Shown here in pieces: positions 1-48,497 of a DNA stretch of 48,497 bases (its first letter is position 1; every line of letters starts with the position of its first letter). The stretch spans positions 1 through 48,497 of the forward strand of contig NZ_NCII01000012.1 of assembly GCF_002256775.1 (NCBI RefSeq), given 5' to 3'. A model generated the notes under the pieces. That model did no database searches. It was not told the origin of the DNA and worked only from the letters and a program-made list of their open reading frames with translations. Source of the stretch: Novosphingobium sp. 17-62-19 (lineage in GTDB: Bacteria > Pseudomonadota > Alphaproteobacteria > Sphingomonadales > Sphingomonadaceae). Made by a program: the position numbers and the translations under genes.

Positions 1-176
1 CATAATCCCATCGTCAGCCTGCCCGCCGTGGCAGCCTGACCTGATCCCGATCCTACCTTGGATCGACGGCTCTTACACCACCCAGTGGGACACGACCCTC
101 GATGCGACCCGAACCTAACTTTAGATGCGTTCACAACCTAACTTTAGTAAACTAACGTTACGGCTGTGCGCCCATA
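1..176. other. Left-edge region without a confident gene
   Basis: There are two weak possibilities for the 3' end of a plus-strand gene that starts outside the window: a frame from base 2 to a TAA at 116-118 and a shorter one ending at 39. Neither is recognisable. A hairpin can form at 13-40 (GTCAG-C-CTGCC with GGCAG-C-CTGAC). A tandem direct repeat of about 23 bp lies at 101-124 and 124-147, sharing the half AACCTAACTTTAG, and is followed by the palindrome TAACGTTA at 153-160. The repeat and palindrome could be an operator for a gene to the left, but this is inference. Confidence 0.3.
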
Positions 177-207
177 GTGGCAAGGCAGTTGGACTGCCTT
201 TCGCCAC
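177..207 (-). terminator. Hairpin after the peptide transporter gene
   Basis: GTGGC plus AAGGCAG (177-188) pairs with CTGCCTT plus GCCAC (194-207), with a two-base bulge and a five-base loop. It sits about 30 bases past the stop of the minus-strand transporter. There is no clear U-run, so it may be a weak or Rho-assisted terminator. Confidence 0.45.
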
Positions 208-237
208 CAAATTGGGCGAGTTTCCGCATCTGATCGC

Positions 238-2247
238 TTACGTAACGCCGTGCATAAGCTTTTTCAGAGGGACAGCTATGACGAGCAGCACAGCTCCGAT
301 GCCGACGGAGACCCAGCCGATGGTTGTGAACACCCCGACATAAGTATCGAGACTGACTTTAAGGTTGGTGACCTGGCCGCCAACTGTCTCTACGCTGGCA
401 ACCTGAGCGACCATGCCCGCAACATATTGCGCGACCGCAATGGACAGGAACCACACGCCCATCATCATGCCGACGATGCGAGCCATCGACAGTTTGGTGA
501 TCATCGACAGGCCAACCGGCGAGATGCACAATTCGGCCATGGAGTGGATCAGATAAAGCCCTGCAAGCCACATCAGGCCAACTTTGAACTGCGCATCGGC
601 GAACTGTGCGCCCCACACCAACAGCAGGAAACCACCACCAACGCCCATCAGCGCAATGGCAAACTTCACCGGGATTGAAGGCTCCACCCCGCGCCGCGCC
701 ATGGCATTCCACATCACGCTGAACAGCGGGGCGAGCGTGACGATAAACAGCGCATTGAAGATCTGCGTTTGCCCCGCAGGCATGACATAGACCGGGTCAT
801 TTCCGAAGCCGAGGCTGCGGGCATAGGCCATACCGCCGAAGCCTGCGAGCATGACCAGACCAAAGGCCATTGCCATCTTACGCTTGGTTTCAGGCGTTTC
901 ACCATTGCCGAAGAACCACGTCAGCGCCCACCCAAGCCCTCCGAGCAGCAAGGCGAAGAACAGGTAGTAACTGGCCGGCATTTCGCGGAACATCGCGAAA
1001 AGGGGCCGCGTCCAGCCCACTTCGAGCATGGTGTTGCGTTCAGCGAACAAGGTGAGCGATGATCCGGCCTGCTCGAACAAAGTCCAGAACACCGTGTTGA
1101 ATACGATCAACACCATCGCAGCCAGCATCATCTGGAATTCGACCCGGTTGCCCGCAGTCAGCGCCCAGATCAGAATGCCGGGAACCGCGATCAGGAAAGT
1201 GCCGAACATCATCTTGCCCATAATCGGCAAGCCGAAGAAATAGCCGACAAGGCCCTCGCCCGCTTCGGGCGGCACATAGGCCATCAAGTTGGTGAACAAG
1301 AAAAAGAACAGCGGCACACAGATGACTGCCGCACCATAGATCAGCCAGTCTTTGCGCGGATCGGCCCCGGCAGGGCGCTCGCCATAGCCATCAAGGCGGC
1401 CACCATCGAACTGGAACAGCACCCACGAGAAGGTCATGCCGAGCGCCGCAAGGCCGAAGCCCGCCCACCAGCCGACAGCTTCTGCAAGGATCGGGCAGAA
1501 GAACTGCGAAATCAGCGAGCCGAGGTTGATACCCATGTAGAAGATCGTGAAGCCGGAATCGCGGCGGCGGTCTCCATCGGCGTAGAGCGTGCCGACGATG
1601 GTGGAAATATTGGGTTTGAAAAAGCCGTTGCCGACAGTGACCAGCGAAAGGCCGATCAGCAGAATGCCGATGTGGAAGGGTGAGCGTTCGCCATCGGATT
1701 CAAAGCCTCCGGGCGCCACACGCTTTGCTTCGGCTCCATCGGCTGCCTTGAGCGAGACTGACTTGTCATCGTTGCCGATGATTTCGAGCCGCTGACCGCT
1801 CATTTCAAGGGAGCGCACTTCCTTACCGGCGACTTCAGCTACGGTCACTTCATAGCGCTGCCCCTCGATTACCGCATAAGGCTTCGCCGCCTCACCACCG
1901 AAGCACAGCATGAAATAGCCAATGGCCATCATGATCGCGCCGAACTTTACCGAGCGTTTGGAGCCAAGGTAGCGGTCTGCGATCAGTCCGCCGATCAGCG
2001 GGGTGAGATAGACCAGTGCGGTGAAGCCGCCATAGATGCCAGTGCTGGTGGCATCGTTGAACAGGAAGTGCTTGGCGAGATAGAGCGTCAGGATCGCTCG
2101 CATTCCGTAGTAGCCGAAGCGTTCCCACATTTCCGTGGTGAACAGGCGCTTCAGTTGCGCCGGGTGGCCGAACCATTCGCCAGAAGCAGGGCCAGTGGCC
2201 GGTTGGGCGCCGTTGATCGGGGCGGTCGTCAAGTTATCCTGAGCCAT
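238..2247 (-). CDS. POT/PTR2-family proton-coupled peptide transporter
   Basis: Inner-membrane major facilitator protein of 669 residues, expected to import di- and tripeptides with protons. The POT signature ExxERFxYY is intact at residues 39-47. The second family signature GFFKPN is at about 208-213, and FYMGINLGS follows. Many hydrophobic helices continue to the C terminus. Unusually, about 70 hydrophilic residues (about 118-190) separate helices 3 and 4; by the usual topology they face the periplasm. Bacterial POT proteins are typically about 480-520 residues, so this one is long. The ATG at 2247 gives the standard N-terminal tail. The gene is divergent from a GntR-type regulator with about 250 bp between, so that regulator might act here (inference). 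The family is sure; the exact substrate is not. Confidence 0.93.
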   Translation of the reverse strand: MAQDNLTTAPINGAQPATGPASGEWFGHPAQLKRLFTTEMWERFGYYGMRAILTLYLAKHFLFNDATSTGIYGGFTALVYLTPLIGGLIADRYLGSKRSVKFGAIMMAIGYFMLCFGGEAAKPYAVIEGQRYEVTVAEVAGKEVRSLEMSGQRLEIIGNDDKSVSLKAADGAEAKRVAPGGFESDGERSPFHIGILLIGLSLVTVGNGFFKPNISTIVGTLYADGDRRRDSGFTIFYMGINLGSLISQFFCPILAEAVGWWAGFGLAALGMTFSWVLFQFDGGRLDGYGERPAGADPRKDWLIYGAAVICVPLFFFLFTNLMAYVPPEAGEGLVGYFFGLPIMGKMMFGTFLIAVPGILIWALTAGNRVEFQMMLAAMVLIVFNTVFWTLFEQAGSSLTLFAERNTMLEVGWTRPLFAMFREMPASYYLFFALLLGGLGWALTWFFGNGETPETKRKMAMAFGLVMLAGFGGMAYARSLGFGNDPVYVMPAGQTQIFNALFIVTLAPLFSVMWNAMARRGVEPSIPVKFAIALMGVGGGFLLLVWGAQFADAQFKVGLMWLAGLYLIHSMAELCISPVGLSMITKLSMARIVGMMMGVWFLSIAVAQYVAGMVAQVASVETVGGQVTNLKVSLDTYVGVFTTIGWVSVGIGAVLLVIAVPLKKLMHGVT

Positions 2248-2369
2248 GCGGGCGAGCGGCCTCGTGGTTGTTGTGTCAATTGTGCAGGCACTGCGCCTCT
2301 CCCGCGCAGCAAAGCCAGGCGCTTTAGTGCCACGTTCGGCAATGGCAAGAAACTATTTTCATTCGCAAC

Positions 2370-2408
2370 CAATTGGCGCGGGCAATTGGCGCGGGCAACT
2401 GGTGCAGG
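2370..2408. repeat. Three tandem 13-bp units in the transporter/GntR intergenic region
   Basis: Two perfect copies of CAATTGGCGCGGG (2370-2382, 2383-2395) are followed by a diverged third, CAACTGGTGCAGG (2396-2408). They lie about 125-160 bp upstream of the minus-strand transporter start. A possible regulator array, or simple slippage. Confidence 0.6.
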
Positions 2409-2459
2409 CAGGGCTGCCGGGTGCGCAATAGCATGAGACCTGTGGGCATTGTGCGCCTG

Positions 2460-2475
2460 ACTGTATTATGGCAGT
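2460..2475. promoter_or_regulatory. Possible GntR (YtrA-type) operator
   Basis: The inverted repeat ACTG-N8-CAGT lies about 25 bp before the start of the GntR gene, where an autoregulatory operator would be expected. The arms are only four bases, so support is weak. Confidence 0.25.
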
Positions 2476-2500
2476 GCATCACCGTGAGCCAAATCAAATC

Positions 2501-2842
2501 ATGAATCAGGCCAGCCGCCCGGTCTATCTGCGTCTGCGCGACGAAATCTGCGCCGCCATTCTTGATGGCCAATATCCCGAGGGCGCGATGCTGCCATCGG
2601 TGCGGGCCTATGCTGCGCAGCAAGGGGCCAATCCGCTGACCGTAGCCAAAGCCTATCAGCAGTTTCAGGATGAGGGGCTGGTGACCGTGCAGCGCGGTAT
2701 CGGCATGTTTGTGGCGCCCGGCGCGGTAGCCGCCCTGCGCAGCCGCGAGCGCGAAGTATTTGTGCGCGAGGAATGGCCTGAGATTGCGAAGCGAATGCAG
2801 CTACTTGGACTTACGCTACGTGACGTAACAGAAAAGGCCTGA
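2501..2842 (+). CDS. GntR-family transcriptional regulator, YtrA type
   Basis: Small DNA-binding regulator of 113 residues. The N-terminal winged helix covers residues 1-75 and contains the GntR pattern (RPVYLRLRDEICAAI, then LPSVRAYAAQQGANPLTVAKAYQQF, then the wing GIGMFVAPGA). The C-terminal part is only about 40 residues, which is typical of the short YtrA subfamily rather than FadR/FCD or MocR. I chose the ATG at 2501 because the family homology begins there; an upstream in-frame ATG at 2468 would add 11 unrelated residues. YtrA regulators usually sit beside ABC transporter genes. None is here, so the target may be the divergent peptide transporter or itself (inference). Confidence 0.85.
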   Translation: MNQASRPVYLRLRDEICAAILDGQYPEGAMLPSVRAYAAQQGANPLTVAKAYQQFQDEGLVTVQRGIGMFVAPGAVAALRSREREVFVREEWPEIAKRMQLLGLTLRDVTEKA

Positions 2843-2917
2843 ACTGGTCCATTTTTGGGCACGGGTGATACTATCAACCGATTGTAATGATCGTTCTATC
2901 GTGGCAAGTGGACAAAA

Positions 2918-2944
2918 CGCGCCTGTAACGGGGGTTCAGGCGCG
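2918..2944 (+). other. Stem-loop in the ihfB leader (distal)
   Basis: CGCGCCTG (2918-2925) pairs perfectly with CAGGCGCG (2937-2944) around an 11-base loop. It lies between the GntR gene and the IHF gene, about 60 bases before the start. It could end the GntR transcript or be part of the ihfB 5' leader. No U-run follows. Confidence 0.45.
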
Positions 2945-2965
2945 GGGATCGTCAATAACTTGGGG

Positions 2966-2984
2966 GGCATTCCACAGGAATGCC
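2966..2984 (+). promoter_or_regulatory. Stem-loop just before the ihfB ribosome binding site
   Basis: GGCATTCC (2966-2973) and GGAATGCC (2977-2984) form a perfect 8-bp inverted repeat with a three-base spacer. It ends a few bases before the GGAGGG Shine-Dalgarno at about 2988-2993. It could be a protein operator or an mRNA hairpin that tunes translation. Confidence 0.5.
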
Positions 2985-3000
2985 AGGCGGAGGGAATATC

Positions 3001-3282
3001 ATGATACGATCGGAGCTGCTTCAGGCACTCACCAAAGAGAGCCCGGGGATGCGCAGCGAAGAAATCGAGCGCGTTGTCGACGTCTTCTTTGACGAGATCG
3101 CAAAGCGTCTCGCCGATGGAGGGCGCGTCGAACTACGCGGCTTTGGCGCCTTTTCCACACGAGAACGCGATGCCCGCAAGGGCCGCAACCCGCGCACCGG
3201 CGAAACCGTGGAAGTGCCGGGGAAGCGCGTTCCCTATTTCAAGGCTGGCAAGGAAATGCGGGTACGGCTGAACGCCGACTGA
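3001..3282 (+). CDS. ihfB: Integration host factor beta subunit (HU/IHF family DNA-bending protein)
   Basis: Nucleoid protein of 93 residues that binds and sharply bends DNA as a heterodimer with IHF-alpha, acting in recombination, replication and promoter architecture. The helical N terminus ([14 protein letters not shown]) and the family signature region ([24 protein letters not shown]) are clear. The [20 protein letters not shown] arm carries the DNA-intercalating proline. ELRGFGAFS and the 'GKEMR' ending fit IHF-beta better than HU. The ATG at 3001 has GGAGGG eight bases upstream; an in-frame ATG at 2980 lies before that site and is unlikely. In many alphaproteobacteria ihfB follows rpsA (family knowledge). 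Here it follows a GntR gene and precedes tRNA-Leu. Confidence 0.92.
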
Positions 3283-3300
3283 CGTTTATCTGTCGAAAAA

Positions 3301-3346
3301 ACAGCAACGGGCGCGGTGACGAAAGTTGCCGCGCCCGTTGCGCTGT
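3301..3346. terminator. Strong hairpin between ihfB and tRNA-Leu
   Basis: ACAGC then AACGGGCGCGG (3301-3316) pairs with CCGCGCCCGTT then GCTGT (3329-3346), with a two-base bulge. The A6 run lies on the ihfB side, so the U-run would follow the hairpin only on the minus strand. It may still stop ihfB transcription or shield the tRNA. Confidence 0.55.
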
Positions 3347-3363
3347 GGCAGGCGCATAAATGC

Positions 3364-3448
3364 GCGGACGTGGCGGAATGGTAGACGCCAGGGACTTAAA
3401 ATCCCTTGATCCTTGATCGTGCGGGTTCGAGTCCCGCCGTCCGCACCA
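3364..3448 (+). tRNA. tRNA-Leu (anticodon UAA)
   Basis: The 85-nt cloverleaf has acceptor stem GCGGACG/CGTCCGC and discriminator A, and CCA is encoded at 3446-3448. The anticodon loop CTTAAAA at 3395-3401 carries UAA at 3397-3399 and so reads the UUA codon. The long variable arm is typical of a class II tRNA. The T arm is GCGGG-TTCGAGT-CCCGC at 3421-3437. Confidence 0.97.
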
Positions 3449-3459
3449 CAACCGGCACG

Positions 3460-3503
3460 CATGAAAAAGCCCGACACGCAGAAGCGTGCCGGGCTTTTTC
3501 ATG
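3460..3503. terminator. Bidirectional Rho-independent terminator
   Basis: A 20-bp stem with one mismatch and the loop AGAA. The arms begin CATGAAAAAGCCCG and end CGGGCTTTTTCATG. Because the A5 and T5 tracts lie within the arms, it works on both strands: for tRNA-Leu on the plus strand and for the TonB receptor (stop at 3518) on the minus strand. Confidence 0.9.
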
Positions 3504-3517
3504 AAACCATAGTCCAA

Positions 3518-6337
3518 TCAGAAGTTGGCGCGCACGCCGCCCTTGAAGGTCCGCTGGTAGGTTTCGAACTGCAGCAAGCGGCGCTGGGTTGGGCCGTTGC
3601 GATAGGCAGTGAAATCAGCGTTGTTGAGGTTCACCACTTCAAAGAACAGCTGGAACGCCTTGTTCACGCGATACTTGGCCGACAGATCGATCTGGAACAG
3701 CGGGCGGACATAACGATCTGCTTCGGCATCTTCGCCCAGTTCATCAAGGAACTGATCGCGATAGCTGGCGGCAGCGCGCAGCGAGATCGGGCCCTTTTCA
3801 TAGCCGAGCACGAAGTTTGCGGTGTGCTTTGATGCTTGGGGCAGCGGGATGCGACGGCCAAGAATTTCGCCGCGCGCATTGGTGTAGGTGTAGTTCACAC
3901 TGGTGACCAGGCCATCGAAAGGCGCTGGCAGCGTTGTGAAGGCCTGACTGTAGCTGAATTCGGCACCGAACACTTCGGCATCATCACCATTCAGCGGAAT
4001 ATCGGCTTCGGTAAAGTCAATCCCGGCGAACGTGCCATCAATCTGGCGCGTATCGACGATGAAATCCGTTATCTTCTTGTAGAACAGCCCCCCCTGAATC
4101 ACTGACTGGTTGGAGAAGTAGTATTCCAGCGTGGCATCGAAGTTCCATGCCTTGTAGGGGCGCAGATCAGGATTGCCGAAGGAGCCTTCACGTTCGCCGT
4201 CCTCGTTCTCTGAGAGGGTGAAGCGCGGAGCGAGCTTGCCGAAGCTGGGGCGCGACAACGAGCGGAAAGCGCCGAGGCGGGCCACGACCTTCGGCGAAAG
4301 ATTGGCGCGAAGATTGAAGCTCGGCAGGACATTGGTGTAGCTGCGCTGGAAGTTGACCGGGGTGACGAAGAGCGTGTCTTCATCCAGCACCACGCCATTG
4401 CGGGTGCCGCCTTCTTCGACGATATCAGTACGGCTGCCGGTCAGGTTCTGCTTGGTGTGTTCAACGCGGACCCCACCGATCACACGAATGGCCCCGGTAT
4501 CAAGGCGGCCCTGCACATAGCCTGCGTAGATATCTTCCTTGGCGCGGAAGCTTTCCGACGCGCCCACAAAGTCGCTTTCGAGGTCGTTGCGTTCATACTG
4601 CGAATCCGGCGTGCTGGCAGCAAAAGCGCGCACCAGTGCCAGATCGGGCAGCGGGCCAAGGTCTGCCAGAGTGTAGGTCTGACTGCCAAGCACGTCGGCC
4701 AGGGTCAGGCCGCCGTCGACATCTTCGAACAGATCGATGATGAAGTTCTGGCGCTTGTCACGCAGGCGCACCTTGCCGCCTGCCTTGATTTCGAGATCAC
4801 CGCCATCAAGTGCGATTTCGCGCGCGATGTCGGTGCGGAAGCTCCATTCCTTGTCCTTGGCATCTTCACGCGTGGTGCGTTCGAGCAGGGTCAGGCCGTA
4901 ACCGCCAGGATTGAGGAAGCCGGCGCTGCCGAAATTGATGTTGTAGGCAGGGCGCTGCAGATCGTCGTAGTCTACCGTGACGCCAAGCGCGCCCGGCGTC
5001 TGGAAACGACGCTGGAAGCGGATTGGATCGATCGAACCGTTCTCCTGCTGATCGGCGTAGGAGCGTGCAACGTCATACGTGATGGTCCACGGACCGGTTT
5101 CGGTCTTGCCGCCGGCCGAGACGGTGGCGATCGACTGGACTTCGCGGCGATCCTTGAGATCGCGGCGAACCTGAATGCGACCGTCCGCTGAATCGAAGGT
5201 GACGGCGTTGTCGCTCGACGAAGCCGGTTCGGCATCGAAGCCGAAGACAAGGCGGCGGCGCAGTTCGGTATCATCAAACTTCGAGTAGAGCCCGCGCAAA
5301 TAAAGCGTGGTGGTGGACGAAGGACGCCAATCGAGGCTGAGGTTTCCACCCCAGCGATTACGCTGGACGTCGTAGTCACGGTATTCGAGGTCTTCGGCGT
5401 AATCGACGCCATTGTCGCCGGTTACCCAGCCGTCTGCTTCGATATTGTCAGTGGCATAGCGGCGACGATTCCAGCTCGCGCCACCGGCGATTCCGAAGTT
5501 TTCGGTGATCGGTTGCGAGAAGTTGCTGGAGAATTTGGGCGACCACTCTTCGGAAAGCTCATTGTAGCCGCCTTCGGCAACAAGGCCGATGAAGCCCTTC
5601 TTGCGGTCGAAGGCCGAAGTGGTCTGGATGTCGATCGAGCCACCGATAGTATCGCCATCCATGTCGGGCGTGAGCGACTTTTTGATCTCGATCGATTCGA
5701 TCAGTTCGTTGGGCACCACGTCGAGCGCCACATCGCGGTTGTCACCACCGGTGGACAGCACGCGGTTACCGTTGATCGACGAGGAGTTCAGGCCGGGAGC
5801 CAGACCGCGGACCGAAACGAAGCGGCCTTCGCCCTGATCGTTCAGCACGTTGATGCCAGGCGCGCGGCGCAGCGATTCGGCCACGTTCTGATCGGGGAAC
5901 TGGCCGATCGAGTCACGCGTGAGCACCGTCGTGACAGTATCTGACGTGCGCTGGCGGGCGATAGACGACAGCAGCGTTGCCTGCTGGCCCATCACGAGGA
6001 TCATGGAACCCGCGCCTTCTGGTGCCATTGCGAAAGCGAGCGCTTGTTCGCCACCATCGACCACAGTTACGGACTTTGTCGATGGCTCCGCACCGGCGAA
6101 GCGCACGGTGACATCATAGGTGCCAGCGGGCACGCCAGTGATGCGGAAGCGGCCTTCGCCATCGACCTGAGCGACGCGATCGACGCCGCTGATGCGCACT
6201 TCGGCACCTGCCAGCGGACGGGTGCCGGTATCGTCAACAACAGTGCCGGTAATAGTGTTAGCGAGTGCGGGAAAGGCAGACGTTGCCATAAGCACCGCAA
6301 GAACCCGGCTTGCGATGCGACCTTTGCGCATGTTCAT
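3518..6337 (-). CDS. TonB-dependent receptor with carboxypeptidase-regulatory-like N-terminal domain (probable phytate/inositol-phosphate receptor)
   Basis: Outer-membrane active transporter of 939 residues. A signal peptide (about 1-26, ending FPALA) is followed by a beta-sandwich CarboxypepD_reg-like domain (about 27-110; ITGTVVDDTGTRPLAGAEVRI). The plug follows (about 125-250; PDQNVAESLRRAPGINV, VSVRGL) and then a long beta-barrel ending in Phe. This is the Caulobacter/Sphingomonas TonB receptor type. It is divergent from a beta-propeller phytase, a common pairing, so phytate or a breakdown product is the likely ligand (inference). A six-unit, 11-bp-periodic Pho-box-like array lies upstream and points toward this gene. 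The ATG at 6337 has AGGGAG nine bases upstream; a second in-frame ATG two codons later is too far from it. Confidence 0.9.
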   Translation of the reverse strand: MNMRKGRIASRVLAVLMATSAFPALANTITGTVVDDTGTRPLAGAEVRISGVDRVAQVDGEGRFRITGVPAGTYDVTVRFAGAEPSTKSVTVVDGGEQALAFAMAPEGAGSMILVMGQQATLLSSIARQRTSDTVTTVLTRDSIGQFPDQNVAESLRRAPGINVLNDQGEGRFVSVRGLAPGLNSSSINGNRVLSTGGDNRDVALDVVPNELIESIEIKKSLTPDMDGDTIGGSIDIQTTSAFDRKKGFIGLVAEGGYNELSEEWSPKFSSNFSQPITENFGIAGGASWNRRRYATDNIEADGWVTGDNGVDYAEDLEYRDYDVQRNRWGGNLSLDWRPSSTTTLYLRGLYSKFDDTELRRRLVFGFDAEPASSSDNAVTFDSADGRIQVRRDLKDRREVQSIATVSAGGKTETGPWTITYDVARSYADQQENGSIDPIRFQRRFQTPGALGVTVDYDDLQRPAYNINFGSAGFLNPGGYGLTLLERTTREDAKDKEWSFRTDIAREIALDGGDLEIKAGGKVRLRDKRQNFIIDLFEDVDGGLTLADVLGSQTYTLADLGPLPDLALVRAFAASTPDSQYERNDLESDFVGASESFRAKEDIYAGYVQGRLDTGAIRVIGGVRVEHTKQNLTGSRTDIVEEGGTRNGVVLDEDTLFVTPVNFQRSYTNVLPSFNLRANLSPKVVARLGAFRSLSRPSFGKLAPRFTLSENEDGEREGSFGNPDLRPYKAWNFDATLEYYFSNQSVIQGGLFYKKITDFIVDTRQIDGTFAGIDFTEADIPLNGDDAEVFGAEFSYSQAFTTLPAPFDGLVTSVNYTYTNARGEILGRRIPLPQASKHTANFVLGYEKGPISLRAAASYRDQFLDELGEDAEADRYVRPLFQIDLSAKYRVNKAFQLFFEVVNLNNADFTAYRNGPTQRRLLQFETYQRTFKGGVRANF

Positions 6338-6381
6338 CGTTGGAAACTCCCTGTGTTCCGGGAGGCCTATGACGGCATTTC

Positions 6382-6443
6382 ATGACAGCCATGGTGCAGT
6401 TCAGTGACGAACTGGCGACGTTTTTGTGATCAATTCGTGACGG
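6382..6443 (-). promoter_or_regulatory. Tandem Pho-box-like array between TonB receptor and phytase genes
   Basis: Seven-base units start exactly every 11 bases on the plus strand: ATGACAG (6382), GGTGCAG (6393), GTGACGA (6404), GCGACGT (6415), GTGATCA (6426), GTGACGG (6437), each followed by four bases. On the minus strand the best units read CTGTCAT and CCGTCAC, matching the PhoB half-site CTGTCAY with its usual 4-bp spacer. The orientation points toward the receptor gene. A weak -10-like TATTCT at 6452-6457 could serve the phytase side. Confidence 0.7.
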
Positions 6444-6517
6444 CACGTGGGTATTCTTTGGATTTGCAGACCTTGCGGACCATTTGCCACGATCCGATTT
6501 GAAAAAAGGGCTTTCCT

Positions 6518-7576
6518 ATGCGCTACATCCTTGTTCTCGGTATCGCATCGACACTGGCTGGCTGTGCCGGAATGCAAGAGCCGCCTCGTCCGTTCTACCC
6601 CGCCGCCGATATCCAAGCCACGGGCGAGACTGCGCCAGTGGGCACCGGCAACAAGGCCGATGCTGCGGACGATCCAGCGATCTGGCGCAATGCGGCCAAT
6701 CCCGCCGCCAGCCTGATCTTGGGGACCGACAAGAAGGCCGGGCTTTATGTCTATGGGCTGGACGGCAAGGTGCGCGATTTTGTGGCAGCCGGGCTGCTCA
6801 ACAATGTGGACCTGCGCGAAGTTGCGCCGAGCCGCATTCTGGTGGGGGCGAGCGACCGGACCGATGGCGCGGTGCCCAAGATTGCACTGTTCACGCTGGA
6901 TGGGGCGACAGGCAAATTGACCGCGCTTGGGACGCAAGCCTTTATGGCTGCGGGACGTCCGCCGGTGGAAGCCTATGGCTTTTGCATGGGCAAGGCGCTT
7001 GGTGCCGGAGAACTCGCGCGGGCCTATGTGGTGCTGAAGGACGGCGAGGTGGCCGAAAGCCGTTTGGTTGAGGTGAGCGGAACGGTCCGTGCGGAATATG
7101 TGCGTTCGGTGAAGTTTGCCACGCAATCCGAAGGCTGCGTCGTGGATGACCGGACAGGCATTCTTTACGTCGCCGAAGAAGACACTGGCATCTGGAAGGT
7201 CGATCTGAAGCCTGCAACGCTTAACGCAGAGGCCTTTGCCATGGTTGGGCCGGACAAGGGACTGGTCGATGACGTGGAAGGCCTTGCACTGGCCCCTGAG
7301 GGCGAGCGCGGCGGGTTCCTGGTGGCATCAAGCCAGGGCGACAACGCCTATGTGCTGTTTGATCTGGCCACCGCGGCACCGGGTGGACGGTTCCGCATCT
7401 CCGCCGGGCGTTTTGGCGCGACAAGCGATACCGATGGAATCGAACTGGCTTTGGGCGATTTTGGCCCAGCGTTTCCGGGGGGGCTGTTCGTGGCGCAGGA
7501 TGGGGACAATGCCCCGGCACCACAGAACTTCAAGTTGCTTGGCTGGAGGGAAGTTCTTCAATCATTACAAAGATAA
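6518..7576 (+). CDS. Beta-propeller phytase (3-phytase), lipoprotein
   Basis: Ca2+-dependent enzyme that releases phosphate from phytate, probably anchored to a membrane facing the periplasm or surface. The 352-residue protein starts with a lipoprotein signal: lipobox LAGC with Cys16. Beta-propeller phytase blocks follow in order: DDPAIW, ILGTDKKAGLYVYGLDGK, EGCVVDD, LYVAEED, VDDVEGLAL, SSQGDNAYVLF, TDGIEL and GGLFVAQDGDN. The acidic residues in these blocks are the usual calcium and phosphate ligands. Length matches single-domain family members. The ATG has AAAGGG seven bases upstream. The divergent receptor and the Pho-box-like array between them suggest a PhoB-controlled phytate-scavenging pair. 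Confidence 0.92.
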   Translation: MRYILVLGIASTLAGCAGMQEPPRPFYPAADIQATGETAPVGTGNKADAADDPAIWRNAANPAASLILGTDKKAGLYVYGLDGKVRDFVAAGLLNNVDLREVAPSRILVGASDRTDGAVPKIALFTLDGATGKLTALGTQAFMAAGRPPVEAYGFCMGKALGAGELARAYVVLKDGEVAESRLVEVSGTVRAEYVRSVKFATQSEGCVVDDRTGILYVAEEDTGIWKVDLKPATLNAEAFAMVGPDKGLVDDVEGLALAPEGERGGFLVASSQGDNAYVLFDLATAAPGGRFRISAGRFGATSDTDGIELALGDFGPAFPGGLFVAQDGDNAPAPQNFKLLGWREVLQSLQR

Positions 7577-7701
7577 ACTACCTTAAAATCTCCCAAAATG
7601 TGCGCTGGGTAACTTCACGGTAGGACTTTGTGGGTTAGCTTCCCTTGTCCGAGACTTGCGCGAGTCCCGGAATCGGGGACCTGTGCGCAAGGGGATAGGG
7701 C

Positions 7702-8376
7702 TTGGCCCAGCCAGAAGACCACATACCGGAGGCCACAAACGGCGGTGAAGACAGCCGGGGAGCGGACCAGCGCGCCGCCCCCCGCTTCATGCTGTTGATC
7801 CGGGCTGCCAAGCTGATTGCTGACGATACGAGCGAATTTCTTTGCGTTATCCGGGACGCTTCATCCACCGGTCTGAAAATTCGCCTGTTCAACCCGCTGC
7901 CACCCCATCGCACGCTGGCCGTGGAGATGAGCAATGGTGACCGCTATCCGATAGAACTCGTCTGGAGCGAAGGCGAATTTGCCGGCTTCCGTTTTGGCGA
8001 CGATGTGGATGTGCACCGCCTGCTGGATGAAAGCCATGGGGCCTTTCCCAAACGTCAGGTGCGATTGCGCATTCTTCTGGATGGCATCCTGCATTCAGGC
8101 GGTGAGGCCGTGCGCGTGGCGTTTCAGGACATTTCGCAACAGGGCGCGTGCATCGAAAGCGACAAGTGGCTGCTGATGAACGAACTGGTGCGGATCGAAA
8201 CCGATGTTATGCCGCCGCTCTATGCCAAGGTGCGCTGGCGTAGCCATCCGCGCTATGGTGTGCTGTTTGAACAGACCTTCAAGCTGGACGAACTGGCGCG
8301 GATCGCAGCGCCCCTGCAAACCGGGGAGCACGAACATGATGCGCGCAACCACCCGGAACGCTTTCGGCGAACTTGA
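7702..8376 (+). CDS. Tandem PilZ-domain protein (candidate cyclic-di-GMP effector)
   Basis: Soluble protein of 224 residues with two PilZ-like halves. The first half (about 24-115) has the c-di-GMP motif RxxxR (RAAPR, residues 24-28) and DxSxxG (DASSTG). The second half (about 118-210) has DISQQG, but its arginine motif is reduced to KRQVR, so it may not bind the nucleotide. The start is TTG with AAGGGG about nine bases upstream. The next ATG (7789) would remove the first RxxxR and is less likely. No output domain is present, so it probably acts by protein contact, perhaps on motility or exopolysaccharide (inference). The next genes concern glycan assembly, but a hairpin-bearing gap of 139 bp separates them. 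Confidence 0.85.
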   Translation: MAQPEDHIPEATNGGEDSRGADQRAAPRFMLLIRAAKLIADDTSEFLCVIRDASSTGLKIRLFNPLPPHRTLAVEMSNGDRYPIELVWSEGEFAGFRFGDDVDVHRLLDESHGAFPKRQVRLRILLDGILHSGGEAVRVAFQDISQQGACIESDKWLLMNELVRIETDVMPPLYAKVRWRSHPRYGVLFEQTFKLDELARIAAPLQTGEHEHDARNHPERFRRT

Positions 8377-8404
8377 TCCGTGAGTCTCAGGCGTGATCCG
8401 CAAG

Positions 8405-8435
8405 ATTTGGGTGAACGCTGCGACGTTCGCCAAAC
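8405..8435 (+). terminator. Possible hairpin after the PilZ gene
   Basis: TTTGG...GAACG pairs with CGTTC..CCAAA around a short loop, with one bulge and one wobble pair. No U-run follows, so termination is uncertain. Confidence 0.3.
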
Positions 8436-8515
8436 CCGCGCACATCGTTAACCATCCTTTATCCATTTTCCTCCACCTCTGATCCCGGCAAAGAGCGCTT
8501 TAGACGGGGGTTTTA

Positions 8516-10123
8516 ATGGTTAACGGGACGATTCGCGCCACAAGTGCGACTTCAGCGAACCAGAGCCGCAAGGTTGACGTTGCAATCATCGGCGCAGGGC
8601 CGGCCGGTCTTACCGCCGGATACCTTCTGACGAAGCGTGGCTTCTCGGTGGCGATCATCGAAAAGGATCAGACCTACGTCGGAGGCATCAGCCGCACGGT
8701 GGAACACGAAGGTTACCGCTTCGACATCGGCGGGCACCGCTTCTTCTCGAAATCGCAGCAGGTGGTTGATCTGTGGAACGAGATCCTGCCGGATGACTTC
8801 ATCCAGCGCCCACGCATGAGCCGCATCTATTACGAGGGCAAGTTTTACTCCTATCCACTGCGCGCGTTCGAAGCGCTGTGGAATCTTGGGCTCGTTCGCT
8901 CAACCCTGTGCATGGCAAGCTTTGCCAAAGCCAAGGCGTTCCCCAACCGCACGGTAAAGAGCTTTGAAGACTGGACGATCAACCAGTTCGGCAGCAAACT
9001 CTATTCGATCTTCTTCAAGACCTATACCGAGAAGGTGTGGGGGATGCCCTGCGATGAGATGAGCGCAGACTGGGCCGCACAGCGCATCAAGGGCCTCTCG
9101 CTCTGGGGCGCCGTCACCGATGGTCTCAAGCGCAGCCTCGGGCTGAACAAGCGCCCGAACGACGGGATGCAGACCAAGACCCTGCTTGAAACCTTCCGCT
9201 ACCCGCGCCTTGGGCCGGGCATGATGTGGGACGCCGCGCGCGACAAGATCCTGGCCACGGGCAAAGGCGAAGTGCTGATGGGCCATTCCTTCAAGCAGCT
9301 TGCTGCCGATGGTCAGGGTGGCTGGCGCTTGTCTGCGACTGGCCCTGAAGGCGACCTGATGATCGAGGCGGGCCATGCCATCAGTTCTGCCCCGATGCGC
9401 GAACTGGGCGCGCGCTTACACCCGCTGCCAGCGACCTCGCTTGAAGGTAGCCGCTTGCGCTATCGCGACTTTTTGACCGTTGCACTGAAGATCCGGTCGG
9501 AAGAACTTTTCCCCGACAACTGGATCTACATCCACGACAGCAAGGTGAAAGTCGGCCGCATCCAGAACTTCCGTTCGTGGTCGCCCGAAATGGTGCCCGA
9601 TGAAAGCGTGGCTTGCGTAGGGCTGGAATACTTCTGCTTTGAAGGCGACGATCTGTGGGATTCGACCGACGATGATCTGATCGCGCTGGCAACAAAGGAA
9701 ATGGCGATCCTTGGTCTCGTCAGCCCGGACAAGGTGATCGGTGGCGTAGTAGTGCGTCAGGAAAAGGCCTATCCGGTCTATGACGACGAATATGCCGCCA
9801 ATGTGGCTGCGATGCGTACCGAACTCGAAACGGCGCACCCCACGCTGTACCTGGTCGGCCGCAACGGTATGCACCGCTACAACAACCAGGATCACGCCAT
9901 GATGACCGCCATGCTCACGGTGGAGAACATCGCGGCGGGCGCACGCATCTTTGATACGTGGTGCGTAAACGAAGATGCCGAGTATCACGAAGCGGGTGAC
10001 GAGGGCGCGGAAAACGCGATCCCGGCGCGTGCCGCACTGAGCGAGGATCAGGCTGCGGCTTTGGCCTCGGTGCGCGCTGTGCCTGAGCGGATTGTACCTG
10101 AAAAGCCTGCCAAGGCTGCCTGA
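8516..10123 (+). CDS. FAD-dependent oxidoreductase, UDP-galactopyranose-mutase/amine-oxidase-like
   Basis: Flavoprotein of 535 residues. The N-terminal Rossmann motif GxGxxG (GAGPAG, residues 26-31) is followed by a glutamate-ended strand (AIIEKD) and GGISRTVEHEGYRFDIGGHRFFSK, the pattern of the HemY/UGM-like superfamily. Later blocks include YTEKVWGMPCDEMSADWAA and GRNGMHRYNNQDHAMMTAM, which bind the flavin near the C terminus. Members of this group often sit beside GtrA genes, as here, and are thought to act on sugar nucleotides or lipid-linked sugars; the substrate is not established from sequence. A GtrA gene begins 11 bases after its stop, so they form an operon. The ATG at 8516 follows a weak G-rich site. 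Confidence 0.85.
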   Translation: MVNGTIRATSATSANQSRKVDVAIIGAGPAGLTAGYLLTKRGFSVAIIEKDQTYVGGISRTVEHEGYRFDIGGHRFFSKSQQVVDLWNEILPDDFIQRPRMSRIYYEGKFYSYPLRAFEALWNLGLVRSTLCMASFAKAKAFPNRTVKSFEDWTINQFGSKLYSIFFKTYTEKVWGMPCDEMSADWAAQRIKGLSLWGAVTDGLKRSLGLNKRPNDGMQTKTLLETFRYPRLGPGMMWDAARDKILATGKGEVLMGHSFKQLAADGQGGWRLSATGPEGDLMIEAGHAISSAPMRELGARLHPLPATSLEGSRLRYRDFLTVALKIRSEELFPDNWIYIHDSKVKVGRIQNFRSWSPEMVPDESVACVGLEYFCFEGDDLWDSTDDDLIALATKEMAILGLVSPDKVIGGVVVRQEKAYPVYDDEYAANVAAMRTELETAHPTLYLVGRNGMHRYNNQDHAMMTAMLTVENIAAGARIFDTWCVNEDAEYHEAGDEGAENAIPARAALSEDQAAALASVRAVPERIVPEKPAKAA

Positions 10124-10134
10124 CTGTAACTCTG

Positions 10135-10557
10135 GTGTCTGAATTGAACGGGATGATCCTGCCGATGATCGACCGCCTGCGCCGCATCACGCTTTTGCGC
10201 TACCTGCTTGCCAGCGTGGGCGCGCTGGCGGTGGACATGGGTTCATTCCTTACGCTGCTTGCATTAGGGACGATACCCGTTGCAGCATCGGCTGCGGGCT
10301 ATTCGCTGGGCATCGTGGCGCACTGGCTCTTGTCCAGTCGCACCGTGTTCACTGACGAAGTTGCTTCGGAGCGCGGTGCACGCAACCGGCAAAAGGCGTT
10401 GTTCGTGGGGTCTGCGCTGTTGGGATTGGGCCTGACAACGCTGATCGTGGCAGCAGGCACAATGATCGGCGTGGATTCGCGCCTTGCCAAAATTGCAGCA
10501 ATCGGCGCCAGCTTCACCGCGACATGGCTATTGCGCAAGCGAGTGGTCTTTCAGTGA
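10135..10557 (+). CDS. GtrA-family polyprenyl-linked sugar translocation protein
   Basis: Small inner-membrane protein of about 140 residues with four predicted helices and the GtrA pattern (LLRYLLASVGALAVDMGSF, then SYSLGIVAHWLLSSRTVF, ending ATWLLRKRVVF). GtrA proteins are proposed to flip undecaprenyl-phosphate-linked sugars. The start shown is GTG; in-frame ATGs at 10153 and 10165 are alternatives, since the conserved part begins after them. It is sandwiched between an FAD oxidoreductase and a large polytopic protein, suggesting one lipid-linked glycan pathway (inference). Confidence 0.88.
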   Translation: MSELNGMILPMIDRLRRITLLRYLLASVGALAVDMGSFLTLLALGTIPVAASAAGYSLGIVAHWLLSSRTVFTDEVASERGARNRQKALFVGSALLGLGLTTLIVAAGTMIGVDSRLAKIAAIGASFTATWLLRKRVVFQ

Positions 10558-10567
10558 GGCTTTGCCG

Positions 10568-12343
10568 ATGTGGGGGGTGATCGACGGTCCTTCGTCTAGG
10601 AGTTCCGACACATCCACGCCATGGGCTGCCGTGCTTGCGGTATGGCTGCTGGGTACCGCGCTGATGCTGTTCGCGGGCTGGGGCGGTTTCTCGCCCGCAC
10701 ACTTCCTCGATGGCGATGATGCGTTGCGATTGCAGCAAGTCCGTGATCTGCTGGCCGGGCAAGGCTGGTTTGACCTTACACAGTATCGTATCGCGCCGCC
10801 AGATGGCGTGCCCATGCACTGGACGCGCGTGGTGGACTTGCCGATTGTGGCGGTAATCGTACTGCTGCGTCCGGTGTTAGGTATGGCGCAGGCCGAAGTG
10901 GTGGCCATCGTGCTGGTGCCTCTGCTGACTTTGCTGGCGGCAATGGCGCTGACAGTCCGGCTGGCCGCCCGCCAGTTCGGAGCCAGGGCAGGCGCCATTG
11001 CGGCGCTGCTGGTGCTGACTGCCGTGCCCGCATCGTTCCGCATGATGCCGCTGCGGATTGATCATCACGGCTGGCAATATGTGCTGGCGCTGGTGGCGCT
11101 CAACGGCATGGCGTCTCGTTCAGTTCTTGGCGGCGGCGTGGTGGCGGGGTTGGCGCTGGCCCTGTCGCTGTCGATCTCGCTGGAGGCCTTGCCGCTGACG
11201 GTGATCTTCGCGGCTGTTTGCGCGCTGCGCCTGCTGCGCGGCGATGACCGCTGGCTGGTGAGTTTCATGGCGAGCCTGGCACTGGGCGGGCTGGCGCTGT
11301 TCCTGATGACACGCGGATGGGGAGATGTTGCTGACTATTGCGACGCGCTTTCGCCTGTTCATCTGGCGGTGTTTGCGTGGGTTGCAGGCGTGTGCGGGCT
11401 GCTTTTGCCCCGGTTGAGGGCGCGGCCTCCGGCACTCAGTGTTGCTGTGCTTGCCATTGCCGGGATCGGCGGTGCCGCGATCATGGGCCTGCGCGCACCG
11501 CAGTGCTTGTCTGCCGATGCCTTTGGCGCGCTTGATCCTTTGGTCAAGACTGTCTGGCTGGGGTCGGTGGTAGAAGGGTTGCCATTCTGGCGACAGGGGC
11601 TGGTTCTGGGCGCAACTATGGTGTTGTTGCCAGCGCTGGGCCTGCTGGCCTGCTGGCGGCTGTGGCGCATGGCGCAGGGCAAGGATGTGCGCGAGTTCTG
11701 GATGGACATGGCGCTGCTATTGGCCGGGGCCACGCTGATCGGCCTGCTGGTGGCGCGCGCCTCTGCGGTGGCGTGCCTGTTCGCAGCGGTTCCGGCGGCG
11801 TGGCAGATTGAGGAGCAGATTGCCCGCTGGTCGGCTGACCGCCTGTTGCTGCGCCGCCTTGCACGCGTGCTGCTGATCATGGCGCTGTTCGTGCCGGGGG
11901 CGGTAGTTGGAGTGGCCGGGTCGACGTTTGATACCGCCAAGCCCAAAGCGACGTCGGCCACAAAGGCGTGCAATTTCGCCGCGCTCGCGCCCGAAATTGC
12001 AGCCATGCCGCAGGCAACAATCCTGTCCGGGCTGGACATAGGGCCGACACTGCTTGTTACCAGCAATCACACCGTAATCGCCACCGCGCACCACCGCGCA
12101 AGCGCCGCGATGCGCGACCTGATTGTTGCCTTCCTCGGCCCGGATCATGGCGCGCGCGCAATCATGGCGCGGCGCGGCGCGACGCTTGTGGTGATCTGTC
12201 CGAGTGGCGGCGAAGCAGGTGTCTATCGCAAACGTGCGCCGGACGGTTTCATGGCCCACCTCGTGAAAGGCCGCACGCCTGATTGGCTGGAGCCGGTACT
12301 GGTCGATCCGAAATCCGGGGTAAAGGTTTGGCGAGTGCGCTGA
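10568..12343 (+). CDS. Large polytopic membrane protein, GT-C-glycosyltransferase-like
   Basis: Protein of 591 residues with about ten hydrophobic helices and a soluble C-terminal segment of about 110 residues. After the first helix comes an extracytoplasmic-type loop with an acidic motif (HFLDGDDALRLQQVRDLL) and then PPDGVPMHWTRVVDLP. This resembles the acidic first loop of GT-C enzymes that use polyprenyl-phosphate sugars, such as STT3 and PMT. That resemblance is my inference; no family name is certain. The ATG at 10568 lies ten bases after the gtrA stop; upstream in-frame codons overlap gtrA and show no hydrophobic or conserved sequence. Position after gtrA supports a role in transferring a flipped sugar. 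It ends convergently, seven bases from the next gene. Confidence 0.7.
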   Translation: MWGVIDGPSSRSSDTSTPWAAVLAVWLLGTALMLFAGWGGFSPAHFLDGDDALRLQQVRDLLAGQGWFDLTQYRIAPPDGVPMHWTRVVDLPIVAVIVLLRPVLGMAQAEVVAIVLVPLLTLLAAMALTVRLAARQFGARAGAIAALLVLTAVPASFRMMPLRIDHHGWQYVLALVALNGMASRSVLGGGVVAGLALALSLSISLEALPLTVIFAAVCALRLLRGDDRWLVSFMASLALGGLALFLMTRGWGDVADYCDALSPVHLAVFAWVAGVCGLLLPRLRARPPALSVAVLAIAGIGGAAIMGLRAPQCLSADAFGALDPLVKTVWLGSVVEGLPFWRQGLVLGATMVLLPALGLLACWRLWRMAQGKDVREFWMDMALLLAGATLIGLLVARASAVACLFAAVPAAWQIEEQIARWSADRLLLRRLARVLLIMALFVPGAVVGVAGSTFDTAKPKATSATKACNFAALAPEIAAMPQATILSGLDIGPTLLVTSNHTVIATAHHRASAAMRDLIVAFLGPDHGARAIMARRGATLVVICPSGGEAGVYRKRAPDGFMAHLVKGRTPDWLEPVLVDPKSGVKVWRVR

Positions 12344-12350
12344 AGCGCGG

Positions 12351-14030
12351 TCAGCTTACCATTGTGGCCACGTCAAACGCCACGGACATCCGCTCACCCG
12401 AACCGAACCGTCGCGTACCGTGATAGAACGTGCTGGGGAACAGCACCGCACTGCCCGCCAGCGGGGCGAACGTGGCAAGGGGGGGCAAATCCAGTCCGAG
12501 GTCTGGCGGCGAACGACCAAGTTCGAGGCACCCGGCACCGTCCGCCCCGGCATCGGGGGGCACCACCAGATGCGCGGCGGATGACAATATGCCTTGCGGA
12601 TGGATATGCTCGGTATGACGGCCCCCTTCTGTCATGCGGATCGACCAACTGCCGCGCAGGAACCATGGACGGTCACGGTGCCGAAGGAGGGGGTGGGTTT
12701 CATCGGCAGGTGGCAGGTCCGCGCGGAAATCGGCAAGCATGTCGTCGATTGCCGCACGCAGGGTGCGCAGTTCCGGCTCCATCCGATCGAACAGCCCCCC
12801 CCACGTCTGGCTGCCACTGCGCACTGACTGGCCGATCGGGGGGAGTGAATTTGCGTGCAAATCACGCAGGAGCGTGACCAGATCTGCCAGAAACGCAGGC
12901 GAAAGGCCAAGCGAGCGCTGCGCATAAAGGCCGGGCTGGCAATGCAGCCACTGCGCACGCGGGTCGTCCAGCATCCGCCACGCCAAATCTCGCAGCGCCC
13001 ATGCTGAAATCATGTCCGGGCTTTGCGCAACAATTTCTGCCAAGAGCACCTCGGCGCGGTCAGGTGTGCGTTGGCGCAGGCGATGACGGGCTTCCGCCAG
13101 TTTGAATTCCGCGGTTTCCACGGTGAACGCCGAGAAGATTTCGTCGGTCCGCGCAAGATCACCTGCCGCACCGGCGTGTTCCGCCTCCGCAAGTGCAAGC
13201 GCCAGATCGTCAGGCTGCGCCGAAAAAGCGCGTCCGGCTACAGCGGCAGCCTCGGCGTGACGGTCGGTGCCGGAAAGCGCAGCGGCCCAGGCGAGCGGAA
13301 TGGCCGGATCATGTGGAGCGGCGGCAGCGGCCTGTGCAAAGTGATCGCAAAACCGGTCGGTCTCTCCAGCACCCCACCGCAACTGGGCGAGAAAAAGAAG
13401 GCCATCGGTCCATGCCGGCAATTGGCTGACCAGCGTTTCGGCAAGCTCACGCGCTTCGACCATCCGGCCCGAACAAGCCAGAGCCTGCGCATAACCCAGA
13501 AATGCGGCTGCATCCGCACGATTGTGCGGAAGCGCCTGTTCAAAGCGGGCGCACATGTCCGTCTCGCCGCGCTCCAGCGCCACCCGTGCACGCCCATGCA
13601 GGCCACGGGCATGGCTGGCTTCGATCCTGAGCAGCGCGTCATAGGCGCGGGCGGCTTCATCCAGCTTGCCCAGTTCCCGCGCGGTCGCCGCCCGGACGGC
13701 CCAATATCGTGAAGCCTTGGCGAAAGACTTTTCCTGCCTGACCAGCAATGCCAGCGCATCAGTTGCACGCCCCAGACGTGAGAGCGAAATGGCGCTGTTG
13801 CACAAGGCTTCCGCGTGATGTGGATCGGCAGCCAGTGCGGCCTCAAAACGAATCAGCGCGTCATCATGCCGGCCTGACGAGGCCAGAAAGCTGCCGAAGC
13901 TGTTGAGCAGCGGAGCGCTCCCGGGAAAAGCAGCGATGCCTTGCGCAAAGATCGCATCGGCCTCTGCCAGATCGCCCGCAGCCTTTGCCGCCATCGCGCG
14001 ATCACGCCATTGCTGCGCAGTAAGCGTCAT
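12351..14030 (-). CDS. TPR protein fused to a 2-oxoglutarate/Fe(II) oxygenase-like domain
   Basis: Protein of 559 residues. Residues about 1-330 are tetratricopeptide repeats (for example GDLAEADAIFAQGIAAFPGSAPLLNS, GKLDEAARAYDALLRIEASHARGL). The C-terminal ~190 residues match the putative 2OG-Fe(II) oxygenase family: an iron-binding HxH region (HTEHIHPQG), then PSTFYHGTRRFGSGERMSVAFDV with the distal His and the 2-oxoglutarate-binding Arg. It probably hydroxylates a protein or peptide held by the TPRs (inference). The start overlaps the stop of the upstream oxygenase gene by four bases (ATGA), so they are translationally coupled. The divergent gene beyond that partner is a TonB receptor. Confidence 0.85.
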   Translation of the reverse strand: MTLTAQQWRDRAMAAKAAGDLAEADAIFAQGIAAFPGSAPLLNSFGSFLASSGRHDDALIRFEAALAADPHHAEALCNSAISLSRLGRATDALALLVRQEKSFAKASRYWAVRAATARELGKLDEAARAYDALLRIEASHARGLHGRARVALERGETDMCARFEQALPHNRADAAAFLGYAQALACSGRMVEARELAETLVSQLPAWTDGLLFLAQLRWGAGETDRFCDHFAQAAAAAPHDPAIPLAWAAALSGTDRHAEAAAVAGRAFSAQPDDLALALAEAEHAGAAGDLARTDEIFSAFTVETAEFKLAEARHRLRQRTPDRAEVLLAEIVAQSPDMISAWALRDLAWRMLDDPRAQWLHCQPGLYAQRSLGLSPAFLADLVTLLRDLHANSLPPIGQSVRSGSQTWGGLFDRMEPELRTLRAAIDDMLADFRADLPPADETHPLLRHRDRPWFLRGSWSIRMTEGGRHTEHIHPQGILSSAAHLVVPPDAGADGAGCLELGRSPPDLGLDLPPLATFAPLAGSAVLFPSTFYHGTRRFGSGERMSVAFDVATMVS

Positions 14031-14755
14031 CGGTCCCGTAGCCAGCCCGTTATCGCATAGCGGGCGCGGGGAGCGAACGGCGGGACATACGTCACCTGAT
14101 GCAATTGAGGCACACGAAGCAGGTTGAGCGTGTTGAAACGGGGCTTCCAGCCGCAGATCACATCGCCGTCCTCGTCAAGGAAGTTGAGGTAACCACCCCA
14201 GTCTGGCTGCCAGTCTGCTGATGTCAGGTTAAGGACATAGGCAACACGCCAGCCCTCCATGACATGACTGTCGTTGTGCACGGAAAGAAAATCGCCCGGT
14301 CCGTAAAGCGTCGCCTGCGCATCGGCTTTCACCAGTTCGGGAATGCCGGTCACCTCGCGGACAAGGTCAAGGAACGGCGTATCGTTGAGATGCTCCAGCA
14401 CCAGATCATGCGGCCCCGAGGCACCCCCTGCCTGCAAGTAAGCGTCGAGGATCGCGTACTGGGTAAAACGCACGGCATATTCACCTTTGGCGGCGGAACG
14501 GTGGATCGTATCGATCAGTTCGCGCTGCTTCGGCGGCGGCATGACCGAAATCTGGCGCGCATCAATCCGCTGCGCCCCGCTACGGCCGACTTGCCACGCA
14601 ATGCCCCAAGGCGTTTGCCGAGCAATGATGTCCTGAAGGTTCGCCGCGGATTCAGGCGTTAACAGGTTGCGAATCTGTACACGGCCATCGCGGGCAAACC
14701 GGCGAGCGGCCACACCACGGTCGATCCCGGAATCGAGGTCGAATATCCGGATCAT
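14027..14755 (-). CDS. Prolyl-4-hydroxylase-like 2OG-Fe(II) oxygenase
   Basis: Protein of 242 residues. The double-stranded beta-helix core carries the iron-binding HxD (HNDSH), then GWRVAYVLNLTSADWQPDWGG, the distal His in LHQVTYVPP and Arg in RARYAITGWLRD, matching the P4H/2OG oxygenase superfamily. No signal peptide is seen, so it is cytoplasmic. I chose the ATG at 14755 (MIRIFDLD); an in-frame start at 14806 adds 17 unrelated residues. It overlaps the TPR-oxygenase gene by four bases and is divergent from the 981-residue TonB receptor across 436 bp. Related receptor/2OG-oxygenase/TPR neighbourhoods occur in Sphingomonads and Caulobacter (general recollection). The substrate is unknown. 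Confidence 0.85.
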   Translation of the reverse strand: MIRIFDLDSGIDRGVAARRFARDGRVQIRNLLTPESAANLQDIIARQTPWGIAWQVGRSGAQRIDARQISVMPPPKQRELIDTIHRSAAKGEYAVRFTQYAILDAYLQAGGASGPHDLVLEHLNDTPFLDLVREVTGIPELVKADAQATLYGPGDFLSVHNDSHVMEGWRVAYVLNLTSADWQPDWGGYLNFLDEDGDVICGWKPRFNTLNLLRVPQLHQVTYVPPFAPRARYAITGWLRDR

Positions 14756-15191
14756 CTGTTGCAGGGCTTCATGGTTTGTTGATGCTAGTCCGGCGTGACT
14801 GCGCAAGTCAATTGTGCACGCAAATGTACGCAGGGTGGTTGCAGATGAAATTTAACCTCACCGGGAAAGATTTGCGAAGATGCACCGCACCTGAACGCAA
14901 TATTGTGGCTAAAATACCCGCCCTTGCGCGCCAAATGCTGTCAATGCGGCAATTTGGCAGGATTCGCGTGGTGTTGCACGGTTGCAACATCCCATTGCCT
15001 TAGGCGGTTTGCCATGTTGCATTAGCTTTACAGCATTCCCGCAGTGTGGCGAAAGAGTCGATAGTTTGCGGGCGGTCGGTTGTTGCAGGCGAAACTTTTC
15101 GTCAAGGACCCAAGCCATTGCAATCTACAAGACAGGGTTGGGCTGGCGCTTCCATCGGGCGCGCTGTCAGACTTAACAGGAGGACTGATTA
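14756..15191. promoter_or_regulatory. Divergent regulatory region with repeated TGTTGCA half-sites
   Basis: No gene is supported in this 436-bp gap. It contains TGTTGCA at 14972-14978, its inverse TGCAACA at 14983-14989 (a perfect 7-bp inverted repeat with spacer CGGT), TGTTGCA again at 15015-15021 and 15081-15087, and a lone TTGCAA near 15119. Such clustering suggests a regulator that controls the receptor and/or oxygenase genes. I see no cobalamin or other riboswitch core. Confidence 0.5.
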
Positions 15192-18137
15192 GTGATTCAA
15201 TCTAGCATACTCAAGCGCGCGGCGCTGAAGCGCTCGACGGCGGTTGCCGCCGTCACCCTCGCGCTGGTATCGCCAGCCGCTTTTGCACAGGAAGCTCAGG
15301 CTGAAGGTGAAGAGCCGGCACAAGCCATCGTCGTCACCGGTTCGCGCATTGCGCGCTCTGACGTGACCAGCGTTGCCCCGGTTTCGATCGTGGGTGCCGA
15401 AGAATTTCGTCTTTCTGGTACGGTAAACGCTGAAAACGTCCTCAACGCCCTGCCGCAGGTCATTCCGGGCACCACCTCGTTCTCGAACAACCCCGGTGGC
15501 GGCGTCGCCACGCTTGACCTTCGCGGTCTGGGCGCCCAGCGCACCATGGTGCTGGTCAATGGTCGCCGCTACATGTTCTACGGCACTGACCAGACCGTCG
15601 ATCTCAACACCATCCCGACTTTCCTGCTGAAGAATGTTGAAGTTGTGACCGGTGGTGGTTCGGCCGTGTACGGTTCGGACGCACTCGCTGGCGTCGTCAA
15701 CTTCCAGCTGCGCGACAATCTGCAGGGCCTCGAAGTGGGCGTGCAGCAGAGCCTGACTGGCCAAGGTGACGGCCGTCGCTTCAACGCCAATATCGCACTT
15801 GGCACCGAATTTGCCGACAATCGTGGCAACGTGACGGTCTACGGCGAATACAACAAGCGCGGCAGTGTGTTCCAGTCGGCGCGCGATTTCTCGCGCGTTG
15901 CATTGGCCGACAGCGGCGGTGCTCTTGCTGTGCAGGGGTCGCCCGGCGTGCCGCAGGGACGTCTGGTTGCCTCCCCGAACCTTCCAATTGGCACTGGTTC
16001 AAATTGTGACTCTACCCGAGGGGCCGTGGTAAACTGCTTCCCGATCGCTGCCGGGACCAATTACCCAGGCCTTGGCGCGTTCTTTGCGACGCCGGGCACG
16101 AGCCGTCCCTATACCGGCGCAGACAGCTATAACTTCGCACCCGTCAACTATCTGATGGTTCCGCAGGAGCGCTGGCTGCTTGGTGGCTATGGTGATTACG
16201 AAATCAACGCAAACGCCAAGGCCTACTTCGAATTCTCGTACGTCAACAACCGCGTCGAGAACGAACTGGCCGCAACTCCGGTCACACAGAATGTGGACTT
16301 CCAGCTGAGCGCTATTCAAGGCCTCGTTTCGGCCAGCGATTTTGCCCAGATGACGCAGATCGCCAATAACCAGCAGGCTGCGATCGCAGCGGCTGCAGGT
16401 CTTGGTGCGGCCAATCCTTACGGCGCATTCACGGCAGGCACCGGGCAGTTTGGAGCGCTTCAGCCAGGTTCGGTCCGCCTTCAGGTGAACACCCGCACCA
16501 CCGGCATCTCCTCGCGTAACGCTTCAGACGATCGCAGTGCATTCCGCGCTCTTGGCGGTGTGCGTGGCGATATCACTGACAGCATCCGCTACGATGCCTA
16601 CTACATGTACTCGCGCACCCGGAACTCGCAGATTCAGGAAGGCAACGTTTCGCGCAGCGCCTTCACGCGTCTGGCCGGCAACGGTACCTGCAATGTGTTC
16701 GGCTTTGAACAACTGAGCGATGCCTGCCTCAACTCGATCGCAATCCTTGCTCAGAACACCGTGATCTCGGAACTGCAGGTTGCACAGGCCAGCGTCACCG
16801 GTGACCTGTTCAAGTTTGGTTCTTCCAACGAACCAGTCCGCTTTGCTGTAGGCACCGAATGGCGTCAGATGGGCAGCGAGTTCATTCCTGATACTGCACT
16901 GTCTTCAGGCGACGTTGTCGGCTTCAACGCCGGTCAGCCCACCGAAGGCAGCTACACCGCGACCGAATTCTTCGGCGAACTTTCGGTGCCGCTAGTCCAG
17001 GACAGCTTCATCCACCGTCTCGAAATCGATGGTGCGGTCCGCTACTCTGACTATTCGCTTCAGGCAGTTGGTGGCGTGTGGGCTTATTCGGGCGGTGTTC
17101 GCTTCGCTCCGGTTCGCGACATCACGTTCCGTGGCCAGTATCAGCGCGCCATTCGTGCACCGAACGTGGGCGAACTGTTCGGCGGCCAGTCGGTCGGCTT
17201 CCCGACGGCAACCGATCCTTGCGCGACACCGACCGCAGAAACTGATCGCGCCACTTGCATTGCAACCGGTGTGCCGTCCTCTTCGTACGGTGCCGGTCTC
17301 GTTCTGCAGCCGGCAACGCAAATTCAGGGCGCATTCGGCGGAAACCCGAACCTGAGCGAAGAAGTTTCGGACACCTGGACGGCTGGTGTGGTCATTCAGC
17401 CGAGCTTCGTGCGTGGTCTGACACTGCAGGTAGATTACTTCGACATCAGCATCGACAAGTCGATTGCGACCGCTGGCGGTGGTGTGAATAACATCCTCAA
17501 CCTGTGCTATAACGTCATCAAGAACGCCAACAGCGCAATCTGCGGCCTGATCAGCCGTGACAGCCAGGGCATTATTTCTGGCCCGCCGTTTGTGGTCAGT
17601 GCCAACAACGCGAACCTCGCGTCGTTGGAAACGCGCGGTGTCGACTTCCAACTCGACTATGCCACCCGCGTGGGCTTTGGCATGTTCGGTGAAGAATCGC
17701 GCCTCGCCTTCAACCTGCTGGCAACCTACACCGACAAGTACACGTTCACTCCGCTTGTTGATCTGCCAGAAGACAACGTGCAGTGCGCAGGCAAGTTCGG
17801 CCTGAACTGCGGCGATCCGATCCCGAAGTTCAAGGCGAACAGCCGTCTGAGCTGGATCGACGGCCCGCTGACCACGTCAGTCCGCTGGCGCCATGTTGGC
17901 GCTACGGATGATGACACGGGTGGCCGTGTCGTTAATCGCATTGGTGCCTACAACGTCTTCGATCTGAGCCTGTCGGCTGAAGTGTCCGAAGGCGCAACCA
18001 TCAATGTTGGCGTCAACAACCTGTTCGACAAGGCTCCCCCGATCATCGGCAGCAACGCGCAGCAGGCCAACACCTACCCGAGCACCTTCGACGTGCTTGG
18101 TCGCGACTTCTTCGTATCGGCTCAGTTCCGCTTCTGA
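15192..18137 (+). CDS. TonB-dependent receptor
   Basis: Outer-membrane receptor of 981 residues. A signal peptide (about 1-32, ending AFAQ) is followed by a TonB-box-like AIVVTGSRI. The plug covers about 45-200: VLNALPQVIPG, LDLRGLGAQRTMVLVNGRRY, VEVVTGGGSAVYGSDALAGVVNFQLRDN. The large barrel ends in the classic C-terminal motif (FFVSAQFRF). The start codon is GTG with AGGAGG nine bases upstream. The subfamily (GSRI, then LVNGRR, length near 1000) differs from the phytase-linked and Hyu-linked receptors in this window. Its divergent neighbours are two 2OG-Fe(II) oxygenases, so the ligand may be a peptide or metabolite that they modify (inference). Confidence 0.92.
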   Translation: MIQSSILKRAALKRSTAVAAVTLALVSPAAFAQEAQAEGEEPAQAIVVTGSRIARSDVTSVAPVSIVGAEEFRLSGTVNAENVLNALPQVIPGTTSFSNNPGGGVATLDLRGLGAQRTMVLVNGRRYMFYGTDQTVDLNTIPTFLLKNVEVVTGGGSAVYGSDALAGVVNFQLRDNLQGLEVGVQQSLTGQGDGRRFNANIALGTEFADNRGNVTVYGEYNKRGSVFQSARDFSRVALADSGGALAVQGSPGVPQGRLVASPNLPIGTGSNCDSTRGAVVNCFPIAAGTNYPGLGAFFATPGTSRPYTGADSYNFAPVNYLMVPQERWLLGGYGDYEINANAKAYFEFSYVNNRVENELAATPVTQNVDFQLSAIQGLVSASDFAQMTQIANNQQAAIAAAAGLGAANPYGAFTAGTGQFGALQPGSVRLQVNTRTTGISSRNASDDRSAFRALGGVRGDITDSIRYDAYYMYSRTRNSQIQEGNVSRSAFTRLAGNGTCNVFGFEQLSDACLNSIAILAQNTVISELQVAQASVTGDLFKFGSSNEPVRFAVGTEWRQMGSEFIPDTALSSGDVVGFNAGQPTEGSYTATEFFGELSVPLVQDSFIHRLEIDGAVRYSDYSLQAVGGVWAYSGGVRFAPVRDITFRGQYQRAIRAPNVGELFGGQSVGFPTATDPCATPTAETDRATCIATGVPSSSYGAGLVLQPATQIQGAFGGNPNLSEEVSDTWTAGVVIQPSFVRGLTLQVDYFDISIDKSIATAGGGVNNILNLCYNVIKNANSAICGLISRDSQGIISGPPFVVSANNANLASLETRGVDFQLDYATRVGFGMFGEESRLAFNLLATYTDKYTFTPLVDLPEDNVQCAGKFGLNCGDPIPKFKANSRLSWIDGPLTTSVRWRHVGATDDDTGGRVVNRIGAYNVFDLSLSAEVSEGATINVGVNNLFDKAPPIIGSNAQQANTYPSTFDVLGRDFFVSAQFRF

Positions 18138-18160
18138 TCTGATTTGAAGTCTGCATAAGG

Positions 18161-18194
18161 AGGGGCGCCGAACCATGGTTCGGCGCCCCTTTTT
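18161..18194 (+). terminator. Rho-independent terminator of the TonB receptor gene
   Basis: A perfect 30-bp palindrome at 18161-18190 (arms AGGGGCGCCGAACCA and TGGTTCGGCGCCCCT) is followed directly by T5. It lies 24 bases past the receptor stop and in the convergent gap before the M23 peptidase gene. Confidence 0.93.
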
Positions 18195-18243
18195 GCGTTT
18201 GAAGGTATGACGCTACGGCGAGAGCTGGTCGTAGCCCGGCGGA

Positions 18244-19089
18244 TCAGGCCGCAGGGTTCAGCAGCAGCAGCGGATCAAGGCGGCTGCCACCCCACTTGAT
18301 CGACCAGTGCAGGTGCGGCCCGGTGGCGCGGCCCGTAGCGCCGATGCGGCCGAGCGGATCACCTCGCTTAACGCTGTCTCCTTCCTTCACCAGCAGCGAC
18401 GATCCGTGCAGGAACGCGCTGTTGAGACCCATGCCGTGATCGAGCATCAGCAGGTGGCCTTCGAGGCTGAACGCCTTGTCCGCCGCTGCGAGAATCACCA
18501 CGCCGTCAGCAGGGGCGACATAGACCGTACCGGCGCCACCTGCGATATCGAGGCCCGAATGGTAGGCGGCAGGCTCACCCTTGTAGATGCGCTGCGATCC
18601 GAAGCGGCCTGACAGGCGTCCGGGGGCGGGGCGCACGAAGTTCTGCCGCCACCCTTGCGCGCCGGTATCAAGGCTGCGCGCCGCGCCGATGCGCGCGAGT
18701 TCTGCCTTGCGCAGACGCATATAGGCCTCGTCGGTCACCCCACCGGGTTTGCGTGCGACATTGATGTGTTCGATGTTCCATGCGCGAGGGGCGATGGTCA
18801 GCGTCTCTGCTGCGGGTTTGCCGTTGGCGAACGATGCAACGAGATGGGCTGAGGTGCCTGCGTCCCGATCAAATGCAACCAGGAACGCACCGTCAGGGGC
18901 AAAAGGCACTGGTTTGCCATCTAGCGTGAGTGCCGACGCGCCGGGCGCAAGGCGTCCGCGCAACCAGCCGCCTTGTGTCAGACGGCCGCCGGGTTCGAGC
19001 GTGATCGGCCTAACCGGCGTATTGCCCAGCGTAAGCCCGGCGAGCAGCGTGGCAGACCCGGTGAGGAACTGGCGGCGCGGGAGGATCAT
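18244..19089 (-). CDS. M23-family (LytM-like) metallopeptidase, Tat-exported
   Basis: Probable periplasmic peptidoglycan endopeptidase of 281 residues. The N terminus has a twin-arginine motif (PRRQFLTG) and hydrophobic stretch, so Tat export is likely. The C-terminal peptidase domain (about 170-275) has the zinc ligands HxxxD (YHSGLDI), HxH (GPHLHW) and an upstream DHG. All metal-binding residues are present, so it may be active. I chose ATG 19089, ten bases after the DUF2093 stop. An earlier in-frame ATG at 19143 would overlap that gene and spoil the signal peptide. It forms a minus-strand operon with DUF2093 and xseA. Confidence 0.88.
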   Translation of the reverse strand: MILPRRQFLTGSATLLAGLTLGNTPVRPITLEPGGRLTQGGWLRGRLAPGASALTLDGKPVPFAPDGAFLVAFDRDAGTSAHLVASFANGKPAAETLTIAPRAWNIEHINVARKPGGVTDEAYMRLRKAELARIGAARSLDTGAQGWRQNFVRPAPGRLSGRFGSQRIYKGEPAAYHSGLDIAGGAGTVYVAPADGVVILAAADKAFSLEGHLLMLDHGMGLNSAFLHGSSLLVKEGDSVKRGDPLGRIGATGRATGPHLHWSIKWGGSRLDPLLLLNPAA

Positions 19090-19099
19090 ATCCTGCGGT

Positions 19100-19306
19100 T
19101 TACCCCTCAAGGTGGCGCTTCGTCGAGATTTCAGCCGTGGCATAAGCCTCCTGCCGCTGCGCGCACCAGTAACGCAAGGCGTCGAGCGGGATCTGTGCGC
19201 CGCTCACCGCGCACAGAACGTGATCACCGCCCGAAAGCTGGCGGAAGCTGCCGGGGAGGTAGTGAAGGCGCGCAAGGCGACCGGATTGGGACATCAACAT
19301 GAGCAC
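19100..19306 (-). CDS. DUF2093-family protein
   Basis: Small conserved alphaproteobacterial protein of 68 residues (or 64 if the in-frame ATG at 19294 is used). The whole sequence fits DUF2093: RLARLHYLPGSF, GDHVLCAVSGAQIPLDALRYW, then RQEAYATAE. Cys residues in LCAVSG and RYWC could bind metal, but this is speculation. Function is unknown. It sits 20 bases after the xseA stop and ten bases before the M23 peptidase start, a single operon. Confidence 0.85.
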   Translation of the reverse strand: MLMLMSQSGRLARLHYLPGSFRQLSGGDHVLCAVSGAQIPLDALRYWCAQRQEAYATAEISTKRHLEG

Positions 19307-19326
19307 AATGTAGCGGCTCTGCGCGC

Positions 19327-20805
19327 TTAGAACAATTCCTGCTGTCCGGCGCGCGGCGCAGGCGGACGCGGTTTGGGTGCTGGGCGAGGTGTGGGGGCCG
19401 TTCCACCAGTGCTGACATCAAGCGTGCCGTCTGCGAATTTCAGCGTCAGGCTAGGCCGATTGGCGGCAGTCGCGCGGTCCTTGACCAGTTGACCGTCAGC
19501 GTCGGTGACAAGCACATAGCCGCGCTTGAGCGGGGCTTCCGGGTCCAACGACAGGCGCAAGCGGTCCAACGCCATCACCTTTGCACGCGCATGTTCGATG
19601 CGCTGGAGCAAAACTTCGGGACGCAACCGGCGAGCGGCGAGCCGTTCGGCCTCGCGATCCACTCGCGCGGTGAGCAGTGAGGGCCTCAGCGCTCCGGCAT
19701 GGCGGGCCAGCAATGATCCGGCAATTTCGGTGCGGTGCAGCAGCGCGCGACGCAAACGCTCGGCCAGATCGTCGACGCGCTGGGCCTGACCTTGCAGCAA
19801 GGTCTGCGGCTGAGGCAGCCGCTGGCTGCGGGCCTCAAGGCGCTCCTTGGCCTGAGCAAGCTGGCGGGCAAGGGCGCGACGCTGCCGGGCATTTAGATCG
19901 GCAACGAAGGCCGCAAGTTCGGCTTGCACCGGCACCGCCAGTTCGGCAGCAGCAGTGGGCGTGGGTGCGCGCAAATCAGCCGCGAAATCGCTCAGCGTTG
20001 TGTCCGTCTCATGCCCCACGGCGCTGATGATCGGGATGGTGCAATCCGCCACGGCGCGGACGACTTCCTCTTCATTGAAGCACCACAAGTCTTCGATGGA
20101 GCCGCCACCGCGCGCAACGATGACCAGATCAGGGCGCGGGATGGAGCCCCCCTCTGGCAAGGCCGAAAAGCCACGCACGGCATTGGCCACTTGCGCACCT
20201 GCGCCCTGCCCCTGTACCAGCACCGGCCAGACGACGACCCGCGTGGGAAAACGGTCCGACAGGCGGTGGAGAATGTCGCGAATGACTGCGCCGGTGGGCG
20301 ATGTGACTACGCCGATAACGCGCGGCAGGAATGGCAGCGCCTTTTTGCGCGCTGGATCAAACAGACCTTCGGCCTCAAGCCGCGCCTTGAGCTTTGCCAG
20401 CAGCGCCAGCAGCGCGCCTTCGCCCGCAATCTCCATGCGGTCGATGACGATCTGGTAGTTCGAACGACCGGGATAGGTTGTCAGCTTGCCGGTGGCGATC
20501 ACTTCCACGCCGTCTTCAGGGCGGAAGTTCAGGCGCTGCACATTGCCGCGCCACATCACGCCATCAAGCCGCGCACTCTCGTCCTTCAGGCTCACGTAGA
20601 GATGGCCAGAGGCGGCGCGTTTAACGCCCGAAAGCTCGCCCCGCACGCGCACGAAGCCGAAACGATCTTCAACCGTGCGCTTCAGCAACGCCGAAATCTC
20701 GGAGATGGAAAGCGCCGGAGCGTTGTCGCCAGCCGATTCCCTCGCTAGTAGCCCGCCCGAGCCACTTGTATCGTCGTCATCATAGGGCGCGGAAGGGAAT
20801 GCCAT
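19327..20805 (-). CDS. xseA: Exodeoxyribonuclease VII large subunit
   Basis: Catalytic subunit of the single-strand nuclease ExoVII (492 residues), which trims single-stranded DNA in repair. The N-terminal OB-fold (about 30-125; [29 protein letters not shown]) is followed by the nuclease core: [37 protein letters not shown] and [29 protein letters not shown] coiled, basic region and a Pro-rich tail follow. The ATG at 20805 has AGGA six bases upstream. It lies base-to-base on the purD start: the four bases CATG at 20803-20806 carry both start codons. The small subunit xseB is not in the window. Confidence 0.95.
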
Positions 20806-22090
20806 GAATATCCTGCTGCTGGGATCGGGTGGGCGCGAACATGCCCTCAGCTGGAAACTGGCGCAATCGCCGCTGCTGGACAAGCTCTATGCTGCACCCG
20901 GCAACCCCGGCATCGCCGATCATGCACAGATCGTTGTCTTGGACGTGACCGATCATGCGGCGGTGGTGACCTTTTGTGAAACAAATCGCATTGGCCTGAT
21001 TGTGGTCGGCCCGGAAGCACCACTGGTGGATGGGCTGACGGATTCGCTGCGCGGAGCAGGCTTTTCGGTGTTCGGACCAAGCCGCGCAGCGGCGCAGCTG
21101 GAAGGGTCTAAGGGCTTTACCAAGGATCTGTGTGCGCGGGCTGATATTCCAACTGCAGGCTACGTCCGCGCCAGATCGCTGGACGAGGCACGCGCCGCCT
21201 TGGCCGATTTTGGCGCACCGGTGGTGATCAAGGCCGATGGACTGGCAGCGGGCAAGGGCGTGGTGGTGGCCATGACCATGGCCGAAGCCGAAGCCGCCGT
21301 GGACGACATGTTCGACGGCGCATTCGGGTCTGCGGGCGCCGAAGTGGTGATCGAGGAATTCCTGACCGGCGAGGAGGCGAGTTTCTTCGCCCTGACCGAT
21401 GGCGCAACGATCGTATCGTTTGGCTCAGCGCAGGATCACAAGCGCGTGGGCGATGGCGATACGGGCCCCAATACCGGCGGCATGGGCGCCTACAGCCCGG
21501 CCCGCGTGCTGACCCCCGAACTGGAAGCGCTGGCGATTGCGCAGATCGTGGCACCCACTGTGAAGGCCATGGCGGACGAGGGAACGCCCTATTCCGGCGT
21601 GCTCTATGCCGGATTGATGCTGACCGAGCAGGGTCCAAAGCTGATCGAATACAACGCACGCTTCGGGGACCCCGAATGCCAGGTGTTGATGATGCGGCTT
21701 GAGACCGATCTCGTTGAACTGCTGCTGGCCTGTGCCGACAACAAGCTTTCCAGCATCCAGCCTCCGCGCTTTTCGTCCGATGTGGCGATGACTGTGGTGA
21801 TGGCAGCGCAGGGCTATCCGGGCACGCCGAAGAAGGGCGGCAGGATCGATCATATTCCAGCAGCGGAAGCGGGCGGGGCAAAGGTGTTCCACGCGGGTAC
21901 TGCGCTTTCAGCCGACGGAGTCCTTTCGGCCAATGGCGGGCGCGTACTGAACGTGACGGCCAAGGGGCAAAGCGTGAAAGCTGCGCGCAATGCAGCTTAT
22001 GCAGCGGTCGATACCATCAGCTTCCCCGAAGGCTTCTGCCGCCGTGACATAGGCTGGCGCGAGATTGAACGGGAAGAGGCAGAGGGCTGA
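20804..22090 (+). CDS. purD: Phosphoribosylamine-glycine ligase (GAR synthetase)
   Basis: Second enzyme of de novo purine synthesis: it joins glycine to phosphoribosylamine using ATP. At 428 residues it has family length. The N-terminal domain has [13 protein letters not shown], then [15 protein letters not shown]. The ATP-grasp core has [35 protein letters not shown], and [13 protein letters not shown] with the Mg-binding Glu and Asn. The ATG has GGAAGGG about seven bases upstream, inside the xseA coding region. The divergent start codons overlap by two bases, so each gene's promoter must lie in the other. Confidence 0.97.
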
Positions 22091-22102
22091 CGCCCTCCTG
22101 CC
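22078..22102. terminator. Hairpin between convergent purD and CoA-transferase genes
   Basis: GGCAG-AGGGC (22078-22087) pairs with GCCCTCCTGCC (22092-22102), with one bulged base and the loop TGAC. It overlaps the purD stop and abuts the CoA-transferase stop at 22103. It has no U-run on either side. Confidence 0.4.
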
Positions 22103-23311
22103 TCAGATCACTCCGTTGGCTGCCATCGCAGCCAGTTCTGCCTCGCTCAGCCCGAGCAATTCGCCATAGATCTCGGCATTGTGCTGGCCTACCTTCGAAG
22201 GCGCAGGCCGACGCACCGAGCCGGGTGTGGCCGACAGTTTAGGGAAGCTCGACTGCATCTTGAGCGGGCCGAAGCGTTCGGTCTCCACCTCGATGATCGC
22301 CTCGCGCGCCTGAAAATGTGGATCGGCCAACATGTCGGGCGCGCGATAGACGCGGCCTGCGGGGATCGAATGCTCGATCATCAGCGCATCCACCTCCTCA
22401 ATGGTAAGGGTGCGCGTCCACGCGTTGATCAGGGTATCCAGTTCGTCCTGATTCTCGCCACGGGCAAGGTGGGTGGCATAACGCGGATCATCCCCCAGTT
22501 CGGGGCGACCCATCGCTGTGGCAAGTCGCTTCCACAGCGAATCCTTGTTCGCGCCGATCATGAATTCGCCGTCCTTGCAGGAATAGACGTTGGACGGGGC
22601 AATGCCCTTCAGCACAGAACCGGAGCGTTCGCGGATATACCCGCTCCGGTCATATTCGGGCACAAGACCTTCCATCACCTGCAGCACGGATTCATACAGG
22701 GCGGCATCGACCACCTGCCCGCGCCCGGTCTGCGCGCGCTCGTGCAGCGCCGCCAGAACGCCCATGCAGCCGTATGTGGCGGTCAGCGTGTCGCCGATGG
22801 AAATGCCCATGCGACTTGGCGCGCGGTCGGGCTCGCCCACGATATAGCGCCAGCCGCCCATCGCTTCGCCAATGCCGCCGAACCCTGCGCGATCCGAATA
22901 AGGGCCGGTCTGGCCATAGCCCGACATGCGCGCGATGATCAGGCCCGGCTGTTCTGCCAGCAGAACGTCTGGGCCAAGGCCCCATTTCTCCATCGTGCCG
23001 GGCTTGAAGTTCTCGATCAGCACATCTGCTTGGGAGATCAGCTTGCGCACAAGTGCCTGCCCCTCGGCCACGCGCAAGTTGGCGCTGACTGAGCGCTTGT
23101 TGCGCGCGATCACTTCCCACTGCACCTTTTCCGCGCCCTGGCCCCATTCGCGCATGGGGTCACCGGTTACCGGCGGCTCCACCTTGATCACATCGGCACC
23201 CATATCGCCCAGCAACTGGCCGCAGAACGGACCTGCGAGAAGCTGGCCGAGTTCGACAACGCGGATGTTGCGCAAAGCGCCGGGGTTATTGCCGGAATTG
23301 TGGGCAGTCAT
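22103..23311 (-). CDS. CaiB/BaiF-family (class III) CoA-transferase
   Basis: Enzyme of 402 residues that moves CoA between carboxylic acids through an aspartyl-CoA intermediate. Family features: IRVVELGQLLAGPFCGQLLGDMGADVIKVEPP near the N terminus, RNKRSVSANLR, ADVLIENFKPGTMEKWGLG, ISGYGQTGPY-type MSGYGQTGPYSDRAGF, and the catalytic Asp region (MGISIGD). The ATG at 23311 has GGAG eight bases upstream, inside the end of hyuB; a longer in-frame start at 23344 lies before it. The stop of hyuB is five bases upstream. This is the last gene of a four-gene operon (lyase, HyuA, HyuB, CoA-transferase), suggesting activation of the HyuAB product or its acid partner. Confidence 0.9.
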   Translation of the reverse strand: MTAHNSGNNPGALRNIRVVELGQLLAGPFCGQLLGDMGADVIKVEPPVTGDPMREWGQGAEKVQWEVIARNKRSVSANLRVAEGQALVRKLISQADVLIENFKPGTMEKWGLGPDVLLAEQPGLIIARMSGYGQTGPYSDRAGFGGIGEAMGGWRYIVGEPDRAPSRMGISIGDTLTATYGCMGVLAALHERAQTGRGQVVDAALYESVLQVMEGLVPEYDRSGYIRERSGSVLKGIAPSNVYSCKDGEFMIGANKDSLWKRLATAMGRPELGDDPRYATHLARGENQDELDTLINAWTRTLTIEEVDALMIEHSIPAGRVYRAPDMLADPHFQAREAIIEVETERFGPLKMQSSFPKLSATPGSVRRPAPSKVGQHNAEIYGELLGLSEAELAAMAANGVI

Positions 23312-23316
23312 TGTAA

Positions 23317-25203
23317 TTACTCCGCCGCTTCCAGAAGCGGCCATTCAGGTTGGATCGGCGCAGGGAGGCCAGTTTCCGCCTCACAATTGGCGCGCAAAGC
23401 TTCGATCCCCGGCCCGTAGTTGAAAAGCGGAAGTTCACCACGGCTGCTGCGAAGTTCGGCGCGCAAAGCCTCGGTTGCCTCTACATCAATCACGCCATTA
23501 TCATCTGCGACCACGCCATAAGCCTTTGCGCCTTCAACGGTGACCAAGCCCTGCCGGATTTCGAGACCAACGAGAGCGGGATCACGCGCCAGAGCATCGC
23601 CCCAACCGCCGCCGCCCCATGTGATGAAGTGCAGCATGTCGCCAGCTTCCACGTCTACGTCTTCGACCTTGTTGCCGACGATGATCTGCGAGCCATCAGC
23701 CTTTTCGAGAATCTTGCGCGCGCGTGCGCCCGGCTCGCCACCATTGACGCCCCATGGCGGCACGAACCAGCGGTCATCGTGGATCGCGATGGTGCCTTTG
23801 GACAGGAACCGGTAGGTCATGCGGATGCCGTTGCCGCCGCGATGGAGGCCCGCGCCGCCCGAATCCGGCTCGCACTCGTAGCGTTCGATCACCATCGGGA
23901 AGTAGCGCTCAAGGAATTCGTTGGGCACGTTGGTAAAGCCCGGCCAGAGCGAATGGCCGTCCGGCCCATCGCCCATCGGGCGGCCCGGAATGCCGCCGAA
24001 GCCGATCTGGAACAGTTGAAACCATTCGGCATTCTTGCCCGCGCGCTCATCATCGCCCGAATAGAACAGGTGCGGGCTTGAAGAGAACCCGGCAGCGTTG
24101 AGGAATTCGGGCGTCTTCTGGCCGAGCAGTCCCCCCAGAATGTCAAAGATACGGCCAAGCGCGTGGGTGCGGCCTGAAAGCGCGGCAGGGAATTTGGGCT
24201 TGAGCAGCGATCCTTCTGGGATGCGCACATCGATCAGATCGTAGAACCCGTCGTTGAACAGGATCTGCGGATCAAACACCATGATCATGTAGATGCCAAA
24301 GAACATCTTGAACATGTTCTCGTTCAGCAGGAAATTGATCGAGGCGACCGATTGCGGATCGGTGCCCGTGAAATCAAGCACAACGCGGCCGTCCTCTCGC
24401 CACATCGTGCATTTGATCTTGTAGGGGCCAAAGCCCATGCCATCATCGCAAATGTAGTCTTCGAAGCTGACCGGCTCTTCCGCGATGGCCATGCCGATCA
24501 GCGCCTTCATTGCGCGATGGTTGCGCGCCAGCAGTTCCTGCGTGGCCGAGACATAGACGTCATCGCCGAACCGCTCGGCCATTTCCACCACGCGACGCGC
24601 TGCCACGCGGCAGGCGGCGATCAGAGCGTTAAGGTCTGCCGCGCACCAGTCAGGCTTGCGGGTCTGGTGCATGACGAGGCGGATCAGGTCTTCGTTGTAT
24701 TCGCCCTTCCTCCAGATCTTCACCGGCGGGATGCGCACGCCCTCTTCGAAAATTGAGCGCGCGTTGATCGGCATGGAGCCGACGACCTTGCCCCCGATGT
24801 CGGACTGGTGGCCGAACATCGACGTATAGGCGATCAGGCGTCCGTCCTTGAACACCGGCAGCAGGACCAGCCAGTCGTTCGAATGGCTGACCGCGCCGCC
24901 GACCGAATAGGGATCGGACAGGAAGATCATGTCGCCGTCTTCGAGCGTGCCTGCATAGTTATCGAGGAAGCCGCCGATGAAGCTGCCGAACTGGCCGACG
25001 ATCATCTTGCCGGTGTGATCGGCAATCAGCGGGAAAGCATCGCCCTGCTCGCGGATGCCGGGCGACATCGCGGTGCGCACCAGCGTGGCGTCCATCTCGA
25101 TGCGCGCGTTGCGCAGCGCGTTCTCGATAATGTCGAGTGTGACGGGGTCGATGGGGATGCGGTTGAAGGGCGTTTCGTTGGTCTGGATGATGGTTGCAGG
25201 CAT
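23317..25203 (-). CDS. Hydantoinase B/oxoprolinase-family subunit (HyuB-like)
   Basis: Partner of the HyuA-like subunit (628 residues). Family features: DPVTLDIIENALRNARIEMDATLVRTAMSPGIREQGD near the N terminus, then LIADHTGKMIVGQFGSFIGG, DGDMIFLSDPYSVGGAVSHSNDW, HQSDIGGKVVGSMP, and near the C terminus EPDSGGAGLHRGGNGIRMTYRFL and ITWGGGGWGD. These are shared by hydantoinase B, 5-oxoprolinase and acetone/acetophenone carboxylase subunits, so the reaction could be ATP-dependent ring opening of an N-heterocycle or carboxylation of a ketone. It lies 13 bases after hyuA. The sequence does not decide the substrate. Confidence 0.92.
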   Translation of the reverse strand: MPATIIQTNETPFNRIPIDPVTLDIIENALRNARIEMDATLVRTAMSPGIREQGDAFPLIADHTGKMIVGQFGSFIGGFLDNYAGTLEDGDMIFLSDPYSVGGAVSHSNDWLVLLPVFKDGRLIAYTSMFGHQSDIGGKVVGSMPINARSIFEEGVRIPPVKIWRKGEYNEDLIRLVMHQTRKPDWCAADLNALIAACRVAARRVVEMAERFGDDVYVSATQELLARNHRAMKALIGMAIAEEPVSFEDYICDDGMGFGPYKIKCTMWREDGRVVLDFTGTDPQSVASINFLLNENMFKMFFGIYMIMVFDPQILFNDGFYDLIDVRIPEGSLLKPKFPAALSGRTHALGRIFDILGGLLGQKTPEFLNAAGFSSSPHLFYSGDDERAGKNAEWFQLFQIGFGGIPGRPMGDGPDGHSLWPGFTNVPNEFLERYFPMVIERYECEPDSGGAGLHRGGNGIRMTYRFLSKGTIAIHDDRWFVPPWGVNGGEPGARARKILEKADGSQIIVGNKVEDVDVEAGDMLHFITWGGGGWGDALARDPALVGLEIRQGLVTVEGAKAYGVVADDNGVIDVEATEALRAELRSSRGELPLFNYGPGIEALRANCEAETGLPAPIQPEWPLLEAAE

Positions 25204-25216
25204 GGCTGATGCTCCC

Positions 25217-27265
25217 TCAGGCCAGATGAATCAGGATGTTACCGACAGCGTCGACCGTGCCGGTGCAGCCGGATTCGATCAGCGTTGTCGAATCCATTTC
25301 ACAGACGATGGCCGGGCCGGGGATCACATCTCCGGCCCGCAGCTTGGCGCGATCGTAGATCACGGCGGGCTGTTCGCGCCCATCCATCCACAGCACGTGA
25401 TCGCGCATCTTGGCAGCGATGGGATTGCCATCGCCCTTCTCCAGTTCCGCTGCGGGCAAATCGAGTGCGCGGCCCATGGCGACGGCGCGCAGGTTCACGA
25501 TCTCGTGCGGGGTGTCCATGTTGAAGGTGAACAGGCGTTTGTGTTCGGCATCGAAGCGCGCGAGGATTCCCGCGATGCCATCGCTGGTGAGCACATCGGC
25601 GGTGATCGTCAGCGGCACTTCGAAGGCCTGTCCTGCATAGCGGACATCGACTTCGAACGCGCTGGTGATCTCGTCCTCAGGCACGCCATCGGCGACAAGT
25701 TCGGCGCGGGTCTGCGCGGCCATTTCGTCGAGGATCGCGATGAGGTCGACCGCTTCGGTCTGGCTGGCAAGGCGGCTGAACGAACGTGCGGTTTCGGTGC
25801 GCATCCGCGTGGTGGCATCGCCCAGCGCGCAGAGCACGCCGGGGCTGACCGGCGAGATTGCAGGCCATGATCCCATAAGGCGGGCCACCGCGTTCACGTG
25901 GAGCGGCCCCGCTCCACCAAAGCCCATCAGCGCAAAGTCTCGCGGATCGTAGCCCTGCTGCACCGAAATCATGCGCAGCGCGCCGAACATGTTCTCGTTG
26001 ACGATATCGATGATCCCGCGCGCGGCGGCCATCAGATCGATGCCGAGTGCATCGGCAATGGTCTGCACCGCCTTCTTTGCGCCCTCTCGGTCAAGGTTGA
26101 ACGTGCCGCCAAGCAGGTTCTCGGGCAAGTAGCCGAGCACCACGTTGGCGTCCGTCACCGTGGGCAGCGTGCCACCTTTGCCATAGGCCACCGGCCCCGG
26201 CACCGCACCCGCGCTCTGCGGGCCGACGCGTAATGCGCCGGTCAATTCAGGTACATAGGCGATGGAGCCGCCCCCAGCGCCTACCGTCTTCACATCCAGA
26301 GCAGACGCGCGGACGGAGAGATGGCCCACTTCGGTGGTGCGCTGGCGACGCGCTTCCAGGTTCTCGATCAGCGCGACGTCGGTGCTTGTGCCGCCGACAT
26401 CGAGCGTGAGGATGTTCCTGATCCCGGCATTGCGCCCGACCCAGATCGCGCCGGTAACGCCGCCCGCAGGCCCGGACATAAGGATATTGACCGGATGCTC
26501 CTCGGCCTTCTGCGCGCTCATCAATCCGCCGTCGGACCGCAGTAGCGAGAGCTTGCCCTCCATCCCCGCATCGGCAAGGCGCGAGCGCAAGTTCGAAACA
26601 TACTTGCTGACGATCGGGCGCACGGCGGCGTTGGCCACGGTGGTCAGCGTGCGCTCGTACTCCTGCATTTCGGGCAGGACTTCGTGGCTGAGCGAGACAG
26701 GCAGGCCCGGCAGGATTTCGGCGGCGAGTTCGCCCACGCGGGACTCATGCGCGCCGTTGGTATAGGCATTGATCAGGCTGACGGTGATCGCCTCCACGCC
26801 ATTGGCCTTCAGGACTGAAAGCTGCGCGCGGATATCGGCATCGTCGATGGGGCGGATTTCCTCGCCCTCGGCGCTCATGCGGCCCTTGATCGTAACCGTA
26901 TCTTCCAACGCGGCGAGCGGCTGCGGCTTGGGCCAGACGATCCAGCCCGCCAGCCCGCCCGGCACGAAGCTGCGCGCGATCTGCATGACATGCCGGTAAC
27001 CCTCGGTGGCAACAAGACCAACTCGCGCGCCCTTGCCTTCCAGCACAGCGTTGGTCGCAACGGTGGTGCCGTGGAGGAAGAAGTCCACATCGCCGGGCGT
27101 AATCCCCGCCGCCGCGCAGATCGCAGTGACCCCGTTGAGGATGCCCTCGGAGCTGTCATGCGGCGTCGATGGCGTCTTGTGCCGCCAGAACGCGCTTGAT
27201 GCCGTGTCGAACAGCAGGAGGTCGGTAAACGTGCCGCCCACGTCCACGCCAAGGCGATAACCCAT
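25217..27265 (-). CDS. Hydantoinase A/oxoprolinase-family subunit (HyuA-like)
   Basis: ATP-using subunit of 682 residues with an acetate-kinase/Hsp70-type fold. Phosphate-binding motifs: GVDVGGTFTDLLLFD at the N terminus and ILTLDVGGTSTDVALI in the middle. FLHGTTVATNAVLEGKGARVGLV and LMSGPAGGVTGAIWVGR are family hallmarks. It should phosphorylate the substrate carbonyl for the HyuB half. At 682 residues it matches stand-alone hydantoinase A proteins rather than the fused 5-oxoprolinase of about 1200 residues. It starts four bases after the lyase stop. The gene is most likely part of a catabolic pathway with the lyase and the CoA-transferase. Confidence 0.93.
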   Translation of the reverse strand: MGYRLGVDVGGTFTDLLLFDTASSAFWRHKTPSTPHDSSEGILNGVTAICAAAGITPGDVDFFLHGTTVATNAVLEGKGARVGLVATEGYRHVMQIARSFVPGGLAGWIVWPKPQPLAALEDTVTIKGRMSAEGEEIRPIDDADIRAQLSVLKANGVEAITVSLINAYTNGAHESRVGELAAEILPGLPVSLSHEVLPEMQEYERTLTTVANAAVRPIVSKYVSNLRSRLADAGMEGKLSLLRSDGGLMSAQKAEEHPVNILMSGPAGGVTGAIWVGRNAGIRNILTLDVGGTSTDVALIENLEARRQRTTEVGHLSVRASALDVKTVGAGGGSIAYVPELTGALRVGPQSAGAVPGPVAYGKGGTLPTVTDANVVLGYLPENLLGGTFNLDREGAKKAVQTIADALGIDLMAAARGIIDIVNENMFGALRMISVQQGYDPRDFALMGFGGAGPLHVNAVARLMGSWPAISPVSPGVLCALGDATTRMRTETARSFSRLASQTEAVDLIAILDEMAAQTRAELVADGVPEDEITSAFEVDVRYAGQAFEVPLTITADVLTSDGIAGILARFDAEHKRLFTFNMDTPHEIVNLRAVAMGRALDLPAAELEKGDGNPIAAKMRDHVLWMDGREQPAVIYDRAKLRAGDVIPGPAIVCEMDSTTLIESGCTGTVDAVGNILIHLA

Positions 27266-27269
27266 GCTC

Positions 27270-28187
27270 TCAGTTCTCCTGAACAGGTTTCGGGAAGGCA
27301 GGCGCCTGCGCCACCATTCCGGGAAGTTTTCGGCCCATGACCCCTGCGAGCCAATGGTTGGCCTCGATCAGTGCGGACAGGTCCATACCGGTCTGAACGC
27401 CAGCGCGGTGGAGCATATAGACCACGTCTTCACTCGGCACATTGCCCGCCGCGCCCGGCGCAAAGGGGCAGCCGCCAAGACCGCCCAGCGCCGCATCCAC
27501 CACACTCGCGCCGGCTTCGACCGCCGCCCAGACATTAGCGATGCCGGTCCCACGCGTGTTGTGAAAGTGGACGCGCACCGGGGTCGGAGCGACCGCCTCA
27601 ACAACGCGGCGGACAAGCCGTGACACTTTCGCCGGATCAGCCACGCCGATGGTGTCAGCCAGCGCTACCTCGATGGGCTTGGCTTCTGCCAGTGCGCAGG
27701 CCATGGCAACGACACGGTCCTCGCTGACTTCACCCTCGAACGGGCAACCGAATGCTGCGCCGATCGTCGCCTGTCCTTTCAGGCCAGCGGCCTGCGCCAT
27801 GCCGACAATGGCCTTGGCCGCCACAACCGATTCGTCACTGGTCTGGCCCTGATTGGCAATCGCGAAGCCATCGGTCGAAACGCAGACCGCGCCCAGCTCA
27901 TGGAGCCGCCTCGTGGCAATCGCCCGCTCTGCTCCGCGTTCATTAAGCACGAGGCCGATGTAGCTGACCCCGACCTCGTCAGGCAGCCCGGCGCAAACCT
28001 CCTCGGCATCGGCCATCTGCGGCACGCGTTTGGGATTGACGAAGCTGGTCACTTCGATTCGCCGCGCGCCCGCCGCAATGCTGCGCCGAACCAGCTCAAG
28101 CTTGTCCGCCGTCGAGATCAGGGTCTTCTCGTTCTGCAACCCGTCACGCGGGCCGACCTCGAGAAAAGTGATCGATTGCGCAGTCAT
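27270..28187 (-). CDS. Hydroxymethylglutaryl-CoA lyase-family enzyme
   Basis: TIM-barrel lyase of 305 residues that cleaves 3-hydroxy-3-methylglutaryl-CoA, or a similar 3-hydroxyacyl-CoA, to acetyl-CoA and a keto product. Motifs: EVGPRDGLQNE (residues 10-20, with metal- and substrate-binding Asp and Arg), EVTSFVNPKRVPQMADAEEV, metal-binding HFHNTRGTGIANV, and the catalytic Cys loop GGLGGCPFAPGAAGNVPSEDVVYML. All key residues are present. It is the first gene of the operon and is divergent from a TonB receptor. Leucine degradation is the usual setting, but the liu genes are absent here, so another branched or heterocyclic acid is possible (inference). Confidence 0.9.
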   Translation of the reverse strand: MTAQSITFLEVGPRDGLQNEKTLISTADKLELVRRSIAAGARRIEVTSFVNPKRVPQMADAEEVCAGLPDEVGVSYIGLVLNERGAERAIATRRLHELGAVCVSTDGFAIANQGQTSDESVVAAKAIVGMAQAAGLKGQATIGAAFGCPFEGEVSEDRVVAMACALAEAKPIEVALADTIGVADPAKVSRLVRRVVEAVAPTPVRVHFHNTRGTGIANVWAAVEAGASVVDAALGGLGGCPFAPGAAGNVPSEDVVYMLHRAGVQTGMDLSALIEANHWLAGVMGRKLPGMVAQAPAFPKPVQEN

Positions 28188-28442
28188 GACAGCGCCCCGG
28201 CCAAGCAGAAAGGGTGATCAGAAATCATGGCTCTCCACATCACTTCGTATGCAAACTCATTCTGCGTCCATCCCAGATAGGCCCGAAACCTGCACATACG
28301 CGCATGAATCTTGGCACCTTGACCGCAGCACTTTGTATACAATAAGCTGCCCTTGTCACAAGCGTGCGTCAAGAGGGGGCAAAAGCCCGGACATGCGCGA
28401 AACCATATCAGGTCGTGATCGAACCAAAAGGGAGGTTTGAGA
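28188..28442. promoter_or_regulatory. Divergent promoter region with GTATAC palindromes
   Basis: No gene is supported in this gap between the lyase operon and the TonB receptor. TTGTATACAA at 28333-28342 is a perfect 10-bp palindrome of the kind bound by FCD-type GntR regulators. TCGTATGCAA at 28245-28254 matches it at 8 of 10 bases, and a weaker core CATACG is at 28295-28300. The FCD regulator encoded at 31029 is the natural candidate to bind them. Confidence 0.6.
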
Positions 28443-30971
28443 ATGCGTGCCAATCGTTTTCTGCTGAATACCGCTGCACTTGGCCTGCTGGCTGCGACCA
28501 CACCGTCCATCGCGCAAGAGGTGCCGCAAGACACTGCGGCAACTGAAGACACTGGCGATGCCATCATCGTCACCGCCCGCCGCCAGAACGAGCGGTTACA
28601 GGACGTGCCCGCCTCGGTCTCGGTCCTCACCGCCAGCGCGCTGCAGAACACCGGCGCGGTCAAGGCGGAGGATTTCACCCAGCTTACCCCCGGCGTCACC
28701 ATTGTTACCGGCACGGCCGAAGCGGGCGATACCCAAATCAACATTCGCGGGATCAACGGTGCGCGCGATGCCGAAAGTTCGGTGGCGCTGGTCGTTGACG
28801 GCATCCTCAAGACCAACACCGCGCAGTTGAACCAGCCGCAGGGTACGCTCACGCAGGTCGAAATCCTGAAAGGCCCGCAGGGCGCGCTCTATGGCCGCAA
28901 TGCCGCAGCCGGTGCCATTGTCCTGCAAACGATGAAGCCGACCGAAACACTGACCGGCGGCCTCCGCGCATCCTATGCCAACGAGGCGACATACGAGGCG
29001 ACCGCGCACATTGCGGGACCGCTGGGCGACAACGCGGGCTTTGTGCTTTCAGGTTACTATTTCACCACCGATGGCTGGTGGCGCAACACCTTCCTGAACA
29101 ATTCCAAGACGGTCGATGACAAGGAAAACTGGGCCGTTGATGGCCGGTTCATGCTGGGCCAAGGCACGGCCACGCAACTTGACGTGAAGGCGCGTTACGC
29201 AGAGTTCAAGGGCGCTTCGCTGCCGTTCAACGCCGCCTTCCACCTGCCGCTGTTCGGCGGCGCGTTCTATGAAGACGTGAACAAGCACCCGTTCAACTTC
29301 TACAACAACATCCGCGCTACCAACGATCAGAAGAGCATCGACGCCTCGATCAAGCTGGACCACGAATTCGGCAATGGCATGAAAGTGGTGGCCTGGGGGC
29401 TTTATTCAGATGTCGATCAGGATCTTGTCGCCGATGGCACCTCGGCAGACTTTGCCCGCTTCATCAGCGCAGCGGACCCCGCAGTCGCCAGTTCGGTGAA
29501 CGCCTGCTTTGCCAGCACGGCGGCGCTGACGGGTTTCCCGGTAAACCCGCCGGGCGGCATCGGTCAGATCCCGGTTCCGTTCATCTTCGCGCCGACCAAC
29601 GGCTCCACATTCGGACCCTACAGCCCCACGACCTGCGACGGCACGCAATACCAATTGCGCCAGCAGGAAGACGTTTCCGCTGAAGTGCGTTTGCTTTCGA
29701 ACACCGATGGCCCGCTGACATGGCAACTCGGCGCCTATTTCCTGCACATCGACCGCAAGACTGGCGTCAGCCTTGGCGCAGACACCGGGCAGGGCGTAAT
29801 CAAACAGCTCTACAATGCGCCGAATTCAGCGAACCCCACTTCACTGCTGCTGGCCGACAAGTTCAGCACCAATGTCTATGCCGCGTTCGGCGCGACCGAA
29901 TGGAAACCTTCGGAGCAGTTCACCGCGGGCCTTGCGCTGCGCTATGACATCGAGGACCGCTCGGCCAATTCGCTCGTGCCTAATGAGCTTGATCCTTTCA
30001 CCGGCGGGCCGATCAACCCCGGTCTGGCCTTCGGTCCGTTCGTGGCAAAGAACGCCACGTTCAAGCAGCTTCAGCCCAAAGTCACGCTCAGCTTCCGGCC
30101 AACGCCGAACCTGAACATCTATGCCAACTGGGGCATCGGTTTCAAATCGGGCGGCTTCAACAACCAGGGCTCGTCCGCCGTGGTCAATGCCAGTTTCAAC
30201 GATGGCGTGACGCCGGGCACGATCGATGCCGATGTCACGATCAACGACCTTTACCGAAAGGAGCGGTCGAGCGCGTTCGAAGGCGGCGTGAAAGGCCAAT
30301 TGTGGGACGGGCGGATCACATTTGATCTGGCCGGATACTACACCCGCGTCACCGATATGCAGTTCTTCGAATTCTTCGTCGGCAGCTTTGGCCTGCTGCG
30401 CGTAGTTTCGAACATCGATCAGGTCGACATCAAGGGTGCCGAGATCAATCTAACAGGCAAGATCGTCGATGGCTGGAAGGTCTTCGGCTCGTTCAACGTG
30501 ACCGACAGCGAGATCAAGAAAAACGCCTCTCGCCCTTACACTGTGGGCAACAAATCGCCCTATACCGCCGACTGGACGCTGAACATCGGCTCGGAAATCA
30601 ACGCACCACTGACGGACAGCGCCAAACTGCTGTTCCGCGCCGATTATCGCATCACCGGGCCAACATGGTTCCATTCGGTGCAGGATCAGGAGCGGCCGAC
30701 GATCTTCTCGGCGCTGCTGCCGATCTCGGCCCTCGGGGCGCCCGGATTCGTCGGCAATGCGCGCTATGACGTCGCCAAGCGCGAGGCCTTCGGCGTGCTC
30801 AATCTGCGCGCAGGCATAAACATGGAGCGCTATCGCATTGCCGTGTTTGCCGAAAACCTGTTGGATCGCCGCTACATTTCCGAGGCCATTCCGGCGATCG
30901 AATTTGGCGGATCGTTCATCACGCCGGGTGCGCGGCGTCTGATCGGGGTTGAAGTGGGCGCCACGTTCTGA
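28443..30971 (+). CDS. TonB-dependent receptor
   Basis: Outer-membrane receptor of 842 residues. A signal peptide (about 1-25, ending PSIAQ) is followed by a TonB-box-like AIIVTARRQNERLQDVPASVSVLT. The plug covers about 45-170: EDFTQLTPGVTIV, INIRGINGA, VALVVDGILK, VEILKGPQGALYGRNAAAGAIVL. The beta-barrel ends in the usual aromatic (VEVGATF). This is the FecA/CirA-like type that Sphingomonads use for small organic compounds as well as siderophores. The ATG at 28443 has GGGAGG eight bases upstream. It heads a plus-strand unit with a GntR regulator and is divergent from the lyase/HyuAB/CoA-transferase operon, so it probably imports that pathway's substrate (inference). Confidence 0.92.
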   Translation: MRANRFLLNTAALGLLAATTPSIAQEVPQDTAATEDTGDAIIVTARRQNERLQDVPASVSVLTASALQNTGAVKAEDFTQLTPGVTIVTGTAEAGDTQINIRGINGARDAESSVALVVDGILKTNTAQLNQPQGTLTQVEILKGPQGALYGRNAAAGAIVLQTMKPTETLTGGLRASYANEATYEATAHIAGPLGDNAGFVLSGYYFTTDGWWRNTFLNNSKTVDDKENWAVDGRFMLGQGTATQLDVKARYAEFKGASLPFNAAFHLPLFGGAFYEDVNKHPFNFYNNIRATNDQKSIDASIKLDHEFGNGMKVVAWGLYSDVDQDLVADGTSADFARFISAADPAVASSVNACFASTAALTGFPVNPPGGIGQIPVPFIFAPTNGSTFGPYSPTTCDGTQYQLRQQEDVSAEVRLLSNTDGPLTWQLGAYFLHIDRKTGVSLGADTGQGVIKQLYNAPNSANPTSLLLADKFSTNVYAAFGATEWKPSEQFTAGLALRYDIEDRSANSLVPNELDPFTGGPINPGLAFGPFVAKNATFKQLQPKVTLSFRPTPNLNIYANWGIGFKSGGFNNQGSSAVVNASFNDGVTPGTIDADVTINDLYRKERSSAFEGGVKGQLWDGRITFDLAGYYTRVTDMQFFEFFVGSFGLLRVVSNIDQVDIKGAEINLTGKIVDGWKVFGSFNVTDSEIKKNASRPYTVGNKSPYTADWTLNIGSEINAPLTDSAKLLFRADYRITGPTWFHSVQDQERPTIFSALLPISALGAPGFVGNARYDVAKREAFGVLNLRAGINMERYRIAVFAENLLDRRYISEAIPAIEFGGSFITPGARRLIGVEVGATF

Positions 30972-30979
30972 TGAGGGGG

Positions 30980-31011
30980 TCTGGAGGCGGGCTCACCGGC
31001 CCGCCGCCAGA
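30980..31011 (+). terminator. Stem-loop between TonB receptor and GntR genes
   Basis: TCTGG, a mismatch, and GGCGGGC pair with GCCCGCC, a mismatch, and CCAGA around the loop TCACCG. It has no U-run and lies between two co-directional genes. It may be an attenuator or an mRNA-processing or stabilising structure rather than a full terminator. Confidence 0.45.
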
Positions 31012-31028
31012 TCGATACAGGAGCAGCC

Positions 31029-31670
31029 GTGTCCAAAGCCTCTCAGGAAGCCTACCGCAAGATTCGCGCCGGGATCCTGTCGGGCCATTTCCCGGCCGGG
31101 CAGTTCGTCACCGAGGACGAATTCGCGCAGTTCTGCGCCCTCTCCCGCACGCCGGTGCGCGAGGCGATTGCCGAACTCGTGAGCGAGATGCTGCTCCAGC
31201 GTTCAGATACAAACCGCGTGTTCGTGCCGGTCTGGTCCGATGACGACGAGGAGGAGCTGTTCAGCCTGCGCGCCATGCTGGAAAGCCACTGCGCCGGCCG
31301 CGCCGCGCGACTGATCTCGGACGAACAGATTACGGAATTGCGCGGTCATTGTGATTTCATCGACCGCGCGATTGCCGAGGCGGACGGGCCGGACGTTTCA
31401 GGCTTCGTCGAAGGCAACCGCCATTTTCACGCGGTTATCCTGGCTGCCGCGCAATCCGAACGGCTGGCGCAACTGATGAAGTTCGTGGTCAGTCAGATCG
31501 TCGTCCACCGGACGGCAGAACAGTATTCGCGTGCTGACATGGAGCAGAGCCAGCGCGACCACCGCGATCTGGTCAGAGCTTTCGAAACCCGCGACGAAGA
31601 CTGGGCGCGCGCTTTGGCGAATACGCACATCCGCCGCGCCGCCAGCGTTTACCGCGCGATGCGGGGATAG
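31029..31670 (+). CDS. GntR-family regulator, FadR/FCD subfamily
   Basis: Transcription factor of 213 residues. The N-terminal winged helix (about 5-70) has AYRKIRAGILSGHFPAGQFVTEDEFAQFCALSRTPVREAIAELVSEMLL. An all-helical FCD ligand domain follows (about 75-205) with LFSLRAMLESHCAGRAARL, FVEGNRHFHAVILAAAQSERL and the late HxxLVRAFETRD segment; the acid/His set of FCD domains usually binds a metal and an organic acid. The start is GTG with AGGAG six bases upstream. It is 57 bp after the TonB receptor and probably controls the divergent operons through the GTATAC palindromes at 28245-28342. Confidence 0.9.
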   Translation: MSKASQEAYRKIRAGILSGHFPAGQFVTEDEFAQFCALSRTPVREAIAELVSEMLLQRSDTNRVFVPVWSDDDEEELFSLRAMLESHCAGRAARLISDEQITELRGHCDFIDRAIAEADGPDVSGFVEGNRHFHAVILAAAQSERLAQLMKFVVSQIVVHRTAEQYSRADMEQSQRDHRDLVRAFETRDEDWARALANTHIRRAASVYRAMRG

Positions 31671-31674
31671 AGCT

Positions 31675-32055
31675 TCACCCCGCCAAGACGGGTGGTTTCA
31701 GACGGAATTCTTCGACCGGAACACCACCGATCACGTGTTCCTGCAAGATGCGCTCCAGCACTGGCGGAGTGCACGAATGATACCATACGTTGTCGGGATA
31801 AACGACCGCGACCGGCCCGACCAGACACACGCGCAGGCACCCCACCTTGTTGCGCAGCACGCCCTGCGGCCCGCCCAGCTTCAACTCGCCAAGGCGCTTC
31901 TTCAGATAATTCCAAGCCTCGTCCCCCACTTCGCGCGGGGCGCACTTGTCCTTGTCCGGCCCGGCGCAGAGCAGGATATGGCGCTGCGGGTTGAAACCAC
32001 CCAGCTTTGCCAGTGCGACTTCGGCTTGCAGAATTTCTTCGGATGGAAAGCTCAC
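31675..32055 (-). CDS. Thioredoxin-fold [2Fe-2S] ferredoxin
   Basis: Small electron carrier of 126 residues. Four Cys (30, 38, 73, 77; patterns [11 protein letters not shown] and GCLRVC) form the ligand set of the Shethna/NuoE-like [2Fe-2S] family. The predicted fold is beta-alpha-beta with a C-terminal helix. The start codon is GTG and overlaps the S9 peptidase stop (GTGA), so translation is coupled. It ends four bases from the convergent GntR gene. Its redox partner is not evident from neighbours. Confidence 0.88.
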
Positions 32056-34151
32056 TTACTGTCCTTCTTGAGCCAGCGATCGAGCCAGTTGAAGGTGGTC
32101 TGGTGCCACTGCAACGAATTTTTCGCTTTCAGCACCCAGTGATTTTCATCTGGGAAGACTAGCAGTTCAGACGGAATGCCCCGGCGCTGCAACGCGGTGA
32201 ACGCGGCAAGTCCCTGCGTGTAAGGGATGCGGAAATCCTTCTCGCCGGTGATCACCAGCATTGGCGTTTTCCACTTGGCCACATGGCTCACCGGGTTCCA
32301 CTTTTCGAACTCTTGCGGCGCTTCGTAATAGGGGTGCCCGCCATGTTCCCATTCGTCGAACCACAGCTCTTCGGTCTCATAGGCCATAGCGCGGGCATCG
32401 AACACGCCGTCATGCTGGACAAGGCACTTGAACCGGTCGGGCCAGACGCCCGCGATCCAGTTCATCATGTAGCCGCCATAGGACGCCCCGGCGGCGCAGG
32501 CATTGTCGCCATCGATCTGGCTGTCGAGCGCGATGGCGGCGACAAAGCCTTTCTGCAGATCTTCCAATGGCTTTCCGCCCCATTGGCGGTTGATCGCATC
32601 GGTAAAAGCCTGCCCGTATCCGGTCGATCCGTGGAAATCGATCGAGACTATGGCATAGCCTTGGCTTGCCCAGACGCGCGGGTTCCAGCGGTTGGACCAG
32701 CTGTCGTTATAAGACCCCTGCGGCCCGCCATGGACGTAAAGGATCGAAGGCATCTTGCCCTTCACCCAGCTCGGCTTGGTGATCTGGCCCCACACCACAT
32801 CGCCGTCTGCGCCCTTGAAGCTGAAGCGCTGCGTGACGACCGGCGCACGTGTTGAAAGGGCCGTCGTCGCAACGTCGGTCAGGCGCACACCTGCCTTGCC
32901 CGGTTTGCCCACGAAAAGCTCCGCCGGGGCATCAAGCGAATCGCGGGTATAGAGCAGCCGACCATCGTTCAGCGGCACCACCCCGCCGATGTGCCCTTCC
33001 CGCCCCGGGTTGAGCACCAGCCGCGTGACCTTGCCGCTTGCCGGATCGATGCGGAAGGCGGGGTTATCCAGCACGTCCTGCGCCGTAGCGATCAGCGCCT
33101 TGCCATCAGGGGTCCATGTCAGCGATGCCACGGAACGATCCCACGCGCCGGTCAGTTCGCGCCGCGCGCCGGTTTTCAGGTCGATCAGGTTCACCACCAA
33201 CCGGTCGGCCTCGTAACCGGGCCGTGCCATCGCCGCATAGGCCAGCCACTTGCCGTCGGACGATGGCGCAGGTGTGTTGTCTGTGGCCTTGTTGGCCTCG
33301 GTCAGGTTGGTTGGCGCGCCGCCATCCAGCTTTGAATGCCAGATGTCGAGATTGGTCGAGGTCGGCTCATTCCGGTCAGCCTGCCGTGCAACGAAGAACA
33401 GGGACTGCGAATCTGCCGCCCACGCCACATCCTCACCGCCGCCAAAAGGCTTGTTCGGGCTGTCACCGGTGAGTGTGCCGACAGGCCCATCCGCCGCCTG
33501 GCCTTCACCACTTGCCTTGCCATCCGCGCCCAGATCGAAGGCAAAGACGCGGCTGTAATTGCCCGGCGTTTCCCACGCATCCCAGTGCCGCACGAAGCCC
33601 GCGCCGTCCTTGTAGTGACGCCCGGTGCCGGGGCCGGGCTGCGCAGTGTTGCCGTCGCTTTCGCAACCGAAAGTCGGGCAGGTTCGCGCAATGTCACCCC
33701 ACACCGCGATCCGTTTGCCATTGGGCGACAATTCGAACCCGGCAACTTCCGTCTTGAACGCGGTAACCTGCGTGGTCACGCCGCTGGCAGGATCGACTTT
33801 CCACACCTGCGTCGTCTCTGCCTCGCCCACCTTGCGGTCTGACAAGTAATAGAGCGCGCCGTCAGGACCAAAGGCCGGGTCGCTCACGCTGCCGCCGGTA
33901 TCGATGCGGCGCGGCGCGTCCTTCCCATCGGCACTGCGCGCCCACAGCGCAGGTGTGCGTTTGTAGCTGACCGGGTCGGTTGTGGTGACCACGTAGGCGA
34001 CCAGCTTGCCATCGGAGGAAATCGCGCTGCCACCAAGACGGCTCAGCGTGACAAGATCTTGCGGAGAAAGCGGCGCGGCCTGCTGGGCAACAGCAGGTGC
34101 AGCGAATGCGACGGCCAGTGCAGCCGCCGACAACAACGAGTTGGTTTTCAT
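32052..34151 (-). CDS. S9-family prolyl oligopeptidase (acylaminoacyl-peptidase/dipeptidyl-peptidase-like)
   Basis: Exported serine peptidase of 699 residues that removes residues or dipeptides from peptides. A signal peptide (about 1-23, ending AVAQQ) precedes a beta-propeller (about 40-430, with repeats like [23 protein letters not shown] and [11 protein letters not shown]). The alpha/beta-hydrolase domain has the nucleophile Ser in [11 protein letters not shown], Asp in [12 protein letters not shown] and His in DENHWVL, so the triad is complete. It probably works in the periplasm. Its stop overlaps the GTG of the downstream ferredoxin gene. Upstream is PopZ, 44 bp away, in the same direction. 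Confidence 0.92.
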
Positions 34152-34195
34152 GGAAACAGGATTAGCGCCACATGTGTGCAGCGCAAACCGCTAAA

Positions 34196-34612
34196 TCAGC
34201 CGCGTTTTCCGGCAATCCGCGCGATCTCGACCGAAACCATCTTTTCGACCATGGCAGGCAGGTTTTTGTCCAGCCATTCGCCCAGCAAGGGCTTCAGCAT
34301 TTCACGCACCAGTCCTTCCAGCGAGGTTTCGCCCGAACGGACGATCTGCGGCGCAACGCCGGGCTGGGCCAGCATGGAAAGCGCAGCCAGCGATTCACGC
34401 ATGGAGGCTGCTGCGGCATCGGCGATCAGTCCACCGGCATCCGCGTCGTCTTCCTCGTCGGTCTCGGTAAGTTCGAGAATTTCCGCACGGGGCGCGGGCC
34501 GGGGTTGTTCGGCACGGGCGCGCGATTGCACCTCGGCACGATTATCACGCGCGATCACCTTCTTGATCGATTCGAGGATTTCCTCGACGGACGGTTCACC
34601 GGCCTGACGCAT
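34196..34612 (-). CDS. popZ: PopZ-like polar organising protein (DUF2497)
   Basis: Small acidic protein of 138 residues. The N-terminal helix (GEPSVEEILESIKKVIARDN) and C-terminal helices (TSLEGLVREMLKPLLGEWLDKNLPAMVEKMVSVEIARIAGKRG) match the conserved ends of Caulobacter PopZ, and a short acidic, disordered linker of about 60 residues joins them. PopZ forms a polar matrix that tethers chromosome origins through ParB. At 138 residues it is shorter than Caulobacter PopZ (about 177), mostly in the linker. The ATG at 34612 follows AAGGG; an in-frame TTG upstream is unlikely. It follows tolC, the conserved order in relatives (recollection), but valS does not follow here. Confidence 0.85.
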   Translation of the reverse strand: MRQAGEPSVEEILESIKKVIARDNRAEVQSRARAEQPRPAPRAEILELTETDEEDDADAGGLIADAAAASMRESLAALSMLAQPGVAPQIVRSGETSLEGLVREMLKPLLGEWLDKNLPAMVEKMVSVEIARIAGKRG

Positions 34613-34655
34613 CGAACCCTTTACCCCCAACAAGCCCTGTTACACCGATTCTCTA

Positions 34656-36110
34656 TCACGGACGCGGCGTCGGGGGGATTGTCGCATCCTGCGCGGGCGT
34701 GTCAACGGTGCGCGTCGAAACTGCCTGCGGATCAGGGTCGCGATCCCAATCCCAGATGCGCCCCCTTACGCGTTCGTAATTGACCTGTGGATCGTAGAGC
34801 GCTCCGCCATCAAGGCCAAGATCATCCGCATCCGCCTTGCCCATGGCCGAAAGCAGGTTGAAGCCTGCAACATAGGCATTGCGGCGCGCGGCAACGAGTT
34901 GCACCTGCGCACGCAACAGCTCCTGTTCGGCATCGAGGATGTTCAGGATGGTGCGGTTGCCCACGCTGTTTTCAGCCCGCACGCCTTCGAGACTGAGCGC
35001 CGCAGCATCGACTGCGGTCTGGTTCATCGCGATGATTTCGTTCGCGGCGCGCCATGAGGCAAACGACGAACGCACCGCGGCAATGACCTGGCGCTCTACG
35101 CCAACTTCCTGTTCGAGCGTTGCCGATTCGCGCGCTTGAGCCTGTCGGGTCTGTGCGCCGGGACCACCGCCCTGAAACAGCGGCACCGAGAGCGTCACGC
35201 CGGTTTGCGCGGTGGTATTGGCCTCTCGCAGCACTTCGTTGGTGCCAAGAAAGCTGCCCTTGAATTCCTGACGGCTGCCATTGGCCGAAACCGAAACGGT
35301 CGGCTTCTTCGCGGCTTCCGCAACTTTCACGTCGAAAGCCGCAGCTTTGCTGCGCTCGCGCGCAGCGAGGAGATCAGGATTGTTCTCAAGCGCGAAAACG
35401 ACTGCATCGTCCGGCGTTTCAGGCAGCCCGGGAAGCGGCGGCGGCGGTGCGAGATCGACCGGCGGATTGCCCACCACCTGGATGAAACGCTCGCGGCTGG
35501 ATTGCAGGTTTGCCTCGGCCGTGCGCAGATCGCTGCGGGCCAGAGCAAGGCGGGAATTGGACTGGGCGACGTCTGTGCGCGTTACATCGCCAATATCGAA
35601 CCTGTCGGTGGTGGCCGAAAGGTTCACCGAGAGAACTTCGACATTGTTGCGGTTCAATCCGACGATCGCGCCATCACGGATGACGTCCATATAGGCCGCA
35701 ACCACTTCGCTGAACACGCCCGCTTCGGTGCCCCGCAGATCCTCTTGCCCCGCTTCGACGCGAGTCTTGGCAGCGCGGATCGAATTCTTGACCGATCCGC
35801 CAGAATAAATCGGGACCTGCAGGCTTAGATCAACACTGGTGGACCAGTCGGTGATCAGGAACGAGTTGGGGTTAGCCTTGAGTGTGCGGTTGTAGCTGCC
35901 TTGGCCAGACAAGCTCGGCAGCGCGCGCGCCCGGGCAATCGGCACGCCTTCATCGGTCGCGCGCTGAGTGGCGCGGGCAGCTTGCAGCGTCGGGTTGGTG
36001 TTGTAGGCACTGGTCAGCGCTTGACGCAGATCATCGGCGAGCGCGGGTGTTGCCAGCAGAGCGGCGGCGCTGGTCGCCAGCAGCAAGCTCAGCGCCTTGT
36101 ATTTTGCCAT
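34656..36110 (-). CDS. tolC: TolC-family outer-membrane efflux channel protein
   Basis: Outer-membrane exit duct of 484 residues for type I secretion or multidrug efflux. The signal peptide ends at about residue 25 (LLATPALA). The body shows two halves of helical-barrel and beta segments (QALTSAYNTNPTLQAARATQRATDEG; FSEVVAAYMDVIRDGAIVGLNRNNVEVL; VPLFQGGGPGAQTRQAQARESATLEQEV; NSVGNRTILNILDAEQELLRAQVQLVAARRNAYVAGFNLL). The C terminus is Pro-rich and disordered. The ATG at 36110 is chosen because the signal peptide starts there; a GTG at 36128 overlaps the upstream gene. It starts five bases after the Pcm-like gene, so they are one operon. No inner-membrane pump partner is nearby. Confidence 0.92.
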   Translation of the reverse strand: MAKYKALSLLLATSAAALLATPALADDLRQALTSAYNTNPTLQAARATQRATDEGVPIARARALPSLSGQGSYNRTLKANPNSFLITDWSTSVDLSLQVPIYSGGSVKNSIRAAKTRVEAGQEDLRGTEAGVFSEVVAAYMDVIRDGAIVGLNRNNVEVLSVNLSATTDRFDIGDVTRTDVAQSNSRLALARSDLRTAEANLQSSRERFIQVVGNPPVDLAPPPPLPGLPETPDDAVVFALENNPDLLAARERSKAAAFDVKVAEAAKKPTVSVSANGSRQEFKGSFLGTNEVLREANTTAQTGVTLSVPLFQGGGPGAQTRQAQARESATLEQEVGVERQVIAAVRSSFASWRAANEIIAMNQTAVDAAALSLEGVRAENSVGNRTILNILDAEQELLRAQVQLVAARRNAYVAGFNLLSAMGKADADDLGLDGGALYDPQVNYERVRGRIWDWDRDPDPQAVSTRTVDTPAQDATIPPTPRP

Positions 36111-36115
36111 AAGGC

Positions 36116-36709
36116 TCAGAAGCTCCACGATTTCGGTGCAGCAAATTCGGGCAGCACCGCAAAATCGGCATCGCCAAGCGGGGTGGCAATGACTTTGGCC
36201 AGAACCTTGCGCGCAATGGCAAGGCGGGTCACGCCGCGATCCACAATCCCGGTGACAACGCGACCATCATCGGCAAGCAGCGTGGCCAGCGCTTCAGGCA
36301 GCACTTCGGCTGCGCCGTCAATCAGGATCAGCGAATACGGCCCACCCTGCGCCGTGCCAAGCGCATCCGCGCGGGTCACGTTGCCCGCCAGCTTCCCCGC
36401 CAGCGCCGCAAGATACCCGTTGGGTGACACGACCAGCACGCTGTCAACCGACGTGGTGCCAGCAGCTTCAAGCATCTGGCCATACGTCAGCGCCGGTGAG
36501 AGGAACTTGCCTTCACCCAGCGGCACGGCCCGATCCATGTAGGACACCGCGCGGCGGTCAGCGGGCACAAAATCCTCGCGCCGCACGCTGTTGAACGCAG
36601 CCAGAATGCCGGGTGCATTGACGCCGCTGACACGCAGCTGGCTATCGATCATTGCACGGCGCGCAACCTGCATTTCATCCACAGCCGGGCGGTCTTCAAC
36701 CACGGTCAT
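36116..36709 (-). CDS. Protein-L-isoaspartate O-methyltransferase-like protein (degenerate)
   Basis: Protein of 197 residues related to the Pcm repair methyltransferase: the N-terminal part (MIDSQLRVSGV, SVRREDFVPADRRAVSYMDRAVPLGEGKFLSPALTYGQMLEAAG) is typical. But the SAM-binding motif I that should read VLEIGTGSGY is VLVVSPNGY here, with the glycines lost. It may be inactive as a methyltransferase or bind something else (inference). The ATG at 36709 has GAGGG five bases upstream. It lies directly upstream of tolC, a recurrent neighbour in alphaproteobacteria (recollection), so it may serve the envelope. Confidence 0.8.
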   Translation of the reverse strand: MTVVEDRPAVDEMQVARRAMIDSQLRVSGVNAPGILAAFNSVRREDFVPADRRAVSYMDRAVPLGEGKFLSPALTYGQMLEAAGTTSVDSVLVVSPNGYLAALAGKLAGNVTRADALGTAQGGPYSLILIDGAAEVLPEALATLLADDGRVVTGIVDRGVTRLAIARKVLAKVIATPLGDADFAVLPEFAAPKSWSF

Positions 36710-36876
36710 CGCAACCCTCATGTTTCAGACGGGAGCCGATCAAGGCATCGTTTCCCGCAATTGATCTCTGGCAAGTGCCTGTAGATTATCGATCTGCTGT
36801 TTCCAAGGGATTTGCATGTCGATTGTCGACGCGTAAGGGGCGTTCGCAGTTTCTCAGGCATTGGAGGGATTTCCGA

Positions 36877-38400
36877 ATGGCCGAAATGGTGACGATCAAG
36901 GAAACAGACCTGATCGATAGCGTTGCCGATGCGCTGCAATACATCAGCTATTTCCACCCGATGGACTACATTCGCGCGCTGGGTGACGCCTATGAGGCTG
37001 AACAAGGCCCCGCGGCAAAGGACGCCATCGCGCAGATCCTCACCAACAGCCGCATGTGCGCCGAAGGCCACCGTCCGATCTGTCAGGACACCGGCATCGT
37101 CAACGTTTTCATCAAGTGGGGGCAGGATTGCCGCCTCGACAGCGACCTCTCGCTTCAGGACGTGGTCGATGAAGGCGTGCGCCGCGCCTATCTGAACCCG
37201 GATAACAAGCTGCGCGCCTCGGTACTGGCCGATCCCGCCTTCACCCGCCGCAACACGCGCGACAACACGCCATGCGTGCTCCACGTGGAAATGGTCAAGG
37301 GCAGCAAGGTTGTTGTCGATGTCGCGGCCAAGGGCGGCGGCAGCGAGAACAAGTCGAAGTTCAAGATGATGAACCCAAGCGATTCGATTGCCGACTGGGT
37401 GATCGAAATGCTGCCGCAGATGGGCGCGGGCTGGTGCCCGCCGGGGATGCTCGGCATCGGCATCGGCGGCACAGCGGAACATTGCGTTTTGCTAGCCAAG
37501 AAAGCGCTGATGGAGCCGATCGACATGGCCCAGCTCAAGCTGCGCGGCCCGCAGACCGACATCGAAAAGCTGCGCATCGAAATCTTCGACAAGGTCAATG
37601 CGCTCGGCATCGGTGCACAGGGCCTTGGCGGCCTTTCGACCATCCTCGACGTAAAGATCATGGACGCCCCCTGCCACGCTGCGGGCAAGCCGGTGGCAAT
37701 GATCCCCAACTGCGCCGCCACGCGCCACGCACACTTCAGCCTCGACGGGTCCGGGCCGAGCTATCTCGAACGGCCCAAGCTCGATGAATGGCCGCAGGTC
37801 CACTGGGCGCCCGATTCGGCGGCCAAGCGCGTCAATCTCGACACGCTGACACAGGCAGACGTGCAGGGCTGGAAAGCGGGCGACCGTCTGCTGCTCAACG
37901 GCAAGATGCTCACCGGCCGCGATGCCGCGCACAAGCGCATCAAGGACATGCTGGCCAAGGGCGAGCAACTGCCGGTCGATTTCAAGGGCCGCGTGATCTA
38001 CTATGTCGGCCCGGTCGATCCGGTGCGCGAAGAAGTGGTCGGCCCGGCAGGCCCCACCACCGCCACCCGCATGGACAGCTTCTCCGACCTGATGCTCGAC
38101 CTCGGCCTGCTGGCCAGCGTCGGCAAGGCAGAGCGTGGCCCCGCAGCCACGCAGAGCATCGCCAATCACAAGAGCGCCTATCTGATGGCGGTCGGCGGCG
38201 CGGCCTACCTCGTCGCCCGCGCGATCAAGGAATCGAAGGTCGTGGGCTTCGAAGACCTTGGCATGGAAGCGATCTACGAATTCACCGTCGAGGACATGCC
38301 CGTGACAGTGGCAGTCGATAGCGACGGCGAAAACGTCCACAAGTCTGCGCCATTGGTGTGGAAGAAGAAGATTGCGGACGAAGGGTTGCTGCCTGCATAA
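36877..38400 (+). CDS. fumA: Class I fumarate hydratase ([4Fe-4S], homodimeric)
   Basis: TCA-cycle enzyme of 507 residues that interconverts fumarate and malate. Class I motifs: CQDTGIVNVFIKWG, DVAAKGGGSENKSKFKMMNPSDS, GWCPPGMLGIGIGG, PNCAATRHAHFSLDGSG and, near the C terminus, GPTTATRMDSF. The conserved Cys residues in these blocks are the iron-sulfur ligands. The enzyme is of the oxygen-labile type. The ATG at 36877 has GGAGGG eight bases upstream; a longer in-frame reading upstream is unconserved. A terminator-like hairpin follows at 38427-38458. Confidence 0.95.
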   Translation: MAEMVTIKETDLIDSVADALQYISYFHPMDYIRALGDAYEAEQGPAAKDAIAQILTNSRMCAEGHRPICQDTGIVNVFIKWGQDCRLDSDLSLQDVVDEGVRRAYLNPDNKLRASVLADPAFTRRNTRDNTPCVLHVEMVKGSKVVVDVAAKGGGSENKSKFKMMNPSDSIADWVIEMLPQMGAGWCPPGMLGIGIGGTAEHCVLLAKKALMEPIDMAQLKLRGPQTDIEKLRIEIFDKVNALGIGAQGLGGLSTILDVKIMDAPCHAAGKPVAMIPNCAATRHAHFSLDGSGPSYLERPKLDEWPQVHWAPDSAAKRVNLDTLTQADVQGWKAGDRLLLNGKMLTGRDAAHKRIKDMLAKGEQLPVDFKGRVIYYVGPVDPVREEVVGPAGPTTATRMDSFSDLMLDLGLLASVGKAERGPAATQSIANHKSAYLMAVGGAAYLVARAIKESKVVGFEDLGMEAIYEFTVEDMPVTVAVDSDGENVHKSAPLVWKKKIADEGLLPA

Positions 38401-38426
38401 CCTTTCGCTTCGATGAACAGCCTATG

Positions 38427-38458
38427 CCGCCCGACCACCGTTCTGGTGTGTCGGGCGG
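38427..38458 (+). terminator. Terminator-like hairpin after fumarase
   Basis: CCGCCCGAC plus CACC (38427-38439) pairs with GGTG plus GTCGGGCGG (38445-38458), with one bulged base and the loop GTTCT. Only two T follow directly, so termination is probable but not certain. It lies 27 bases past the fumarase stop. Confidence 0.6.
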
Positions 38459-38479
38459 TTGGCGTTTAGGGTTCTTCCA

Positions 38480-40402
38480 ATGACGCCGTCACAAATCGAT
38501 CCGGGAGTGCCGCATGTACCGGCCAGGCAGGTCATCCTGTCGGCTGCCGCGCTGTGGCTGTGCTATTTCGTGCTCATCACCGTGCGTGGGCTGGTGGTGG
38601 AACTGGGCGATTTCACCGATCTGTTGTGGCGGCGTGGATTGGTCACGCTGGCAGGCATCATCGTCACGGTTGCCTGCTGGCCGCTGCTGCGGCGCTTCGA
38701 TGGACGGTCGCTGGTGGTGCGCGGAGGTGCGGCACTGGTGATCATGCTGCCTGCCGCGCTCGCCCTGGCCGCCGTCAACCAGTGGGCCTTTGCGCCGGTT
38801 GAAAAGCGTATGCTCGAAAATCTGGCGCATGATCAGGACAGCGATCGCGCATCACCTTCTGACGAAAACACCGCGGCTGACGGCAGCAAGGTGCCATCGG
38901 TAAACATCCGGCGCGACATGGCTGGCAACGTGCTGGTTGATGTGCTCGACGAAGGCATTGTTCCTCCTGAACCTCCGCCCGCTCCCCCAGCGCCTCGCAC
39001 CCAGCGCGAACCCGCACCTGCACCCTCGCACAAAGCAACGCCCGCCTCCGATCCACTGCTGGACGAGGACGACCTTGCCGAGATTGAACAGTTTGCCGAA
39101 GATCGCGCCGAGGTGGCGCTGCGCATCGCCGGGATCGTGCGGAATGCCGATGGCAGCACGGTGATCACCCAACCAGGTATGGTTATCCGCCAATATGCAG
39201 ATGGCCGTTCCGAATTGCGCACTGGTGGCAAGATCTATCGCGTTGACGGCGATGGCGAAATCTCAGGCGTGCTAACTCCGCCGCCAGCCCCGCCCGAACC
39301 ACCACAGCCTGCCGCGAGTGCAGCGTCTCCCGCGCCGCCAGCCACACCCAATGCCGCAGCCACACGCGATACCGCGCGCCGCGATGCGCAGATCGCCCTC
39401 CGTCATGCCGAAGCCGCGCGCAGGGTAGCGCTGGCGCAGGCACGTGCAGAACTGGCTCGGCAACGCATTTCGCCAGAGCCACGGGAGCCCAATGCGGCCC
39501 CCTCGCCCCGTCCTTCGAGATCGCCTGTGGCTTCAACGGCAACACGGACCGCCCCTGCCAGCCCCACGCCAACGCCTGCGCCGTCCGCAAGCTCGCCCGC
39601 TGCGGAAACCGAAGAACTGACCACCGCCAGCAAGGTCACCGTGATCCGCAAACTGGTGGAAAAGGAGGGCCTGTGGCGCCAGCTCACCGACGTAGCGCTG
39701 GGACGTTATTTCCTGCTGATCGCCTGGGCTGCGCTCTATCTCGCGCTTGGCAATGGCGAACAGTTGCGTGCTGCCGAATATCGTGAAGGTGAATATCGCC
39801 GCGCCGCCAAGGCTGCCGAACTGCGGAGCCTGCGCTACCAAGTGAACCCGCATTTCCTGTTCAACACGTTGAATTCCCTGTCAGCTTTGGTCATGGTCGG
39901 CCGGGCTGAACAGGCAGAAAAGATGATCCAGTCCATCTCCCGCTTCTATCGCCACAGCCTGGCCGGCGACCCGACCACCGATATGCCACTGGAGGACGAG
40001 ATTGCCTTGCAGCGCCACTATCTGGAAATCGAAGCGGTTCGCTTCCCCGAACGTCTGCGCTGCGAATTCGATGTGCCAGCCGATCTGATGAGCGCCTGTG
40101 TGCCCGGCATGATCCTGCAGCCGCTTGTCGAAAACTCGATCAAGTACGGCGTATCCACCACGATCCGCCCTGTCACGATCCGCATTTCCGCGCGCGAGGC
40201 GGGCGGCTTTCTGGTCCTTACTGTGGCCGATGACGGGCCGGGCGAAGGCCTTGTGAGCGGCAGCACGGGCATCGGTCTTGAAAACGTGAAAAGCCGGTTG
40301 ATCGCCCGTTTTGGCGAGGATGCGAAGGTCGAGAGCGGGCCGCTTCCTGCGGGCGGATATGCCACCGTGCTGACCATGCCAGTAGTGCGCCATGAGTGTT
40401 GA
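38480..40402 (+). CDS. LytS/AlgZ-type sensor histidine kinase with a large Pro/Ala-rich periplasmic insert
   Basis: Membrane sensor of 640 residues. Three N-terminal helices (about 18-38, 52-72, 83-103) are followed by about 300 hydrophilic residues that are Pro/Ala-rich but contain two short, more ordered parts (about 140-158 and 200-264). A fourth helix lies at about 409-424. The cytoplasmic kinase has the phospho-acceptor His in QVNPHFLFNTLNSLSAL (about 458), N box LQPLVENSIKYG and G boxes DDGPGEG and GIGLENVKSRL. Topology predicts that the insert is periplasmic and could be the sensory part. The ATG at 38480 has AGGG nine bases upstream. The LytTR regulator starts ten bases after its stop, so they are a two-component pair. 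Confidence 0.88.
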   Translation: MTPSQIDPGVPHVPARQVILSAAALWLCYFVLITVRGLVVELGDFTDLLWRRGLVTLAGIIVTVACWPLLRRFDGRSLVVRGGAALVIMLPAALALAAVNQWAFAPVEKRMLENLAHDQDSDRASPSDENTAADGSKVPSVNIRRDMAGNVLVDVLDEGIVPPEPPPAPPAPRTQREPAPAPSHKATPASDPLLDEDDLAEIEQFAEDRAEVALRIAGIVRNADGSTVITQPGMVIRQYADGRSELRTGGKIYRVDGDGEISGVLTPPPAPPEPPQPAASAASPAPPATPNAAATRDTARRDAQIALRHAEAARRVALAQARAELARQRISPEPREPNAAPSPRPSRSPVASTATRTAPASPTPTPAPSASSPAAETEELTTASKVTVIRKLVEKEGLWRQLTDVALGRYFLLIAWAALYLALGNGEQLRAAEYREGEYRRAAKAAELRSLRYQVNPHFLFNTLNSLSALVMVGRAEQAEKMIQSISRFYRHSLAGDPTTDMPLEDEIALQRHYLEIEAVRFPERLRCEFDVPADLMSACVPGMILQPLVENSIKYGVSTTIRPVTIRISAREAGGFLVLTVADDGPGEGLVSGSTGIGLENVKSRLIARFGEDAKVESGPLPAGGYATVLTMPVVRHEC

Positions 40403-40412
40403 TGGAGACGGA

Positions 40413-41162
40413 ATGCGGACGCTGATTGTCGATGACGAACCGCTCGCGGTAGAGCGTATGCAAATCCTCTGCGCGCGCATCCCCGCGCTGCAAGTGGTGG
40501 GCACGGCCAGCGATGGTGCAGCAGCCTTGCGCCTGATTGCGGCCCTCACGCCCGATCTCGTGCTGCTCGATATGACGATGCCCGAGGTGGATGGCCTCGG
40601 CGTTGCCCGCGCCCTTTCGGGGCAGGTAAACCGCCCCGCCGTGGTCTTCGTGACCGCGCACGATGATTTCGCGGTCGAAGCGTTCGATTGTGACGCGGTG
40701 GACTATGTCCTCAAACCCGTGGCGCAGGACCGATTGGAGCGCGCCGTAGAACGCGCACAGGCCCGTCGTACCGCGCCGTCCGAAACGCCGCTCACCCCGG
40801 AAAAGCCCGCTAGCGAATGGATCGAGGAATTCTGGGTGCCGCACCGCTCCGAACTGATCCGCGTAGCGGCCAGCGACCTTGAACGCATCGATGCCGAGCG
40901 CGATTACGTGCGCCTCCACGTGGGCCACCAGAACGGCAATGGCCGGTCATACATGATGCTTCACACCATTGCTGGGCTGGAGGCACGGCTTGATCCCGAA
41001 TGCTTTATCCGCCTCCACCGGTCCACCATCGTGCGGCGCGATCGCATCGCCGGGCTTAAGCACGATGGCCTCGGGGTGTGGTCGGCAGAACTGGTGGATG
41101 GATCGATGCAGCGCATCGGCCGCACTTACCTGCCGCGGGTCAAGGCGATGGCAGGGCGGTAG
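40413..41162 (+). CDS. LytTR-family response regulator
   Basis: DNA-binding partner of the LytS-like kinase (249 residues). The receiver domain (about 1-115) has the acidic pair DDEP, phospho-acceptor Asp in LVLLDMTMPEVDG, and Lys in YVLKPV. The LytTR domain (about 145-245) has RVAASDLERIDAERDYVRLHV, ECFIRLHRSTIVRRDRI and RIGRTYLPRVK. The ATG at 40413 has GGAGACGG five to six bases upstream. An in-frame ATG at 40392 overlaps the kinase gene but has no such site. The target genes are not apparent. It ends nine bases from the convergent acyl-CoA ligase gene. Confidence 0.92.
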   Translation: MRTLIVDDEPLAVERMQILCARIPALQVVGTASDGAAALRLIAALTPDLVLLDMTMPEVDGLGVARALSGQVNRPAVVFVTAHDDFAVEAFDCDAVDYVLKPVAQDRLERAVERAQARRTAPSETPLTPEKPASEWIEEFWVPHRSELIRVAASDLERIDAERDYVRLHVGHQNGNGRSYMMLHTIAGLEARLDPECFIRLHRSTIVRRDRIAGLKHDGLGVWSAELVDGSMQRIGRTYLPRVKAMAGR

Positions 41163-41171
41163 GCGCTCCAA

Positions 41172-42989
41172 TCATGCCTTGTACAGCGCATCCACCCGCG
41201 CGCCGTAACGCTCACGAATCTTGTGCCGCCGAATCTTCAAACTCGGCGTCATTTCCTCGTTGTCGATGCTGAACGCCTCATCGGCAAAGGCGAACTGGCG
41301 GACCTTCTCGATCACCGAAAGCTCCTTGTTCACCCGGTCCACCGCCGCACGGACTGCGTTGCGGAAGGCGGGCAGATCTTGCAAAGCCTTGAAATCGAAC
41401 GTCTCGCCCTGCGCGCGCGCCCATTCCAGTGCCCATTCAGGATCGGGCACGATCAGCCCGACGATATAGGGCCGCTTGTCGCCGCTCACCATCGCCTGCG
41501 CAATTTCGGGCTGAAGCGTCAACATGCCCTCGATCTTCTGCGGAGAGACATTGTCGCCCTTGTCGTTGACGATCATGTCCTTCTTGCGATCAGTGATGAC
41601 GATACGGCCCTTGGCATCCACGTGCCCGATGTCGCCCGTGTGCAGCCAGCCCGCGTTCGGCCCTTCCTTGGGGATCGCGCGCGCGGTTTCGGCTTCGTTC
41701 TGCCAATAGCCGTGCATCACCAGTTCGCCACGCACCAGAATTTCGCCATCCTCGGCGATCTTCAGTTCCACGCCCTTCATCGGCGGGCCGACCGTGTCCA
41801 TCCGCAGACCTGCTCTGGGGCGGTTGCATGAAATCACCGGCCCGGCCTCGGTCTGGCCATAGCCTTGCAGCATGGTCAGCCCCATCGCATCGAAGAACAC
41901 GCCAACATCGGGATTGAGCGGCGCCCCGCCCGAAACCATCGCCTTCATCCGCCCGCCAAAGCGTGCCTTGATCTTGGGGCGCAACGTACGATCAAGGATC
42001 AGGCTCATCGGCAGGTCAACGATGCGGCCTTTCCCCGCCGCCTTGCGTCCGCCGATGGTCAGCGCACGGTCCATCAGGTAGTTTGCCACCTTGCCCTGCT
42101 TTTCCACTTGCTTGATGATGCGCGTGCGCAGCACTTCAAACAGGCGCGGAACAACGACCATGAGCGTCGGACGCACTTCCTCGATGTTCGAGGCGAGCTT
42201 CTCCAGCCCTTCCGAATAGTAAATCTGCGCGCCCATACCAATCGGCAGATATTGCCCGCCGGTATGCTCGTAAGCATGAGACAGCGGCAAGAACGAGAGG
42301 AACACTTCCTCACCCCAACCCAGATCCTCGGCAAGAATATAGGCCGCCCCTTCCACGTTGCACAGGATCGATCCGTGGTGCAGCCGCACCCCGCGCGGAC
42401 TTCCGCCAGTGCCGCTGGTATAGATCAGGCAGGCCAGATCGTTGCGCCCCACGCCCGCCATGCGCGCATCCACAGCACACCGCGCCACCGCGCCATCACC
42501 CTCGGTCAACACGGCCCAATCATGGAACGCCAGTTTCCCGGCTTGCATCTGCCGCAGCGGCTCCATGCCGATCACATGTTCCACCCCCGGCGCAGAAAGC
42601 GCGGCGGGCAGCAAAGGCTGTGAAAGCTTGGCGGTGGAAACAATCACCGCCCGCGCGCCGGAATTCTCCAGAATATGCAGGTGATCGCGCTCGGTATTGG
42701 TGATGTAGGTCGGCACGGTCACCAGCCCTGCCGCCATGATCGCATGATCCGCGATGCACCATTCGGGCCGGTTTTCCGAAACCAGCGCCACCCGGTCCCC
42801 TGGATTGAGTCCCAGCTTGCGCAACGATTCGGCCAGCACGCAAACCTGCCGTGCGGCTTCAGCCCAGCTGATCGATTGCCAGTTGCCTTGCTTCTTGGCC
42901 CACAGAAACGGGCTGTCACCGCGATGGCCCGCACGGTCCAGGAACATCGCAACAAGATTCGGAAAGCCTGCGAAATCGGAAAGCTGCAC
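41172..42989 (-). CDS. Long-chain acyl-CoA synthetase (AMP-dependent ligase)
   Basis: ANL-superfamily enzyme of 605 residues that activates fatty acids with ATP and CoA. Motifs: P-loop YTSGTGGSPRGV, the LSHAYEHTGG block, acyl-adenylate GYGQTEAGPVIS, GWLHTGDIGHVDAKGRIVITDRKKD and the C-terminal lysine region MTPSLKIRRHKI. The sequence looks like FadD15/FACL4-like forms of about 600 residues rather than E. coli FadD (561). The start is ATG at 42989; the upstream spacer of 111 bp separates it from ggt. An inverted repeat (43089-43113) lies at the far end of that spacer. Confidence 0.93.
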   Translation of the reverse strand: MQLSDFAGFPNLVAMFLDRAGHRGDSPFLWAKKQGNWQSISWAEAARQVCVLAESLRKLGLNPGDRVALVSENRPEWCIADHAIMAAGLVTVPTYITNTERDHLHILENSGARAVIVSTAKLSQPLLPAALSAPGVEHVIGMEPLRQMQAGKLAFHDWAVLTEGDGAVARCAVDARMAGVGRNDLACLIYTSGTGGSPRGVRLHHGSILCNVEGAAYILAEDLGWGEEVFLSFLPLSHAYEHTGGQYLPIGMGAQIYYSEGLEKLASNIEEVRPTLMVVVPRLFEVLRTRIIKQVEKQGKVANYLMDRALTIGGRKAAGKGRIVDLPMSLILDRTLRPKIKARFGGRMKAMVSGGAPLNPDVGVFFDAMGLTMLQGYGQTEAGPVISCNRPRAGLRMDTVGPPMKGVELKIAEDGEILVRGELVMHGYWQNEAETARAIPKEGPNAGWLHTGDIGHVDAKGRIVITDRKKDMIVNDKGDNVSPQKIEGMLTLQPEIAQAMVSGDKRPYIVGLIVPDPEWALEWARAQGETFDFKALQDLPAFRNAVRAAVDRVNKELSVIEKVRQFAFADEAFSIDNEEMTPSLKIRRHKIRERYGARVDALYKA

Positions 42990-43088
42990 GTCTGGTTCCT
43001 CGGCCCAATTGCGGTTCGGGCGGCCATTCCGGTCCGCTCCTGATGGTTGCAGTGGAACCTAGTGACGCACCGCCCTTACGGCAACCTG

Positions 43089-43113
43089 TGTTGCATCACG
43101 TCAAGGTGCAACA
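43089..43113. other. TGTTGCA/TGCAACA inverted repeat between ggt and the acyl-CoA ligase gene
   Basis: TGTTGCA (43089-43095) and TGCAACA (43107-43113) are separated by 11 bases and overlap the ggt stop at 43101-43103. The same 7-mers occur upstream of the TonB receptor at 14972-15087. It may be a weak terminator hairpin or an operator for the downstream gene. Confidence 0.4.
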
Positions 43114-44867
43114 GCCGCCCCTTCGCTGCGCGGATCGGCAGCACCGCGCCACACCCATTTGCCGCCCACGCGCACCCGCTCGATCGCATTGGCCTTGAAC
43201 GAGGGGCCGCGCGCCGTCACTTGCGCATGGCCCAGCGCCTGCAAAGCCGGGATCATGGCTTCCAGACTGGTGCCCTTTTCCACCGAAACCGCATTGCCCG
43301 GCGCATAGATCACGGGCAGCGCAATCGCCTCGCGCGCAGACAAGTCCCAGTCGATCACGCCGATGATCGCCTTGGCCACTTGTGCCGGGATTGTCGTTCC
43401 ACCCGCCGCGCCCACGGCCAGCCGCAAGGCACCATCCGGGCCATAGACCAGCGTGGGAGACATTGAACTTCGCGGCCGCTTGCCGCCTTCCACGCGGTTG
43501 GCCGTCGGCTTGCCATCCTTGTCGGGCACGATGTTGAAATCGGTCAGCTCGTTGTTGAGGTAGTACCCTCCCACCATCAGGCCTGATCCGAATGGCCCTT
43601 CGATGGTCGAGGTATAGCTGGTCGAATTGCCCCAGCGGTCCACCGTCACAAAATGCGTGGTACCATGTTCTTCTTGGTGCGCTGGCCGCGCGAAGGCCAG
43701 CTTGGCGCCAGCAGGCTTGCCCGGCAGCGCGGTGGCCATCGTCGCACTTTCGGAAATCAGCGCAGAACGTGCAGACAGGTAGGCAGGATCGATCAGCCCC
43801 GCCACCGGCACGTCCACAAAATCGCTGTCAGCCAGATATTGCTCGCGGTCTGCATAGGCCAACCGCTGCGACTCCGCGATCAGATGCCACGCGGTCGGAC
43901 TCGCAGGGCCGAGCGCCTTCATATCAAACCGCTCCAGTTGCTTCAGAATGGCGAAAACCGTGGTCGCCCCCGAACTCGGAGGCCCCATCCCGCACACGCG
44001 ATATTGGCGATACTGCCCGCAAACCGGAGGCCGCTTCACCGCCTTGTAGGCAGCCAGATCGGCTGTCGTCAGCGGGGAGGGATTTTTAGGGCTGGTGCCC
44101 ACCTTGCTCGCCAGCAGCATCGCATTTTCGCCGGTATAAAAGCTGTCCGCCCCGCGCGCCGCAATGCTTTCCAGGGTCGCCGCCAGCGCGGGATTGCGCA
44201 CCACGGTGCCCACCGGCAGTGGCTCACCACCTGCGTCATAGAACAGCGCCCGCGCCGCCGGATCAAACGCGCCCGTGCGGCTCGCCGCGCTCAACGTCGC
44301 GCGCATACGCGGCGTGATGGCATATCCGTCACGCGCCAGCTTGATCGCTGGCTGAAACAGCGTGCGCCACGCGATCCGGCCCTTTTCATTGTGCGCCATC
44401 GCCGCCAGCCGCAAGTTGCCCGGCACGCCAACGCTGCGCCCGCCGATCACCGAATCCGGCCAGACCAGCGGCTTGCCATCGGCATAGAACCACTGTGGCG
44501 TTGCCGCCTTTGGCGCAGTTTCACGCCCATCAATCGTCTCAACCTTGCCCGCAGCATCGCCCATCACAAGGAACCCGCCGCCCCCGATCCCGGAGCTTTG
44601 CGGCTCCACCACGGTCAGCGCGAGCATCGTCGCGATGGCAGCATCGGTGGCGCTGCCGCCCAGTCGCAGCATCTGCACGCCCGCCTCGGCCGCGCGCGCG
44701 TCGGCAGCAGATACCAGTCCCGGACCGTCGACCGACACCCCTTCTGCGGCAGAGGCAATCGGCGCCGGATTGGCCGGAGCCACCGAGGCACTCGGCGGCG
44801 GTACGCAGGCTCCGGCTAGCAGGACGGCGGAAACGGGCAGGAAGCGAAGGGTGCGCATGAATGTCAT
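43101..44867 (-). CDS. ggt: Gamma-glutamyltransferase
   Basis: Exported, self-cleaving threonine hydrolase of 588 residues that acts on glutathione and other gamma-glutamyl compounds in the periplasm. The N-terminal hydrophobic stretch ends in LAGAC and could be a lipoprotein signal, though position -3 is not ideal. The catalytic Thr of the small subunit is in HGTTHFVTVDRWGNSTS; the large subunit has GLVSAADARAAEAGVQMLRLGGSATDAAIA. The substrate-binding region ELTDFNIVP and GKRPRSSMSPTLV and GAAGGTTIP are intact. The ATG at 44867 follows the pyrD stop by about ten bases; another ATG at 44858 is possible. Confidence 0.93.
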   Translation of the reverse strand: MTFMRTLRFLPVSAVLLAGACVPPPSASVAPANPAPIASAAEGVSVDGPGLVSAADARAAEAGVQMLRLGGSATDAAIATMLALTVVEPQSSGIGGGGFLVMGDAAGKVETIDGRETAPKAATPQWFYADGKPLVWPDSVIGGRSVGVPGNLRLAAMAHNEKGRIAWRTLFQPAIKLARDGYAITPRMRATLSAASRTGAFDPAARALFYDAGGEPLPVGTVVRNPALAATLESIAARGADSFYTGENAMLLASKVGTSPKNPSPLTTADLAAYKAVKRPPVCGQYRQYRVCGMGPPSSGATTVFAILKQLERFDMKALGPASPTAWHLIAESQRLAYADREQYLADSDFVDVPVAGLIDPAYLSARSALISESATMATALPGKPAGAKLAFARPAHQEEHGTTHFVTVDRWGNSTSYTSTIEGPFGSGLMVGGYYLNNELTDFNIVPDKDGKPTANRVEGGKRPRSSMSPTLVYGPDGALRLAVGAAGGTTIPAQVAKAIIGVIDWDLSAREAIALPVIYAPGNAVSVEKGTSLEAMIPALQALGHAQVTARGPSFKANAIERVRVGGKWVWRGAADPRSEGAAVAP

Positions 44868-44877
44868 GCACACAAGG

Positions 44878-45933
44878 CTATTCGCTGCCGACCGCCTCGG
44901 CAATGGACGTCATGCCCGCCTCACGTACCTTTTTTTCAAGGCCAGCCACGATCCGCGATGCCAGCCCCGGTCCTTCATAGACCATCGCGCTATAAATCTG
45001 GATCAAACTCGCTCCAGCCCTGATGCGCGCCCAAGCGTCGTCCACCGTGGCAATTCCGCCCACACCGATCAATGGAATCGCCCCGCCGCTGGCCTTGCGA
45101 AAATCACGCAGCCGCTGCAGCGCCAGCTCCCGCAAAGGTTCACCCGAAAGTCCTCCCGCTTCGATGCCATGGCGCGACTTCAGCGCGGGGCGTGTGATCG
45201 TGGTGTTCGATACGATCAGCGCGGCCAGTTGCTTTTCCAGCGCGATCCGGCAAATCCCGTCGATGTCCGAAGGCTCAAGATCCGGCGCAAGCTTCAGGAA
45301 GATCGGCACATTGATATTGCCCCGCGCCTCGATCACAGCATCGAGCAGCGCCGAAAGCGCGCCTTCGTCCTGCAAAGCCCGCAACCCCGGTGTGTTGGGC
45401 GAGGAAATGTTGACGGTCAGATAAGATGCCAGCGGCGCCATCAGCCGGGTCATCTGCGCATAGTCGGCAATGCGATCGACCGAATCCTTGTTTGCGCCGA
45501 TGTTTACGCCCACAATCCCCGGCAGTCCGCGCAGCCCCGCCTCGCGCCGCCGCACCAGCCGGTTGGCCACCGCCTGCGCGCCTTCATTGTTGAATCCCAT
45601 CCGGTTGATCACCGCGCGGTCTTCTACCAACCGGAACAGGCGGGGCTTGGGATTGCCCTCCTGCGGCTGCGGCGTAACCGTGCCCACTTCCACAAAGCCG
45701 AAACCCAACCCCAACATCGCGTCAGGCACTTCGGCGTTCTTGTCGAAACCGGGAGCCATGCCGACCGGATTGGGAAAGGCGATCCCGGCCACCCGCTGCG
45801 CAAGGCTTGGCGTCGGAGCTTTGGTGCCCCCGGCGTGGCTCAACGACAGCGCCTTGATGGTCAGGCGATGGGCAGGTTCAGCCGGAATGCGGAAAATCAG
45901 CGGGCGCAGCAGCGAATAAGGCGTCACGGTCAA
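44878..45933 (-). CDS. pyrD: Dihydroorotate dehydrogenase, quinone type (class 2)
   Basis: Membrane-associated FMN enzyme of 351 residues that oxidises dihydroorotate in pyrimidine synthesis. The N-terminal helix (PYSLLRPLIFRIPAEPAHRLTIKAL) marks the quinone-linked class. FMN and substrate motifs: GFDKNAEVPDAMLGLGFGFVEVGTVTPQPQEGNPKPRLFRL, NRMGFNNEGAQAV, VNISSPNTPGLRALQ (catalytic Ser) and LIGVGGIATVDDAWARIRAGASLIQIYSAMVYEGP. The start is TTG at 45933, or a GTG two codons on at 45927; no ATG fits. It is followed by ggt after ten bases. Confidence 0.95.
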   Translation of the reverse strand: MTVTPYSLLRPLIFRIPAEPAHRLTIKALSLSHAGGTKAPTPSLAQRVAGIAFPNPVGMAPGFDKNAEVPDAMLGLGFGFVEVGTVTPQPQEGNPKPRLFRLVEDRAVINRMGFNNEGAQAVANRLVRRREAGLRGLPGIVGVNIGANKDSVDRIADYAQMTRLMAPLASYLTVNISSPNTPGLRALQDEGALSALLDAVIEARGNINVPIFLKLAPDLEPSDIDGICRIALEKQLAALIVSNTTITRPALKSRHGIEAGGLSGEPLRELALQRLRDFRKASGGAIPLIGVGGIATVDDAWARIRAGASLIQIYSAMVYEGPGLASRIVAGLEKKVREAGMTSIAEAVGSE

Positions 45934-46153
45934 ACGGTTCCGGTTCTGCGAACGGATGAAGGATGTCGAAGCGAATCAGGGTAAGTCCAGCGTGCAATCC
46001 TCAAGACCACACGCACACCCCGTGTTGCACCATTGCGACGTATTCCGCCGGGGGCCAAGTTCGAATCTGTCGGAAATGACGGCAATTGTAATTGAATGAT
46101 CGGCTAATGTTGCCAGAATGCCACCGAATTTGTCGAATCCATACAATTCTTGA

Positions 46154-46270
46154 ACCGGGCTTCTGCCTAGGAAGGCGCTGCGACCCGAAGGGCTCGGTGC
46201 AGCGATGTGCTGGGTTCTCGACTTTCAAGGCGGCCGATGATCCTTTGCGGATCGCGGCCGCCCTTTTTTT
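46154..46270 (+). ncRNA. Candidate small RNA (about 115 nt) with Rho-independent terminator
   Basis: Within the gene-free gap, a -10-like TACAAT (46142-46147) would start an RNA near 46154. CGCTGC (46176-46181) pairs with GCAGCG (46199-46204), enclosing further ACC/GGT pairing. The RNA ends in an 8-bp plus 5-bp terminator stem (46229-46262) and T7. I found no -35 match and no known RNA family I can name, so the start and identity are inference. Confidence 0.55.
46229..46270 (+). terminator. Strong Rho-independent terminator
   Basis: GGCGGCCG (46229-46236) pairs with CGGCCGCC (46255-46262); inside it GATCC (46239-46243) pairs with GGATC (46249-46253). C then T7 follows (46264-46270). No plus-strand protein gene ends before it, which is why an RNA gene is suspected. 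Confidence 0.92.
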
Positions 46271-46379
46271 GGCCATCTCCCCAGCCACAAAGCCCGCCCT
46301 TGCGCCTTGCATCACCCGCGCCTAGATAACCGGAACGATTCGGTCTGATTTGCAGATCGTCATTTCGGGACACCCGCCG

Positions 46380-46816
46380 ATGCGCCTTTCCAGCATGGCC
46401 GATTATGCCGTCGTCACGATGAGCGCCGCCGCGCGCCATTGTGGTGGGCACCGTGTCTCGGCCCAGCAACTGGCCGATGAAACCGGGCTGCCTGCCCCTA
46501 CCGTGCAGAAACTGGTCAGCAAATTGTCCGCCGCAGGCCTGCTCAAGGCGGTGCGCGGCGCACATGGCGGGCTGAAACTGGCCCGCCCCGCCGCTGCAAT
46601 CACGCTCGCCGATATTGTGGAGGCGGTCGAAGGCCCTATTGCGCTCACCCCCTGCAGCGATCATGGGCGCCATGATTGCACGCTCGAAAGCGCGTGCACC
46701 GTCCGCCCGCACTGGCCCGCGGTTGACGCCGCACTGCGCGGTGCGCTGGCCGGAATCCCGCTCACCCAATTGTCCCGTCCTGCCGCAACTGCGGCCTTGG
46801 GGGCGGAGGTTATGGC

Positions 46817-46820
<4 letters not shown>
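46380..46820 (+). CDS. Rrf2/IscR-family regulator of Fe-S cluster assembly genes
   Basis: Winged-helix regulator of 146 residues that probably senses Fe-S status and controls the suf operon. The N-terminal helix-turn-helix (about 1-65) has MADYAVVTMSAAA, VSAQQLADETGLPAPTVQKLVSKLSAAGLL and RGAHGGLKLAR. The cluster-binding Cys are at 92, 100 and 106 (CSDHGRHDC, SAC), the pattern of IscR-like proteins. The ATG at 46380 begins the conserved MRLSSMADY; an in-frame TTG at 46350 does not add family sequence. Its stop overlaps the sufB start by four bases (ATGA). Confidence 0.92.
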
Positions 46821-48282
<1,462 letters not shown>

Positions 48283-48302
48283 TGCACGGTCCTATATTTC
48301 AC

Positions 48303-48390
48303 CGTCACCCCGGCCCCCGAGCCGGGGTCCCGCTTCCTCTCGCAGCGGACGAAACAAAAAGCGGGACCCCGGATCAAGTCCAGGGTGACG
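48303..48390. repeat. REP-like palindromic repeat pair
   Basis: The outer arms CGTCACCCCGG (48303-48313) and CCAGGGTGACG (48380-48390) differ at one position. The inner arms CCGGGGTCCCGCTT (48322-48335) and AAGCGGGACCCCGG (48359-48372) are perfect. It resembles dispersed intergenic palindromes of Sphingomonads and lies between sufB and the next gene. Confidence 0.8.
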
Positions 48391-48418
48391 AAGATATGAA
48401 TGGCAAGGCGTACGCAGA

Positions 48419-48497
48419 ATGAAAAAGACCCTCACCCTGCGCCCCGCCAGCGAGCGCGCCGACGCGCCGAAGATCCAGAAAAAGGGTCGCGGCTGGG
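48419..48497 (+). CDS. Start of an unrecognised gene, cut by the window edge
   Basis: ATG at 48419 begins a frame that stays open for 26 codons to the window end (MKKTLTLRPASERADAP, then KIQKKGRGW). It is basic and Arg-rich. No family can be assigned. In some Sphingomonads a small protein gene lies between sufB and sufC (recollection); this could be one. There is no clear SufC motif in what is visible. Confidence 0.5.
   Translation, partial: MKKTLTLRPASERADAPKIQKKGRGW

Follow-up and report, generated by a model that had tools for sequence, protein, structure and literature searches.

Caprolactamase performs an ATP- and bicarbonate-dependent lactam hydrolysis. The end steps of the nicotinate pathway include maleamate amidase and maleate isomerase, and nicotinate fermentation ends with dimethylmaleate hydratase and 2,3-dimethylmalate lyase. 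Enzymes of the HMGL family (HMG-CoA-lyase-like), among them HMG-CoA lyase of leucine catabolism, cleave beta-hydroxyacyl-CoA. In itaconate degradation by Ict-Ich-Ccl (RipABC), a branched dicarboxylate receives CoA, is hydrated and is then split at a C-C bond. According to the report on caprolactamase CapAB (PMC8453981), this enzyme is composed of an ATP-binding and a metal-binding part and shares with N-methylhydantoinase the HyuA/HyuB architecture and the opening of a ring amide. The same architecture is found in the cassette reported here, which lies in a window (i.e. the whole stretch of DNA analysed) of 48,497 nucleotides from Novosphingobium sp. 17-62-19.

Six genes occurred where the initial annotation had placed them, each as an open reading frame with Pfam scores above the gathering cut-offs (6/6 proteins). 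Four of them form one minus-strand operon: the HMGL gene comes first (27270..28187; PF00682, 144.8 bits), followed by HyuA, the ATP-binding subunit of a probable ATP-dependent ring hydrolase (25217..27265; PF01968/PF05378/PF19278, Hydantoinase_A 289 bits), HyuB, the metal-binding subunit (23317..25203; PF02538, 490 bits), and a class III CoA-transferase of the CaiB family (22103..23344; PF02515, CoA_transf_3, 414.7 bits). A TonB-dependent outer-membrane receptor (28437..30971; PF00593, barrel, 115.9 bits; PF07715, plug, 68.5 bits) and a GntR/FCD transcriptional regulator (31029..31670; PF00392, GntR, 49 bits; PF07729, FCD, 83 bits) lie opposite, on the plus strand. The tight packing claimed for the operon was likewise borne out, with 4 bases between HMGL and HyuA, 13 between HyuA and HyuB and 5 between HyuB and CaiB, the last value only if CaiB starts at ATG 23311; its longest reading frame, from 23344, overlaps HyuB by 28 bases. 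The receptor frame opens with TTG (28437) and an ATG is available at 28443. A minus-strand frame overlapping the divergent promoter and the receptor gene (28184-28852) was taken as spurious.

The cassette is widely conserved. In the named sphingomonad loci (the best 80 of 327), all four enzymes were present in 70/80, in the same order and strand in 69 of those 70, so that the four genes, whose separation elsewhere had been proposed as a possible refutation, are in fact kept together. All six genes were found in 67 of these best 80 of 327 loci; at a minimum of 40% identity, 70 displayed the receptor (72 with weak matches included) and 68 the regulator. Cassette carriers amounted to 54 of the 148 relatives searched, a survey based on 77 HyuB rows of at least 50% identity that left out nine genomes with only 28-35% matches. 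Cultured carriers include Novosphingobium subterraneum DSM 12447 (L038) and N. taihuense (L039). A description of the cassette was not found in the literature searched, which covered few subscription journals, and the six-gene set is apparently an undescribed route for a ring nitrogen compound. Our main reading, to which we assign a probability of about one half, is that of a substrate-induced catabolic regulon that would perform ring opening, deamidation, hydration, CoA transfer and cleavage of a cyclic imide; as judged from sequence, a C-alkylated cyclic imide (maleimide) is the most likely substrate class. The cyclic imide had been among the substrates first guessed at; the branched-chain keto acid named with it is unsupported.

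HyuA and HyuB resembled ATP-dependent ring hydrolases more than carboxylases. N-methylhydantoinase was the top PDB match of both subunits and, for HyuA, hydrolases (N-methylhydantoinase, 469.8 bits; caprolactamase, 405.6 bits) ranked well above carboxylases (306 bits for acetophenone carboxylase, and 207 bits). In HyuB, residues D55, H107, D110 and H132 correspond in the alignment to D41, H99, D102 and H124, the metal ligands given for CapB, and were invariant in 119/119 clustered genes. It was initially suggested that HyuAB acts by ATP-dependent opening or carboxylation: the former agrees with these matches, and the latter is unsupported because scores are clearly higher against ring hydrolases. 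We therefore regard as very unlikely an ATP-dependent ketone carboxylase whose product would be activated by CaiB and cleaved by HMGL, even though both subunits are homologous to those of acetone and acetophenone carboxylases and cleavage of a beta-hydroxyacyl-CoA would suit the HMGL family. Against the acetophenone/acetone carboxylase equivalogs, scores of 317.6 bits (HyuA) and 113 bits stayed far below the cut-off of 1500 in both cases, the Hyu genes are two and Pfam detected no third carboxylase subunit among the six cassette genes; the association with an amidase (see below) would also go unexplained. Among NCBIfam families, caprolactamase (NF050156/NF050157) came first for both subunits, as expected if a lactam of the caprolactam or 5-oxoproline type were degraded to an omega-amino acid. 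Yet, HyuA (542.4 bits) and HyuB (213.2 bits) both remained below the equivalog cut-off of 1000, and the neighbours CaiB, HMGL and amidase distinguish the cassette from caprolactamase. Since lactam opening yields an amine, an amidase, a CoA-transferase and a C-C lyase are not expected next, nor do the six cassette genes include a transaminase; such a lactam route is thus hardly credible.

HMGL passed the cut-off of the NCBIfam HMG-CoA lyase subfamily (PRK05692, 292.8 bits for 246) and shares family and catalytic motifs with HMG-CoA lyase of leucine catabolism, from which it differs by its operon context. Motifs HxH[ND][TS]R and GGCPF were invariant across 87 clustered genes, and RDG was found in 84, with gaps in the other 3. 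Two HMGL homologues, 59% and 43% identical, occur elsewhere in the genome. The arginine of HxH[ND]TR was considered as a substrate signature and dropped: human HMG-CoA lyase displays Tyr at this position but B. subtilis YngG (1ydo) also has the arginine, and the motif therefore does not divide a malyl-CoA-type substrate from HMG-CoA. CaiB was closest to the succinate-glutarate and succinyl-CoA:mesaconate CoA-transferases in NCBIfam, both below threshold (succinate-glutarate, NF052585, 269.7 bits for an equivalog cut-off of 750), and matched succinate-hydroxymethylglutarate CoA-transferase structures (9br7, 194 bits). This match and the HMGL subfamily score would suit a lactam or imide that gives rise to 3-hydroxy-3-methylglutarate, with CaiB then forming HMG-CoA and HMGL splitting it into acetyl-CoA and acetoacetate. 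We hold this to be improbable, since it leaves unexplained the dimethylmalate-lyase-like or CitE-like lyases and the LeuCD-, PrpD- and MaoC-type genes of related loci; moreover, we know of no common natural 3-hydroxy-3-methylglutarimide.

Genes co-occurring with the cassette in relatives, a check suggested in the initial annotation, turned out to be an amidase, a hydratase and alternative lyases, and their presence narrowed the pathway. An amidase gene was found in 64 of the best 80 of 327 named loci, directly after CaiB in 58 of the 80. It belongs to the isochorismatase superfamily; N-carbamoylsarcosine amidohydrolase was its best PDB match and 3ot4/3uao, a B. bronchiseptica protein which we take to be maleamate amidase, figured in its two best. 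The Asp-Lys-Cys catalytic triad of this superfamily was conserved (Asp 91/92, Lys 92/92 and Cys 91/92 clustered genes, the rest being gaps). In locus L173, CaiB, HyuB, HyuA, HMGL, amidase, LeuD and LeuC even form a single same-strand run. Next to a paralogous HyuAB (HyuB about 80% identical), HMGL is replaced by an ICL/PEP-mutase-family lyase. The PDB entries closest to this lyase include petal death protein and 2,3-dimethylmalate lyase; methylisocitrate lyases score nearly as high, which counts against an imide route. L161 and L162 display CitE- and MaoC-type genes beside HyuAB, i.e. members of the same families as RipC and RipB of itaconate degradation, with tested representatives below cut-off. 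Hydratase genes beside HyuAB in some relatives are of LeuCD, PrpD or MaoC type.

Lyase genes were present in 40/56 orthologue loci versus 0/20 loci with other HyuAB and 0/20 arbitrary windows, and the amidase in 32/56 versus 1/20 and 0/20, respectively. The 56 orthologue loci were hand-picked from the matches (L180-L187 left out) and do not count as independent, e.g. L149 overlaps L150 on one contig; the other-HyuAB loci were picked from matches of 28-35% identity and the arbitrary windows set at round coordinates in 11 genomes. Panel queries were drawn from some orthologue loci, the source locus being excluded from single-gene counts and included in the combined ones (40 lyase, 14 hydratase and 32 amidase). 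Several counts speak against the imide route: no lyase was found in 16/56 orthologue loci, and a hydratase gene occurred in 14/56 of them and in 1 of the best 80 of 327 named loci. HMGL and the ICL/PEP-mutase lyase are found together in 6/56 orthologue loci; the lyase swap is therefore not clean.

The N-methylhydantoinase matches of HyuA and HyuB, together with the top match of the amidase, also fit a cyclic ureide (hydantoin or dihydropyrimidine), which HyuAB would open to an N-carbamoyl amino acid that is decarbamoylated by the amidase and then degraded. A dihydropyrimidinase-like gene in the far loci L142, L149 and L178 fits such ureides and counts against an imide, and a hydantoin-racemase-family gene was recorded in 19 of the best 80 of 327 named loci. 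However, the racemase-like proteins displayed Thr and Ser at both cysteine positions of hydantoin racemase 3qvj (24/24 clustered genes) and are thus unlikely racemases, and CaiB, HMGL, LeuCD and the ICL/PEP-mutase or CitE-like lyases would have no clear role. We consider this reading rather unlikely.

In the preferred cyclic imide route, the TonB receptor would bring in a small N-heterocycle, and HyuAB, by analogy with caprolactamase and N-methylhydantoinase, would open the ring to a half-amide at the expense of ATP. An amidase of the maleamate/N-carbamoylsarcosine type, whose gene adjoins CaiB in most relatives and lies away from the cassette in the window's strain, would release ammonia and leave a C-substituted maleate. 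Hydration to a substituted malate is the weakest step: LeuCD-, PrpD- or MaoC-type enzymes may catalyse it in some relatives, and the window's strain would need a housekeeping enzyme, e.g. LeuCD. CaiB would then load CoA onto the substituted malate and HMGL would cleave the CoA ester, releasing a 2-oxo acid (e.g. pyruvate) together with an acyl-CoA. The order first proposed, with ring opening by HyuAB before CoA activation and retro-aldol/Claisen-type cleavage, is supported as likely. Unlike the nicotinate end steps, the cassette would open its ring by HyuAB and end in CoA-dependent cleavage, without isomerisation to fumarate. The likeness to nicotinate fermentation lies in the proposed alkylmaleate hydration and retro-aldol cleavage to pyruvate; the window's type differs by its CaiB and HMGL and by beginning from the ring. 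Compared with RipABC, it has an HMGL-family lyase and ring opening, to which relatives add amide hydrolysis. If correct, the cassette would lead all the way from a ring imide to central metabolites by a pathway that is apparently undescribed, common in sphingomonads and made of known enzyme families arranged in a new order; hydantoinase and HMG-CoA lyase genes found in cassette order would deserve a better name.

In the window's strain, the surroundings of the cassette showed neither an amidase nor an extra hydratase, which counts against the imide route. An amidase homologue (51% identical) lies on contig C1 among apparently unrelated genes; by eye, its neighbours resemble sugar isomerases and an MFS transporter. 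The genome showed only one LeuC at E <= 1e-60, a further count against the route, and displayed no ICL/PEP-mutase lyase at E <= 1e-10, a search run with no positive control. A class I fumarase-like gene (36652-38400) was considered as the missing hydratase and rejected as an ordinary neighbour, since no more than 3 of the best 80 of 327 named loci, whose flanks reach at most 10 kb, contained a match.

The HMGL-linked cassette occurred in 12/15 genus genomes with a photosynthetic reaction-centre match versus 16/74 without. On a one-gene (PurD) tree restricted to the genus, the proportions were 12/15 and 15/66 and the association gave p = 0.005, with rates from a simple optimiser, a chi-square approximation and a single trait (Photo_RC). 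This tree has 81 tips (two with partial PurD) for 89 genomes; three genomes without PurD match and five with fragments only, one of them a carrier, stayed off it. HyuAB unlinked to HMGL showed no such association in the same test (p = 0.53). The genus-only test replaces one on 90 tips (p = 0.0027), which was biased by hand-picked outgroups all carrying the cassette. Because the cassette tracks anoxygenic phototrophy within the genus, chlorophyll-derived maleimides are a testable candidate. We tentatively put forward, as a possibility with the odds against it, that the cassette may be a bacterial end-route for maleimides of tetrapyrrole breakdown (methyl ethyl maleimide and hematinic acid), each of which would pass through a 2-methyl-3-alkylmaleate and an alkylmalyl-CoA to pyruvate and butyryl-CoA or glutaryl-CoA. 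No photosynthetic reaction centre was detected in the window's strain, which counts against a link with chlorophyll. With chlorophyll- or haem-derived maleimides as substrates, the cassette would provide a gene marker for removal of such compounds and show which bacteria remove markers that geochemists use for past photosynthesis.

The palindrome TTGTATACAA (28333..28342) lies in the divergent promoter and is probably the operator of the GntR/FCD regulator, which, judging from position and conservation, would act through it on both transcription units. It was the sole match within the window (0.23 expected when one mismatch is allowed), and WTGTATACAW has this site as its one exact match in the whole genome, the contig C1 amidase homologue being devoid of it. 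L173 and L190, the best examples of the full gene set, have no palindrome at the cassette, which is a further point against the imide route. The comparison also took in 19 hand-picked further loci of the same type. The notion of a dedicated receptor and regulator is supported by one palindrome shared across the cassette: its core TGTATACA precedes one of the cassette genes in 70 of the best 80 of 327 named loci, the remaining 10 being those that do not reach this region.

The four enzyme genes form an operon on the minus strand composed of HMGL (HMG-CoA-lyase-like, 27270-28187), HyuA (25217-27265), HyuB (23317-25203) and CaiB (class III CoA-transferase, 22103-23344). In divergent orientation, the plus strand carries the genes for a TonB receptor (28437-30971) and a GntR/FCD regulator (31029-31670); all six gave strong family matches. 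The initial annotation described four tightly packed genes with gaps of 4, 13 and 5 bases; the same gaps were found here, the last being counted from the CaiB ATG at 23311.

The catabolic cassette is real and conserved, and apparently under single regulation. The strain's nearest named relatives belong to Novosphingobium. A scan of named genomes retained the best 80 of 327 loci encoding a HyuB relative (hereafter, named loci). The same gene order had been suggested as worth seeking elsewhere, and the four enzymes indeed occurred together in 70 of these 80, with order and strand kept within 6.5 kb in 69 of the 70 (in the sole exception, L107, CaiB is inverted). All six genes were present in 67/80, and contig ends truncate most named loci devoid of the full set. 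Among 148 genomes of relatives, 80 displayed a HyuB match at E <= 1e-60 (71 of them with at least 50% identity) and 54 carried HyuB at most 8 kb from an HMGL gene; in a sample of 385 genomes from the class, 30, among them the strain's own, had a match at E <= 1e-120. Outer genes of the window (purD, exonuclease VII, peptidases, a TolC-like protein and a class I fumarase, the latter matched in 3/80 named loci) look unrelated to the cassette. At 12351-14806 (minus) and 15192-18137 (plus), TPR and 2OG-Fe(II) oxygenase proteins adjoin a second large TonB receptor.

The 255-base divergent promoter contains the palindrome TTGTATACAA (28333-28342). Its core, TGTATACA, occurred in 70/80 named loci, in every case upstream of a cassette gene and within 450 bases of it; the remaining ten start inside HyuA or HMGL, so that the promoter region is absent from them. 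Fourteen of 19 further HMGL-linked HyuAB loci also displayed the core (all except L164, L171, L173, L188 and L202), ahead of a cassette gene in 13, the copy in L190 being off the cassette. Elsewhere it was found in 2/37 other HyuAB-orthologue loci, 0/20 unrelated-HyuAB loci and 2/20 arbitrary windows. In the strain's genome, WTGTATACAW occurred once, at this promoter, and a reversed control pattern twice. This distribution joins receptor and enzymes, plus the regulator in many relatives, in one regulon, and the GntR/FCD protein would bind TTGTATACAA.

HyuA scored highest in the PDB against N-methylhydantoinase (469.8 bits), followed by caprolactamase (405.6), acetophenone carboxylase (306) and acetone carboxylase (207), and HyuB gave the same ranking (213, 205, 116 and 55). 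HyuB residues D55, H107, D110 and H132, invariant in 119/119 clustered genes, align with the metal-ligand quartet described in caprolactamase (PMC8453981), and HyuAB did not reach the caprolactamase equivalog cut-offs. HyuAB is thus a probable ATP-dependent ring hydrolase on a branch of its own.

An isochorismatase-superfamily amidase was matched in 64/80 named loci, starting at most 300 bases after CaiB in 58. Its nearest PDB sequences were N-carbamoylsarcosine amidohydrolase and 3ot4/3uao (B. bronchiseptica maleamate amidohydrolase), and the Asp, Lys, Cys triad is retained. Among L032-L040, the nine loci that most resemble the window's, no amidase was seen beside CaiB. Hydratase genes accompany the set in L173, a one-strand run of CaiB-HyuB-HyuA-HMGL-amidase-LeuD-LeuC, and in L190 (LeuD, LeuC, HMGL, HyuA, HyuB, CaiB and amidase together), and L183, a contig fragment from the close relative G058, carries LeuC-LeuD-amidase; a hydratase was seen in 1/80 named loci. 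Nitrile hydratase subunit-like genes (by eye) lie close to orthologous HyuAB in L147 and L148, and a Sua5/YrdC-like protein (L142:14083-14823, plus), an odd partner in a catabolic operon, is a repeated neighbour of HyuAB across several distant loci.

The lyase itself differs between loci. A second HyuAB type of the same genus, with HyuB about 80% identical, adjoins an ICL/PEP-mutase-family lyase instead of HMGL and CaiB (L174-L176, L189, L191, L194, L195 and L199; in L174, L194 and L199 an HMGL- and a CaiB-like gene lie several kb off). A lyase of this family also follows HyuAB in L142, L151, L152, L155 and L177, joined in L151, L155 and L177 by one HMGL-like and one CaiB-like gene. The L142 lyase was nearest in the PDB to petal death protein, carboxyvinyl-carboxyphosphonate mutase and 2,3-dimethylmalate lyase, methylisocitrate lyases scoring close behind, and its best NCBIfam match was prpB, below cut-off. 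Hydratase-type additions were an MmgE/PrpD gene in L142 and LeuC plus LeuD in L152. L161 and L162 harbour CitE- and MaoC-type genes; the CitE-type protein of L161 and the MaoC-type protein of L153 matched best, though below cut-off, to the families of the itaconate enzymes RipC and RipB, respectively.

One tblastn panel (lyase meaning HMGL, ICL/PEP-mutase or CitE type) compared HyuAB-orthologue loci, loci at 28-35% HyuB identity and arbitrary 20-kb windows: lyase genes occurred in 40/56, 0/20 and 0/20, amidase in 32/56, 1/20 and 0/20, and hydratase in 14/56, 1/20 and 0/20, counts given without p-value, the loci having been chosen from hits and being mutually related. Some loci were short, and 16/56 orthologue loci lacked a panel lyase and 42/56 a panel hydratase; six of the 56 had both HMGL and ICL/PEP-mutase lyases. 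That a single ring-opening enzyme keeps company with various lyases and hydratases suggests one chemistry, in which an unsaturated branched dicarboxylate would be hydrated and then cut, and the pathway proposal rests on this inference.

Cyclic-imide degradation is the best reading of the cassette, with a probability of roughly one half. After import by the TonB receptor, HyuAB would open the imide to a half-amide, which the amidase would convert into a dicarboxylate; once this was hydrated, CaiB would transfer CoA to the hydrated acid and HMGL would cut the ester to yield a 2-oxo acid plus an acyl-CoA. For the strain itself, whose assembly spans 3.8 Mb in 149 contigs, the candidate amidase is a 51% identical homologue (C1:5543-6145) and the candidate hydratase the single LeuCD detected with LeuC as query, these two being the weak points of the proposal. 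No ICL/PEP-mutase lyase match was found in this genome. It encodes two further HMGL homologues: one (59%; C120:67904-68803, L260) lies near CaiB- and permease-like genes (by eye), perhaps a related dicarboxylate route, and the other (43%; C89:7545-8435, L262) near CaiB-, aldehyde dehydrogenase- and FAD monooxygenase-like genes (by eye).

Beside the cassette of some relatives, L092:5283-6038 (minus) and 23 relatives of the Asp/Glu/hydantoin-racemase family all (24/24) carry Thr and Ser at the two hydantoin-racemase cysteine positions and are thus unlikely to catalyse racemisation. Tandem SnoaL-like small proteins (L092:4442-4852 and 4852-5283, minus), each matched in 18/80 named loci, lie next to this gene.

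Any C-substituted maleimide would fit the proposed route; familiar examples in nature are methylethyl maleimide and hematinic acid. Both have been described from senescent leaves and sediments as chlorophyll products (PMC12860425), and maleimides are also considered to derive from bacteriochlorophyll (PMC8669743). Whether carriers are phototrophs was examined as a test in 148 genomes: of the 19 with a reaction-centre match, 16 had the HMGL-linked cassette, vs 38 of the other 129 (Fisher p = 7e-6), and within the genus the counts were 12/15 positive vs 16/74 negative genomes (p = 3e-5). In a PurD phylogeny covering 81 members of the genus, a thin tree with its one marker gene, the dependent model outperformed the independent one (LR 14.8, p = 0.005); for HyuAB unlinked to HMGL no association was seen (p = 0.53). 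A shared sunlit habitat could also give rise to the phototrophy pattern, and the strain's own assembly (95% complete) yielded no reaction centre. Chlorophyll- or haem-derived maleimides are proposed as substrate only tentatively, a reading that is less likely than not. Magnesium chelatase BchD- and BchI-like genes (by eye) adjoin the amidase-CaiB end of the cassette in L159 (849-3696, minus), an anecdotal link to chlorophyll.
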